DNA of 64,000 bases from Pelagophyceae sp. CCMP2097. Lineage: Eukaryota; Sar; Pelagophyceae. The stretch covers positions 159,027 to 223,026 of the forward strand of contig MU657197.1 of NCBI GenBank assembly GCA_026770575.1. The letters run 5' to 3'. Below are positions 1 to 64,000 of the stretch, in pieces. The first letter of the stretch is position 1. Each line of letters begins with the position of its first letter. A program made the position numbers and the translations under genes. The notes beneath the pieces are model-generated. The model was not told where the DNA came from. It did not search any database and saw only the letters and a program-made list of their open reading frames with translations.

Positions 1-229
1 TCGGATGCACCGCCACGCTGCCCTCTTCCGCTGCGCACCTCTCATGAGAGCGTTGCCACTAAGTGTCAGCCCCGCGCCACCGGCGCCGTCGCCCTTGGAG
101 ACGGCAAGGCGCGACCGCAGCAGGCGCGCTGTGGCGCGGAACATGGGTCCTCTCTAGGCCTCTGCAGAGCTGCGACTGCTGTGGTAGTCGCCGAAGGGCA
201 TTGTCATTTTTAGCGATTCGGAATTAAAG

Positions 230-860
230 GGTCTCGCAGGGGCGAGAGCCCATCACCACCTAAGCACTGTATGACTCCCTTGGGCATGTCGCCGAAATGA
301 ATCGCCGAAAAATGTCGTATAGGGCCCGGGCCGAGAGCCTATCACTATCTAAGCACTTTATGGCTCTCGGATTTGCCTTGTCGCTGAAAATAATCGCCAA
401 AAAAAGGTCGTCGAAATCGAGTTCCGACGCGGTCCGAATTTTAAAACTCTCACTCACTCACGTGCCCTAACCCTCGATAGTCTGCTACTCCAAAGAGGTC
501 GTAAAAGCCGAGATAAGAATGCCAGTTTGACCTCCTTTCAAATGTTCAAAAGGAAGTTTATCGCTTAAAAGGCAATTTTCGCGAATCGCGATAAAAGTAA
601 CGTTTTCGGAATCGCCGCTTCAGCACGCGTCGAATGCGCTAGGCGGCGCTTCTAATTTCAAAACGGTCAATTTTTGGGATTTGAAATAATTGGATCGTTT
701 CCCGAATGAGTCCTACAAGAGTCAGGAATAACAAAATCGTAATTGCCGCGCCGGCGCGCTTCCGAAACGCTTACTGTTATCAAGAAACACAAAAGAACCA
801 AATCCATGTACAGTGCGAATGTGAGAGTAAGATAATGGATTTTATCTAAAGGCAAAGGCG
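230..860. repeat. Family A single-arm copy
   Basis: Matches 59.11-59.66 kb over most of its length: GAGAGCCTATCACTATCTAA, GGTCCGAATTTT, CCCTAACCCTC, TTTATCGCT.AAAAGGCAA and CGTCGAATGCGCTAGG. It then shares AACATAATCGTAATCGCCGC and AAATCCATGTA. The opposite arm is absent. No gene seen in 1-1300. Confidence 0.65.
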
Positions 861-1299
861 GTCTCTGCCGCCAGTCGCTTATCTTTTAAGAAGGCGAAAG
901 GCGCTGGCGGGCCGACTTTTTCGTCATCGTCGACCTCCGGGACCAACCGTAGCCCCGCACCCCCCGGCTGCCGCCGCTGCTACCCGACGCATATGCGATA
1001 AACCACGCTTACGGTCCCTTCTGTGGTCACCCCTTGATGCACCACCGTGCAGCGAAAGCGTCGTCCACGTGAAAATTTTCGCTAAACCCCGAGATTCAGC
1101 GACTTTTTCACCAGCTGCGACGAAGCCCATGGGCGGCTGAGGACAGCCCCCAAGGCCGATTATCTTATATTTTAAGAAGGCAAAGGCGACAGGCACTGTC
1201 GATTCGCTTAAGTTTTAAGAAAAAAAAGGCAACGGGTTGCCTTTGGCCATTATCTTACTCTCACATTCGCATTGTACGTCAAAGACGCAAAAGAATCGA

Positions 1300-2260
1300 T
1301 ACTAGCCAGATTTGATCAAGAATCAATTCAGAATCAATGTTAGAATCGATTCGACATCGAATCTAATCCGCCTTGTCCGAATTGCGACTTTGACAACACG
1401 TGACGCAAATGTGCTTCGCGCGATTACCAGTGGACTCGAAACGGCCACAGCGACGGCCGCTGAGGCCTCGCGCGCGTTGTGTGCGCAGCGCACCGCGCGC
1501 GCACCGCGCTTGGAGAGGGAGGTGAGTTGTTGTCCTCTAAATGCGCACTTTATATACCAAAGGAAAACATTATGTTCAAGCTGTGACAGCTCACAGTGCA
1601 CCAAATGTTGTGTGAGGTTGATCATAGATGCAGTCAAGTTATTGATCGAGACTCGCCCGCCGGAACGCGGGTTCGAATCTGGATGAAAGATGCACACTAG
1701 AGACCCGAATAACATAATTGGGTCGGACGCGGCTCATTTACGTTTAATGGTGCTAGTATGGGTCTGAGTTCGACTCTACCTCTTTGCCAGAATTCTTAAT
1801 TCTTTTCTTTTTATGGGTCGTAATCGTCATTTGAATCGATTCTGAATCGATTCTGAATTGATTCTACATCGAATCTAATCCTCCGAGGACAAGTTCAGGA
1901 CCGATTCAGAATCGATGGGAAGAATGGATTTGGAATCGATTCTTTTGCGTCTCAGGCGAACTATGATGACCATAATCGCTGTAAAAGGTAAAATGCGTAA
2001 TTCGCAACGTGATTGAGTGAATCGGACTCGCCGCGCCGTCGCGTTTCCGAAACGAGAACGCATAGCAAACTTTGCGAATAATCCAAAAACTTTTCAATGT
2101 AACCGCAATCGCTGAAAACGTAACATTTATGTTCTGCTCCGAGAATGATGAAATCGGACTCGCTGCGTCGGCGCGGTCCCAGCGCGCTACTTTTCAGCAA
2201 CGTAACCAAAATTCTAAAGTAAACGAAAATGGCAGAAATTGATGGAATGCGCATCGCTAC
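1300..2260. repeat. GAATCGATTC-type repeats and diverged 115-bp units
   Basis: No gene seen. AATCGATTC/AATTGATTC motifs cluster at 1312-1372 and 1832-1950, with CATCGAATCTAATCC shared by both clusters. A tRNA B-box-like GGGTTCGAATC lies at about 1667, but the flanking stem does not pair, so it is not a tRNA gene. 1945-2190 matches the tandem units at 59.65-59.88 kb. Confidence 0.5.
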
Positions 2261-2261
2261 T

Positions 2262-3120
2262 TACTAGACTCCCGAAGGGAGTCTAGTAATCCTTATTTAA
2301 GGTCCGTTGGGTTTTGAGGTCCGCTTCGTCCGGAATAATTTAAGTATGTTGGGTCTTAAGGTCCGTTCGTCAGGAACAATGTGCGCGTGATGATTTGATT
2401 TACGATGAAGCTGTTGTCCGCGTCACGACGCGGCCGAAGCGCGCGGCTGCGGTGTGCACTGTGGTGGCGTCCGAGTTTGTACACGGTCTGTTGTAGCGAG
2501 AATCTAGGCCCATCGAAGCAACCCTCGCAGAACTCTTGAAGCGACGCTCGACGAGGCCGCGGGGGCTTCTCGGCGCGGCGCTGGCAAGATTCAGCCGCTC
2601 CAAGCTGGCACGATTCGGCCGCTCAAACCACCACACAGAAGAGAAGGCGGTGCTCGGGCGGAATGCGCGGCTCTAGGCTGCACCCACGCCGACAGGGAAG
2701 GTGGAGAGGTGCTCTAGGGTGCTTACGATCGTGCTCCGCTCATCTCGGGAGGAGGCCCGGCCCTGAAGGCGTCGCAACGTCTATGTCCGCCTTAATTCGG
2801 TTCACATGAATAGCATGAAGTCCGCAGCAATTGGGGGAAGATATGAATAAATTGAATCCCTTTTAAAAACCCCGCCCTTATCGCCGAACTACTGAATTTG
2901 CGGTTGAAGTACCATAAAATTTGCGGTGGGGTACTATAAAATTTGCGGTTGAAGTTGCATAAAATTTGCGGTGCATTTGTCTGAACTTTCGAGAATATGA
3001 ATTCTTTCGGTAACGTTTTCACCCATAACCCATGGCACAGGAAAGATCCCATTCCCTCCGTGGTGCGCTCAACTCCGGAGGCAGGGCAAAAACCCCGGAA
3101 CTAGCGTCCTCGTCAGCCTC
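2262..3120. other. Gene-free stretch with short hairpins
   Basis: GACTCCCGAAGGGAGTC at 2270 is a perfect hairpin, followed by AGTAATCCTTATTTAAGGTC, which recurs at 6.42 kb. 2900-2990 holds three direct copies of AAAATTTGCGGT, which recur at 5400-5470. No coding sequence seen. Confidence 0.5.
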
Positions 3121-3654
3121 ATGCCCTTGGCCTTCGCCATTCAAAAGGCGATTCTCTGCCCTGGTGCAAATAACGCCTCCCAGGAACGTTCCCAGGAACG
3201 TTCTCTAGTGGCACAGTCCAACAAATCCTTGGGGTCAGCCCCTTCGGGGGCCCTTACCGAGACGGGCGCGCTGCTGTTGACGCTCGAGGGGCACACCGGT
3301 CCCGTCTGGAGCTGCGCGTTCTCGCCCGACGGCAGGCGCATCGTGACGGCGAGCGAGGACAAAACGGCGCGGCTCTGGAACGTCGAGACCGGTACGCTGC
3401 TGCTGACGCTCGGGGGGCACACCAGCTTCGTCATGAGCTGCGCGTTCTCGCCCGACGGCAAGCGCGTCGCGACGGCGAGCCTCGACGGGACAGGGCGGCT
3501 CTGGGACGTTACGTGGCCGACGCTCGCGCACGTCGTGTTCCGCACGAAACTAGTGAAGCGCATGGCGGCGACGCTGGTGCGGCGTTTCGGCCCTCCTCGT
3601 TGCGGTATATATGCCGGGCCCCACAATCACCTCCAAGGAAAAGGATCCGGTTAA
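3121..3654 (+). pseudogene. WD40-repeat gene fragment
   Basis: The frame is open over 177 codons. Its central part encodes two WD40 repeats: LEGHTGPVWSCAFSPDGRR with TARLWNVETG, then GGHTSFVMSCAFSPDGKR with GRLWDV. The repeats are followed by a basic segment (TWPTLAHVVFRTKLVKRMA). A real WD40 propeller needs about seven repeats, so this is a fragment. The first 45 codons are repeat DNA: the stretch 3090-3250 recurs at about 6930-7110. The basic tail recurs at 6245-6310. It is probably a piece of a multicopy WD40 family carried by, or broken up by, repeats. Confidence 0.6.
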
Positions 3655-4870
3655 TCCCCTTTTGCCCCCAGCGGGTCATCACGCTCCTGCCATCACCGGA
3701 AATCATGAAGTCTGTTTCCACCATATTTCCGGGTTTTCCCCACTTCGTGGTGGACTTTAAGACCCCGTTTTAGACTTTATAAACTCCAAAATTGCCTTTA
3801 TTGGCCTCTCCTAATCCGTATTTTTTCGGCCTGTGTAGTACAGCCATTTTAAGGTCATTTATAGCGACAATCGGGTTTTCAGGGGGAATAACGGCGATTG
3901 TTTAACACATGGAGCAGAGATGGCCACTGGCAACGGCACCTATGCATAGAGTCGATCACTATTTGTCGGTATTTTTGCCGAAACGACAATCGTCTATATT
4001 TGCCGGGATTTTCGTCGATATTTGGTGACAAATTATTAAAATTTTCATGTTGCACAATTTTAATATCTCAATAACGGCAACTTTTAGATTTAATCAAATC
4101 TTATTTACGTTCTTTTTATATTTTCCTCAAATAAGGATTTGATTACCATGGCGCACCGGAGGTACTGCAGACCCCCGAAGGGCGCCTTTGGTATGTTGGT
4201 GTAGTCGTTAAGCGGACACTTCGAAACGCGAGTAGGCTGGCTTAGGTTAAGTCCCATTTCGATGTTGATGGCGCAACGGCGAAAGAAGGACCGGCACACC
4301 CAAGCCCCGCGCCACCCGCACCCGCGCGCAGCAGCATGCTGCAAAGGCGCGCGTCTTGTTTTTAAGGTTCCGCATGGGCATACCTCTGGATCAGACAGAA
4401 AAGGCGGACAGACTAAATTGCGCATGGGTGATCTTCAATATCGACCCCCGGAAAAGGGGCCAGGATTTTATCAAATCCAAAGACCCCCTTCGGGGGTCTG
4501 AATAACATCCTTAATTTGCCTTTCTTGGGATATTTACGTTGCAAAAAGTCGAATATCGTCGATTCTCAGTCGGCATTTGCCGGGACTTCCGTCGATAGTA
4601 TCGACCGATATTTGCCGAGAAGGCCATTCGCCTGCGTCGTTGAACCTTGACATAAAGACGTTTGTACGGCCTGTGACGGCGCGCCTCTAAAAATCATCGG
4701 CGAAGGCTTCTTCTGGGCGACATGTCGACACCCACCGCGCCGGAGGAGGACGGTGCGCCAAGCGCGTTTCATTGGGGGGAGATTTGAATAAATTGGGGGA
4801 AGATTTGAATAAATTGAACCCCTTCTACACCCCCGTCCTTATCGCCGAACAACCGAACTTGCGGTTGAAG
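3655..4870. other. Gene-free, AT-richer repeat stretch
   Basis: 3700-3830 is an inverted relative of 63.66-63.76 kb (TTCCGGGTTTTCCCC, GGCCTCTCCTAATCC). 3960-4030 and 4550-4625 share CGATATTTGCCG motifs. 4484-4502 is a GACCCCC-TTCG-GGGGGTC hairpin with a UUCG-type loop. No gene seen. Confidence 0.5.
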
Positions 4871-4871
4871 T

Positions 4872-5345
4872 ACCATATTACAAGAGCGCGCCGGAGGCAC
4901 ACGGAGGACCCGACTTCGAGCGAAGGATACAGACAAATCCCATTGCAATGCCCACGTAAATAATTAAAATTATTTAACTTATCGCGGAACCTTCAAATCC
5001 TCCTTGTCTTTATTTTTTATTTTTTTATTTTTTATTGAGCTATTTCTTTTTTTTTTGTTTGCGGCCGACCAGATTCGAACCTGTGACCAAAAACTTCTTC
5101 TATGATGATTCCAATGAGAATCCTGCTCGACCTCCACTCCCAATTTTAGCGATCGCATCAACCACCAATCGCCGAATCGGCCGAGTTGCTACCCTTTTCT
5201 TCCCAAAGGTGGAACCTCACGGATTTACCTGTGGACAGACAGAAGGACAGACGGACAGACATAAGGACAGACGGACAGACAAAATTGCCCCTGGTAATCC
5301 TTCAATCAAAGGACCCGAAGGGCCCTTGCCGTAAACTGACGTTGA
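4872..5345 (-). mobile_element. SINE-like element, tRNA-related
   Basis: Read on the minus strand it contains GGTTCGAATCTGGTCGGCCG, a tRNA B-box and T-arm-like stretch, followed by an A-rich tail and TTTATTTATTTTAATT-type sequence. The other end has a GTCTGTCC microsatellite (5230-5282) and a hairpin with CCCTTCGGG. Matches copies at 49.43-49.69, 51.39-51.60 and 53.62-54.06 kb. The T-arm stem is imperfect, so it is not a functional tRNA. Confidence 0.65.
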
Positions 5346-6407
5346 TTAAACGGCAAGGACCCTCCGGGTCCTCAAAAATTTCGGTGGCATTTGCGGTGAA
5401 GTACCATAAAATTTGCGGTGCCTTTGTGGTGGCATTTGCGGTGAGATACCATTTAATTTGCGGTGCACTTTAGAGAAAATGAATTATTTCGGTAACGTTT
5501 AAACCCACAACCCACAGCACAGGAAAGATTCCATTTCCTGCAGGGACTAGTTTGGTTCCGGGCGGAGCTGAGCGGGAAGTATCTGGTGCGGCTGCCGCAC
5601 CAAGTAGCACGAGGGCCTATCGTCGGCGTGGCGTACAGTAGCGTGGATCGAACTCGACGCCCGGCTAGGTTGGGCGCATACCTGCCGGGTGCCTGTTTCG
5701 ATCCACGCTACGTCCGCGCATCGTATCCCTGGAAATCATCCCGTCGAGGCGGCACTACCGGGGGTATCGGTGTGTTACGCAAACCGTAGCGCGGACCTGG
5801 CGCGTCAGTCTGCACGGTCGTGCGTATTCCGGCGGGTGCGCGCGCTTCGATCCACGCTAAGTCAATGCGCCGGGGCTCCGGAAATGAATCCGCCACCATA
5901 CGGCCTGTGTGTTGTGTGTGTTTACGTGGAGAGACATGTTGGGCCGACATCGCCAGCCTCGTGCGCGCGGCGCCAGGCGGGTCTGTATGTCGAGGTGAGA
6001 GTAGTCTCACGCCCCAGAACGGCCCAGGCCCTTCAGAACCGGCTCAGGACAGAGCTAATGGCAAAACATGCCACCCTTCTTGTTTCTCAATTCGAGAAAA
6101 TCAAAACCCCATCTCCGCTGAAAACATACCCTTTTGGGCCAGCCCCACCCAGGGTGGATCTTAAGCAAGTAAAACCAAACGAAACCTTGCAGGATACCGC
6201 CCGTGGTGCGCTGAACTTCGGAGGCAGGGCAGCGACGCCGCGGCGACGTTACGTGGCCGACGCTCGCGCGCGTCGTGTTCCGCACGAAACTCGTGGAACG
6301 CATGGCGGCGACGCCAGCCGGAGGTCTCCGGCCGGAGGTCGCCGGCCGGAGGGTGGCGGCTTAAGGCGGCCGGAGGGTGGCGGCCGGCACGAACCCGTTA
6401 ACCATCC
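5346..6407. other. Gene-free stretch before the second WD40 fragment
   Basis: 5385-5470 holds direct repeats of ATTTGCGGTG. AGCGTGGATCGAA at about 5640 and the inverted TTCGATCCACGCT at 5698 and 5848 form a dispersed inverted repeat. 6245-6310 duplicates the basic segment next to the 3.1-kb WD40 fragment. 6320-6400 is a GGCCGGAGG-rich repeat related to 63.46-63.60 kb. Confidence 0.5.
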
Positions 6408-6534
6408 AGGCTCCCGATGTAGTAATCCTTATTCAAGGTCCGTTTCTTTTTCCCTTCCGTTCGTCATGAACGGACCCTTAATTCCAACGGACCTTAATTT
6501 AGGATTACTACGGCTCCCTTCGGGAGCCTGGAAT
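6408..6534. mobile_element. Short palindromic (MITE-like) element
   Basis: Inverted arms: AGTAATCCTTATTCAAGGTC on the left and GACCTTAATTTAGGATTACT on the right. CCAGGCTCCCG and GGGAGCCTGG lie outside them. A half copy is at 2282-2305. It interrupts or borders the WD40 fragment that starts at 6535. Confidence 0.65.
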
Positions 6535-6838
6535 AACCGAGACGGGCGGCGCGCTGCAGGCGACGCTCGAGGGGCACAACTTCATCGTCAAGAGCTGCGC
6601 GTTCTCGCCCGACGGCAAGCGCGTCGTGGCGGCGAGCTACGACAGGACGGCGCGGCTCTGGGCCACCGAGACGGGCGCGCTGCAGGCGACGCTCGAGGGG
6701 CACACTGGATGCGTCGAGAGCTGCGCGTTCTCGCCCGACGGCAAGCGCATCGTGAGGAATCCGGACACAAAGGGCCTGCATTTGCGTCAAAACGATAGTC
6801 TTGGCGTGATTTGTGAAAAATTGTCTTTTCAGCGATAA
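6535..6838 (+). pseudogene. Second WD40-repeat gene fragment
   Basis: The frame before and through 6626 encodes GALQATLEGHNFIVKSCAFS with PDGKRVVAASYDRTARLW, then ETGALQATLEGHTGCVESCA with FSPDGKRIV. That is about one and a half WD40 repeats, closely related to the fragment at 3.1 kb. It starts abruptly at a short palindromic repeat (6408-6534) and loses WD40 character after about 6755. It has no start codon before the first repeat. It probably shares a source with the 3.1-kb fragment; the two read in the same direction. Confidence 0.55.
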
Positions 6839-6839
6839 A

Positions 6840-7208
6840 CGTTCTTTTGGACTTTTGAAAGGAGGTCAAACTTCCTTCTAATTTTTTGGGAGGTACTTAC
6901 TTGGGCATGTGTAGGTCGCTCCAGGCCACAAGGCCCGAATCCCAGAAACAGAGCGTCCTCGTCATCCTCCTCGCCTTGACCTTGGCCATTTAAAAGGCGA
7001 TTTCCTGGTGCGAATACCGCCTCTCAGGAACGTTCCCAGAAACGTTCTCTAGTGGCACAGTCCAACAAATCCTTGGGGTTGGCCTCTACGGGGGCCCTTA
7101 TAAAGCCTCGCACCGCGCGGACCGAAGGGGCCGCATTGATCAAAAGGGCCTTTTTGAAGATTTTTTTTTTAAGAATGCCTTTTGAAGAAACGTACAACAA
7201 TTGTGCAA
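6840..7208. repeat. Repeat duplicated from the 3.1-kb region; downstream flank of the dynein gene
   Basis: 6930-7110 matches 3090-3250 (GAACGTTCTCTAGTGGCACA, GTCCAACAAATCCTTGGGGT). This is also the 3' flank of the minus-strand dynein gene. I see no clear polyadenylation signal. Confidence 0.6.
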
Positions 7209-10200
7209 TCACTCATCGCTCTGCAGCAACAGCGCCACGCCGGCGGCGATCCACTTGGACGAAGGCGCTTGCGTCGCCAAAGTGGCGAGGAAGACGTACC
7301 TAATCAAAGCTCTCGAGGTATTTGAGAGCCTTTGATCAAAGCCAAAAGTGATTCGGCGTCTTTGAGAGCCCCGGCATGCCACGCACGTGTTCCCGCGCGC
7401 GGCGGTGGCGTAGACGGGGCAGTTGTAGACGTTTGGGGACGGGTCCAAAAACCCGACGGAAGATGCCTCCCAGCAAGCGTCTACGACCACCGCTTCCAAG
7501 TAAATCACCGGCATTTGCGGCAGCGCCTCGCCCGGGATCGACTCGGCCAGGCAGCCAGTCGCCTGCGCGGTCTCGCGTGCGCGGCGCGCGTGGGTTTCTT
7601 TGTACGGCCGAGGTCGCACGTCCGTCGCGCACGACCACGTCCCTGCCTCTGTCGCGATTGGCTCTGACTGCGGCGGTCCGGGACGTTTGCTTCCCCTGCT
7701 CGTAGTGCCTCTGCGTCTTGTTGCAAGGGGGATGCACTTCTTCGCCGAAACATCTTCGCAGACGCCGCCCGCGAACCGCCGCGCCGCCGCCGACGAGCCG
7801 CAGGGGCAGGCCCGCCTCCGCCGACCTAGGGCCTCAAAGTCGAGGCGGCGGCGCGTCGACGGCGGCGGCGCGTCGACGGCGGCGGCGCGCCGACTGGAAA
7901 GCAACCGGAGGACGCTGGTCCCGCGCGTGTCCGCCGGAATCCAACGCGCCCCCTGGAGAAAGAGGCCGTTGGCAAAGGCGCCGTCGTGGGTTGTTGCGGG
8001 GACGTCTGCAGCGAGGAGTGCCGTGGTGACGGACATTCGTACCTATCGTCATTTTGCCACGCATCAAAAAGCAATCGCAGAGACGAAGCCTTCGGGTATC
8101 AAAAGTCCAAGCGAGTGTCAAACGACCCGTCTGACAAAGGGTTCGTGCCACGACCAGACCCGCTCAAAGACGGGCAAGGCCAAAACACCCGGCAAGCCAT
8201 AGGGCAGGGGCCGAGCGCCGATGACGATCGACAGCACCGTATGGCTCCCTAGCGGCTTGCGGCAAGTTTCACTTCAGCTTCAAGTCCATTTTCCGGAGAT
8301 TGCGCCATTTTCTTAATCGACTTGTCACATGCTTGCGAAAGAGCGAACGTTTTGACGGACAGGGCCCCGCAGGGGCCGAGAGCCCACCACCATCCAAGCA
8401 CCGTATGCCCCCCCTCCCCGGGCCTCGGCAGGTCATGTCGCCGAAAGGAATACAGGGGCCCCCGTAGGGGGCACGCCCTCTAAAGGGCGCCCGTATTTAT
8501 TTATTTTTAGCGATAAAAAGATGCGGGCGCCCTTCAGGCCGTTTACCCCCTTGTGGGCCGCTAAAAAAGAAAGTCGTCTAAATCGAATTCTGGCACGGTC
8601 CGAATTTGTTAACTCTCACACGCACCCTGACTCTCACGTACCCTCACCCTCCGTGGTCCGCTGCTCTAAAGAGTACTTTCAAGCTGAGATAAATGTTTGA
8701 GTTTGGCCCCCTTCTTAAAGTTCAAAGAGACGTTTATCGCTGAAAAGGCAACTTTCACGAACCACGCTAAGAGGAGCGTTTTCGGACTCGCCGCTTCAGC
8801 GCGCGTCGAATGCGCTAGGTGGCGTCTTGAATCTCAAAACAATCTTCTTTTTTAAGTTATGGGCTAGAGTTAGTGTTACGTTTTATAGAGAAAAACAATC
8901 CTAACCCTAACCCTAAATAAAAAATGTCCATTTTGAGATTCAAGACGCCACCTAGCTCACACCTTCCTTCAATGCAGAGTATCTGCGTGCAGAGTATCGG
9001 CAGTTGAGAATTCCGTTGACTCGGACTTGGCTCCTCCGTCGATGGCAGGGCGGCGGCGTGGCCTGTGCGCCGACCCGGGGGTTCCCCGGTGCTCAGGTGC
9101 GTTTTATCGCGCATCTTTTTTCCTCGAGACGCCTTGGTGCTTTTTTGAGCGAGGGTTCAAAACAGTGTGAAAACCGACGAGGGATCTCGGCACACAATGC
9201 CGTGTTAAAACCGTGTGGGATATTATAAAAGCTTAAATGCAGAGTATCTGCATGCAGAGTAGGGCAGTTGAGAATTCCGTTGATTCGGACGTGGGGGCCT
9301 CCGTCGATGGTAGGGCGTGAAAAACGCACCTGAGCACCGGGGAACCCCCGTCTCGGCCCGCAGGCCACGCCGCCGCCCTGCCATCGACGGAGGAGCCAAG
9401 TCCGAGTCAACGGAATTCTTAACTGCCGATATTCTGCACGCAGATACTCTGCATTGAAGCGAGGTGCCTAGCGCATTCGACGCGCGCCGAAGCGGCGAGT
9501 CCGCAAACGCTCCTCTGAGCGTGATTCGTCTCAGTTGCCTTTTCAGCGATAAACGTCGGTTTGAACATTTGGCAGGGGGTCAAACTGGCATATTGATCCA
9601 GCTTAGAAGGCCCCTATTGAGCAGCGGACCGCGGAGTGTTCGGGTACGCGAGTGGGAGTTCCGGGAAACGGACCGTTTCAGAACCTCGATTTCGACGACG
9701 TTTTCCCGCGATGTTTTCCTTTTGAAGCACCACGGAGAGTTCGGGGCTCTCGGCCCCTGCGGGGCCCTCCGCGACATGACCTGCCGAGGTGGCCCGGGAG
9801 GGGGGCCATACAGTGCCGTCGAGAGTGGTGGGCTCTCGGCCGCTGCGCGGCCCTGTCCGTCAAGAGGAGATGCACCTTGGCTCGTTGGTTGCCAAGTCGA
9901 AACGGCGCAATCTCCGGAAGATGAAGCTGGAGTTCAACCTTGCGCAAGCCGCTCGGGAGCCACACAGTGCTGTCGATCGTCATCGGCTCTCGGCCCCTGC
10001 GGGGCCCTATGGTTCTCGCGTCTTGGCCAAATGGTTTGATTCTCAGGGGTTCTTCCGACGCCTTAGCTCTTCCAAATTCCGTTCCGACTTGCGTTGCAGG
10101 TGCCGTTCAACACGAGTTTGCCCCGGCTTTCTTCGACGCGGCCTAGACGGTCGTCTTCTCCAACGGCGTTGCGTGCTCGCGCGATTTGACCTGCGCGACC

Positions 10201-10957
10201 GCGGCGAGGAAGGCGCGTGGGTGGAAGAGGTACGAGAGGCGCATCACCTTTGGCTTTTCCGACTGCCACGCCTTGAGTTGCTCCACGCGGCCCTGCAAGT
10301 CGTCGAACCACGCACCGAGCGCTTTGTTCGAAAAGTAATAACGAGCCCAGTCGGCGCCCATTCCCAGAGTGCCGCGACCGGGGACGAGGTTCGACCGCAG
10401 CGACGCCGCGAGTGAGTCCATGGCCGCCGTTGTGCGCACTGTGCCGCTCAAGCCTTGGCCGAGGTGGTCCAGCGACGTTGAAATTTCGTAAAGCAACGCA
10501 TTCATCTCCCGCATCTCCCGCCGCGCCAGCAAGACGTACGGCGCCCTCGGGCCGGCGACCACGGAATCGCCAAACGCAAAAGGCGGGGCCACGCGCGAGG
10601 CCAAGGACGCGACAAGGCCGCCGACGTCGCACGCCGTCGCCGAAGTGACCGTCGGCGGCACGTCGGCGAGTGCGGCGAGGACTCGGTTCGCGCTGTCGGA
10701 GACGGAGGCCATCTCGGAGTTGGCGTGGAGGCCTAGAGGTGACCACTCGATCGATGGCGGCCGTCTCCGTCTCTCCGAGGGGAATTCGGACCCAAGGATG
10801 GGACGCCACTTGATTTCGTACGCCGAGTGCACCGTAGAGCTCTGGCGAGTTTGATGGCGGCACATGTTCGATGTGCTCTGCCACGCCTGCCCAATCCAAC
10901 TTGGGGTCCGGCGCGTGGAATCCCGCCACGTCGGCCCCGGTCACGTCGGCGGTGTAC
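7209..10957 (-). CDS. Dynein exons 26-30: AAA6 end and C-terminal domain
   Basis: Exon 26 (10957-10833) encodes the YxxP...I..lP segment ending PELY. Exon 27 (10732-10149) starts G-LHANSEM, the FGLH.NAdi motif, and contains LLYEISTSLDHLGQGLSG, ARYYFSNKALGAWFDDL and RLSYLFHPRAFLAAV, all C-terminal domain landmarks. Exon 28 (8042-7935) has GLFLQGARW, exon 29 (7562-7387) has CLAESIPG, MPVIYLEAV and YNCPVYATAARG, and exon 30 (7299-7209) ends SSKWIAAGVALLLQSDE with TGA. This matches the family ending ..W..RGVALLcQ. The exon 27/28 intron (2,106 bp) carries a nested pair of mobile elements. The exon 28 donor reads as GC (CCG|GCGGAC). Confidence 0.93.
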
Positions 10958-13900
10958 CTAGCGCAGGCCTCGGCAAGATTCCGAATGGATACCAGAATGG
11001 ATATCCGAATGGCAGGAATGGCAACATCCCCGGGTTGCCAAGAATGGCCACCGACGACGCCTTTCGACCGGGCGGCCCCTATCGACCAACACTTGCGGCG
11101 CCCCCCCCGTCGGCAGAGGTCCGCTGCCTCGCGCCGAAAAGCACCGGGGTCCGCCTGAACCGGGGTCTTTCAGGCCGGAGGGGCTGGCTCGGACCGGGGC
11201 CGGAGGGGGAGGACGCTCCACGGGCCCGTTCGAGGAAGCGGCGCCCTTGAGGCTCCCGCAGGGCAGCCCGAATCAAATCCACCTTGAGTGCCGTTCACAT
11301 TTTACAGGACCGTGCTTGCCGAATCCACCAAGCCCTCCGTGGTGTACTTTGGCGATATCCTCATCGTTGGCCATCGTACGAGGCCCAGCTTGAGGTCTTG
11401 CGACGGCCGCGGGGGGCCGCGTCAACGCAGCAGGACCTCGAGCTCGGCCTCGTGCGCTCTCCGGTGATCAGGCCCAGATGCATTCAAAAATGCCAATGGT
11501 GCACTGGGGGCTTGTCGAAAGTTTCAAGACGTTTTTCAGAGACACCATCGTCTCTCCAGGAGTGCGTCTTGGAAGGTGAAGACTGCGATGCCCGTGCACC
11601 AAGTGCTCCCTTGAAAACGCCCTTTCTGTGAGACGGCCCGTCCGAGACGTCGGTCGCATAGGGCGGCGCAACAGACGGGGCCACTCTCGACGGCACTGTA
11701 TGGCGAACCGATGCACGGTTGCTTGCCATTCGAAGAAGCGGCGCGGCCGAGAGCGCGAGGCTCCGGGGCCCTCCTCGAGGGCCCAAACTCAACGGCCCCT
11801 TGTCCACGGTCCTTGGAGGCGGCCCCGGGTCCAAGGCATAGGCAAAGCCGGCCCCGTTGCCTTGATTTTAAACCCCAAAGCACCAAAGGGCCCTTTGAGA
11901 GCGTCACTCTTCAACTGCCCCTCCCAATGCGCCCTCGTTCAAACGGGCCTTTGGTCTTTTCGGGTTGGAAATCTGGACCCAACACGTTTTGCCAAGCGCC
12001 CTCCGTCGGGGCAGGTTCTGCCAAAAGCGCGCTTCCAAGAGGTTTCGCGCCCTCTGCGAGCCCTGTCGAGGGTCCGTCCCGAGGGCATCTGCCTCCCATT
12101 TTCGCCAAAGGCGCCGTGAGTTTGGAGGGTGCGGCCAGAGCAAGGGCCCCCGGTGCATGTTTTGAATTTCGTTCGAGGCCGTTTGAACGTCTCGCCGAAT
12201 CGTGTCTGGCTTCCGGCTCGATTTTCGAAGAGGCGCAGTAGTAGGTCACAGCGCGGCGAGGCCGTTGTTCGCCGCGCGCGCGTCCCAAAAGTCGCACACG
12301 TGCCCGCCGTAGACGTCGCCCACCGGAGACGTCAAGTCTTGGGCGGGTTGGGGCCCCGCTTTTGAAAAGTGCGCCGCCACGGCGCGCGCACCAAGGTGGA
12401 GATCCGCGTCGCCCCAGGCGTAGTCTTGGGAGAAGCCGACGCGGCCGAAGCTGCGGCGGCCGAGCACGAAGGCGTGGAAGAGACAGAGGCGGAAGAGGGA
12501 CGACCTCGCGGCGGCCAACGCGGTGCGGTCCAGCGCGGCCCAGGCCCGTCTCAAGTTCGACCTAGCGTTTTTGAAACTCGACCTTTGCCTCCGGGAAGCG
12601 TCCTCTTTTGGGAAACGCTTTTGGGAGACGGAAAGGGCCGCCGTGGCAAGACGGACCTCCAGTCGTATCGACGTTGGTCGGCCACTTTGATGCACGCGGT
12701 GAACAGCGCGCACTGCGCGTCGGCGTCGTGGGCGATGGATACGAAGCAGCGGAAATTCGCGTGGCCCTCAGATGCGAAACCGCCGAGCTTCGACTCCAGC
12801 TCGCCGAGCCACGTGGGCACCAAGTGGACGTGTCGCAAAAAGACCATGCCCCCCTCGGCCGCCATCTTGTCGAGCGTCTGGCCGGCTTGCTCCTCGGCAC
12901 CCGCAGCCATGCGCACGACGCACAAAGACAGGCCTTTTGAGGCGGCCAACCTGGCCACGCTCGTCTCCAAGGCCTCGCACGCGCCGACGAAGAGGACGGG
13001 CATCGAGGCGCACGCCCTGGAAAACGTGCGGTCCAAATCGCACTCGTCGACGTCTCCCAGAACTTGCGAAACCAGACGGCCAAGGCCGAAAACCGCCCTG
13101 TCGGGTCTGAGCGCCAAGAGGAGGGCGAGCCTTTCCAGCGCGTTCAGATCTTGCAGCGCGCCGGGGAGCTGCCGAGCTTGGGGCTCCTCAAAGTACGCGG
13201 CCCACTTTTCCGAGGCGCAGTCGACCTACGTGTTTTGGCGTCTCCTTTGCCTTTGGGCGTGGTTTTCGAGTACCTGGTCGCAGACGTCGGCGAGGGCGGC
13301 AAAGGCCGCTTTCTTCGCCGCGGTTTCTAAATTTGCGAGGCGGCGCCACGTTTCGGGCGGCAACCACGCCCCGACCTCGGGCGTCATGGCCCGGGGCTCG
13401 CCCGCATCCCGCGGCGACAAGAGTGCGAGCACCTCGCAGAGTCCGAGCGTCTCCGAGCAGGCTGCCACGGCGAACAAGGAGAGTACGGTGCGCTCGTCTC
13501 TCGCGAAAGTGCCCTGGAGCACCAAGTCCAAAAAGAAGCGCGTCACCGAAGAAGCGTAAGACCGGAGCCGCTCGGCGGTCAAGTCCGCCTCTTCCGGCGC
13601 GTCGTCCTCGGGCGCGCCGGGCGGCGCAAAGGGGCAACGGTCCCAGCGGAAGCGCCGCGTCGAGATCCTGTGCAAAACGACTCGCAACGACATGCAAAGG
13701 GAGGCTTCGCCGGATTATTCGACCGTTGCCAAGGCCCAAAGAGGCTCCACGGCTCCCCGTACGACGGCGCAAAGTGCCGAAGAGCCGCTGGAAGACGCGG
13801 ACCAACTCTTCGGAAAAGAGCTTTGCCTTTTGCAGCACGCTGGAATGCCCGTCGGAAAGGGTCCGTTTTCGAAGAAGAGCGTCTCGCACCGGCCCCCACT

Positions 13901-16900
13901 TTGTCGCAACGGCCCCCACTTTGTCGCAACGGCCCCCACGCAACACACGCCACGCCAAAGGCACGTGGGTGTTTCTTTTGCAACGGCGCCGCAAAGGTGC
14001 AGCGACTCCACGTTCGGTGGTGCCTATTCGGAAACTTTGCAAGGGCGCCTGTTCGGAGTGCACCAATAAGGGCGCACTTGATCGATGCCCCTCTGGAACA
14101 TGGCCGCGAAGGCATGGAGCGAGTAGACGTAGAGCGGATGCACTCGCTGCAGCTTCGTCATCAAGAAGAAGAGCGAGGCGCCTCTCCGCGCCAACTCGCG
14201 GTACGATTCCGCCGTCAATTCCATGCCAGCGGCCTCGGCCCTGCTGGCCTCCAACTCCCTCTTCGCTTCAACGGCCGAGAGATGAATGCGCTCCACCTCG
14301 GTGATCAACGCGCCGTCTTCCGTCGCGCCGTCGGACCTAACGGCGGAGCGCCGTGCGATGTGCGCCGTGCGTGGGTCACAGTTTGGGGCCTGCAACAAGG
14401 GCTGCGGAGGCCACTTGTGCCTCGTGGAACCGCCCAAGACGGCGCCGTCCATCGATTCGGAAACCCGCCGGAAACCAGAGGCCAACCAAGAGAGCGGCAC
14501 TTGGAGAGTCGAAGGCGACAAGAGAACCCGCGCCCTCTGGAGACGGCGCCAAGGGACCGTTTTTAAGGCGTTTTGTAAAAAGGGACCGTTTTCAAAAAAG
14601 AGGTTTTAAAACCCCTTTTTAAAAAATGTTTAAAATGGACCGTTTTTTTAATATTGTGTTTTCCAAAAAGGGGCCGTTTTCAAAAAGATGATTAGAGCAA
14701 AAGGCCCTTGCCGACGGCCCCTTTCGTCGAGGCCCGTGTTTGCCGCTCTCCAGACGGCGCCAGAGCAACGGCCCCGGCGAGGCGGCCTCGAAGCGAGGCG
14801 GCCTAGAAGCGAGGCGGCCCGAGGGCCGCGCTTCGACGACGGCCCTCGAGAAATGGCGACTCGAGGCGGCCCTTTCTGGACAGCCGCCCGAGGCCCCTTC
14901 TCGAGACGAAGGCCCAAGGGGGAAACGGCGCCAGAAACGGCCGCTCTCCGACGGCCTCTCTTCGACGGCCGCTTCGGCGGGTGCTTCTCAACGGCGCCGT
15001 TGTTCTTTGAAAGGCGACTTCTCGACGGCGCCTCGACGGCCGCTCCGCGACGTTTCTTGGTCCAAAGGGCGCTCAAAGAGGGTGTTTCACGGCCCCTCGT
15101 CCTCGGACCCCTCGAGGGCGGCTTGTGCCTCGAGCGCCGATTTCCGGCGTTTCCACGGCCCTCAAAAGTCCGCGGCGCCACAAGAAACGCGGCTTGGAAG
15201 CGCCCTTCTCGACGGCGCGTCGACGTCGGCGCGTCTGCCCCTTCTCGAGCCTGCCCCGCGGCGAAGCGCCCTGCGCCGATTTCGGGTTTCCAATCGGGCG
15301 CGGCGCCGCGCGCCAGCTTGGCCAGAATGTCGGATTCCGACTTGCAAATGTGCAGTCGCAGTTGGTCCTGCGCCCGCAGCGCTCGATGCCGTTCGTAGGC
15401 CAGGCGCGGCCTCGTCGCGCATAGGGCCACGTCCAGGAGCTCCTCTTCGAGGCCCTTTTCGGAAATGGCGCAGTTCACGATGCACACTTTGGCGAGCAAC
15501 GCCGGCGGCACTGCCGGGGTGGCCGAGGTGGTGTGCAGCAAGAGGTCGAACGTGGCGTCGTCGCGTCGGCGGTCCTTTTCCGGGAAATCGGATGCGCGCA
15601 AACCGGGCAAGGCGCCGGCGGCGTGCTCGACGAGCAGGACGCTCCCGGCGGCCATGCACCGCCGCAGCGCCGGCCCGAACTCGGCAGCGTGCACGAGGGT
15701 CACGCTCTCAGAGAAGCGCCGTCGCAGCCACCCGAGGCACATCGAGTGCGGATCGACCAAGAGGGGCCACCGGGGCGCGTAGAGCGCCAGAGCGCCGTTG
15801 TCGGCCATGCCGCGGGCGAGGCCCTCGGCCCGCCACCGGGCGCGCTTCCGGGCGCTGATCAATCCAGAGTTGGGCCGTTTCGGAATGCCGCCCGCTTCTA
15901 AAGAGGCGGCCCACCGATCCAGAAGCGCGCGCCGCCCGGCCGAGTCGAGCGGCCCGCAAAACGACAGAAAGGCGGCTTGGAAGAGACTTTCGCCGACGGC
16001 GCTGTCGTTGGCCGAGACTCTGGCCTCCACCTCGGCCGCCCACGCCGACTCAGAGGCCCCAAGAGCGCAGACCAGCCGCTTGCACACCTCGACTTTGAGA
16101 CGGCCGCGGTCCGCCGTCTCAGAGGCGAGGACGGACGCCGCCTCGGCAGACTCGTACCTGAGCCGGGGTGCGCCTCGAATGCGGGGCTTCAAAAACGGAC
16201 TTTTTAAAAGAAGAAACGGACTTTTTTAAAGAAGAAAGGCGATCGGAGCACGGCCCTTTTCAAAAAAGGGCGGTTCAAAAAGGCCGGTTCAAAAGAGCCC
16301 TTTTCAAAAGCCCTTTTCAAAAGCCCTTTTCAAGAACAAAAAGACCGGAAGGTGCCCCTGGCCGCCACCGTCTCAAAACGGCGCGCTTTCCGGGAAAAAA
16401 GGGGTGCCTCGAGTGACGGCCGGATGAAGACAATCCCGACGGCAGGAGCAGGGACGGTGCACCGGGGGCTGTGAAACGCAACTGGCTCTGGAAGGCGCCC
16501 GTCTTGAGGCTTCTCCGACGCAGGGCCAGACCGACGGGCGTACGCGAAGAGGCAAAGCCGGGCTCCACCCGGCGCTGCTCCGGCTTGGCAGGGTCCCTGC
16601 GGAGATGGCCCCGTCTCTTGATTCGATTCGAAACGGCAAGTCGGAGCAGCGACTTCCCCGACTTCCCCGACTTCCCCGGCCCCGTCTCTTGATGCCATTC
16701 GAGTTGGGAATGAGACGGCACTTGGAAGTGGCTCCGACGGACGCTCCTTGGCAACGGCCGTTTCGACCACCTCAAAGACGGACTCAAAGAGGCTGCCTCG
16801 AAATCGGCCCCTTCTCGAGGGACGGCCCCGTCGAGACACGGCGCTGCAAGACGGCCATTCGAGGCGCCGACGGGACGGCCCCGAGGTCGAGAGGCACCGG

Positions 16901-19900
16901 GCTCTTTGGCGGTCGCTTGGGCGGCCCCGGAGACACTTCGGACGATTCCTGGGACAGTCGCTCTGATTGGAGACGGGCCGCTCCACGGTCGAATGCCACG
17001 ATGGCGAACCTCTCAAAGTGTGCCGAACACCCTTCCGAACACCGTTCCCAACACCGTTCCGAAGATGGTGGGCCCCCATGCCCGGAGACGGCCCCCTCGG
17101 ACGGTCCGGAAGATCAGCCTCTTCCACTGCGGCCCATCTGCTCTCGGCCCCTGGCCGGGCCAGAAGGACGGCCGCTCGGACGGGCCCAACCGAGAGAGGG
17201 CCCCTCGAAAGACGCCCAAATGACGGCGCCCAAGCGACCCTCAGAGGGGCCATCCGAGCCTCTCAAGGGGCCGTCTTCAGGAACGCGCACATACCCTTCG
17301 CGGCCCGCTGCTCCGGAAAAAAGAAGTTTGAGTGCTCGAGTTGGCCCCCCTGCCAAAAGTTCAAGGGCCGTTGATCGCTGAAAAAACACCTTTCTCGAAT
17401 CGCGCCGAGAGGAGCGTCTTCGGACTCGCCGCTGCAGCGCGCGTCGAATGCGCTGTGTGGCGGCTTGAATCTCAAAACGGTCGTATTTTTGGAGGGCGAG
17501 GGTGAGTGTGAGGATTGGGGGTTCTTTAAAACGGAACCCTCACTCGAACCCGTCACTTTTAAAAAAATGACGAGATTCAAGACGCCACGTAGCGCATTCG
17601 AGAAGCGCTGAAACGGCGAGTCCGAAGACGCTCCTCTTCGCGTGGTTCGCGAAAGGTGCCCTTTGCGGCGATAAACGCCGGTTGGAACTTTTGGGAGGGG
17701 GTCGAACATGTATCTCAGCTTGTGAGGCCCCTATCGAACAGCGGACCACGGAGGGTTCGGGTATGCGGCGGTGAGGGTACGCGGCGGTTCAAAATTATAG
17801 GGGCCCCCGGACGGGGGCAAGCCCTCTGAAGGGCGCCTCCTCAAGGGCGCCTCCTCAAGGGCGCCTCCTCAAGGGCGCCTTTTTATCTTGCCCCGTCGAA
17901 AAACGTGGCGGCAGCGGTGTATCGCTAGAAATAAATAAATACGGGCGTTCTTGAGAGGGCGTACCCCCGTCCGGGGGGCCCTGTATTCTTTTCGCCCACC
18001 ACTTGCCCAGGAAGGAACCAGAGGTACAGACCACCAAATCCTTGGGGTGAGCCCCGTCCGGGGGCCCTGACCGCGGCGGGAGGGTCTCTTGCACGGAACC
18101 CTGCGTGGGAGCGGCCGTCGAAAAGGCCCCGCGACCGCGCAGAGGCCTCGAAAGTGGCACCGTTCTCGCAGAGGCCTCGAAAGTGGCAAATATAGGGGCC
18201 CCCGGACGGGGGTGAGCCCTCTGAAGGGCGCCTCCTCAAGGACGTGGCGGCAACGGTGTATCGCTCAAAGGAAATACAGGCCTTGTTGAGAGGCTTCCCC
18301 CCGTCCGGGGGCCCCTGTATCCGCCGTCGACTCAAGTTGGAACATATTTGGTTGAATGGCACATCGAGCGGAAGGTGTGCCCCTTCTCGCACCTGCGAGA
18401 TCCCTGGCGTTGACCTGGGGGGTCGGCCCCAGGTCTTTTTTTCGGGATCTCGCACGCGCACTCGAGAGGGAACACTCGCCTTCGCTCAAAAGTGTCGTCC
18501 TTGTGGTCGACAACTTGGACTTGATTGAAAAAACACACTCGATGAACACACCCGAGGCGCCTTCAACGGCTTAATAATAAAACCGGGACGTGCTTGTGGC
18601 CTGATCTCATTTCGAATCCCTCGCTGGGGAAGTGTCGCAAATTTCAAGTTGATCGAGGGGCGCCCATTTTTCATCCGACTCTGCACAATGGCTGCGTCTT
18701 GCGATGTTCGACTCCAACGCTGACGAGACGCCCAAGCCATTCCCCCGGGTGAGGCCCCCATCGTTTCGCCTGAACGGGGCCACTTGCCGAGGCGTCTGCG
18801 CGGTATCTCGCGGGGCTCTTTCGACGGCCCCTCGCAAGCCCCCCGCGCACAGTTCCGCGCACGAGATTTTCTTGAGAAAAGGTCCCTCCAAATGCTCTCC
18901 AAAGCGATTGTGTGCTCTCCAAAATGCCTCGATCAACTGGAAGACTGCAACCCTGCAAGGCTCCCGACTTTGTTCGAGCGGTCTCTTGGAACGTTGCCAG
19001 GATCCACCTGCGTCCCGCCTGCGTGGTGCCGTCTCTCTTAAAAACGCCCGTCGTACAAAAAAACGTCTTCAAAACGCCCGTCTTCAAGACGCCCGTCTTC
19101 CAACATCGCTGGGCAGATTCCAAACGAGGCTCCGGAGGTGCCCCAGAGGGCGAAGACGCCGCTGCCGGACTCTGTCGTGTCCGAGTCGAGGTGCGCCTGA
19201 GCTGCCAGGAACGCCGCCTGGACCGAGACCAAATCGACGCGGGCGGCATCCAGCAGTGCGGTAGACTCGACGACCTTGAACCTAATTCAGCGCCTCGCTG
19301 CGGGGTGGCAGAACAAGGCCCCGCGAACATCGCTGAGGGAAGAGGCCATCAGTCGGCGACCCGAGGACTACGTCGCCATCAAAAGGGAGCCCCGTGTTCC
19401 ACGGCCCCGGGTTCAACGGCCACGAACGGCGCCCCACACAAGTCCCAAAGGGCCGCGGGCCGCGGCTCCGGCGCATCTTCGTCTCGAAAGGGCCGGTGCC
19501 GCTTGCCCGGCAGGCCCGCCGAAAACGCAGGGGCCGACGTCGGCTCCGGCGGATCATCTCTGGGGCCGGTGTCCGCACTGGAAGAGGGCACAAGGGCGGG
19601 ATTCAGGGGCCGCCTCTTTGGACCGTCTCGATCGGGGCCCGTCTCGATCGGGGCCGTCTCTTCGGGGCCGTTGACGGGCCCTTTCTCAACGGACCGTCTC
19701 GATCGGGGCCCGTCTCGATCGGGGCCGTCTCTTCGGGGCCGTTGACGGGCCCTTTCTCAACGGACCGTCTCGATCGGGGCCCGTCTCGATCGGGGCCGTC
19801 TCTTCGGGGCCGTTGACGGGCCCTTTCTCAACGGACCGTCTCGATCGGGGCCCGTCTCGATCGGGGCCGTCTCTTCGGGGCCGTTGGCGGGCCCTTTCTC

Positions 19901-22900
19901 GACGGACCGTCTCACGGTGGGCACTTTTGGGGTCCTGAAGAGAGTTGGAAACGGGGCCGTTCCAAGGGCACAGGTCCGCGTCGCGTTGCCACGGGCCGCT
20001 TTCTGACGTGCCAGGGGCCCCTTTGCCTGGGACGCCGCTGGAAGGTCCGCGCGGTGCTCTGGCCCGATGGACTTTCAATTCGGCGGGTTTTCCAAAAGCC
20101 CAAATTGGTGCAGATCTTTCAAAGTCTGCTTTCCAAGACACCGAATTCCAAGACCTCAGTGGTTCCACTTGGACCCACACGTCGTAGTACGCGACCGTAT
20201 GGACCACCCACGCAACCAAGCACGCCGCCGCGATGCTCTTCTTCGACACGACCTCTTCGTTGAAGCATGCCATGGCCAGGTACGGCCGCACCTATTCAGA
20301 GCCTCCAACTCCGGGCGCCAACGGCGAAACCTCTCCGGAGAGTGCCGCCTCGATGGATCCCGCGCACCCGGGTAAAGTTGAGCGGCGGGATGGTGCCCGA
20401 ATCCATCTTCGACCGGAACCCGGTTAAGTCGTCGACAAAGCCGTTGACGTTGGACAGCAGCTGCTGCTGCAGCGCGGCCCACTTGAAATCGTGCACCGTG
20501 CCGTCGCGGTGCAGTCGGACGTTGGGCGAGACGCCCGCCAGTAAGACGGCCACGGCCGAAAATGCGGCGAGCACACCGGGCGGCGCCGGGGCCAGACTCC
20601 TCGCCGCCTGCAAGTGCGCCTTGTCCAGCGTGTCCAGCGCCGCGCTCGCTTTGGACATGCACGGCTGGGCGGACGCGAGATGAGCCGCAGCTAACTCTGT
20701 CTGGCGAGTGACTTCGGCTTCGAGGTTTTCGACTCTGGCCTCCGTCTCGTCGCGCTCCGCCATTTGGTCATCGCGGGCCGATTTCGACGAGGAGACGCGC
20801 TCCAGGGTGCGCTCGGCCCCGGACCGCTTCTCCGCCGCGTCGGCGTCGAGCGCGTCGAGGTCCGCGTCGAGGGTCAGCACGGCGCGGTTCGCGCTCTGAA
20901 GCTGGAGGAGGCCTACGCGAAACGTTGAGACCTTTTGGGAAAGCGCCTCGGAAGCCGACTTTTGCAGACCGGATTCGGACCGGGCGGCCGTGCCACGACG
21001 GCAATTCGGACCGCCGAAGTGGACCGGGGAAACGGGACCGGGGAAACGGGCCCGATTCGGCCGCCGGAACCGGAGAATCCGGCCGCCCCAAAGCAAAGGG
21101 CCCGTTGCAAGCAACCGTCGCAAGCAAGGGCCGGTCCAAGACGCGCAAACCGCAGCGACGTCCAAGACGCGGCGTCGCCGCGAGAGAGGGCCCGGGGAAA
21201 CCTCAGTGCAGACTTTTCAGAGGCCCGGCCCTGAAAAGGCCGAGGACCCTCTTCAACAGGCCGTTTGAACGGGCCGTTGAGAAGGGGGCCCTTTGAGAAG
21301 GGACCGTCGGACAAGGCCCTTTTGAAAAAAGGCCGTTGAACAAGGCCCTTTTGAAAAGGGGCCTTTTTGAAAAGGACCTTTTGAACAAGGCCCTTTTTGA
21401 AAAAGGACCCTTTTGAAAAAGGCCGTTTTGAAAAAGGACCCTTTTGAAAAAGGCCCTTTTTGAAAAAGATCCTTTTTGAAAAATGACCTTTTTCAAAAAG
21501 ATGCGAAAAAGGACCTTTAGAAGAAGGCCCCGCCTCTTTCAGAATCCGCAAGAGGCGCGTCTCTTCGGGCCGTTGCCGAGGGGGCCTTTGGATTCGGCCG
21601 TCGGTCAAAGGGCCATTCTTTCAAGGCCGGCGGTGCAAACCCCGCAAACGCCGCAAAAGAGGCCGCGTCGAACCCTTTGCGGGCCGGTTTTCGGGGGCCA
21701 AACTCGGGCCCGTCTCCGGGTTTCCAGACAAAGTACCCACTCAAAATGGACCGCCGCAGAATGCGAACCGCGCTCAAAACGAGGCCCAAGCGTGACTCGC
21801 CGCCGAAGCGGGCCCTGCCTTTGGGGGCTCCCTCGCCTGCGAGAACGCCCCCTGCGGCCAGAGTATGCCGCCGCAGCCACCCAGACGCGCCGTGCAAAGG
21901 GGCAGATGGGTGTTGCTCCTGCCAGGGGGCGCTCGCCCGAGGCAGTGTACAGGGCCCCCGTAGGGGGTAAGATTTCTGAATCCGACGCCGGGCATCTTTC
22001 TGATATCGCCAAAGAGAGAGCTTCCCCCTCCGGGGCCCTGTACTGCCTCTGGAAGATGGAGACCGTGGCAAGTGGTCCCCTCGGTGGAGGATGTGTTGCA
22101 CCCTCCTTCGAGGGGGCCTTCCGAGACCGGGCGGACTCCGTCAGGTAAGGGGGCCTTCTGCCTTCGGGGGCGGGCGCAGGCCGTGCGCGGGGAGCACGGG
22201 TCCCTCGCCTGTCAGACGGACTCCGTCGGGGACCGGGAGTGGGTTGCTCCTCAAACCAGACGGACTCCGTCGGGAGATTTTGGGGTCCTCTGCCTCGGCG
22301 GCAAGCCGCCGGTTGTGTTGCCAGGGTGACTGATGGCCCCTATTTCGAACTCGTCTTGCTTTTCGAGGGCCGGGTTTTGTACGGCCTTGTCGCAAGGGGG
22401 CGCGATGCCGACTCGATCCAAGGGGGTGCGATGCGGACTCGATCCAAGGGGGTGCGATGCCCACTTGATCGGGGGCTCGTGCCCGGAATCGGCAAAGGAC
22501 CGTCCCTGCCCGTGACATGGGCGCACGTCTCGACGGCGGCGCTGACCGTGTTCGAGCCTCGAAAGCTTATAGGCGTGGCTATTGCGCTTGTGGACGAGCG
22601 TGGATGCGAAGACGTGGAGCATGCCGAGGTAGGCACTTTGGGCGACGCCGGTGCCCAGGGTCCCGAAGCAAGAGGCGGCGAACTTGGCCACGTTGGAGCG
22701 CACGCCGGCAGATTTGAAGTCCAGGGGCCCGAGGACCTTGCGAGCGACGCGCTCCAGAGCGTCTACGGGCCACGCGAGGAAGCACGACACCTGCGCGCAT
22801 TTCAAGAGCGACGGGAACCGCGCGTTCGACCTAATCGCCAAATGAAACTTGAAAGCACCCAAAGCTGCGCGACGCCGCGCCCAAGCGCGGTCCCGAATCG

Positions 22901-25900
22901 GAAGCGAGGGCCATGCTCGACCGGAGCAAGCCGCGCATCATCCTCGGAAGCGACGGCGCATTCGGCCTCGGCTGCCATCGAGGCCGAAGCAGGGGGCTTG
23001 TGCAATCTGGCTCGTGCAATTTGGACCCCCCCGGCTCGTGCAATTTGGACCCACCCGGCTCGCGGCTGTGCGGAGCGACCGAATCCGCCTTGGAGAGGTC
23101 GGACTTCGGCCCACGGCTCGACGGGTTGGACTTGAAAGGGTGGAGGGTGCGAGAACCCCACGTGTCCAAGAGCGTCGTCTCGGGTTGAGGGGGTTGAGGG
23201 CGGGGGTTCGAGTGAGCGAGTGCTCGGACGAGGGTTCGGGCCAGGGCGCGGGTTGGACTTCAAGGGTTCGGATCCGTGCGGGTTTCGGGCGCGGGTTCGA
23301 GTGAGGCTGAAAGAGCGAGGGGACGTTGCGGACCAAAGGACCGTACCTTCCGCTCTCGCCGGAATCACGCGGAGAGGCGCGTCTTCGGACTCGCCGCTGA
23401 GCGCGTCGAATGCGCGAGGTGGCGTCTTGAATCTCAAAACGGCCATTTTTTGAGTGAGGTGAGAATGAGAGGACAAGGTTTTTGAATCAAAACGCAACTC
23501 GAAGCCGAATTCGTCCTCTCACCCAGAACCTTTTTTAAAAATGACCGTTTTGAGATGCAAGACGCCACTTCGCGCAGTCGACGCGCGTTGAAGCGGCGAG
23601 TCCGAAAAAGCAACTCCTCGCGCGATTCGTCTCAGTTGCCTTTTCGGCGATAAACGTCGGTTTGGCCATTTGGAAGGGGGTCAAACCGACATATTGATCT
23701 CAGCTTAGAAGGCTCCTATCGAACAGCGGACCACGGAGGGTTCGGGTACGTGGGAGTTCGGGTACGTGGGAGTTGCGGAAAACGGGCCGTTTCAGCACTC
23801 GGTTTCGACGACATTTCTTCAGCCATGTTTTTCCTTTGAAGCACCGGACCACGGCGAGTTAGGGGCTCTCGGCCCCTGCGGGGCCCTATGCGACACGACC
23901 TGCCGAGGTGGCCCGGGAGGGGAGCCACACAGTGCTTAGATCGCGGTAGGCTCCTGCGGGGCCCTGTCCGTCAAAAGGAGCCTTCGCTCGTTGGCAAGCA
24001 TGTGGCAAGTCGATTGAGGCAATGGCGCAATCTCCGGGAAATGAAGTCGAAGCTGGAAGTCACCACGAGCCGCATGAGAAGCATACAGTGCCGTTCTCGA
24101 GTCATTTGCTCTCGGCCCCTGCGGGGCCCTCTGCCCCTTGTCAACGTCGCGTGGACCGTGGCTCCCGGAGGGCCCGATCCAGCTTCTAGGCCGCCTTTCG
24201 GGGGGCCGCCGCTCGAAAGACGTGCGGAGCATTGCACTTGAAAAGAGGCCGAAAGCGGGGGCTTTGCAACGTCGCGTTCGGCCGCCTTTCTTTAGGGCGC
24301 TCGTATTGAAACACCCGGCGGTGACGAGCCAGTCGCCCCAGGCGTCTTCTTCGCGTATAATGGGTGCCCAGAGTCGAAAACCCAGTCTCCTTCTTCGGTC
24401 GGGTTGCCCGACGTTTCGTTTTTTGCGACACTATTTGAAACCCCGTTGTGGAAACCGACGCCAAGAACCAACTCGTGTGCGCCTTTTGGGCAACGTCGGT
24501 CGAGGCGCCCGTTTCGGGCAGCCGTTCGAGACGACGGCCGGTTCAACGCCGAGTCGAGCCAGTGCCCAAAGAGGACCACCCCAGACAGCAACGGCGCCGT
24601 CCGACCTCTGTGCTTTTGCGTGCTCGAAAAAAGAGCCGCCTTTGGGGCACGCGCTTCTCTGGCTGCTCCAAGCCAAAGTCGGTCGTGGCGGACAAGGCGG
24701 CTTCGAGGCGACGTTGCTCCGAGTACGGCCCTTGTTGACATCGCCTCGAAACGGTCCGTGAGACAGCGGCCCTCGAGGCGACGTTGGAAGACGGTCTCAT
24801 CGGGCCGCAAGAGCCCACCACCATCGACAGCACTGCACGGCTCCCCGGGCACGTGGAACCCGTTTAGCCGAAGCGGTATCGCGGCGGTTTCGGTTTCGGC
24901 GGCGGAAGCGCCCCGGTGAGGGGGGTCCGCTTACGCGACGCGTGTCGTGGACGAGCAGGCCCGGGGTGAGAGCACCAAGAGTGCGGCCTCTTTCGGTGCA
25001 AATGGAACCGGGCATCTCGCTCGTCGACCAGAGACACTTGCGGTGCGCATCGCCCTTCGCAACGCCCCAAACTTGGAGAGCGGCAGGTCGAATTCCTGGC
25101 CGGGTCAAGAAGAAGCCACCCAGCAACGTGCTTCGGGACAGTCTTGGGGGAGTGCAGTCCATCGTGGTCGGCTCAAGGCCCCGGAAGGGGCCCTATACCA
25201 CTTGATTGCCCAAAGTCCAAAACCAAAACCAAAAGGCCAAAAGCGCAAATCCAAGATCCAAAACCAACATGTCACAATCGCAACGAGGCAGCTCTTTAAA
25301 GATTTAATAAAATCCCAAGGGGCGTATTTTGAGACTGGCTCACAAATGTGGAAATAGATTTGATAAAATCCCAAATATCCGCCTTGATGAGATTTCGACG
25401 TGCCTGTGGTTTGGGATGGTGGATTTGCGCGTTTGCTTTGGGCCTTTTGCTTTTGGTTTTGGACTTTGGGCAATCAAGTGGCAACTGCTGTCCCTTTTTG
25501 AGAGGCGCTCCAAGAAGGCCCTCTCGCTTTGGACCGCCTCTCTTTGGAATCGCAGAGCGGGCACTTGCAGGCGAGGTCCGCGACCGCGCCTGCCGCAAGC
25601 CGCGCCGGCGCCGACAATGGGGCATTCGGCGGCCGAGTGGTGGTCCTCCGCCTCTGTTTTGATGCCTCTGTTCGGCCGGGTTCCGCCGGCGCGTTTTCTC
25701 GGGCCTCTCGGGAGGTGCGTTTTCTCAGGCCGTTCTCGGCCGTTTTCGGACGCCCTCGACAAGGTCAAGCTCCGCAACTTGGGATTCCAACGCATCTCCT
25801 TGAGCGCCCTTTTGGGCTTGAGCGGCATTGGCCGTCCTCGAAATGGCCCCGCCAGTCTGGAAGAAGAAGCGCCTCAAATGCGCCCGAAAGCCTTTCTTGG

Positions 25901-28900
25901 CCGTTTTGAGACCGGGGTGCCTTTAGAGCAAACCGCCTCCTTTGGGAGGCGGGCCTCGAGTCGGCCCCTCTTCAGACAAACCGTTGCCGCAATTCGGACC
26001 CTTGCTTCGACTGGCCCTTTTTCGAAAAGTTTTTCAAAAAAGTTTTTAAAAAGCCGTTTCCCAAATCGATGTCTCCATAGGGCCGTGCGGCCTCCAAGGA
26101 CTCGAATTTAGGCTCAAGAGGGTTCGAAAGGGGGCCTCCGAGGGCCATCTGGCCGTCGATGCGGGGAGGGCCCGTTGAGTGCGCATTTTCGACTTTGATA
26201 GGGAGCCATTTCAACGCAGAGGTCGCAAGTCCGGTCCCCTTGCTGTTGGGGGCTGCCTCTTTGGGGGTCCCCTAAGCCGTCTTCCGAGATTGGGGCGCGG
26301 GTCCGTGCCTCCGGAGGCCGTCGGGGCTGAGGCAGAGCACGACGCGGAGGTGCAGCCCTTCCGGAAAAGCGCCGTCGGTCGTGCGCTCGTCCGGACTCAA
26401 GAGCGAGTCCAAGTCGCCCTTGACGCAGGCCTCGAGCGGGACCCAAGAACGCTCGTCTGCCACGTCCGAGTCCGCGACGAGGAGCGTGGTCGGGCCATTT
26501 TTTGCGGCTTTGATCACGTCCTGTAATTCTTTTTGAAATGCGTGCTCTGTGTCCGCGTTTTTCGAAACGCGGCGGACCGTCTGCCCCGCCAAGACCGCCG
26601 CCATTTCGGCGACGGACTTCTTGCCGCACCCGGGCCCGCCGACGAGGATCAGGGGGCCGCCGTGTTGGATGACCCTGAGCGCGCGCGCGACGTGGCAGAC
26701 GGCGTCGTGGAAGAAGCAAAAGTCTTCCAACCCGGTGCCCGCCAGCGCGCTCGAAAACGTCCGACTCAGCGAGTCCAAGTCGTCGGCCAGACCGTACTCG
26801 CCGAGCCCGCAAAAGACCAAGGGCTTGGCGTGCTCGCCGAAGACGTCGTCGGGCGCGTTGGGAAAGTGCACCTTGGCCGTTTCAGCGAGCGTGGTCCGGA
26901 AGTGTGCGACGCGGTCCGCGCGCGCCAGAGCGTCGCCGTACGTCCGCTCCGCCTCGTGGGCCCAGAGCAAGACGTCGTGCTTCTTCGCAAAGGTGGCCAG
27001 ACTGCGGCAGAGCCGCACGAGGTGCGCGAGATTGAAGCCGCCGTGCCCCGGATCCGGCCGGAACTGCGCCGAGACGCGCAGGTGCAGATCCACCGACGAT
27101 TCGACCATCGCCTCGGACGCGCCGCTCGAAACGCCTCCGGCCCGGAAGAGCGCCTCGAAGATGGTCTTCACGGAAGCGGCGCAGGGCGCGCCGAGGGCGA
27201 GCGTCGAAAAGTGCCGTCGGAGCCGCGGGTTGATGGCGCCCCTATCCGGGTCCAAGCAGGCGACGTACTGCGAGTCCGAGAATCGCTTCACCGCCTGACC
27301 AGAGTCGTCCCACTCGCCGTAGTCGAGATGGTGGCGGAAGACCTCGAGTGCCGGCTGCGTCTCAAAGTCGTCCTTGCGAGGCAGGTTCAAATCGTCGACG
27401 AAAAAAACGACGGTGCCACTCCCGGCCGCGGTGCGCCAAGCTCGGGACAAGTGCGTGCGGCCGAGGTGCGCGCAACTGTAATAATTCAAATCCACCTTGG
27501 CGAAGCGCCTGGCCGGCGCCAGCCGCAAGCTCTGGACCATGAGCGTCTTGCCTGCGCCGGCCGGGCCCGCGACGAGGGCGGGGTGGCCAGCGGAGACGAG
27601 GAGGTGAAGCCAGTGCCTAGATCTCCACGTGCATCCCCGGCGGTTCGGGAAACGTTTTCGACATGGGCCTTTTCGGTCAACGAGTTGGAAAAGGTGACGA
27701 CGGTGCCACTCAAACGCCGCCCCTTGGCCTCTTTGCGCGGGTCCGCCCAGAATGAACATGCCCTCCGATTTTGCAGTTGCGGGTTTTGCAGTTGCGGCAG
27801 CGCCCCTCGACGCCGAAAAGGTCGACCATCGAGACCGCCCCTCGAGCGGCCCCGTCGAGCGGGCCCGTCGAGCGGGCCGCACTGGGCCGTACAGGACCCC
27901 GCGAGCCCGGCCTTTGTTGCCCTCCGTTTCGAAAGGGCCCTCCAAAGAGGCAGCGGCTCTCTCGATGGACGTCCGGCTCGACGGCCGTCCGGGACCGCTG
28001 GGCCGTTGCAGCGTCGCCGGACCATCCAACGGACCTTATGACGGCGAAGTCGCCCTTCCGCTCCGCGGGGCGGTCTGCCCTTCCGCTCCGCCGGTTTGGG
28101 TATTCGTTTTCTTTTCGACGGTTCTCGACGCGGCCGGCACGAGACGCTCGCCGTCTCTTTCGTCGGGACGGTCGTGTCGTGCATATTCGACGCGTTGCCC
28201 ATTTGGAACGACGGCGCACTCGACCAGGGTTCGAACGTGTTGGAGGCGACGTCGAGCCAATAGTCGAAAATCGTGCCGCGCGGCGGCAGTTTCACCTAGA
28301 CCAGAGGCGCCTCCCTTTTGCGGCGATTTGGCGCTTTGGGTGGGCTCCAAACCGAGTTGGACCCGCTTCTTGGAATCGCCCAAAACGTGGCCTCAAAGAA
28401 TCCGACCGCATGCCGACTTTTCAAATTCAGGCCGACCAACGGGTCCACCCCTTGGCGTCCCAAGCGGATCCAACCCGCCTCGTGCAACGTGTGGATAGGG
28501 CCGACGACGATCGACCGCTTTGTATGCCCCCCCGGCCATGTCACACCGCCGGAGCGGGGCGCGCGACGTCGCGGTTTCGGCGGTTCAAAGGCCAGGGTTC
28601 GGCGAGGTGCCTTCTTTGGCGCGTCGACCTTTGCGGGCATCGTTGACCGGCGCTGAGAAGTCGCCCTTTGACGGACTCGGGCTCGAGGCCGCCGCAACTG
28701 CGCCTCCGCGGGCGCGCAAGAAAGGGCTCCTCCGCCGCAACACGCACGCCTGGATGCTGCGCCCAGTTGAGGCCGGTTCCAAAGGTGCATTCCAACAAAG
28801 GTCCGCTCGGGGGCTCCAACACCGGCCCCTCGACGGGGTCGCGGTGAAGGGGCCCGCCCGGAGCTTTGAAGACGTGCCGGGAAGAGCGCATTCCCAGAGC

Positions 28901-31900
28901 CGCAATGGTTCGCTGGAGCCGCCAAGAATGCGGTTCCCCGGTTGATTGAGAGACGTCGATTCTCGAGAGCGCCAACGGTCGGGGCAACGTACGGCCACCG
29001 CCGGGAGCTAGGCGACTTGGAGCACCCCAGTGCCCACAGCAAGGAATCTCTGAATAGGGCCCGGGCCATGCAGCCACGTTTGACAAGGGGCCGTGCTGCG
29101 TTCAAGGGCACCGGCTCCCGTCCTTTTGCGGGGCCCCCGGATTCGGACCACCTTGGAAAAGCCGGCCCTCGGAATCGCCCTCAAACGGCCCCTTGGAAAG
29201 CCCTTTCGAAACACGGTCCTGCAAGACGACGGCGCATCGAGAAAAACGGCAGATCGAACAGGCCGCAAGAAACGCAAGGCCGCGGCAAGGGCGGTCGCCG
29301 AACCCCCGTGGACTTTGCCGAGGGGCGACGCTGCCGTGTCAACGGCCCCGTTTCAACGGCCCCTTTTGAAAGGGCCCCGGCAAAAACGGCGCCTTTCCCA
29401 AGCCGAGCGAGATGCGCCTGGAGCGCCGGGCGGGGTGCCGAAAAGGGCGCAAAGAGGCATCCGTGCCAACGGGCCGAATTGAAGCACGCGTCGGGACGAA
29501 CCCGAGTCCGCAAATGCGCCTTGGTCGACGAGCGAGATGCCCGGTTGGTCGAACCGCGCCACGAAACCCCCGGTGCGTTGGCCCCGCCGAAACCGCGACG
29601 GCGGCGCCGCGTTGACCGATTTTGCTCAACTGGCCAGGGAGCCGTGCAGTGCTGTCGAGAGTGGCTCGATTGCGGGGCCCCTCTTCTGCAGGACCCTCTC
29701 GGGGACTGCCTCTCGAGGGGCCGTCTCTTCGGGCCGTCTCTTCGGACCGTCTCCGGAACCCCGCCTCTTCGGCGACCCTTTGGCAAATCGTCCCGTTTCG
29801 AGGACCCTTCGAACGGCCGTTTTGAAGAGGACCGCCAGGTCAAGAGCCAAAGGGACCGCCGTCGTCTCCAGGACCGCCTCGGGGTCGTCGCGGTGACGTC
29901 GCGCGGCCGCTTGGGCGCATCACCCGGGTTCGCCACACAGTGCTGCCGGGACTGCGTTTGCTCCCTTTTGCGGGGCCGTCTTCGAAAACCCGTCTTTCGG
30001 GGGCCGCATTTTTCAGACCGTCTTCTCCGCAATCTTCCCCGACCTTTGCGCTTCGCACCCAGACGTTGCCGGGGGCAAGCGGGGCCCCAAAAGGTGCCTT
30101 CAGGGGCGGACCACTCGAAGAGCACGTCGGACGGCGCCGGGCGAGGTCCGAGATGAAGCCGAAATCGCGCCCAAAAAGGGCGGCCAATCTGGGCCGCACC
30201 CAAAAAGGGCGGCGACCCTTTTCTCGTTACGCATTGTTTCCCGTAGGGAGCCGCTCCTCTTGTAAAGAGGGACGGACCTCGTCGTGGGGACCCCAGAGCA
30301 GGCGCCCTTCAGTGGGCTTACCCCCTTCGGGGGCCCTGTTTTTTTGGGCCGCATGCCAAAGGCGCAGTCCAAGACGCACGCCAAAGACGCAGTCCAAGAT
30401 GGGCCGTCCAAGATGACCGGAGACGGCGCAAATCCGAGAGGGGGAGCTGCTCCGGGGGAGCATTCGAACCCCGATTGCAGCACAGGACGGCTCCGAGGAT
30501 GCCACGTCTCCTCGAAGAGCATGCTCGAAAAGCACAGTCTCCTTCTTAGAGATGCCCACCTTTGTGCCTTTTGGGTCTATTTGGATTCCAAACGTGCGGA
30601 ATTCGACGACGCCGTTTGCAGCGCGCCGTTTGAAACGTCTTGTGCCACCAGTCTGAGAATTTCGCGCGGTGGCCGTGCTCCAGGAGTGCGGCGCCAAATG
30701 CCCAGATGCAGCAAAACACAAACTGCGTCTCGAAGACGGCGTCGTCCAACGCCGCCGGTTTGAAGCTGCAATCCAAAAGACGCAACAGAGTCGAGACCCC
30801 TTCCATGTCCTCCAAAGGCACCGCGGCGGCGCAGTCGAGGCGGAGGTACGCGAGCGTGAGACGCACGTACTTCTCGAACAGGCTGGAAAACACCGCGCCC
30901 GCGTCCTCGGGGAAGCCCGAACCGGGTCGGCCCACCTTCAAGACCCACGCCCCGACGAGGCTCCAAGGCACGTCCGACGCGACGTATAAAACGCCGCAGC
31001 GCGAGACGGCGGCCGGCGTGGCGAAGCGCACATCGCGGCTTTCGAGCACCTGCGTCTTTGTCGATGCGGCAGATGCGTTCGGCCACCCCTGCCAACGGCC
31101 GCAAGGTCGGGGAAAAGGCCGTTTTCCAAAAGACGCAGTTTGGACCAATTTCACGTGCGGCCCGAGCGCGACGCGCTCGTTGGATGCCAGGGTGAGGGTG
31201 CGCGGTTCGTCCATGACCGAATGCAGCGACTCGATCCAGCGAGCGTCGACGTCGCCGTCGAGCACCTACGGCACAATTTCGGAAGAGACGTTTCGAAAAA
31301 GCACGTTCCGAAAAAGAACTTGGGCCTTTGTGCGTTTTCGAAAGGGCCCCGATTTGGGCCCATCCACGAGGAAAAAACAGACACAGTCTGCGGGCCTCCG
31401 AGGGGCCTTCCACGACGACTCTACAAGGCGGACCGGAGGGCTTTTGAATAGGGACCTCCGCAAACAAGGGACCTCGTCAAACAAGGGACCTCGTCAAACA
31501 AGGGACCTCGTCAAACAAGTAAACTCGTCAAACAAGTAAACCTCGTCAAAGGAGTGGTCCTTTCAAAGTTCATCTTCGACTGCATTCAAGACGGTCTGCA
31601 GAGAGCCGAGGCGACTCTGGTCAAACGGCGGAACAATGTCGGCCGTTTTGACCCCGCGACGGCAACGAAATGACGGCCCAAGTGACCCTCCAAAGGCACA
31701 CGACCTTTAGGGGCGGTCTGAAGAGAAGGCCGCTTCGAGGAGAAGGCCGCTTCGACAGTCATCTTCAACCGTCTTCAAAAGGCCGTCTGAGAAGAGACAG
31801 CCAGCAAGGCCTTTTCGAGGCGGCTCAAGACGGTCTCTCGAGGGACGGTCCGAAGAGACGGTTCAACGAGACGGCCCGTCGGGAACGGCCTCGGCCCGTC

Positions 31901-34900
31901 CTCGGACGGCCCGTTCTCGAACGACCTCGAGGTGGTCTTTGGAAATGCGGGTTTTCGAAAGGCAGGGCCCCTCTGGCATTTTCTCAACGGCCTCTTTTTC
32001 GAAAGGCCCACCTCGTCGCAGAGGCCTTTGGTGCCGTTGAGACACCGTCTTTCGCCCTGAACCGAACACAGGATCATTCCGAGTCCGGGCGAGTCTCTGG
32101 CCTTGTCGACGGCGCATTTCATTGGGAGGGGCCGTCTCCGCGGGGCTCTCCTTGGCGCGTGCCGTGGAAGAGCGGGGGCTTTGCGGGGACCCCACTCTTC
32201 CACCGATTTTCGTCTGCAAAGGGGCTTTTGTCGCCCAAACTTGCGCGTCGGGATGCCGTCTGAAAAGGGGTCCGTTTCCGGGCGGGCGTCGGACGGCGCG
32301 CCTTTGGGATTCGGCCCTCCAACGGCGCGCTGCCTTCCAACCCCGCTTTTTCAAGCCGTGCCACGCTGGAAGGTACGATCCATTTCATTTTGTCCTCGGC
32401 GCCGCGCAGCAGTTTGGTCAAGAGCCCGTCCCGCCACGCGTTCGTTTCGGCGTCGAGGGAGCCGTACAGCATCGCGGTCGAGTGGACCTTTGGGTTGAGC
32501 GCGTGGAAGCGGACCTACGTCTCCGGAGTTGCCCCTTTCTTTTTTGGCGATTCGAGTTGCCCCTTTCTGCGACGGACCTTTTGCTCGTGCGAGTTGAACG
32601 ACTGCTGGAGTGTCTTCCACGTCGTCGACTTGCCCGACCCGGCGGCTCCCAAGACGAAGACGCAGTGCCGCGACTCCATCAAGACGCCGAGCTGCTCGAC
32701 GCGGCTCAGGAAAACCGGGTCCGGCCAGAGTCCGGCGGCTTGCGCGGCGTTGGAGATGCTCTTGGCCACCCGGGGTTCTAAAAAGACCACGTTCGGAAAC
32801 AAATCCAGCAGCGTGGCTTCGGCCCCTTGGCGGTCTTCCTCGTGATGCATCTTCGGCAAGAACACGTCGCGCACCGCGTGCAAGACGCAAAACTCTTCGT
32901 CCTGCGCCGGGTCCCTCCTCTTCAAAGCCCCCGCCGTAAGGCAGGCGTGCTTCGCGCCCCGCACGTCTCCGGCGCCCTCGGTGCGCAGTTGAACGAAGGC
33001 GTCCAGTTTGCGGCCCAGCGAGTCGGCCTTCAAGAACCCCTCTGAGAAAAGGACGGCTTGGCAAATCTTCAAGCAGTCGGGTTTTGCCATGGCCACGGGG
33101 CGGCACAGCGCCTTGAACGCCTCTGGCAAGACTGCGTGGCTCGAGCGCAGCGTGGCAAAGAACGCGCACCTCGGGTCGACGACGGCTTGGCCGTCGAGGT
33201 GGGCCGATTCTTTTCTGGCCAAGAGGTCTTTTTTGGCCAAGAGGGCCGACAAGAGGCCGGCGCAGAGGGCGAGCTTTTCCGGTTGCAGTCTGTCAAAGTC
33301 GCGCAGAATCACCCACGCCCCCGAGGCGGCCAGGCCCTTGAAGATGCGCCCGAGGCCGCACAGCTCCGTGGCCGCGCTGCACGTGAAGGCGTAACAGCAC
33401 TGGCCCAGATTTGCTGCCAAGTCTTCCACCGAGGCGGCCTTGCCGCTCCGACCAAACGTCGCCAGGCCCAGGCCGAGCTGCAGCGCGCGCGTCGCAGACA
33501 CGAAGAAACGGTCCGTCAACGGCGTCACGACGAGGCGCGGAGCATCGCCGACGTATTCGAAGCCGTAGAGGAAAGAGGCCTCGCAGACGCGCACCTCCGG
33601 AGACACCTAAAAGTTGGCCCACTCGGACAAAGGCCGACTTGGACAAAGGCCGCGTGGGCAAGCCACTCGGAAACCCCCGCTGGAAACACGGCGCCGCACA
33701 GATTCGGAGCGCCGAGAACGGCCCGTGGAACAAAACGGCGACAACGGCCCGTGGAACAAAACGGCGACAACGGCCCGTGGAACAAAACGGCGACAACGGC
33801 CCGTGGAACAAAACGGCGACAACGGCCCGTGGAACAAAACGGCCGCATCAGAGCAACGGCCGCCGAAGACCGTTGAAAGGGACCGTTGAAAGGGACCGTT
33901 GAAAGGGACCGTCTTCAAGGGGCCGTTGAAAGGGGTCGCCGGCGGGCCATCTCTGCGGACCGTCGAAAGGGACCCACGACAGGCCGCCTCTGCGGACCCG
34001 TCTTCGGGACTCGCGACAGGCCGCCTCTGCGGACCCGTCTCCGGTTCGCCTCTGCGGACCCGTCTTTGGGCCCGTCTTCAAGGGACCGTCTTCATGGGGA
34101 CCGTCGAACGGCCTTTTGAAACCCATCGCACCGTCTCCGCTGCTTTTGGCCGTCCGGACGCTCGCAAACCGTGGCTTCCAAGGCCTTTTTTCGTTCAACG
34201 GCGCTTCCGGGGCGCTTCCGGGGTGATATGGACGCCCCCCTTGAATCCCGGAAAATGAGGGACCGCCCCGAGCCCGCGGCCTGCGGACCGTCCCCAACGG
34301 ACCTTTTCAACGCCTTTTTTCAAAAAAATGGCCCTTTTTCAAACGGACCGTCCTCAACGGATCTTTTTCGACGGACCATTGAAAGGGGCCGCCGGACGGG
34401 GCCGTTTCGAAGGGGGCCGCATCCTTCCACCGCGGCATTTCCGGATTGAAAAAGGGGCCTTTTCGAACGCCGGTTCGAAACGGGCCCGCACAAAAGTCCT
34501 CGAGGGCTTTTGGATAGAAGCCCTTGAACCGTCGACCGGGGCCGTCCACCAAATCACCAACGGACGGCGCGCACTCGCCTCCCGGGCCCCTCTCCCGGTC
34601 TGCCGAGGGGCATTTGGGACCCGTCGGAGGCGGGCCGCTCAAAAATGAGCCGCTCAAAAAGGGACCGCCGAAAAGTCTCCAAACGTCGAAAAAGTCCGGA
34701 GCAGAGGGCCCCGCCTCCACGGGGGCCGTTTTCAAGACGGGCCGTTGAAAGGGGCCGTTTTCGAGGCAACGCGTCTTCCGCGGGCCGTTTGGATGCACGG
34801 GTGGCGCTGCCTCGAATGGCTCTGGGTTGCCCCTCTTGGTGCCGGCCCGTTGTCCCCGTCTCCGTCATCCCGTCTCCGCCTCTGCATTCCACCACGTTTG

Positions 34901-37900
34901 ACCGATGTTTGGTCGGCGCGGCTTGCGACGTGGCCCGCGGCGTCGCGCGCCAAGTACGGTTTCAACTGCGCCTTCCAGAAGAAGCCCGTTTTGGTCTGCC
35001 CCTGGCCCAGCTTGGCGAAGACGTCGCGGCGGTGCGAGTCGGAGAGGATGAGGTTGGTCAGGCGCATGCGTTGCGAGGCGTGCCTGGTTCTTGGAATGAG
35101 CTTCGCTTCCAGAAAAGGGGCCGTCGAAAAGCGACGGTTCCCAAGTCGCCGAACGAAGGACCGTCTCCGTCTCGCCGCCGTCGAACGAAGGACCGCCGCC
35201 GTCGAAGGACCGTCCTTTTCGGGCCGGTGGCAACGGTCGTTTTTTTCTCGACCAGCTCCATCCAGGGGCCGTCTTTTTCGACGTATTCCACGGACCGCCT
35301 TCTCGGGCCGTTTTTTAAGAACCGTCCTCTTCGGCCCGGGCCGTCGGGGAAGCCATCTCAAGGGGCCGAAACGAGACCGTCGAAGAGCCGTCAAAGACGA
35401 GGGCCCTTCGAAAAAAGGGGCCGGATCCAAAGGGCCGCCTCGAGGCCCATCTGAATGGCCCTCGAGAACGGACCGTGCTCGACGGACCGTCTTCAAGGGC
35501 CGCCGTCTCTTCAAGGGCCGTCTCTTCAAGGGCCCTCGAGCTCGGACCTTTTTTTCGCAAGAGTCGAATTCGGACTGCCTTCAGAGCCGCCGATTCGGGT
35601 CGCCTCGACGGGTCGCCTCTCCGACCCTCGACGCGTCGCCTCCTTTCAAAAAGAGCCGCCCTCAAAAAGGCCCGCCGAAGCGATGGCCGAAACGGCCGTC
35701 TTGACGGTGGTGGGATGCCGTTGACTTTGTTGGGATGCCGTTGACTTTGTGGCCTTTCAAGATGCGTTCGAATCTCGGACGAGGGCCGGTGGAAACGGCC
35801 CGTCTCGACACGCGAGCTCGCAAGCGACGTCGAACCGACGCTCTTCCGCGGGCCGCACATGCCAAGGGCCGCCCATGCGAAGGGCCGTCGAATCCACGGG
35901 CCGCCTCTGCGCGGCCGTCTCTACGACCGTCGCCGCGGCCGTCCGCAAGTCGCGAAAGGACCCTCTCGGCGCGCTCGGCGCGGCGCACTTTGTGAAAAGC
36001 CTCCTCTGTGAAACGCCTCCTTTTAGAAAAGCCGCCTCTGTGCAACGCCTGCTGGGTTCATCAGAAGGGCCGTCGTTTGCCCAAGACGTGCGCCGCTGCC
36101 TCGCGACGGCGCCTGCGCCATCTGGACGAGGTGCGTCAAGTCGTGCGACTGTCGGGCTGCATAGCGCACAAAGGCACCTGGGTCGTCGGCCTCGAGCACC
36201 GCCTCCGTCTCGGCGACGGAAAAGGCCGCCGCCACCAAGAGCGCGATTTGCGCCGCGTCTTCGGCGCGGTCCTCCTTTTGGGCGCAGAACCAGTCGAGGC
36301 GGGTCTGTTTCGGGTACCTCGCCATGGACCGCTTCAACTGGCATTTGAGCGTCCACGTTTGCGCCGAGACGACCGAGTGCAGGAAGGCGGCCACGTTGCC
36401 CGAGATGGGAACCGCATCTTCGAATTTGACGCGCTCCGTGCCGGCCTTTGAAACGAAGCCCACAGCGCCCACCGCATCATCAACCTCCAGCTTGGCCGTC
36501 TGCGGCAGCACTTTATAAATCTGCACCCTGGCAGGATTCGACCCGGTGGACCTAGAGGACCCGTTGGACACTCCGCCTCTCGGCCGTCCAAGCAGGCGAG
36601 CCGGGGCGCAAGATCCGGCGGGCTTCGGCGCTCTCCAAAGGCGCGAGCCTGCCTGCTTTGGGGCCGCCCGGTGGACTGCTGTGATGCCGCGTGATCCACC
36701 GGGCCGTCTCGGATCGAACCCCCGCCCGCTCCCGACTTGCGCCCGCCCGTCGAGTCCCGCCTCCTGCACCGCCGAGCATCGAGAGCGCGCAAGGGCCGTC
36801 GGGGCCGCCGAAGATGCCACAGTCGAAAAGGACCGTGGCACAAAAATTCCCGAATTCGGAACTGAACCCGAGTCGCAAGTCGCAAGGTGGTGGGCCGTCT
36901 TCGATGCCTCGGAGGACCTCCGGACCTCGTCGAGAACAGACTCGCGTCTGGCAGAACCCCAATCTTCAGAACCTTGGAGGCCATCCCCTCTTTGAATCAT
37001 CGAATCCTGCGCCAGGGCCGTGTACAGCAGTTGCCACTTGATTTCCCAAAGTCCAAAAGCAAAAGCCTCGTCCAAAAGCAAAAGCACAAAAAGATGGCAT
37101 ATATCCAAAACTGACGGCGTGTCAAAATCTCACCAAGGCGGCTATTTAGGATTTTATCAAATCTATTTCCACCCTTTTGGAGCCCAACTTTCTCACAAAG
37201 AAGCCTTTTTGGGATTGTATTGCATGGTTCCATATTTTGCTTCTTGAGATTTTGACACGTCTGGTTTTGGATGTTGGTCTTCTGCTTTTAGCCTTAGGGC
37301 AATCAAGTGGCAAAGGCGAATCCGCCAAACCTTGACCAAGGTCGCCGCCGAGGGGGGCAGCTTACTAGAGGCGCGTCGTGGACCCCTCGGGGTCCCTAAT
37401 TGAGCACTCCGAAAGCTCCAAATGCCGCGACCCCAAGAGAGCCTTCACCGCCAAACAAAGTCGGCATTGGCCACGGATGTCGCCTTGCGACTCGATGCAA
37501 CGGCGGGTTCCGTCTGGCGAGCTCTGGTAAGGTGCCGTCTGGTGAGGTGCTCCGCGGTCCCGATGCAGGGCGAACCTTGGTCTTGGGCGGCGATGCAGGG
37601 CGAGACCCGCTTCGGTTCGACGGTCGCTCAAAGAGTCGCTCGAAAACACCAAATCCCAAAAGTCGAAATTGGAAGCAAAGGCTTCCACCTTCCACTCGGG
37701 CGACGGACGCTCGCACCAAAGGCTCGAGTGGCTTGCCCAAAGGTCGAAATGTTGGGGCGACGCAAAAGTGGCCTGGCGCACCAAGAGCCCCGTGCTCGCC
37801 ACCGGGGCTGAGCTTGTGCCCAAGGGACCCACGAGGCGGGCCGCGCTAGACCGGCCGGTCGACAAAGGCGCCCGCGGGGATGGGCTCGTCTCCAGTCGGT

Positions 37901-40900
37901 CGAATACGGTCATTTGCAGAGGTTTGGCCTTGCGCATTCGAGCAGGTACGAGGGCGGGGTGTTGCCGCGCGCGCCGTCGCCTCTGTCTAGACTGACGCCG
38001 GGCAACCGGTCCCGCCCGCCCCCCCGGTGAAAGGGGGACTGCGCCCGGTACGGCGCGCCCCGCAAAAGCTTTGCCGAGGCCACGACCCGTTGAGCGTGCT
38101 CGCCGAACCTGGCTCTAGTTGCGCCCATCGCGCCGCTCTGGAGACCAGCTCGGTGCCAGGGGAGGCGGCGCCCCTTTGAACTCGCCAGACTCGCTGGCCT
38201 CGCCAAAGCAACCAAGCGCGACGGCGCGATACACAAACGGGCAGTATTTGGGTGCCTCGGCGACCCGAGTCTTCGGGCCCCATTTTCCGATTTGCCGCTC
38301 GTGCCGCGCCGACTCTTCGCACGCCGAGTTTGCACTTTGCGTCTTGCGAGTCGTCGAGGTGGAAAGCGACTTTGGGCGCGCAACTGCTTCGGTCCGAGGG
38401 TGGTCCGGTGGAGGCGTGTGCGATTCGGGTTCTCCAAGAGGGGCGCTCTCTTCGGGGCCGTCCTCGAGACAGAGGCCCGTCTTCGGGGACCTTGCGTCTT
38501 GGGCCACGCTTGGAAAAGGCGAAAAGTCCCGGAAAACGTGGCGTCTTCGGGCCGTGGCTCGGTCCGTGCACAACGGGCCCGTTTTGAAGCGACGTGGTCC
38601 GCCCGCTTTCCGAGTGGCATCCGCCCTTTCGACAAGCGAGTCGCTGGTGAGGCCCCGTGCCGAATCGTACACGGAGCCCGGTCCCCGCCGTCTCAATCGC
38701 CGCAATCCGAATCGGCATCTGCGTCGGTTCGAAACTTTTTCGACGACTTGCCAACAAAGGGCCCGTTTCAAAAAAATGCGTGCCGTTCTGCGACCGCGTT
38801 GGCCACCTTGGCTCTTGGCCGCTCCCTTCCGGGCCTCTCCAGCGTCCTCCGCGTTCCACGGACTTTGCCCTCGGCAAACGCTCAATCTGGCATTCGGCAT
38901 CGTCTGTGGAATCCTCCGGGACCTTATGCATCGGATTTTTCAAATGGGCCGTTTTTCCCTCCAATTTGGCCGTCGTTTTTTTAAAAAATGGGCCGTTTCC
39001 CCTCCGGCACCGTGGTGCGTCGCAGTCTCAGCCGCAGCACCCGAGCGGCGTGCGGGGCCCCGCGCCGACGCGCCTCTGGCTTCGGGGACGTTCGAAGCGC
39101 CGGCCAAGGTCAGATAGGGAGGCTTCGGTGAAGGATGCAACCTGCGCAGACTCGCACGACCCTCCGGCCCTGTCCGTTTCATCGAGTCGACAACCAGGCC
39201 CGTCTCTCCGCGGTTCCGCGCGCCCGTTCGTCTCGGGGCTCTCGGCCGACTCGAGGGGCCTTTGGGGGTCGCGCCGCCGAGAAGGCGCGGTCCCGCAGCC
39301 CCCGCACCTGTGGGTGATTTCGAGCACCGCGCTCATTTTGAGCCTCTCGAGGCCTCGGCGAATCCGGCCCGGGGCTGCTGCGCGGGGTGAGTAGACCGAC
39401 CCATGCGGCCCATAGCCCGAAGAGACGGGCCCACCTTGGCCGCCCACGCGGCCGAACGGGGTTGGAGCCCCACGAGCTTTCAGGCTTCAACGCGGCCCCT
39501 CTTTTTTTGACCCCGCTTGTTCCAGGGTCCAGACGCCGCTTTGCGCAGCATGTCCAAGAGGTCGGCTTCGGCGATGAAATAAAATCTGGGGAAGGTGTCG
39601 CGTTTGGCGTTGACGAAGTCGGCCAGCGCGCGCTTCAGCGACTCCAGATCCGCATGCAGCGAGTCCAGCTGTTCCCCGACGCCGCTTTGCGAGCAGGCCC
39701 GGATCACGTTCTTCGAGTGCGCGAGACTGCGCAAGACGGACCGCAATCGCGCGTGCGCCGACTTGAAGTGCGACGAAGCGACGGGGAGCTCCGCCTTGAC
39801 CTCGGGAGCCCCGAACAAGGGTTCTAGACAAGTCCACGTCCGCTGCACCGCCGTGAGCATCGCGGCCGTGGCCGCCACGGTGGCGAGCGACGTTTGCCAC
39901 TCTTCAAGTTCCGTCTTCAAAAAGGTGGTCTTGTGCGCGGCGGTGCGCAGCGCGAGCTGGTCGTGGGCGAGCTGGGCCGCGTCGGATTCGGCGAGGGCGA
40001 GCAGCGGCACGTCCGTTTGTTTGTAGTACGTCGTGTCGAAGACGGCCGCGGCCCAAAACGCCTCGACGCTCTTGAGGGCCGACTCTCGCGCCGCCTCTCG
40101 CAAAGCGCCGTCGCAGACTTGGGTCACAAAAGAAGCGGGCAAGTCGAGCGCGAGGATTTCGCTCAACGCCATGGACCGCACGTCCTGCTCGACGGAGGCG
40201 CTCAACGCGGCCCAGTGCCGCTCTCGCAGCGCCGCGCGCTTCAACGAGGCGACGAGGTGGCACGCGCTCTGAAAATGCACCGCCGTCTTCACAAGCTGCG
40301 CCTGAGCCTCGCTCTTCAAGACGGCCGGCGGCATGGCCATCACTTTGTGCCTGACAAAATCGCCGTTGTCCACAAGCCCCGCCGCGTCCAAGTCGCGGAA
40401 GTGCACTTCGCCGGCCTGGCGCATGTACTCGCGGCATTCGCCGGCGAGGCTCCAAAATGCCGAAAACGCGCCCAGGACGCGGCCCGCGTCGGCGCACAAT
40501 TCAACGGACTGGCACATTTGGTCGCGGCAGTCGAAGAGTGCCGCCAGGTGCATCATCTCTTCGAGCTTGCCCTCTTCGACTGTGTACTCTGCGACCATGG
40601 CCTCCAACGACGCGCCGTCCCGCGTCTGGAACGGCGCCCGGGCCACCTTTTCCGAGAAAGCGCGGCACCGCGCCTCGTGATCCGCCATGTCCGACGCCGT
40701 CCTCGACGCTTGGTCCTTCATGTACGGCGCAATGCGCAACTCCGCCGGCGGGGCCTGCGAAAGGACTTGCTCGTAGACGCTCCGATGCTTGTCTAAAAGA
40801 GCGAGCTGCGGGCCGACGTTGGACCCCTGCGATTTTAAAAAGGCCAAAGTGCAGGCCAGCCGGTCTAATATCAAGCCGTTGGCCGCTGTCCCTTCTGCCA

Positions 40901-43900
40901 CCTCGACGAGCCCGAGCTTGACGGAGACGAGAGCCGCTCGATTCTCGGAGTCGCTCCAGTCGCTCTTGTGAAAAGGTGCGCTGATGGCAGCCAGAGTGCT
41001 CTCGAGCCAGTCCTCGACGAGTCGCAGATCGTGCCGGATCTGAGTGGCAAGCAGCTTGCCGGTGAACGTGTTATTCGCCCGCGCGCCGCTCGACTCGAAC
41101 ACGACGTCGGCGCCGCTCCCGCGCACGGCCCCCGCGAGGCCGCCGAAAGTGCCGTTGAAAACGACGGCGATGGTGTATTTGCCGGGCGCGTCGGGCGAGA
41201 ACGAGACGAGGTACGACCCGTCGTCCCGGTCCCGCACGGACACGTTCCGAAGGACCCGGTCGCCGTGGTGGATGACGACGGTAAAGTCGTCGTTTCCAGT
41301 CTGGCGATTTTCGTTGTTTGCGTCTCGGGCGCGGATGACAAACGTCGCCGCTTCGCCGGCGAGGCCGCCGTGGAGCAGGCCGGGGCCGAAGATGAGCGTG
41401 GTGGCGGCCGAGGTGACGGGGAAGAAGACGAAGCTCTGAGCCGTGGTGGTGAACGAGTCGCCTTTGAGGGCGACTCGGACGTGCACCTAGACGGTGGGCC
41501 TTGCCGGTGAAGACCATGTCGCAGGCCACGCCCCCGCTCGTTGTCGACGGCTTTGGACGGGTTTCGGATTCGGGCCTTGCCTTCAACGGCACCGGAAAGG
41601 CCGACGAATTGAGAGGGGGCCTTTCTCCGAGGATTCGGGCCAAAAAGCATCGCATTCGGGCCCGTCTCCGAAAGCGCCCGAAGAAAGACCGTGGTCCCCG
41701 TACCTTGGGGACGGTTGGCAATCCGAAATCAGGTGCGCACGTCGCTTCCTGCGCGTCCTGCGGGCCCAAAAGTCCAACATCCGCAGGCCCCCCGTCGTCG
41801 GAAAGATGACACACCATCCGGGCCGCGTAAGGGATTCGGCGGAACAGGACGCCGATGATTTCCAATTCCGGCTCTGATGCGGTCTCTGATGCGGTCTCGA
41901 CGAGTTCAACTTTGGCCTTGCGGAGCACGAAATCCTGGGGTCCGGAGGAGAACGGGCCCCGTCGACCGAAAGGGGGCCGGCGATCGCCGAAATCCGTCTT
42001 GCCAGATTGGCCCTCGAGGGGGGGGCGAAAAGGGTGGCTTCTTCTCGAAAAGGGGGGCTTCTTCGGAACATTTGAAGAGGGCCCCGTCGACTTGTGGCCC
42101 GTTGAACTTGTGGCCCGTTGAACTTGCGGCCCCTCCAAGCCCGTTCTAGAAAGAGGCCCATGGAGAGAGGCCCCTCACTTCGCCCCGTCAAAAAAAGGGC
42201 TCTTGTTGTCGGCCGAAGGCGGCTCCTCCGCCAACCGGGCTCCCTCGCGCGGGCCATTCTCGGCCGTCAGCGGACATGGATATTGGCCCGGTGATCTTGG
42301 CCCTTTGATCTTGGCCCTTTGACTTTGTCCGCGACGGGAGTCGTGCTGTTCCCCTGTCAGAGGTGATCTCTTTCCGGTTCAACGGACGCCGCATCGCCAC
42401 CTCTCCGGCGCCGTAGGTTGAAAAGTCTGGACTTTTGCAGCGCAGCAGACTCGCACTCACGAATTCGCCCAAAACGTCCACCGCCCCGTGTTTGCCCGCG
42501 AACCGCAGCAGTACGTTTTTGGAATTGACAAAATCCACGCCCGTGATGCTCAGCGGCGTGTGGCCCGTCACGGGGCCCGCGTTCGGTTCGACTGACGAAA
42601 TTGCGTACGGCGGGCCCACGACGCCCGACACGTCCAGAGTCAACGTATCGCCGAGCCATGCGTCGCCCCAGCCGCCGAAGAGCACCAGCCGCGAGCATGG
42701 CGCGTCGTACGCAAGGACCTAGCAACGCGTGAGAGCCAAAAGGCCACTTGAAAGGCGGCCACTTGAAACGGCACCCTCAAGACCGCCCCTCGAGACGGCC
42801 CTCGAGACCGCCCCTCGAGACGGCCCTCGAGAACGGCGCCGTCAAGACGGCCCTTGAGAACGGTCCCTCGAGAACGGGCCCGTCTCGACGGCCCCTTCCG
42901 ACGGCCATTCAAAATGGCGCCTCGAGAAGGCCCCTCGAGAACGGCCATTCGAGACGGCCATTCGAGACGGCCCCTCGAGACGGCCCCTTTCGACGGCGAC
43001 TCGAGACGGCGCCGTTTCGACGGCCCCTCGAAACGGCGCCTCGAGACGGCCACTCGGGACGGCCCCTCGAGACGGCCCCTGGAGACGGCCATTCGAAACG
43101 GCGCCTCGAGACGAACCCTTTCGACGGCCATTCAAGACGGCGCCTCGAGACGGCCCCTTTCGACGATCCCTTTCGACGGCCATTCGAGAAGGCGCCGTTT
43201 CGACGGCCCCTCGAGACGGCCCCTCGAGACGGCCCCTCGAGACGGCACCTCGAGACGGCCATTCGAGACGGCGCCTTGAGACGGCGCGCCTCGAGACGGC
43301 CCCTTACGACGGCCCTTTGAGGCGGCCCCTGGAGACATCGCCGTTTCGACGGCCCCTGGAGACGGCCCCTTTCGGCAGCCAATCCTGACGGCCCCTGGAG
43401 ACGGCCCCTTTCGGCAGCCAATCGTGACGGCCCCTTTCGACGGCGACTCGAGACGGGCCCGTCTCGAACGGCCATTCCAAACGGCGCCTCGGCGCCGTCT
43501 CGAGGCTTGGGCGGTCCAGAAACCCGAATGCCTTTTGGGTGGGGCCTTTTGAGCGTCCCAAGAACCCGAATGCCTTTTGGGTGGGGCCTTTTGAGCGTCC
43601 CAAGAACAACGGGCCCTCTGTGAATGCCGCTTTGCCGGCGGGTGCTCCCTTGCACCCGGCCCCAGAGGCTGCCGCCCCGAATGCGGCGGTCCCGTGCACC
43701 GTCGCAAAGGGCGGTCCTTTGTGGCAGTTGCGTCCGGACCCTTTCTTTGGGCAGGTGCATTGGGCAGTTGCATTGTTCTGGTCCCTTCCGACGGCCCCGA
43801 ATGCGACGCCGCTCTGGGCGGAGCCAAAGGACGGCCCCTGCTCACGGTGCCTTTCGTTTTGGGGAGTTGCGCACGGCCCCTCGGCGCCCTCGACGGATGC

Positions 43901-46900
43901 GGCGGTTTCTCTCCGGTCCTTTTGTGGCATCGACTGCCGATCCCTTTTCGCATCTCCGAAAGGCACACCGAATACAAAGACGCACCGAATCGCATCTAGG
44001 CGTGGGTCCGTCGCCCGCGACTTGGTGCACGGTCCACCGATTCGTGCAGACGTCCAAGACGCGGATGCCGCCGTCCAGCCTCCCGAGTTTGTTCGTCGTC
44101 TCGTTGAGAGGGCCCAAGCAACCTACGCGCCGTCTCCAGCAAATAAAGCTGGAATGCAAGCTCGGTTTCGGACCCCACCGCCCAACGCGCCCTCGCTTGC
44201 GAAGATGCTTTCAAGCCACGACGGGCCACATGCAGCGGCAGAGGGCCCCGCAAAAGGACGGGGGCCGACATCGATCGACGGCGCTGGACCTGCCCCCCGA
44301 GAATGCGACGAAGAACGTTCCGCAGGTGGCTTCCTTTGGTACCAGGATTTCGTACCGGCCCTTTGGAAGGGTCGGTGCGCACCATCTCAGGGCGTTGCGA
44401 ACCCAAACTCTCGAGAAGATCCATTTCGCAAATGCGCCGTCCTTGGTCGACGATCAGCATGGTCTCGGAACCCGGCACGAAAAAGAAAAAGGCCCGAACC
44501 CTGGCGTTTCCACCGCCGAAACCGCGACGGTGACGTGACCGCTTCGTCGCAACGGGTTCGCACGACGCGCCTGTACAGTGCTGAGATAGTGGTCGGCAGA
44601 ATGCGGGGCCCGTTTTCAACAAGGCCGCCAAGAGGCCGTCTCCAAGTCGCCTCGACAACCGCCTGATGCCCGTCTCAAGGACCGTCTCGAGGACCGTCTC
44701 GAGGACCGTCCGGAGGACCGTCTTAAGGACCGCCTCGAGGGCCGTTTTGAGACCGCCTCGAGGACCGTCTCGAGGGCCGTCCGGAGGACCGTCTCGATTC
44801 GTCTCCAAGTCGCCTCGAGGACCGCCGATCGAGGCAATCTCGAGAGCCGCCTCGACTCGAGAGCCGCCTCAAGGACCGTCTCAAACATCATCTTCGGGAC
44901 CGTCTCCACGCCGTTTTGATGCCGTCTTGAGGACCGTCCCCAAGCCATCTTGAGAACCGTCTCGAGGGGCGCTTCGAGGACCGTCTAGACAACGCCGAGA
45001 CGGACCGTCTTCAAGACCGTATACAGGGCCGTCGAGACGGAACACTTCGAGGGCGCCTCGAGGACCCTCGAGAAACCGTCTTCTGAACCGCCCAAAGGTC
45101 GTTCTGAGACCGCCTCGATGCAGAGGGCCCCGCAGGTGACGGTCATCTCAAAACGGCCATTTTTTTATTCAGGGTTGGGGTGAGGGCAGGGATGAGTTTT
45201 TTTAAGAAAAACGTACCTCTGACCCGCATTCTTCCTCTCACCCATAACTTTTTAAAAAATGACCGTTTTGAGGTTTATGACGCCACCGAGCGCATTCGAC
45301 GCGCGCTGAAACGGCGAGTCCGGAAACGCTCCTCTGAGCGCGATTCGCGAAAAGTTGCCTTTTCAGCGATACACGTCGGTTTGCACATTTGGAAGGGGGT
45401 CAAACTGGCATTTTTATCTCAGCTTAGAAGGCGCCTTTAGAGCAGCGGACCATCGAGAGTTGGGGTTCGTGGCGGTGGCGGTTCTGGAATTCGGACCGTT
45501 TCAGATTTCGATTTCGACGACATTTTTTCGGCGCTTTTTTTCTTTGAAGCACCGGACCACGGAAAGTTAGGGGCTCTCGGCCCCTGCGGGGCCCTATGCG
45601 ACACGACCTGCCGAGGTGGCCCGGGAGGGGAGCCACACAGTGCTTAGATCGGGGTAGGCCCCTGCGGGGCCTTGTCCGTCAAAAGGAGCCTTCGCTCGTT
45701 GGCAAGCATGTCACAATTGAGGCAATGGCGCAATCTCCGGGAAATGAAGTCGAAGCTGGAGCTCCCCACGAGCCGCATGAGAACCATACAGTGCTTGGAT
45801 AGTACTCGGCTCTCTGCGGGGCGCTCTCCGTTTCGAGTGGCCGTCGAAAGGGGCCTTGTCGTCACAAGGCACCGTTTCGAGTGGCCCTTTGAAATTCAGG
45901 GGCCGTCTCTTCGGGGCCGGAGATGGGAGCAGCGGCGGGGTTGCCCTTGAACCCGCGCGTCGGGTTCTCCACGTGGTGTGGCCGTCTTTGAGTGGGTTTT
46001 CTCAGACGGGTCGCGCTTCCAAAGCGCCCTGGGCTTGGCATCGATTCGCAAACCCGTGATGCCGCCTGCTTCGCTCTCTCGCTTTTTCGACTTTTTCGAC
46101 TTAGTCAAAGTTGTCCCGTTTTCACACTTTGCCGCGCGGCTTGCTCGCCGCCAAAGGCGAAGACCTTGCACGAGGGAATGGCCAGCACCTGGCACGTGCT
46201 AAAATGCCAATTCGGGGCCGCCAGGCTCCCATCGAACGCGGACCACACGGCCGGGTCGCGGGAGACGTCGAGGATGAAGAGGTCGCCGAACTGCTCGGCT
46301 GCGTTCCACCCTGCGGCAGACGTCGAGCATGCCCTCGGAGACACCCAAATTCGACCGAATTCGAGAGACCACAGCAGACTCTCCAAGACGGTCGAGGACC
46401 ATGGGGGACTGTCCAAGACGGTCGAGGACCACGGGGGACTGTCGAAGACGGTCGAGGACGATGGCACCAACGGCCGATTTGTTCGGGATTGGCGCACCTC
46501 CAAAGACGAAGACGTTGTCGTCGACGGCGATACTGCCGTGACCGCTGCGCTTCTCCGGGCCGCGACCTTTGGTCCGCGGACTCGCCCAGGTCCAATCCGC
46601 AAAGTCGAGCCGGTGCAGATCATCCAGGTCGCGGCGCGCGTATCCCGCGCCACCTAAAACGTGAACCGTCTTGGGCACGGCCCTCGAAACGGCCCTCGAA
46701 ACGGCCTCGAAACGGCCCTCGAATCCACCGGCATCTTTTCGCCCCGTTGCGATGCGCCCTCGAGTCGGCAAACGCCCGCAAAAGATGCGCCCTCTACGCC
46801 CGACGATTCGACGCGCCCTTAATGAATGCCCGACAATTCGGCAGCTCGGGTCCTTGAAAAGCGTGTTCCGGCGGGCCCTGGCGACGGGCCGCTTGCCCGG

Positions 46901-48867
46901 CCGCATCTCAAGGACCCGAGCAAGCTGCCACGCGCGCTTGCTATCGAGCTGCCACGCACGGCCCCTTGCAATCTCCGGTCCGGGCAGACCCCGCGCAGGG
47001 TTCGTTACATTGCCACTTTCCCAAAAGTCCAAAACCAAAAGCACAAAAGCACAAGCACAAATCCCAGATCCACAACCAAACATGTCAAAATCGCACCAAG
47101 GCAGCTCTTTAAAGATTTAATAAAATCCTAAAAGTCGTCTGGTGCGATTCGTGTCCCCCAATTTTGGAAATAGATTTGATAAAATCCTAAATATCCGCCT
47201 TGCTGGGTCTTTCGGGAATGACGCGGGATGCACATCGGGGCCTCTGAAACGGGACCCAAGTATCAAAGGGGCCTCGTCTAGAAGAACGTCGCCTGAGGGA
47301 GTCAAAGCCACAGGGCCCAAAGTCTTGGGTTTGCCACAAGGACCTCGCCGCAGGGACCTTGACCGTGTTACGGGGGCCTTGCCACAGGGACCCAAGTCGC
47401 AGCGACCTCGCCGCACCTCACCACAGGGACCCAAGTCGCGGGGACGTATTCGCAGGGACGTTGCGAGGGGCAACTCGATACGGGAAACGCGCCCAAGGGG
47501 ACCATGCCATGGGACAATGCCGCAGGCACCTTGGCATAGGGTCCTTTGTCACAGGGACATTGGCACGGGCTCTTTTGCGACGAGGGACCTTGGCAGAGGG
47601 GCCTCGTCTGAGAGCTCTTTAAAGTGAGGAAGCTCTTCAAAGTGAGAGGAAGCTCTTCAAAGTGAGAGCAAGCTCTTCAAAGTGAGAGCAAGCTCCTCAA
47701 AGTTCCTTGTCAAGGACGCCTCAGGGAGCCCTTTTCAGAGGGACCGTCGTCAGAGGAGGCCCGTCACAGGGACCTCGTGACAGAGACCCCGTCCTTCGGG
47801 ACCGTATACCGGACCTCGTTCCGGGAGACGTGTTTGGGAGAAACTTTGCATAAAATCGGCGTCGCAGGGACCTTCGTCAAGGGCGATACAGGGACCTCTG
47901 ACACCGGGACACGATCCTGATACTCTTGCCAGAGAGACCTTCGTCCCACGTCGCTGGGACCTTTTCACCGCGTCGCTGGGACTTTGTGCAATCGGTGTGT
48001 CGGAAGTGAATCGCGCTCTGTCACCGACTTTGCCACGCGAGGGCGCGGGACGGCGCCGTAGCCGCCGAAGACGTACATGCCGCCGCCGCAAACCGCCGCC
48101 GAGTGCCCACCCCGCGGCTGCGGCAGATTGGGCCAGGCGCCGCAGTTGGAGGCATCTTTGCCGGTTTCGAGGCCGCCGGGCGGGTGCGGCTGCTCCCAGG
48201 AGACCGAGACGGTGTTGAAAACCCAAACGTCATTCAGACGAAGGGATGACCTAGAGAAATAGGGATGACCTCGAGAACAAGGCGCACACCGGAATTCGAC
48301 CAAGCACCGGCCGGCCTTGCCGAAAGCCCGCGAAATAAACTCTTCCGGGCCGCTTCGAAAGTGAGGCGGGCCGCGTGCCTTGCGAGGCATCCATCTCCAG
48401 AGGCCGGTCAAAGTTTGGGTTTTCAACGGGTGCTCAAGGCCCTCCCAGACCGCTCCTCTGCCCCAAAGGCCCCGGAGATCGACAAGGCTCCAAGCTCCCG
48501 GATGCTTCCGGACGATGCTTCCGGACGCCGAGAATGCGCGTGTGATACCCACCGAAGACAACTATTCCGCCCTCGTGCAGGCACGCCGTGTGCCTCCAGC
48601 GCGGCAGCGGCGACGCGGAAGCGGGCAGGGCGAGGTGGGACCACTCCATTTCGGCCTTTCCGAATCGTACTACGTGCATCTCGGACAGCGCCGACGCCTG
48701 CACGCGCATCTGACAAACATATTTTCGAGAAGAAACAAGAGAAAAGACGACAAGCGCACCGCTTCGCCGCCATCGGCGAGGCCGCCAAAGAGGAACCCCG
48801 TGTTGCCGACGATGCTTAACGAATGGCCGGAACGCGCCCGAGGGAGGTTGGCGGCGTCGCCGTGCAT
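7209..48867 (-). CDS. Kelch/filamin-bearing axonemal dynein heavy chain, 30 exons
   Basis: This is a microtubule motor heavy chain of the axonemal outer-arm type. Inferred exons, 5' to 3': 48867-48760, 48697-48540, 48250-48057, 46653-46468, 46310-46128, 44122-43986, 42718-42401, 41486-39535, 36551-36108, 35083-34903, 33606-32578, 32514-32377, 31265-31146, 31049-30627, 28295-28141, 27616-26309, 22830-22547, 20912-20368, 20291-20155, 19281-19171, 16157-15312, 14336-14078, 13606-13274, 13225-12657, 12561-12250, 10957-10833, 10732-10149, 8042-7935, 7562-7387, 7299-7209. They add to 11,514 nt with every phase matching and no internal stop, giving 3,837 residues. That is short for the family (usually 4,000-4,600). 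Domains in order: kelch, IPT/TIG, filamin Ig, tail, linker, AAA1-4, stalk, AAA5-6, C-terminal domain. The kelch-Ig N-terminus recalls the Chlamydomonas outer-arm alpha chain. AAA1 is degenerate. The ATG at 48867 follows an AG|GT that could be an acceptor, so an upstream first exon is possible. Confidence 0.93.
8225..10040. repeat. Palindromic repeat family A, full copy, interrupted by a foldback element
   Basis: Two roughly 730-bp arms in inverted orientation, inside dynein intron 27. Shared blocks include CGGACTCGCCGCTTCAGCG, GACGCCACCTAGCGCATTCG, TTATCGCTGAAAAGGCAA and GGCTCTCGGCCCCTGCGGGG. The arm junction near 8880-8930 holds three CCCTAA units. The copy is split at 8957-9466 by another element. 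Related copies lie at 17.32-17.79, 23.36-24.16 and 45.13-45.83 kb. Single-arm copies lie at 0.23-0.86 and 59.11-59.66 kb. Confidence 0.8.
8957..9466. mobile_element. 510-bp foldback element nested in family A, 6-bp target duplication
   Basis: Long inverted arms (about 8970-9110 and 9316-9460) share GAATTCCGTTGACTCGGACT and CCTCCGTCGATGGCAGGGCG. A shorter partial copy lies in the middle (9237-9310). Both ends carry TTCAATGCAGAG in inverted orientation. CCTAGC flanks the element on both sides (8951-8956 and 9467-9472), and the family A sequence continues across when the element is removed. No coding capacity, so it is non-autonomous. Confidence 0.8.
12250..13606 (-). CDS. Dynein exons 23-25: AAA5-AAA6
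   Basis: Exon 23 (13606-13274) has FFLDLVLQGTFARDERTVLS, the counterpart of the v.RGLFe.DKL.f motif. Exon 24 (13225-12657) begins after an intron of only 48 bp with EKWAAYF, then LPGALQDL, LLALRPDR (the LlllR.lRPDR motif), and MVFLRHVHLVPTWLGELE (the WvlLqNcHLa.sWl..LE motif). The usual LSPGaDPt motif is replaced by FVGACEALE. Exon 25 (12561-12250) has SNLRRAW, LFRLCLFHAFVLGRRSFG (the lfgLcfFHAvv.eRrkFGp motif) and VYGGHVCDFWD (the YGGrvtDdwD motif). The exon 24/25 join AG|G restores the family spacing VADQRRYDWRSNL. Residues about 3073-3477. Confidence 0.92.
14078..16157 (-). CDS. Dynein exons 21-22: AAA5
   Basis: Exon 21 (16157 to about 15312) starts with the end of coiled-coil 2 (CKRLVCALG..ESAW). 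It then carries the AAA5 entry FLSFCGPLDSAGRRALLDRW, the RWPLLVDPHSM motif, SVLLVEHAAGALPG, and CIVNCAISEKGLEEELLDV. These are standard AAA5 landmarks (gpf...R, WPLmiDPq, vlLenv.e, vtliNf.vt..GLe.QLL). Exon 22 (14336-14078) has the helical strut with ARRGASLFFLMTKLQRVHPLYVYSL, the family RgslLffvl.dL..id.mYqysL motif. The exon 21 end is uncertain because no GT lies nearby; CTG GC|GCGCGG gives a good in-frame join. Residues about 2704-3072. Confidence 0.88.
17320..17790. repeat. Palindromic repeat family A, copy in intron 20
   Basis: Two short arms around a centre at about 17530. The left arm has CGGACTCGCCGCTGCAGCG and the right arm the inverted AACGGCGAGTCCGAAGACGC. The centre is G-rich on one side and C-rich on the other. 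The copy stops where a CCCCGG element (17786) begins. Confidence 0.75.
17786..17988. mobile_element. MITE-like element with CCCCGG inverted ends
   Basis: Starts ATAGGGGCCCCCGGACGGGG and ends CCCCCGTCCGGGGGGCCCTG in inverted orientation. Inside are four GGGCGCCTCCTCAA units and GGCGGCAGCGGTGTATCGCT. Related copies: 18192-18322, 21947-22045, and a broken one at 8444-8545. Confidence 0.7.
18192..18322. mobile_element. MITE-like element with CCCCGG inverted ends, short copy
   Basis: Ends ATAGGGGCCCCCGGACGGGG and CCCGTCCGGGGGCCCCTGTA are an almost perfect inverted pair. The interior is shorter than in the 17.8-kb copy and shares ACGTGGCGGCAACGGTGTAT. Lies in intron 20. Confidence 0.7.
18396..18453. 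repeat. Hairpin in intron 20
   Basis: GCGAGATCCC and GGGATCTCGC pair as the outer stem, and GACCTGGGG and CCCCAGGTC as the inner stem, separated by an unpaired T-run on one side. Confidence 0.7.
19171..20912 (-). CDS. Dynein exons 18-20: stalk coiled coil and microtubule-binding domain
   Basis: Exon 18 (20912-20368) encodes the first stalk helix: a charged Ala/Glu heptad region from about residue 2440, then ALDTLDKAHLQ and PPGVLAAFSAVAVLL, both standard at the top of the stalk. It then enters the microtubule-binding domain (LLSNVNGFVDDLTGF). Exon 19 (20291-20155) completes that domain with RPYLA..CFNEEVVSKKS and LVAWVVHTVAYYDVW, ending VEPLR. Exon 20 (19281-19171) begins the returning helix. 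All three joins are in frame. The binding domain keeps its core hydrophobic and basic positions, so microtubule attachment may survive although AAA1 is degraded. Confidence 0.92.
19620..19910. repeat. 71-bp tandem repeat, four units, intron 19
   Basis: Units of 71 bp counted from the CTTTCTCAAC landmarks at 19681, 19752, 19823 and 19894. Each unit contains two CGTCTCGATCGGGGCC copies and GTCTCTTCGGGGCCGTT. Confidence 0.9.
21240..21530. repeat. Degenerate AAGGCCCTTTTGAAAA repeat, intron 17
   Basis: About 290 bp of AAAAAGG.CCCTTTTTGAAAA units with a period near 16-20 bp. Similar TTTTCAAAAAGGGCC runs occur at 14560-14690, 16195-16345 and 34300-34460, always inside dynein introns. Confidence 0.8.
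21945..22046. mobile_element. MITE-like element with CCCCGG inverted ends, short copy
   Basis: Ends GTACAGGGCCCCCGTAGGGG and the inverted CCCTCCGGGGCCCTGTAC. Lies in dynein intron 17. Interior unrelated to the 17.8-kb copy apart from a short stretch. Confidence 0.6.
22547..22830 (-). CDS. Dynein exon 17: end of AAA4 before the stalk
   Basis: Residues about 2345-2440. The exon starts at TTAG|GTCGAAC and reads SNARFPSLLKCAQVSCFLAW, which matches the R.FPsLvnc.tidWf..W motif found after the AAA4 VLCmSP stretch. It continues with PVDALERVA, then AYLGMLHVFASTL, the counterpart of the yVTPt.YLeli motif, and ends with KLSRLEHG. That RLE.G leads straight into coiled-coil 1 in exon 18. The intron upstream is the longest in the gene (3,478 bp) and holds a palindromic repeat and a MITE-like element. 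Confidence 0.88.
23360..24160. repeat. Palindromic repeat family A, copy in intron 16
   Basis: The left arm ends GTGGCGTCTTGAATCTCAAA and the right arm starts with the inverted TTTTGAGATGCAAGACGCCA. The right arm continues through TTATTGATCT-type sequence, GGGGCTCTCGGCCCCTGCGG and AGTGCTTAGATCG. An 18-bp direct repeat of GGGTTCGGGTACGTGGGA type lies at about 23738-23775. Confidence 0.75.
25198..25481. mobile_element. 284-bp foldback MITE-like element in intron 16
   Basis: Left end CCACTTGATTGCCCAAAGTC with CAAAACCAAAA; right end TTTTGGTTTTGGACTTTGGG with CAATCAAGTGG. The interior has ATTTGATAAAATCCCAAATA. It is AT-rich against a GC-rich host intron. Related copies are in introns 8 and 3. Confidence 0.8.
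26309..28295 (-). CDS. Dynein exons 15-16: AAA3 and AAA4
   Basis: Exon 15 (28295-28141) has the FDYWLD..tntfePWS segment that precedes AAA3, and VPT. Exon 16 (27616-26309) encodes AAA3, with an intact P-loop GPAGAGKT (residues 1926-1933) and the axonemal-type Walker B FFVDDLNLP (about 1981). It also has DYGEWDD, the arginine-rich INPRLRRHF, and then most of AAA4 with P-loop GGPGCGKKS near residue 2235 and TLLVADSDVADE. Both are well conserved, in contrast to AAA1. The exon 15 donor TC|GTGCCG and exon 16 acceptor CTAG|GCAC restore VSHWLHLL. Exon 16 contains no usable GT near its end; AG|GCACGG is the best donor. Confidence 0.93.
28296..30626. repeat. Dynein intron 14, repeat-derived
   Basis: 2,331 bp with no further exon that I can see. 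It holds dispersed GGACCGTCTCGAGG-type and AACGGCCCC-type repeats and a CCCCCTTCGGGGGCCC hairpin at about 30318-30336. Similar sequence fills introns 8, 9, 10, 12, 16, 19, 20, 21 and 25. Confidence 0.6.
30627..32514 (-). CDS. Dynein exons 12-14: AAA2 body
   Basis: Exon 12 (32514-32377) carries LNPKVHSTAMLYGSLD, the AAA2 NPK..t..qLYG motif. Exon 13 (31265-31146) carries LDGDVDARWIESLHSVMDE, the AAA2 Walker B region, and ends HVKL. Exon 14 (31049-30627) resumes with the standard ATPAAVSRCG-type motif (FATPAAVSRCGVLYV) and continues through SLFEKYV and the VFCCIWAFG helix. The 96-bp intron between exons 13 and 14 happens to be in frame, but removing it restores the family spacing HVKL-VLESRDVRFATP. 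Exon 14 ends before a GC dinucleotide (ACG|GCGCGC), which gives the best join to exon 15. Residues about 1631-1857. Confidence 0.87.
32578..33606 (-). CDS. Dynein exon 11: degenerate AAA1 and start of AAA2
   Basis: Residues 1288-1630. The start is canonical (FLYGFEYVGDAPRLVVTPLTDR) and leads into AAA1. The Walker A loop, normally GPAGTGKTET, reads TFGRSGKAAS: the Gly-Pro is gone, Lys1343 is kept, and the Thr is Ala. Walker B, normally CFDEFNR, reads ILRDFDR, so the Asp-Glu pair is Arg1389-Asp1390. The sensor-1 stretch, normally ITMNPGYAGR, reads FFATLRSSHA and lacks the Asn. The later FRPVAM arginine-finger segment is kept as LCRPVAM. AAA2 follows with an intact P-loop, GAAGSGKS, near residues 1607-1614. 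The changes lie in uninterrupted frame in the middle of a long exon, so they are not splice artefacts. Confidence 0.92.
33717..33843. repeat. 26-bp tandem repeat, five units, intron 10
   Basis: GCCCGTGG landmarks at 33721, 33747, 33773, 33799 and 33825 give an exact 26-bp period; the unit contains GGAACAAAACGGCGACAACG. A separate GGGACCGTTGAAA run follows (33873-33915). It lies about 110 bp upstream of exon 11 in transcript direction. Confidence 0.9.
34903..36551 (-). CDS. Dynein exons 9-10: linker (mechanical element)
   Basis: Exon 9 (36551-36108) continues directly from FPRFYF..LLDML with NPARVQIYKVLPQTAKLEVDD. That corresponds to the NP.xVQ.hl.k.F..i..L.F stretch of dynein linkers. It then carries VGFVSKAGTERVKF, the equivalent of the S.EGE..pf motif. 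Exon 10 (35083-34903) carries LTNLILSDSHRRDVFAKL, the counterpart of the ALI.i.vHaRDV segment, and FFWKAQLKPYL, the counterpart of the F.W..QLRYYW segment before AAA1. Together they span residues about 1079-1287. The linker is the lever that docks on the ring and swings during the power stroke, so keeping it matters when judging whether this is a working motor. Exon 9 ends CC|GTCGCG and exon 10 begins AG|GCAC. Confidence 0.88.
36552..39534. repeat. Dynein intron 8, repeat-derived
   Basis: 2,983 bp. Holds the MITE-like element at 37.03-37.31 kb. A short stretch at about 37913-37945 matches 55138-55170. Several open frames exist on both strands, but none reads as a dynein segment, and the flanking exons join without loss. 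Confidence 0.55.
37031..37313. mobile_element. Foldback MITE-like element in intron 8
   Basis: Ends TTGCCACTTGAT and ATCAAGTGGCAA in inverted orientation. The subterminal CCCAAAGTCCAAAAGCAAAA matches the intron 16 copy, as do the internal CTATTTAGGATTTTATCAAA motif and its inverse. Confidence 0.8.
39535..41486 (-). CDS. Dynein exon 8: filamin-type Ig, tail and first part of linker
   Basis: This is the longest exon (1,952 bp, residues about 429-1079). It first finishes the IPT fold, then encodes a filamin-type Ig repeat (GPGLLHGGLAGEAATF, a Pro-free DANNENR turn, DGSYLVSFSPDAPGKY). A largely helical tail follows, then the start of the linker. The linker is marked by WQTSL, VQRTWTCLEPLFG and the hallmark FPRFYF followed by LLDML near the exon end. 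The tail between the filamin repeat and the linker is only about 450 residues, much shorter than the roughly 1,000 in most axonemal heavy chains. This is the main reason the protein is short. The tail normally binds intermediate and light chains and the partner heavy chain. Confidence 0.92.
42401..42718 (-). CDS. Dynein exon 7: last kelch blade and IPT/TIG domain
   Basis: Residues about 323-428. The exon opens with the closing strands of the propeller (RLVLFGGWGD, LGDTLTLDVSG). It then runs into an IPT/TIG immunoglobulin-like fold, recognisable by PPYAISSVEPNAGPVTG followed by PLSITGVDF and, later, LRCKSPDF. The last strand of the IPT fold is completed by the start of exon 8 (VHVRVALKGDSF), which supports the GAG|GTGGCG donor at 42401 and the CTAG|GTGCAC acceptor. 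The order kelch then IPT then filamin matches the N-terminus described for the Chlamydomonas outer-arm alpha heavy chain. Confidence 0.88.
42740..43500. repeat. Degenerate CTCGAGACGGCC repeat, intron 6
   Basis: About 760 bp made almost wholly of loosely periodic CCCTCGAGACGGCC-type units (period near 12-15 bp), interspersed with CCCCTTTCGACGG. CTCGAG is palindromic. It is followed by two 47-bp direct units containing GAATGCCTTTTGGGTGGGGC (43526-43606). Confidence 0.85.
43986..48867 (-). CDS. Dynein exons 1-6: kelch beta-propeller
   Basis: These six exons (residues about 1-322) encode successive kelch repeats. Each has the usual pattern: a PR..GHS turn, hydrophobic strands, a Gly-Gly pair, then an LND/DL strand and a Trp. 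Visible landmarks are PRARSGHS and FLFGG in exon 1, IVVFGGYH in exon 2, LNDVWVFN and MYVFGGYG in exon 3, DDLHRLDF and VFVFGG in exon 4, FGDLFILD and VFAFGG in exon 5, and GIRVLDV..RW in exon 6. Splice junctions fall inside the blades, and each join restores a standard repeat; for example, exon 6 ending PRCDS joins exon 7 starting VLAYD. Kelch propellers in outer-arm heavy chains are thought to make arm-to-arm or doublet contacts. Donors of exons 2 and 3 read as GC rather than GT. Exon 1 may not be the true first exon. Confidence 0.85.
44640..45120. repeat. Degenerate GACCGTCTCGAG repeat, intron 5
   Basis: Same kind of DNA as 42.74-43.50 kb but in the opposite orientation: GAGGACCGTCTCGAGGACCG units with CCGCCTCGAG variants. 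No exon seen between 44123 and 46127. Confidence 0.8.
45130..45830. repeat. Palindromic repeat family A, copy in intron 5
   Basis: Same organisation as the 23.4-kb copy: CTCAAAACGGCCATTTTTTT, a central G-rich segment, the inverted AATGACCGTTTTGAGG, then the long right arm. The right arm closely matches 23.55-24.09 kb, which suggests recent relatedness of these two copies. Confidence 0.75.
46388..46462. repeat. 30-bp tandem repeat, ~2.5 units, intron 4
   Basis: GGTCGAGGACCATGGGGGAC recurs at 30-bp spacing with small changes. The repeat fills about half of this 157-bp intron. Confidence 0.8.
46654..48056. repeat. Dynein intron 3, repeat-derived
   Basis: 1,403 bp. 47.28-47.60 kb is a loose GCCACAGGGACC repeat, and 47.62-47.71 kb is four units of AAAGTGAGAG.AAGCTCTTC. 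The truncated MITE lies at 47.01-47.21 kb. No exon seen. Confidence 0.65.
47010..47205. mobile_element. Foldback MITE-like element, truncated, in intron 3
   Basis: Left end TTGCCACTTTCCCAAAAGTC, interior CAAGGCAGCTCTTTAAAGAT (identical to the 25.2-kb copy) and GATTTGATAAAATCCTAAAT. The right end is missing, so this copy is probably dead. Confidence 0.7.
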
Positions 48868-49429
48868 GGCACCTGTTTGAGTTTAGTCGCAACTGATCGA
48901 GTGGCGTCGCAAGCCAAAGTCGCCACAAGCCAAGAGTCGATGCCGGTCGGCATCGGCGTCAGGGGAGGACCTCCTCCGAGACGCCCGCGACGCGCAAAAG
49001 CAACCCAACGACGCGCTTGGACCGCCTCCGAGACACACCGCACCCCCGCGACGTCTGTCCATCCTCGGTATTGCCGCTCTGGCGCTCGAGCGGGCTCCTC
49101 TGCGCATACACTTACGCATCTTGGGCTTCTCCCAGACGAGCTTGGCTGCGGAGCGCTCCATTGCCTCATCCGACCGTCTCATGCAGATTCGATGAGGTGC
49201 CTCACGGCAAAGCGAGGCCTCAACGAGACTGCGCACCAATCGGCGCCCGCAAACGCCTAGCCAGCGGTGGCAAAGTCGCACGAAGGCCGCGTCCGCGCGG
49301 AGACTCCAAAAAGAGCTCCCCAACGCTAAGGCACCAAGTCCCCCGGAACCGCACACATATCCGTGACGGACCCGTTTCAGCGAGGGCATAAAATTGGGCT
49401 GGCGGTCCAAAAGATCAGCCGCTTTTGAG

Positions 49430-49700
49430 GGTCCTTGCCGTTTAATCAACGTCAGTTCACGGCAAGGGCCCTTCGGGCCCTTTGAAGGATTGCCAGGGGC
49501 AATTTTGTCTGCCTGTCTGTCTGTCAGTCTACCCGTCGCCGGGTCAATCCGTGAGGTTCTGCCTTTGGGAGGAAAGGGCAGCAACTCGGCCGATCGGCGA
49601 TTGGTGGTTGATGCGATCGCTAAAATCGGGAACAGAGGTCGAGCAGGAACCTCATTGGAATCATCATAGAAGAAGGTCACAGGCACAGGCCGAAAAGACC
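49430..49700 (+). mobile_element. SINE-like element, truncated
   Basis: Shares ACCTCATTGGAATCATCATA, TGGTGGTTGATGCGATCGCT and the GTCTGTCTGTCAG microsatellite with the other copies. It ends before the B-box-like motif. Confidence 0.6.
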
Positions 49701-49746
49701 GCGCATTAACGGACCTAAAATGGGTCAAAGGGGAACGGCATGTGTT

Positions 49747-50118
49747 TTAAAAAGGGTTGTTTGTCGTGTGTGTGTATGCGAAGTCGCTCCATCCTGGCAC
49801 GGTGATGCGCTTGCGCAAGAGTATACAGGACACCGGGCCTTCTGCCAGGTGCCCCGCGGCCCCTGGTGATCCCGCTAGCACAAAATCCAGCACAAAAGCC
49901 GGTCGTGGTGCTCGTAGAGCGACTCGACAGCGCGCTCGGCGCCTTGGTCGCCCATGGCACCACCTCCGAACTCTGAAGAGTCGGAGCTCAAACTTCCCCA
50001 CGCGATCGGGCCCAAGGGTCTCCACGGTTACCCTGGGCAAGGCGTCCTTTTTCGCGTTCCTACACAAGTGCCAACTATCCATGTAGAGCAACTCGGCGTG
50101 TGGGAATCCAAACGGCAC
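49747..50118 (-). CDS. Unidentified ORF, possible gene fragment
   Basis: A 123-codon minus-strand frame whose first half looks protein-like (ELLYMDSWHLCRNAKKDALP, VTVETLGPDRVGKFELRLFR). A second frame at 50220-50423 also has coding character (FVVRAKKNGSVGSGPIDIDV). No family is recognised. The surroundings are repeats, so a decayed transposon or gene is as likely as a real exon. Confidence 0.25.
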   Translation of the reverse strand: MPFGFPHAELLYMDSWHLCRNAKKDALPRVTVETLGPDRVGKFELRLFRVRRWCHGRPRRRARCRVALRAPRPAFVLDFVLAGSPGAAGHLAEGPVSCILLRKRITVPGWSDFAYTHTTNNPF

Positions 50119-50599
50119 CGACCTCGAAAAAAGTACGCCCTGCCCAGGGTATCCGCGAGGGCCCCGGTTTGGCGCAGGTCCACGAAGCCAGAACCTAGAA
50201 ATCCAACCGTCCGACGACGCTATCTGAGCCCTACTTGGACGGCGACAGCCACGTCAATATCTATCGGGCCACTTCCCACACTCCCGTTTTTTTTCGCACG
50301 CACCACGAAGAGCCCCGCGTCTGACGATTCCCAACAGGCGCGCCGCCATGAAACGCGGTGCTTCGCCTCCCGGAGTCGCTCAGGCTCGAAAGACCGCGCA
50401 ACAAGGAGGGGATGCGCGCCCAATGTTTTTGATAGCCGTTCCGAGAAGGCTTGGATCCGTTCTCCCTCTGTGGTGGACTTAAGGCCCCATTTTAGACTTG
50501 ATAAATTCCAAAAAGATGGCTTATTGGCAATTCCAAGTCCAAAAGAGACAAGTTTCCGGAAGTTTGAGATAAGTCGAACTTTGGTGGCCAGTACCTCAG

Positions 50600-50870
50600 C
50601 TCTCCGGGGGTGCCCGTTGTCACGGGCGACGGATATGGAGAGCCCTTAACCTCCCCTTTCGAACGCTCCAGTCTGTGACTATGAAGCTGCTTGCGGAGCT
50701 GAGCTACAGGTTGCCAAAGTTCGATAAAAGGTCAACTTTGAGACCACATAACTTTGACTACAAGGGTGCCCGTTGTCACGGGCGACGGATCGAGGTAGAG
50801 CCCAGCCTCCTCTCGCGATCCCCGAAGTCCGTAACAACGGGCACCCTTACAGTCAAAAGATATCATGCTC
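50600..50870. repeat. Direct and inverted GGGTGCCCGTTGT repeats
   Basis: GGGTGCCCGTTGTCACGGGC occurs at about 50611 and 50764. The inverted ACAACGGGCACCC lies at 50836-50848, so the second pair can form a hairpin of about 85 bp. No gene seen in 50.5-52.9 kb. Confidence 0.65.
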
Positions 50871-51389
50871 CAAAGTCATACTTTTTTCGCGCAACCCCTC
50901 TTAACGATCCCCTCTCTCGCAAACCGGAGGACACCGGTCCGTCCGTGCAGTTTAAAGGCCCTAAGGAGCAGTTCGAGGCGTTGCGGCGGCCTGTGATGCT
51001 CGGCGTTGGCTGGGTTAGATCGGGGAAGGACGTGGCTTCAATCCAGCGCGCTGTGCGCGCCGGGAACGCTCGTAGCCACCGAGGCTGCCCTCGAGGAGAG
51101 GACTAGATTTAGCCCCCGTCGGCTCCTCGTTAAGACCCTGCCTTCTAAAAGGAGCCGCATGCCCAGAGCAGCTCACGGGACACTCATGACACCCCCTAAG
51201 GCGACTCACGCCAGCCAAAACCCGCCTGGCTGGCCGGGAACCGGTCATTATGAGGCCTCATAAGGTCAATTTTTCGTCACGGACGGACCGGTGTCCTCAA
51301 TTTTACGAGAGGGGGGATCGAAAAGCTCATCGCGCACAACAGGGCATTTTTAGCGAAATATTCACTGCGCTTCGCTTATTGCGCAACCC

Positions 51390-51605
51390 AGGGCTCTATT
51401 TTCGGCCTGTGAGGTTCGAATCTGGTCGGCCGCAAAATTCAGCGATTAGTTTAAATAATTTTAATTATTTAGGAATTCCTACGTGGGTAATGCAATGGGA
51501 TTTGCCTGTATCCTTCGCTCGAAGTCGGGTCCTCCGTGTGCCTCCGGCGCGCTCTTGTAATAATAAATTATTTGGTCGAATATCTTACCAGAGCCTTATC
51601 GCCGG
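51390..51605 (+). mobile_element. SINE-like element, 3' part only
   Basis: Starts at the B-box-like GAGGTTCGAATCTGGTCGGC and continues with the tail shared by the other copies (TCGAAGTCGGGTCCTCCGTG, CCGGCGCGCTCTTGTAATAA). The A-run is short. Confidence 0.6.
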
Positions 51606-51659
51606 ACATCGTAGGAGGCCCAGCTTGAGGGAGGTCTTGCGACGGCCACATGGGGGGAT

Positions 51660-53156
51660 AATTTGAACTTGATTGAAAACGCAATAAAATCACCATAACG
51701 GCCCTTAAAAAAATGTTAACGGCATTGAAGGCTGATTTGATTTGGGCTGCGAGGTCGAACGTACCCGCGTACCCGCACCTTCCACCGCCGCCGACGCACC
51801 CACGTTCCCCGCCACGCCTTGTTTACCTTCTGAGTCGTTTTTTAAAAAAGGCCGTCAAATCCTCAGCAGTCCAAATCAAATCAGCCTCCAATGACGTTAA
51901 CATTTTTTTAGGTCCGTTCTGGTTTTCTCGTGAGATTTTATTGGGGTTTTATTGTTTTTCAATCAAGTCCAAGTTATCGACCAAAAGGGCAATGTATTTT
52001 AGCGATGTCCTATCAATCCTATTGACCGGAAAGTGAAGGGCGCCCCCCCATGTCATCGTCGAAAAACCTCCCTCTAGCTAGGCCTCCTACACTTTTCGGT
52101 CGATAGGTTTTTGGCAGGATGTTCGCCCAAAAAAAACGCAAAAAACGGCTGATCTAATTTGGACTGTCAGACGTGGGTTTCCCGGAACTTGGGGCGGCCG
52201 TCTCGCCGGGTTCTATTGCGGCTGTTGTTGTCACTCATAATAATAATTTATCTTACTATCAATTCGGCCAATGTTCCTGTCCGCTTATGGGCTCCGTTTT
52301 TTAGCGATCCGGAACTGCACCGCCCTCTTCGGGAGCGAAGCGACGGGGGGGTCCGGGGGGTCTCCCCCCGGCGCCACGACACGCGTCGCATAAGCCATCC
52401 CCCGGCGCCCGGAAGAGATTAGGGTCTGTACCGACCCGCCTGTAAGGGTCAAAGGTTGGTCTTCATATGTGTTTATATACCAAACATTTCAAACACTCTC
52501 ATCAAACTCTAACCTTCTCTAAGAACAAATAGCATAACACCCAACATCCGCACCGCCGAAAAAGCGTCGGTCTTATGTGTGGTAATAAGTATCTGCCCGA
52601 GTCAACCGCACATCCAGGATGACGTCGGTCAATGCAATCGGTCGTCTCTGATTGAAGGTAGGCAGGTTCGAGCCCCGGAGGCAGTACAAAAAAATATCAA
52701 TTACATCTAAATAATTTTAAGATTCAAGCTGATGCAGTGGCCAGACTCGGGTTCGAGCCGGGGAGTTATTTTTTTGTCCCGACTTTCGATATGTTGGAAA
52801 ATAGCGCCCCTCAGCGAAATTCATGGCCGCGGCCGCGCGTCATGCGCCGCCAAAACTACGTCGCCAAACTACATGCAAAGTCGTGAACGCCCTATGGTCC
52901 TCACTTCACTGGCCGCGCAACATCGTCATGCGCCGCGACGTCGCCAGCGTTTTTTTAAAAGCCCTTCACCCCTCGAAAAACTGGCCGCACTGCGCCCGTG
53001 CGTGATTAGGGTATGTACCCCCCTCCTCGGGATCGAAGCGACGGGGGGGCTAGGGGGGTCTCCCCCGGCGCCCGGAGGAGAATGGGGTCTGAACCGCCTC
53101 AAGCGGCGTAGCCGCAGCAGGCGGCGTAGCCGCAGTAGGCTGCGCAGCGTCGGAGC
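51660..53156. other. Gene-free stretch left of the gap
   Basis: 52318-52430 and 53020-53090 are diverged copies of a CGAAGCGACGGGGGGG..TCTCCCCCCGGCGCC block. Two tRNA B-box-like motifs (GGTTCGAGCCCC at 52669, GGGTTCGAGCC at 52749) lack matching stems. No coding sequence recognised. Confidence 0.45.
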
Positions 53157-53621
53157 NNNNNNNNNNNNNNNNNNNNNNNNNNNNNNNNNNNNNNNNNNNN
53201 NNNNNNNNNNNNNNNNNNNNNNNNNNNNNNNNNNNNNNNNNNNNNNNNNNNNNNNNNNNNNNNNNNNNNNNNNNNNNNNNNNNNNNNNNNNNNNNNNNNN
53301 NNNNNNNNNNNNNNNNNNNNNNNNNNNNNNNNNNNNNNNNNNNNNNNNNNNNNNNNNNNNNNNNNNNNNNNNNNNNNNNNNNNNNNNNNNNNNNNNNNNN
53401 NNNNNNNNNNNNNNNNNNNNNNNNNNNNNNNNNNNNNNNNNNNNNNNNNNNNNNNNNNNNNNNNNNNNNNNNNNNNNNNNNNNNNNNNNNNNNNNNNNNN
53501 NNNNNNNNNNNNNNNNNNNNNNNNNNNNNNNNNNNNNNNNNNNNNNNNNNNNNNNNNNNNNNNNNNNNNNNNNNNNNNNNNNNNNNNNNNNNNNNNNNNN
53601 NNNNNNNNNNNNNNNNNNNNN
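53157..53621. other. Assembly gap
   Basis: A run of 465 N. The left edge is a short tandem repeat built on GCGGCGTAGCCGCAG (53103-53150). The right edge enters a SINE-like repeat. Both are likely reasons for the assembly break. The gap length may be arbitrary. Confidence 0.99.
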
Positions 53622-54060
53622 CCTTCGGGTCCTTTGATTGAAGGATTACCAGGGGCAATTTTGTCTGTCCGTCCTTCTGTCTGTCCGTCCTTCTGTCTGT
53701 CCCCCCGGGTAAATCCGTGAGGTTCCACCTTTGGGAAGAAAAGGGCAGCAACTCGGCCGATTCAGCGATTGGTGGTTGATGCGATTGCTAAAATTGGGAG
53801 TGGAGGTCGAGCAGGAGCCTCATTGGAATCATCATAGAAGATGATTTTGGTCACAGGTTCGAATCTGGTCGGCCGCAAAAAAAAAAAAAGCTCAATAAGA
53901 AATAAAAAATAAAAAGTAAAGATAAGGAGGATTAGAAGGTTCAGCGATAAGTTTATTTATTTTAATTATTTACGTGGGCATTGCAATGGGATTTGTCTGT
54001 ATCCTTCGCTCGAAGTCGGGTCCTCCGTGTGCCTCCGGCGCGCTCTTGTAATAATAATTA
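53622..54060 (+). mobile_element. SINE-like element, tRNA-related
   Basis: Same element as at 4.87-5.35 kb, opposite strand. It has a GTCTGTCCGTCCTT microsatellite, then ACTCGGCCGATTCAGCGATT, then the B-box-like GGTTCGAATC, 13 A residues and an A-rich tail. Its 5' end lies in the gap. Confidence 0.65.
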
Positions 54061-54759
54061 GAAATTACAGGGCAGACAGACCGGGGCTCTGCCATTTGGC
54101 CCATGAGGACCTTCTCCTGGCCTAGTCGGATCAACCAACTCAGTACGAATACATAGAAGCTTCAAAGCACGATAGCTCGTCAGGACATGCCTAAAAAGGT
54201 GTGCGCGTTATAGGCAGATATGTTCGTCTCGGCCAGGGCTACAATCCTGGCCTAGACGCGTTCACCTTTCCGGCATGTCCTGGCGAGTTACGGTGCTCGA
54301 GGGTCACATTTGTAGCCGTATCTCACCAAGGAGACGCGCCCCTTGGAAATCTTTACTACCACCGCAACGCGATGCCAGTGGACCCGAACGAACGCACGAA
54401 CCATCGCCACTTCGCCATGGGCGAGGCGCATGCAGCAGGCTGGAAGTTAAGGTCATTTTTCGAAGAATCGCCAAGAACCAATTCCGGTCTCGAAACAGCC
54501 GTGGCGCGACGGTCTCAGGCCGTGCGGTGCTGGACGCGGCGGAGCTTGTCTGCGACATCGCGGTCCGCGAGCCGGTCGCGGAGCGTCTCGCAGATTGCCT
54601 GCAGGTTTATGCGGGCTTTATGCGAGTCGTTCCCGCAGAAATAAAGCCTCTTGACGCACGGTGCGCATGGCAAGGTCGGCGGTGCCTGCGCCGTATTTGG
54701 AGCGGTCCGCCGCGGCGAGGCCAGAGGGGAGGCCCACAAATTGGATGTCGAACCGCCTA

Positions 54760-57700
54760 TCAAATCCATCCCAAGGGCGCGCGAGGCGAAGCTCCAAGCC
54801 CTTCGGGGCAAAGGGACGCCGCATCGTACGACGCCGCGGATGTCGCGTCGTCTTCGACCGACGGCGCGCGCTGAGCGCGGCGTGCGGGCGGCCACTTTGT
54901 GTCCCAGTCCCCGCGGTGCCCGTCGCGTACCGCGCGAGGCGCGGTGGCGCGTTCCCGCAAGTCGATGTGCGCAGCGCCGCCGCGCCCGTCGTCGCGGTGC
55001 CGCGCCGCCGCGTTTTTGGGGCGCGGGCCGCTTGCCGGGGCATTTTGTCGCGCGCCACCGCGGTGCTCCTCGTGCGGGCCGCAGAGGCCGGCGGCCTCGA
55101 GCGCCAAAATTTCCCACCATGCGAGCTTCGGCGCAGAGAGAGGTTTGACCTTGCACATTCGAGAAGGCCCGAGGGCAAACCCTGCCTTCTTCGCCGCCGC
55201 GCGCCCGGCGGGTCTCGCGCCTGGGGCGCGCCGCGTGAAGTCGTGCTGCAAGTCGTCTTGTCGATCACCGCGCCGCGACGAGTCGCCGCGCTCCACGGAC
55301 CGCCGCCGCCAGACCGCGCCGACGTATCCCGCGCCGCGGCCTTCGCCGTCCACGTCGTCCATGGTGTCCACGTTGTCTTCGACCGGGTCGGCGACGTTGA
55401 CCTCGCGGTGCCGCTCGTCCACCCCTCTGCGCGCGCCGCGGCGCGGAGCCGCGCGCGCCGGCGGCGCGTCTCGCCGCCGGGAGTCTGCGGCAGGCCGTCG
55501 GCGCTCGCCGTCTTGGCGCTTGGGGCGCGGAGGCTCGCCGTCGTCTTGGCGTGCGCGGCGCGGCGGGCCATCGGCGCTCTGGCGCGAGTCGTCGTCGTCG
55601 TACGAGGCGCGCATCTGCCGGCGCGCGCCGCCGCCGTCGCATTCGTACGCGGCGCTGCCGTCGTCGTCGTGGTACGAGGCGCGCCGGCTCTCGGATCGAC
55701 CCGGCGAATTGCGGCGGTGGTCGGAGGCCATCGTCTCGACGCGCCTGAGCTTCGGGTAGCGGCCTCCGACGGCCTGCATGGCCAACTGGAGGGCGAGCTC
55801 TTCCACAAGCTTTGACGTCTCGAGCTGTGTCAGCTGCACGTCGCGGTGCCGCGCTTCGCGGATCAACTCGTTGGCGCGCGACAGCGCCTCGGCGGCGAGG
55901 CTGACGACGTCCTCTGCGCCCGTGTCCCTCGCCGGCGCAAGCCGCGGGCGCTCGACGAACCGCGCGACGCCCGAGGCGACGTCGCCGCCGGCCGAGATCC
56001 GTGGCACCGGCGCGCGGACGACGGCGGGCCTAGCCAAGCGCACTGTGACGGCGACGCGCACTCTGCAAAAAAGCCGAGCACTGCGCAAGCCCCGTCCATC
56101 AAAAGAGCCCTTTTCCGCGACGTCCCCGGCTCTCGGGGCGCGGGTGCATGCGGCGCGGTGGACGGCCGCGCCTCGAGCGTGCCCGCGGTCCTCTCGACGG
56201 GCGGGCCCAACGATGGGCCAGGCGGCGCGTGAGCGGGTGGCGCGTGAGCGCCGAAGACCTCCGCGACCGCGCGCGCCACGTCGTTCGGCGCCTCTTTCAA
56301 AGGCCTCATGCCGTCGTCGGGGGCCGCGTTTGACGCAAGTTCGTCGAGGCCACGGTCCTCAACCACGGAGCGGTGCGCGACTGCGGTGGCGGCGGTGACA
56401 CCGCCGCCCGCGTCGGCCAGCACGTCGGCTCGCGCGTCCGAGTGTACGTCGGCCCACGCCTCGGGCTGCCGCGCGTCGGATTTTCGCGCGCCGGCGCTGG
56501 CGGCCTGCTGCGCGGCGGTGCGCGCGTCTGCGGCGCGCGGTTCGTCGGCCGCGGGGGCCTCGTCGTCGTCGCTGCCGCCGTCGCCGTCGTCGCTCCCACC
56601 GACGTCGTCGTTCGAGGACTGCGGCGCCGTGGTCGGAAGTACGATTTGTTCCGTCGTGAGTTCCCATCCCGAGGCGTCGTCGTCGTCCCCGGAAGGCGCC
56701 TCGATACGACCATTGGCTGTGCCGGCCGCGACTTCGGCAGGTGCGGCCCTCGGGACCGGCGCGGTGTCGGCCTCGGACGGCGCGCCGCTCTGCGCCTCCC
56801 ACCACGTCGTAGACGCGCGGACGAAGTCTTCGCGGGACACGTTGCCGCCGAGCGACCCCCGCAGCTTCTCGCACTCGGCCTTCGACGGCGCCTCTTCGTG
56901 CGCGTCCAGAGCGCGCCACAGCTCCTCGCTCGACAGCCGCTCGGCAGCGCCCCGAGCATCGTCATCCCTTTGACGATCGTCGTCCCTTATATCGTTGTCT
57001 TCGTCCCAGCCTACATGTAGAGTTCAAGGCCCTCGCTCCGGGATTATCCGCGTCGTCCCGAGCCTTATCCTCTGTGGATTCTGTCGTGCCGGTGCCGAGT
57101 TCCCCGGTGCAATTTCAGGGCCGTTAGATGCAAATTCATCTTCAGAAATTTCGTTGAGACACGGACGCGGGTCGGGCACTGCCGCCCAGCGCGTCGAACG
57201 CGTCATGCGCGAGTGCGGACCGGTCCAGGCTCGAGGCCCACTCGCCGCGGAGCCAGTCCGTGCTCACGGCCGCCTGCGTCGCCTGGCCGGCGAGCGACGC
57301 GCGCCGCGCCTCGCTGACGCCGTCGACGGCGTAGAGGGCCTTGAGGAACGACGACCGCGGCACAAAGGCGCCTCCGCCCTCGGCCGTCGCCAGCGCCACG
57401 ACGCCCGCACGCGCCGCGCGCAGCTGCGCGCCCGCAGAGAGGCGGCGCTTCGCGCCCGGAGGCGGTGCGGAATCGTCTTCGTCGGACTCGGCTTCGAACC
57501 CGTCGTCGAAATCGTCGCCGTACGTCTCCTCCGAAGCGTGGTGCGCCGGCGGCGGCGGTGCGGGCTGGTGGTCGAGCGACTCGACCAAGTCATCAAATTC
57601 GTCGTCGTCAGAGCCTCCGTACAATTCGTCGCCTAGCGCGGCGCCGTTGCGGCAATACGCAAAAGGGCGCTCCGCCGCTTCGCATTTTGGCTATTCGAGA

Positions 57701-59105
57701 GAACAAGGCACTCGCCGTCGTCGTCGTCATCGCCGCGCGGCCGCTCCGACGCGGCGCGCGGCCGCTCCGACGCGGCGCGCTGCCGCTCCTGCGCCGCCAC
57801 CGCAGTCAGCTCGCGCCCACGGATGGCCGCCTACGATTCGAGTGCGGGCGCATTTTTAGAGTCCCCCCGAACGCTCGCCTCTGCAGGGAAACCCCACTCA
57901 CCCCCGCTTTCCTCATGGCTGCGTCGTGGTCCCGCGCTGCGTCATCGGCGGCGCGCTGCTTCGCGGCCGCCGCGGCTTCCGTCGCGTGCTGCTTCGCGGC
58001 CGCCGCATCGTCCGCGGCGCGCTGCTCGTCCGCGGCGCGCCGCGCGGCGGTGTCGGCCGCTTGCTGCTTTTCGGCCTTTTCTGCTTCGAGCTCTGCCCGC
58101 GTCAAAAAGTCGCGGTCCGGGTCGATTTCGGACGACGCGTCGTCGCGCACTTCGCCGTCGCTGCCGCCGTCGCCGCCTTCGCTCGACGCGGCGTCTGACG
58201 TAAACGACCTATACACGCGGGCACTCTCACGCAGGCGCGGCAGCCGAGTCGCAGAGGCCTTGTCCTCACCGGCGGCGCGCGCCTCCCTGCGTCGCCTGCG
58301 GCGACTTTTTCATCAGACTTCGGCCCGCCTTGACGCCGGACCGCGGCGACCGAGAGTTGTTCATCGAAGACGCGTGCGACTCGCTCAGCAGGTCGCCGAG
58401 GCCTGGCGGTGCGCATCGATGGCGCGGCGACACCGGAGGCAGCACGAGGCCGCCCGGAGGGCGGGTCCCCGGCTCCGTCGGCGCTTACTGCTCGTCGAGT
58501 CGAGCGCGAAGATCTCGCGGCCTCTTGAAAAGTCCGACGCCGCCGTGGCGCGCAGCGGCGAGTCGCTGCCGGCGGTCATCGCCAAGGAGCGGTCCGTGGT
58601 CGCGGTCGACTGCCTGCCAGTGGGTGCCAGCGATGAACGTCTGTCGAAATCGCTCAGACGGGTCCGGCGCGCCACAGCGGTAGAGCCGCCCCTCGCCCCA
58701 CGGCAGGCCGCGAGCGGCGTCTTCGGGCGGATCCTCGAGACTGACCTCGCGACGGAATCGCGGCGGCTCGCCTGCAGGATCTCGTCCATGGACCGCCTAT
58801 ACGGCGCCCTCTTGGTGACGCGTCGCAAAAGGCACGCGAGGGGCCCTGTTCTGTCCCCGCGGCGCCTGAGCGTCGACGTCGCGGCGCGCGGCACCTCACC
58901 CCTTCTTCGGCTCTTCGACCTTCTTCGGCGGCAGCGCGTCCTCGGAATCGTCAAAGTTGCCGTAGGGTGCGTCGGCGGAGTCGCCGAGGTCGTAGTCCAT
59001 GCCGTCTTCGCCATCGGAGGAGGCGGCCGTCGGCGACGCGCGCGCGTGCGCCGGCCGAGGGTAGCGGTATGCCTCGTCCACTCGCGCCTTGCCGCTTTGG
59101 CGCAT
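54760..59105 (-). CDS. Acidic, Ala-rich probable coiled-coil protein, unknown function
   Basis: I do not recognise this gene. Six inferred exons (59105-58900, 58796-58746, 58208-57898, 57632-57180, 57010-56122, 56029-54760) join in phase without a stop and give 1,059 residues. The boundaries follow the same AG|G acceptor rule as the dynein. Residues 1-85 are acidic, with DDSEDALPPKK. About 86-189 are a long Ala/Glu/Lys/Gln helix, likely coiled coil. About 190-340 begin with runs of Asp and Glu, then a helical part with FLKALYAVDG. About 340-390 have SSEELWRALDAHEE and VSREDFVRA, which resemble a degenerate EF-hand pair without calcium ligands. About 640-720 are helical (ELIREARHRDVQLTQLE). 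The rest is Arg/Asp-rich and probably disordered. The last exon could be longer or split: other frames at 54515-54760 also look protein-like. An extra exon at 58.3-58.7 kb is possible. Confidence 0.62.
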
Positions 59106-59109
59106 CCCT

Positions 59110-59880
59110 GCGCCAGGACAGGGCCTCGCAGAGGCCGAGAGCCTATCACTATCTAAGCTCTGATGGCTTTACAGGGCATATCGCCGAAAATAATCGCCTA
59201 AAAAATGTCGTTTAAATCGAATTCTGCAAGTAATTCTGCCACGGTCCGAATTTTTTAACTCACGTGAGGCGTGGGGGTTCGACACGTACCCTAACCCTCC
59301 GCACTCCGCTGCTCTAAAAACGCCTTCTAAGCTGAGATAAAAATGTTAGTTTGACCCCCTACCAAATGTTCAAAAGGACGTTTATCGCTGAAAAAGCAAC
59401 TTTACACAAATCGCGCTATGTGTTGCGTTTCGGACTCGCCGCTTGAGCGCACGTCGAATGCGCTAGGTGGCGCTTCAAATCTTCAAACGGTCAATTTTTG
59501 AGGTTTTTAAAATTACATCGTTTTTCAAAATTTAATGGTATCTAAACGAGTCGAAAATAACATAATCGTAATCGCCGCGCCGGCGCGCTTCCGAAACGCT
59601 CACTTTTTTGTAAGCAAAAAAAGATCCAAATCCATGTATGATGACCATAGGAATTCCTAATCGCTGTAAAAGGTTAAATACGTAATTCGCAACGTGCTAA
59701 AGTATTTCGGACTCACCGCGCCGGCGCGGTTCCGAAATGCTTAATTTTATCAAGAAACAGAAAAGATCCAAATCCATGTATGATGACCATAATCGCTGTA
59801 AAAGGTAGAATACGTCACGGTTATTCGCAACGTGATGAAGTGATACGGACTCGCCGTGCCGGCGCGGTTCCGAAAGATAC
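59110..59880. repeat. Family A single-arm copy followed by a ~115-bp tandem pair
   Basis: 59110-59660 is the counterpart of 230-860. It is followed by two imperfect tandem units (about 59650-59880) sharing TCGCTGTAAAAGGT, AATTCGCAACGTGAT and CCGGCGCGGTTCCGAAA. The same unit appears, more diverged, at 1945-2190. Confidence 0.65.
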
Positions 59881-59977
59881 GCTCCTGGCACGGCCGTCGC
59901 TTGCTTCAGATCCACTCTGGGCATAGACAGTGCCCAGGCGCCCTAGTAGGGGGTACAATTGTAAGCAGGCTGAAGTA

Positions 59978-61083
59978 TTATGCCGGCCGATAGACTTTTT
60001 TTAGTAAACACACACTGGCGAAAACGCCGAAAAAGTTCGAAAAAATACTTGAACACACACGAACTACTGGCGCTGTGGGCGCGCGCGGAACACTTGGGTT
60101 CACCTTTAGAGTCTGGCCACGCCGTCTTATAGGCTCGATGCCCTCGCATGGCGATTTTTGGGGCACAAGCACCGCTGCGCGTGCGTTTTTATGGGTAATT
60201 TTTGCACCTTGCTAGTTTCGAGTCCCATCCTGCGTGCATGCATGCCCAAGCTCCCAATTTTGCATGAGCGTACGCGCAAGGTGATGCCCGCGGCATCCAT
60301 GCTCCTAACTTTCTTCGAAATCGAAAGTATGCACTCAGTGGTGGCCATATTGCGTCTTTAAGCGCGCTTTTATCTGAGGGCCGCCATCGGACGCGCACGT
60401 CGAAAATCCTGGGGTTTAGAGTGCAGTGGGCCGCTTGGGGTCATCAACGAGCACCCTGCCAAGTGCGAGTTGACGGGATCGTGAATTGACGACATGCGAC
60501 CCCATCTGGCAGGCTCACGCTCCCGTCATCAAATTGGTGTTGACCCAGTGGTCGCTAGCAGCGTGCTGACGCCCCCAATTTTGCCTCACGTTGTAGTACA
60601 TGTACCTCTATACCTCCGGGTACAAAAGTTCCGCCGACGACGCCATCCTCATCGAGCCAGAGCCGCCTGCTGGGGTCTCCACGTGTCGTCTCCAAATTAT
60701 TTTGCCACCTTCGTCAACATGAAGACCCTCTGGTGCACGATAGCTTGATCCTAGGCCCGCATGGGGGTCCCAGAGGACCCCCAAGCACTCTGGAGGCCGC
60801 GCACGTGGTTCTACGTAGGGGCATATTAATCGCCATTGACCTTGCGCAATTGACCTCAGTTCCCAAGTATCAATGTAATAGCGGCCGCAGGGGCTCTATG
60901 GTCGAAATTGTTTCTTGGGTCCGTCGACACTGGACACACAGAGGGGGTCTCAACTCTAAAGCCGACGTAGAACCCAGTAGAAGGCGCCTTTCTCACGCAT
61001 GAGTAGTGTATGTTCATAGGAAAGTAGATGACCAAGCAAATTTTAGAGTGTGTTTACTAAAAAGAGTCTATCGGCCGGCATAA
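59978..61083. mobile_element. 1.1-kb element with ~37-bp TIRs and GTA target duplication
   Basis: The left end begins TTATGCCGGCCGATAGACTT and the right end is its near-perfect inverse (GAGTCTATCGGCCGGCATAA). The inverted match extends through AGTAAACACAC. GTA directly flanks both ends (59975-59977 and 61084-61086). The interior is AT-richer than its surroundings and has short protein-like frames (YKSSADDAILIEPEPPAG near 60.63 kb) but no recognisable transposase. Probably a non-autonomous or decayed DNA transposon. Confidence 0.75.
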
Positions 61084-61213
61084 GTATGGGTGGCACTGAA
61101 ATTTAAAAAGTAATTACAGTATTTCAATGACGCTGCAATTTACGGTAATTACAGGGAGGCCATAATCTGCTTTACCGTGGGCCTGTAATTTTCCCCAGAA
61201 TTACCCTCGCTAT

Positions 61214-61405
61214 TTGGTAAATCCACGGGAAAACGCGATGGCAGGCTTGGTCAGGCCGAGGGACCACCTGGTATTGTGGGTGAACGCGAAGGACCGTGAG
61301 CACGAGGTGCCGGCCTACATGGCGCACCTGCCCAAGACGCCGTATCGCGGCCAGGCGTTCATCGGCTGGGCGGTAAACGGTGCGCTTGGTCGGGCATATA
61401 GTTAA
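61214..61405 (+). CDS. Short unidentified ORF
   Basis: A 63-codon frame with protein-like composition (DHLVLWVNAKDREHEVPAYM and TPYRGQAFIGWAVNGALG). It lies in an AT-richer stretch between a TIR element and a run of ACGGTAATTT repeats. I recognise no family. It may be a fragment of a larger or dead gene, or chance. Confidence 0.25.
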   Translation: MVNPRENAMAGLVRPRDHLVLWVNAKDREHEVPAYMAHLPKTPYRGQAFIGWAVNGALGRAYS

Positions 61406-61434
61406 GCGCCGTAACTTTCAACTTTTTATCTTAC

Positions 61435-63000
61435 CGTAAATTACCGGTAATTTACGGTAATTTACGAAACGATGATTTGACGTTACGCTCCGGTTAAAAC
61501 GACCTTATTAAATCCCCCCCTTATTGGGCTCTCTGCAGTTCCTTATTGCGGTCTCAGAGGCTCAAAATGTCTTATTGCGGTCTCACCGAGGCTCAAAATG
61601 TACGAATTCGCTTCAACTTTTGTTGAACCGCTTCCTCGGCATCGGGAGGCTGCGCAACGCCAGAGGCCGCGCAACGTGGGAGCCCGCGCAACGGGAGCTA
61701 GGCGATTTCAAAATTCTTACGTTCTAAATTCAGCGAAAATTTGCTTTGAATGAGCGTCTTTTGGCCCATATGTGTAAAAAATGGCTGAGCAGCATCGTAC
61801 ACTGTTGTTCTAGTATACCACGGTGGCCAGCGCGACACGCGGAGCGCATAATGGCCTCCAAAGTTGTTGATTTCAAGATTTCGGTAAGTTACGGAAAGTT
61901 ACGGTAATTTACGGTCAGTTACGGAACGTTGTTGAAACTTACCGTAATATATAAACTATAGTCGGGCATCAGGCTCACAAGATGTCGCCGAAATTCGTGT
62001 CTCTGAAACTGCCTCGTCTTCGAGCTTGCCAGCCAGGTTCTCAGCCCCGGGAGGGGCCTCCCTACGCGCCTAGACCCATCGCAGCCCGAATCAGCGCGTT
62101 TGGAAATATGAGTTTCCAATTACTCTGCAATTCTGTGTGTTAGGTAATTACCCAGTAATTACTGTAATTACCAGACCCCCAAATCCTTTACATCGCAATT
62201 GCCCACCTATAGGCTGAAAGTAGACCCGCTTTTGGAGCGCAGCGAGTCGATAATCGCTCAAATATCTCTGGTTCGCGCCTGTGAGCCCTCCTACCGGACT
62301 TGGGTCCAGTTAACGGATCAAAGTCCGCTTTTCCTCTCAAACCTCGGACCGAGAGGCGTCGCCCCGCCGCGCACCGACGTCCCCTGGGGTCAGGAGTGTC
62401 GCGACGGACGCGCCAAGACGCCCACGCCCCGGAATAACAAGCCTACTTTCCCCTGGAGGCGCACGGGCTGTGGCCGATGTGCCCGAAAATGGTCTCGCCT
62501 GAAGTGCTGCCCAGCCACGATGCGGTCAGACTGATCCGATAAGAAGCCGGTTCCACGGCCGGGAGGTGCCACGCGTGCGCGCGCAGCCGCCAGACCTCGC
62601 CTGGCGGCTCGGGGAAGGCCGTCGGGCCTAGGCTCGGCAGCCCCCACTTAAGTACTTTGTGCGTTCGTTTTGGCAAAAGTTGGCTCGCTGCGCTCGATAA
62701 CTGCGCCTCAGGAGGTTTATAACAAATCGTAGGTACTGCATGCATGCCCCAATGTCAAACTTTCATTTTTTTAAAGGAGATTCCGTTGAACTTTGGGCGC
62801 GAGGATCTCAGCGCGGACCCCGTCCGCGGAGTTAAAAATGACGGAGCTTGAAAGCTTGCGTCGAGGCGCGTCGATCTTACCAAGCAGATCCTCCGAAAGC
62901 CTTAATCGCATCAAATTTTGCCAAAAGCGGGTCTACTGAAGGCGCCTATAGGCTTAGGAACTCAACGGTCTCAACTGGGCCTATAAACTGCACGAATCCA
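61435..63000. other. Gene-free stretch with ACGGTAATTT repeats
   Basis: TTACCGTAAATTACCGGTAA and relatives cluster at 61125-61160, 61430-61470, 61880-61945 and 62130-62175. 61545-61605 holds a direct repeat of GTCTCAGAGGCTCAAAATGT type. No gene recognised. Confidence 0.5.
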
Positions 63001-63060
63001 GGCGGATTGCGCCTGTAGTGTACTTATTTATGCAGGAGCTCCCCTGGGCCCGACGGGGGT

Positions 63061-63490
63061 GTGGTAGCGCGCCAGGGCCCCTCGATTGGTGGCCTAGGGC
63101 CCAGCAATGCCGGGGAGAACGACGGGAAGAAGCCGCCGTACCTGCTCGACGGGCTGGACGCTGCTTACACGCCGCTGGTTTTGAACGACGTCGACGCGGA
63201 GCTCTACGTCGCGAGATGCAGCTGGCCCCCGGGGGACCGTGCCCGTGCTGCTCGGCGACGGCACCGGTCCCGTGCTGGTCGCACGAGTGCGGGTGCAAGA
63301 TCTGCTACGTCTGCTACCGCATCGTGTCAACGTCAAAGCAGGCGCTGTGCGAGCCGCTGCTTTGCCCCGCGTGCGTGACCGTGATCACAGGCGTCGACCT
63401 CGAGCGAGACGGCGGCGGAGGCGGCGGCGTCAAGCGGATGTTTGAATCCTGTCGAAGGCCTCCACCCGTAGGCCGGCGGCCGGAGGGTTA
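63061..63490 (+). pseudogene. RING-finger-like protein fragment, split between two frames
   Basis: Two overlapping frames each look like protein. Frame one (from about 63097) reads through DGKKPPYLLDGLDAAYTPL and NDVDAELYVARC. The other frame, taking over near 63218, reads GGPCPCCSATAPVPCWSHEC, then CKICYVCYR and LCPACVTV. The second part has the Cys/His spacing of a RING-type zinc finger (C-x-C-C, then H-x-C, C-x2-C, and C-x2-C). These domains are usually E3 ubiquitin ligases. No plausible intron separates the frames, so this is either a frameshifted pseudogene, a sequence error, or an exon spliced from further away. The Gly-rich end runs into a tandem repeat at 63458. Confidence 0.5.
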
Positions 63491-63660
63491 AACGAACCCC
63501 AGGCTCCCGTAGGGAGCCGATGGTTGTTAATCACAAAATCCTGTCGATGGCCTCTACCCGGAGGCCGCCGGCTGGAGGGTTAAACGAACCCCAGGCTCCC
63601 GTAGGGAGCCGATGGTAATCGCTCGTAGGGAGCCGATGGTAATCGCTCAAAGAAAGATCT
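63458..63660. repeat. ~84-bp direct duplication with hairpins
   Basis: Two units, each running AATCCTGTCGA.GGCCTC.ACC to GGCTCCCGTAGGGAGCCGAT, with GGAGGGTTAAACGAACCCCA inside. A third short unit repeats GTAGGGAGCCGATGGTAATC. GGCTCCCGTAGGGAGCC is a perfect hairpin. Confidence 0.8.
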
Positions 63661-63821
63661 AACGCAATGCACAGGCCGAAAAAACACGGGATTAGGAGAG
63701 GCCAATAAAAGCAATGTGGGAGATTATTGAATCTAAAGCAGGGTCTTTAAGGGACGCCACGAAGAGGGGAAACCCGGAAATATGGCGGAGGATGGCCAAT
63801 GATTTCCGCTGATGGCAGGAG

Positions 63822-63906
63822 GGCCAAAGTGCCGCACATCGGGAGCGGTATCCATTCGTACCTATGTTGAGCGTAGATACCGCTGCCGAGGTGCGGCACT
63901 TTGGCC
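63822..63906. repeat. 85-bp hairpin
   Basis: GGCCAAAGTGCCGCAC pairs with GTGCGGCACTTTGGCC at the ends, and GCGGTATC with GATACCGC further in. Could be a short foldback element or a small-RNA precursor. Confidence 0.75.
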
Positions 63907-64000
63907 ACTGGGGCACACCTGGGTGCTTTCTAAGCGCGTCGACCACTTTTTGCGTATTGTCGGCGCCGGGAGGCGCCGAATGCGTGACCTCGGGGCCGGC

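Follow-up and report, generated by a model that had tools for sequence, protein, structure and literature searches.

A kelch-type outer-arm dynein heavy chain gene with a degenerate AAA1 site in Pelagophyceae sp. CCMP2097

Dyneins hardly vary at the AAA1 site: in the best 120 of the 498 homologues that reached the search threshold it is intact wherever it is covered. A dynein heavy chain gene of the alga Pelagophyceae sp. CCMP2097 lies on the minus strand between 48.9 and 7.2 kb of the window (the whole stretch of 64,000 nucleotides that was analysed), and its initial annotation reported an AAA1 site so altered that the chain could not hydrolyse ATP there. The locus raises the question whether it is a wrongly read or wrongly assembled gene, an unusual but working motor, a gene in slow decay, or a chain kept for something other than ATP-driven force.

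Gene models were built by spliced alignment of a protein reference to the window with a purpose-built aligner that penalises stops. The references were C152, an intact alpha-type paralog from the same genome (kelch-type, 4,189 residues, eight GT-AG introns), and P0005, a clade-A homologue (see below for the clades). The C152-guided model runs from 48882 to 7212 with 32 exons, 3,883 codons, no stops and a score of 3911; the P0005-guided model has 30 exons, 3,789 codons, no stops and a score of 4949, and its product is 37.9% identical to P0005 over 3,731 residues. The two models have 17 identical exons, 29 of 32 overlapping ones and 11,084 coding bases in common, and their introns have GT-AG ends. 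The whole gene (7212–48882, minus strand, as are all of its parts given below) thus has about 30 exons and 3,789–3,883 codons depending on the reference, while 3,837 residues had been given initially. Doubtful exons are the small ones at 29038–29047, 25344–25403, 13797–13898 and 10833–10957 and all those above 48269; since the aligner does not model frameshifts, the small ones may hide one. Because stops are penalised, the fit was repeated with the cost of a stop lowered to at most that of a mismatch. Only three stops then appeared; one is beyond the 5' end, and the other two are inside stretches of 60–63 bases with GT-AG ends that are introns in the main model. About 115 stops would be expected in 3,883 random codons of intron composition. 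Neither model therefore shows the broken frame or lost splice sites of a pseudogene. The introns total about 30 kb and are rich in minisatellites (e.g. 19620–19913, 33713–33843 and 42756–43460).

Direct reading of the minus strand and comparison with relatives bear out the degenerate AAA1 site. The exon concerned (32578–33606) carries AAA1 and the AAA2 P-loop, lies in a stop-to-stop frame of 363 codons (32518–33606), and matches all 327 positions of the Pfam profile AAA_6 (PF12774, E 5e-60). Walker A reads TFGRSGKAAS in place of GPAGTGKTET, with two residues deleted (33430–33459), Walker B reads ILRDFDR in place of CFDEFNR (33289–33309), and sensor 1 reads ATLRSSH in place of ITMNPGY, followed by a three-residue deletion (33136–33156). 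All three losses had been reported in the initial annotation and are found as described, within one open exon, the Asn-less sensor 1 lying just beyond the interval then given. In residue terms, the P-loop Thr has become Ala and the Walker B Asp-Glu has become Arg-Asp, while one Gly and the Lys of the P-loop are retained. The Walker A, Walker B and sensor 1 by which an ATP-driven dynein motor is recognised at AAA1 are absent, so we file the chain as a family member by descent and not as a working motor. The loss of three independent catalytic elements makes it well supported, at the level of sequence, that AAA1 catalysis is lost and that ATP would not be hydrolysed at this site, as had been proposed.

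One might suspect that intact motifs are hidden by a frameshift whose repair would restore GPAGTGKT and the Asp-Glu pair, or that an alternative intact exon exists. When all six frames of the window were scanned for P-loop, DEFN and T[ML]NPGY strings, no intact AAA1 motif turned up in another frame; the minus-strand matches are the AAA2 and AAA3 P-loops only, and the plus strand gave one chance DEFN at 41899. As there is no frame in which the AAA1 motifs are whole, we consider a frame error unlikely, and the alternative exon was rejected as well. An assembly or sequencing error in AAA1 is most improbable: although a single assembly was examined, the site differs by scattered substitutions and in-frame deletions, the 363-codon frame around them is open with conserved flanks, and the whole motor is divergent, not one spot.

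The site might also bind ATP in another way. The sequence GRSGK retains one Gly and the Lys of the P-loop, and a predicted fold bears on the same point. A first prediction of AAA1 was poor (14 rows, pLDDT 58.6) and a second moderate (40 rows, pLDDT 72.8, pTM 0.48); the best PDB match of the predicted fold is AAA1 of the Tetrahymena kelch-type chain 7k5b_C (TMq 0.54, rmsd 7.5). This model retains the helix of Walker A and the strands of Walker B and the sensor, so the domain is still AAA1-like by predicted fold, although the model cannot decide ATP binding and P-loop residues 49–55 belong to its low-confidence part. Two loop residues are deleted, Thr is changed to Ala and Asp-Glu to Arg-Asp, and the sensor Asn is lost with three residues deleted, which together make an unusual but working AAA1 very unlikely.

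How rare this loss is was judged from homologues. A protein search gave 498 matches reaching the threshold, of which the best 120 were examined. Every one of these 120 keeps DEFNR and the sensor Asn; the P-loop is a whole GPAGTGKT in 115, its TGKT end is visible in 2, and 3 have no coverage there. Two fragment searches added 3 and 18 matches (21), 17 of them readable at Walker B and sensor 1 and 16 of those normal at both. The exception, P0123 (ENA metagenome, 484 aa), has CLDNFRR as its Walker B and lacks the sensor Asn; it shares these two degenerate elements with the window gene, but only P0123 retains Walker A (GPGGTGKT). Its tree position is unsure (long branch, 30% of columns), and it is possibly an intermediate or an independent loss. 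Thus, of the 137 homologues whose AAA1 motifs could be read (the 120 examined of 498 and the 17 fragments), not one has the triple loss, and neither a close ortholog nor an ortholog with the same loss was found by the protein search and the two fragment searches. Titles and abstract beginnings from a literature search of partial coverage describe no naturally occurring outer-arm chain whose AAA1 is dead.

The alga's own genome (66 Mb, 638 contigs) gave 39 AAA_6 matches, which were grouped into at least 20 loci. Among the other 19 dynein loci, 16 have all three normal AAA1 strings and 3 have none. These three dynein-like genes have long open frames. The one at C168:12300-22299 (L026) has GVPGAGATAT and LVLDHGHR and is a strong match to axonemal chains (E 2.7e-115); at C10:419300-429299 (L027) AAA1 reads GPKAGGKAET; and at C173:19100-29099 (L028) GAAGAGKT is kept and a normal Walker B is absent.

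The class of the chain can be read from the region ahead of the motor, here called the docking region (Kelch/TIG/filamin). Kelch sequence is encoded by exons 48052–48250, 46498–46669 and 46126–46310 (46126–48250), as given by the C152-guided model, Kelch profiles and tblastn to C152. The profiles match at 46202–47116 with a best E of 4.6e-13 and 49.4 bits, just below the curated cut-off of 50; the tblastn matches are collinear with the Kelch region of C152, and 104 of the 115 N-terminal conserved columns are kept (a column being conserved when 80% or more of the other 26 rows agree, where present). On these grounds we count an N-terminal beta-propeller as present. Exons 43986–44099 and 42401–42718 (42401–44099) hold the last Kelch part and a TIG (Ig-like) domain (PF01833, E 3e-8), and a single exon (39535–41486) holds a filamin (Ig-like) domain (PF00630, E 1.4e-14), the tail and the start of the linker (DHC_N2, PF08393, E 5e-57). 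The propeller is thus followed by two Ig-type domains, both above the cut-off.

In PDB, four third-outer-arm chains top the list for the TIG exon (best E 1.1e-19), and the tail exon matches best Tetrahymena gamma (1e-51) and Chlamydomonas alpha (2.1e-50). The best match of the AAA1, tail and TIG exons is in each case the Tetrahymena third outer-arm chain, with Chlamydomonas next for tail and TIG. According to the available sections of King 2025 (PMC12338079), the third outer-arm chain combines a propeller with two Ig folds and is found only in Diaphoretickes, and section 4 names an enlarged AAA5 loop over the buttress as another of its traits. The window gene has Kelch propeller, TIG, filamin, linker, six-AAA ring, stalk and C-terminus in the same order as this chain (Chlamydomonas alpha/ODA11; Tetrahymena gamma, 6zyw_A and 7k5b_C), and differs from it at AAA1, where Walker A, Walker B and sensor 1 are lost, and at AAA3, where the sensor Asn is missing. 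Descent and domain order therefore support its assignment as a probable kelch-type third outer-arm chain. The initial annotation had suggested that it may be a structural or regulatory outer-arm subunit; the outer arm is what descent and domain order speak for, and the role is one that would fit the well-kept docking region.

The sampled ochrophytes contain three alpha-type clades, which we name A, B and C. In the motor tree the window gene falls in clade A (SH-aLRT 99), C4 in clade B and C152 in clade C. It pairs there with a Florenciella sequence that covers 23% of columns (SH-aLRT 93), and the other sampled members of clade A have an intact AAA1. Its branch is 6.13 long against a median of 0.25, and AU tests reject a position with neither clade B (p 0.28) nor clade C (p 0.096). 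The tree of the N-terminal region groups it with clade A and two near rows (98/97 with a ten-row set and 85/79 with a five-row set); its end branch there measures 1.09 (median 0.32). A wide AAA1–AAA3 tree was also tried and gave no placement: the window gene, with a branch length of 4.26, came out at the midpoint root. P0096 switches clade between two trees and so may be chimeric.

C152 and C4 are of the same motor family as the window gene, and C152 has the same N-terminal plan as well; unlike the window gene, both keep GPAGTGKT, DEFNR and TMNPGY. The initial annotation had allowed for other alpha-type paralogs, and these two intact ones are indeed present in the genome, but both belong to other clades. 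C4 is 75% identical to an Aureococcus protein over the longest matched piece, and both group in the tree, which points to a pelagophyte-like ochrophyte as the host. Clade-B alpha-type motors (C4:868200-883500, L018/L035; P0042 and P0053) apparently have no Kelch N-terminus, and in C4 an ankyrin-like sequence was seen by eye ahead of the motor.

Beyond AAA1, the motor is present throughout. The rest of the linker lies in exons 36108–36551 and 34903–35083 (34903–36551; spliced models and tblastn), and the rest of AAA2 with its lid in exons 32377–32514, 31146–31265 and 30637–31049 (30637–32514; PF17852, E 6.6e-16), with the AAA2 Walker B LDGDVDA retained. Exons 28141–28295 and 26344–27616 (26344–28295) encode AAA3 and the start of AAA4 (PF12775, E 6.7e-27; PF12780, E 9.8e-12); AAA3 retains its Walker B, and its sensor 1 Asn has become Asp. 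The AAA4 lid, stalk and microtubule-binding domain are found in exons 22547–22847, 20368–20912, 20155–20291 and 19171–19281 (19171–22847), and AAA5, AAA6 and the C-terminal region in exons from 16157 down to 7212 (7212–16157), both by spliced models and tblastn, the 3' end of the gene being collinear with the C-terminus of C152. As had been stated initially, the P-loops of AAA2 (GAAGSGKST), AAA3 (GPAGAGKT) and AAA4 (GGPGCGKKS) are retained. The linker and microtubule-binding domain, described then as kept, are recognisable but worn, with 91 of 148 and 34 of 62 conserved columns; over these P-loop domains, linker, stalk and microtubule-binding domain, 30–66% of conserved columns are retained.

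This wear differs sharply from the state of the docking region, where the retained share (88–90% over the two gene models) is that of working chains (controls P0067 0.95 and P0033 0.84; P0042 with 0.16 and P0053 with 0.00 are low because the region is missing or different there). AAA1 keeps 99 of 218 conserved columns (45%; controls 0.92–0.95) and the motor outside AAA1, linker included, 616 of 1,173; the difference between AAA1 and the rest is not significant (p 0.055), and AAA4 is worse than AAA1 with 29 of 97. As a control, P0067 is itself poor in linker and AAA5. The P0005-guided model gives 106 of 120 for the docking region versus 701 of 1,391 for the motor (Fisher 2e-17), so the contrast persists with a second gene model, and it persists with C152 left out. 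Identities agree: in the docking region the window gene is 47% identical to P0005 (C152 38%, Ectocarpus 41%), while in AAA1, normally the best-kept part of the chain, it is 41% identical and four intact chains are 75–88%. Its motor is about 37–38% identical to its clade; among normal members the figure for AAA2–6 is 57–71%.

Codon usage is that of a gene and differs from the introns. GC3 of the window gene is 0.827 against an overall intron GC of 0.617 (C152 0.860, C4 0.896), and its codon usage correlates with those of C152 and C4 at r 0.96 (0.99 between C152 and C4), whereas GC1 and GC2 are raised over C152. The GC1/GC2 rise and the extreme motor branch show that amino-acid constraint is relaxed across the motor, which is not a clean loss of AAA1 only; GC3, codon usage and the docking region are constrained. 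With AAA4 worse still and the AAA3 sensor Asn lost, the whole ring may be failing.

These data bear on the main rival explanation, that of a dispensable chain in slow decay whose motor is functionless now, with the frame still open either because too little time has passed since the loss for stop codons to become fixed or because the arm would suffer from a truncated chain. Such a "ghost gene", a term already used for vertebrate DNHD1 in the available part of PMC8754002, would account for the very long motor branch, the retention near half of conserved columns throughout the motor, the GC1/GC2 shift, the roughly 30 kb of minisatellite-rich introns versus eight of 45–121 bases in C152, and the two intact alpha-type paralogs. 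However, a neutral gene this diverged should bear many stops and frameshifts, and the models need none; GC3 is held far from intron GC; and uniform decay does not predict a docking region kept like that of working chains. We regard it as rather unlikely, though to be taken seriously.

A relaxed motor with a normal docking region is the pattern expected of a subunit kept for attachment. The Kelch region could in principle serve as a scaffold away from the outer arm, for instance at the basal body, the transition zone or elsewhere in the axoneme; the motor is relaxed with the propeller kept, and the genome has other alpha-type motors that could take the place in the outer arm. However, there is no positive pointer to another site and the retained conserved columns are those common to outer-arm chains, so a move elsewhere seems quite improbable.

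What is observed is an intact frame, the loss of three AAA1 catalytic elements, a docking region conserved like that of working chains and a strongly relaxed motor. As the frame is open and the anchoring part is kept while the ATP site is lost, the chain is probably a passive or regulatory part and not a motor. We favour, with a rough probability of 0.55 on this comparative evidence, a kelch-type third outer-arm chain that would be kept for its docking region and ring and not for ATP-driven force. What counts against this reading is that no ortholog with the triple loss was found in our searches, that the motor branch is extreme and the relaxation extends across the motor, AAA4 included, and that the docking region also evolves faster than usual (1.09 vs 0.32).

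A chain so kept would still join the outer arm through its Kelch/TIG/filamin region, with an AAA1 that could not bind or hydrolyse ATP productively and AAA2–AAA4 that may still hold nucleotide, possibly for structure or regulation. It is ATP binding at AAA1 that makes the stalk let go of the microtubule, and dynein in the apo state is tightly bound (PMC7215579, available part); a dead head should therefore have no ATP-driven release cycle. It may act as a passive tether or cross-bridge, a brake or a spacer beside the active heads. With 34 of 62 conserved columns in the microtubule-binding domain, microtubule binding may be weak, which makes a spacer more likely than a brake. Chlamydomonas oda11 lacks the alpha chain, yet the other parts of its arm assemble; where present, this chain adds power, retains Lis1 and helps to make the two flagella beat differently (PMC12338079, section 6).

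DNHD1, a vertebrate orphan, is a dynein-related chain thought to be without normal motor function (PMC8754002, available part). The window gene resembles it in this description and is set apart by its kelch-type outer-arm N-terminus; in the available text of PMC9916431, which deals with DNHD1, nothing on AAA or ATPase was found. More tentatively, a head that is permanently dead could be a selected part of an outer-arm dynein, serving as passive cross-bridge or as regulator, and this might be repeated in the alga, with its three further dyneins, as a class of axonemal pseudo-motors. If true, a motor would here have become a pseudoenzyme, a category of which pseudokinases are the better known members. 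A natural anchored chain without AAA1 would also show what the third head contributes without ATP turnover, so far approached mainly through the Chlamydomonas mutant without the whole chain (PMC12338079, section 6). Of the three further AAA1-degenerate dyneins, one is clearly related to axonemal single-type chains.

Around the gene, WD40 repeats occur on the plus strand at 3001–3651 of the window (PF00400, E 7.5e-28), and a run of 465 N at 53157–53621. Another dynein with normal AAA1 motifs (L021, C34:138000-147999) lies about 50 kb away on the opposite strand of the same contig.
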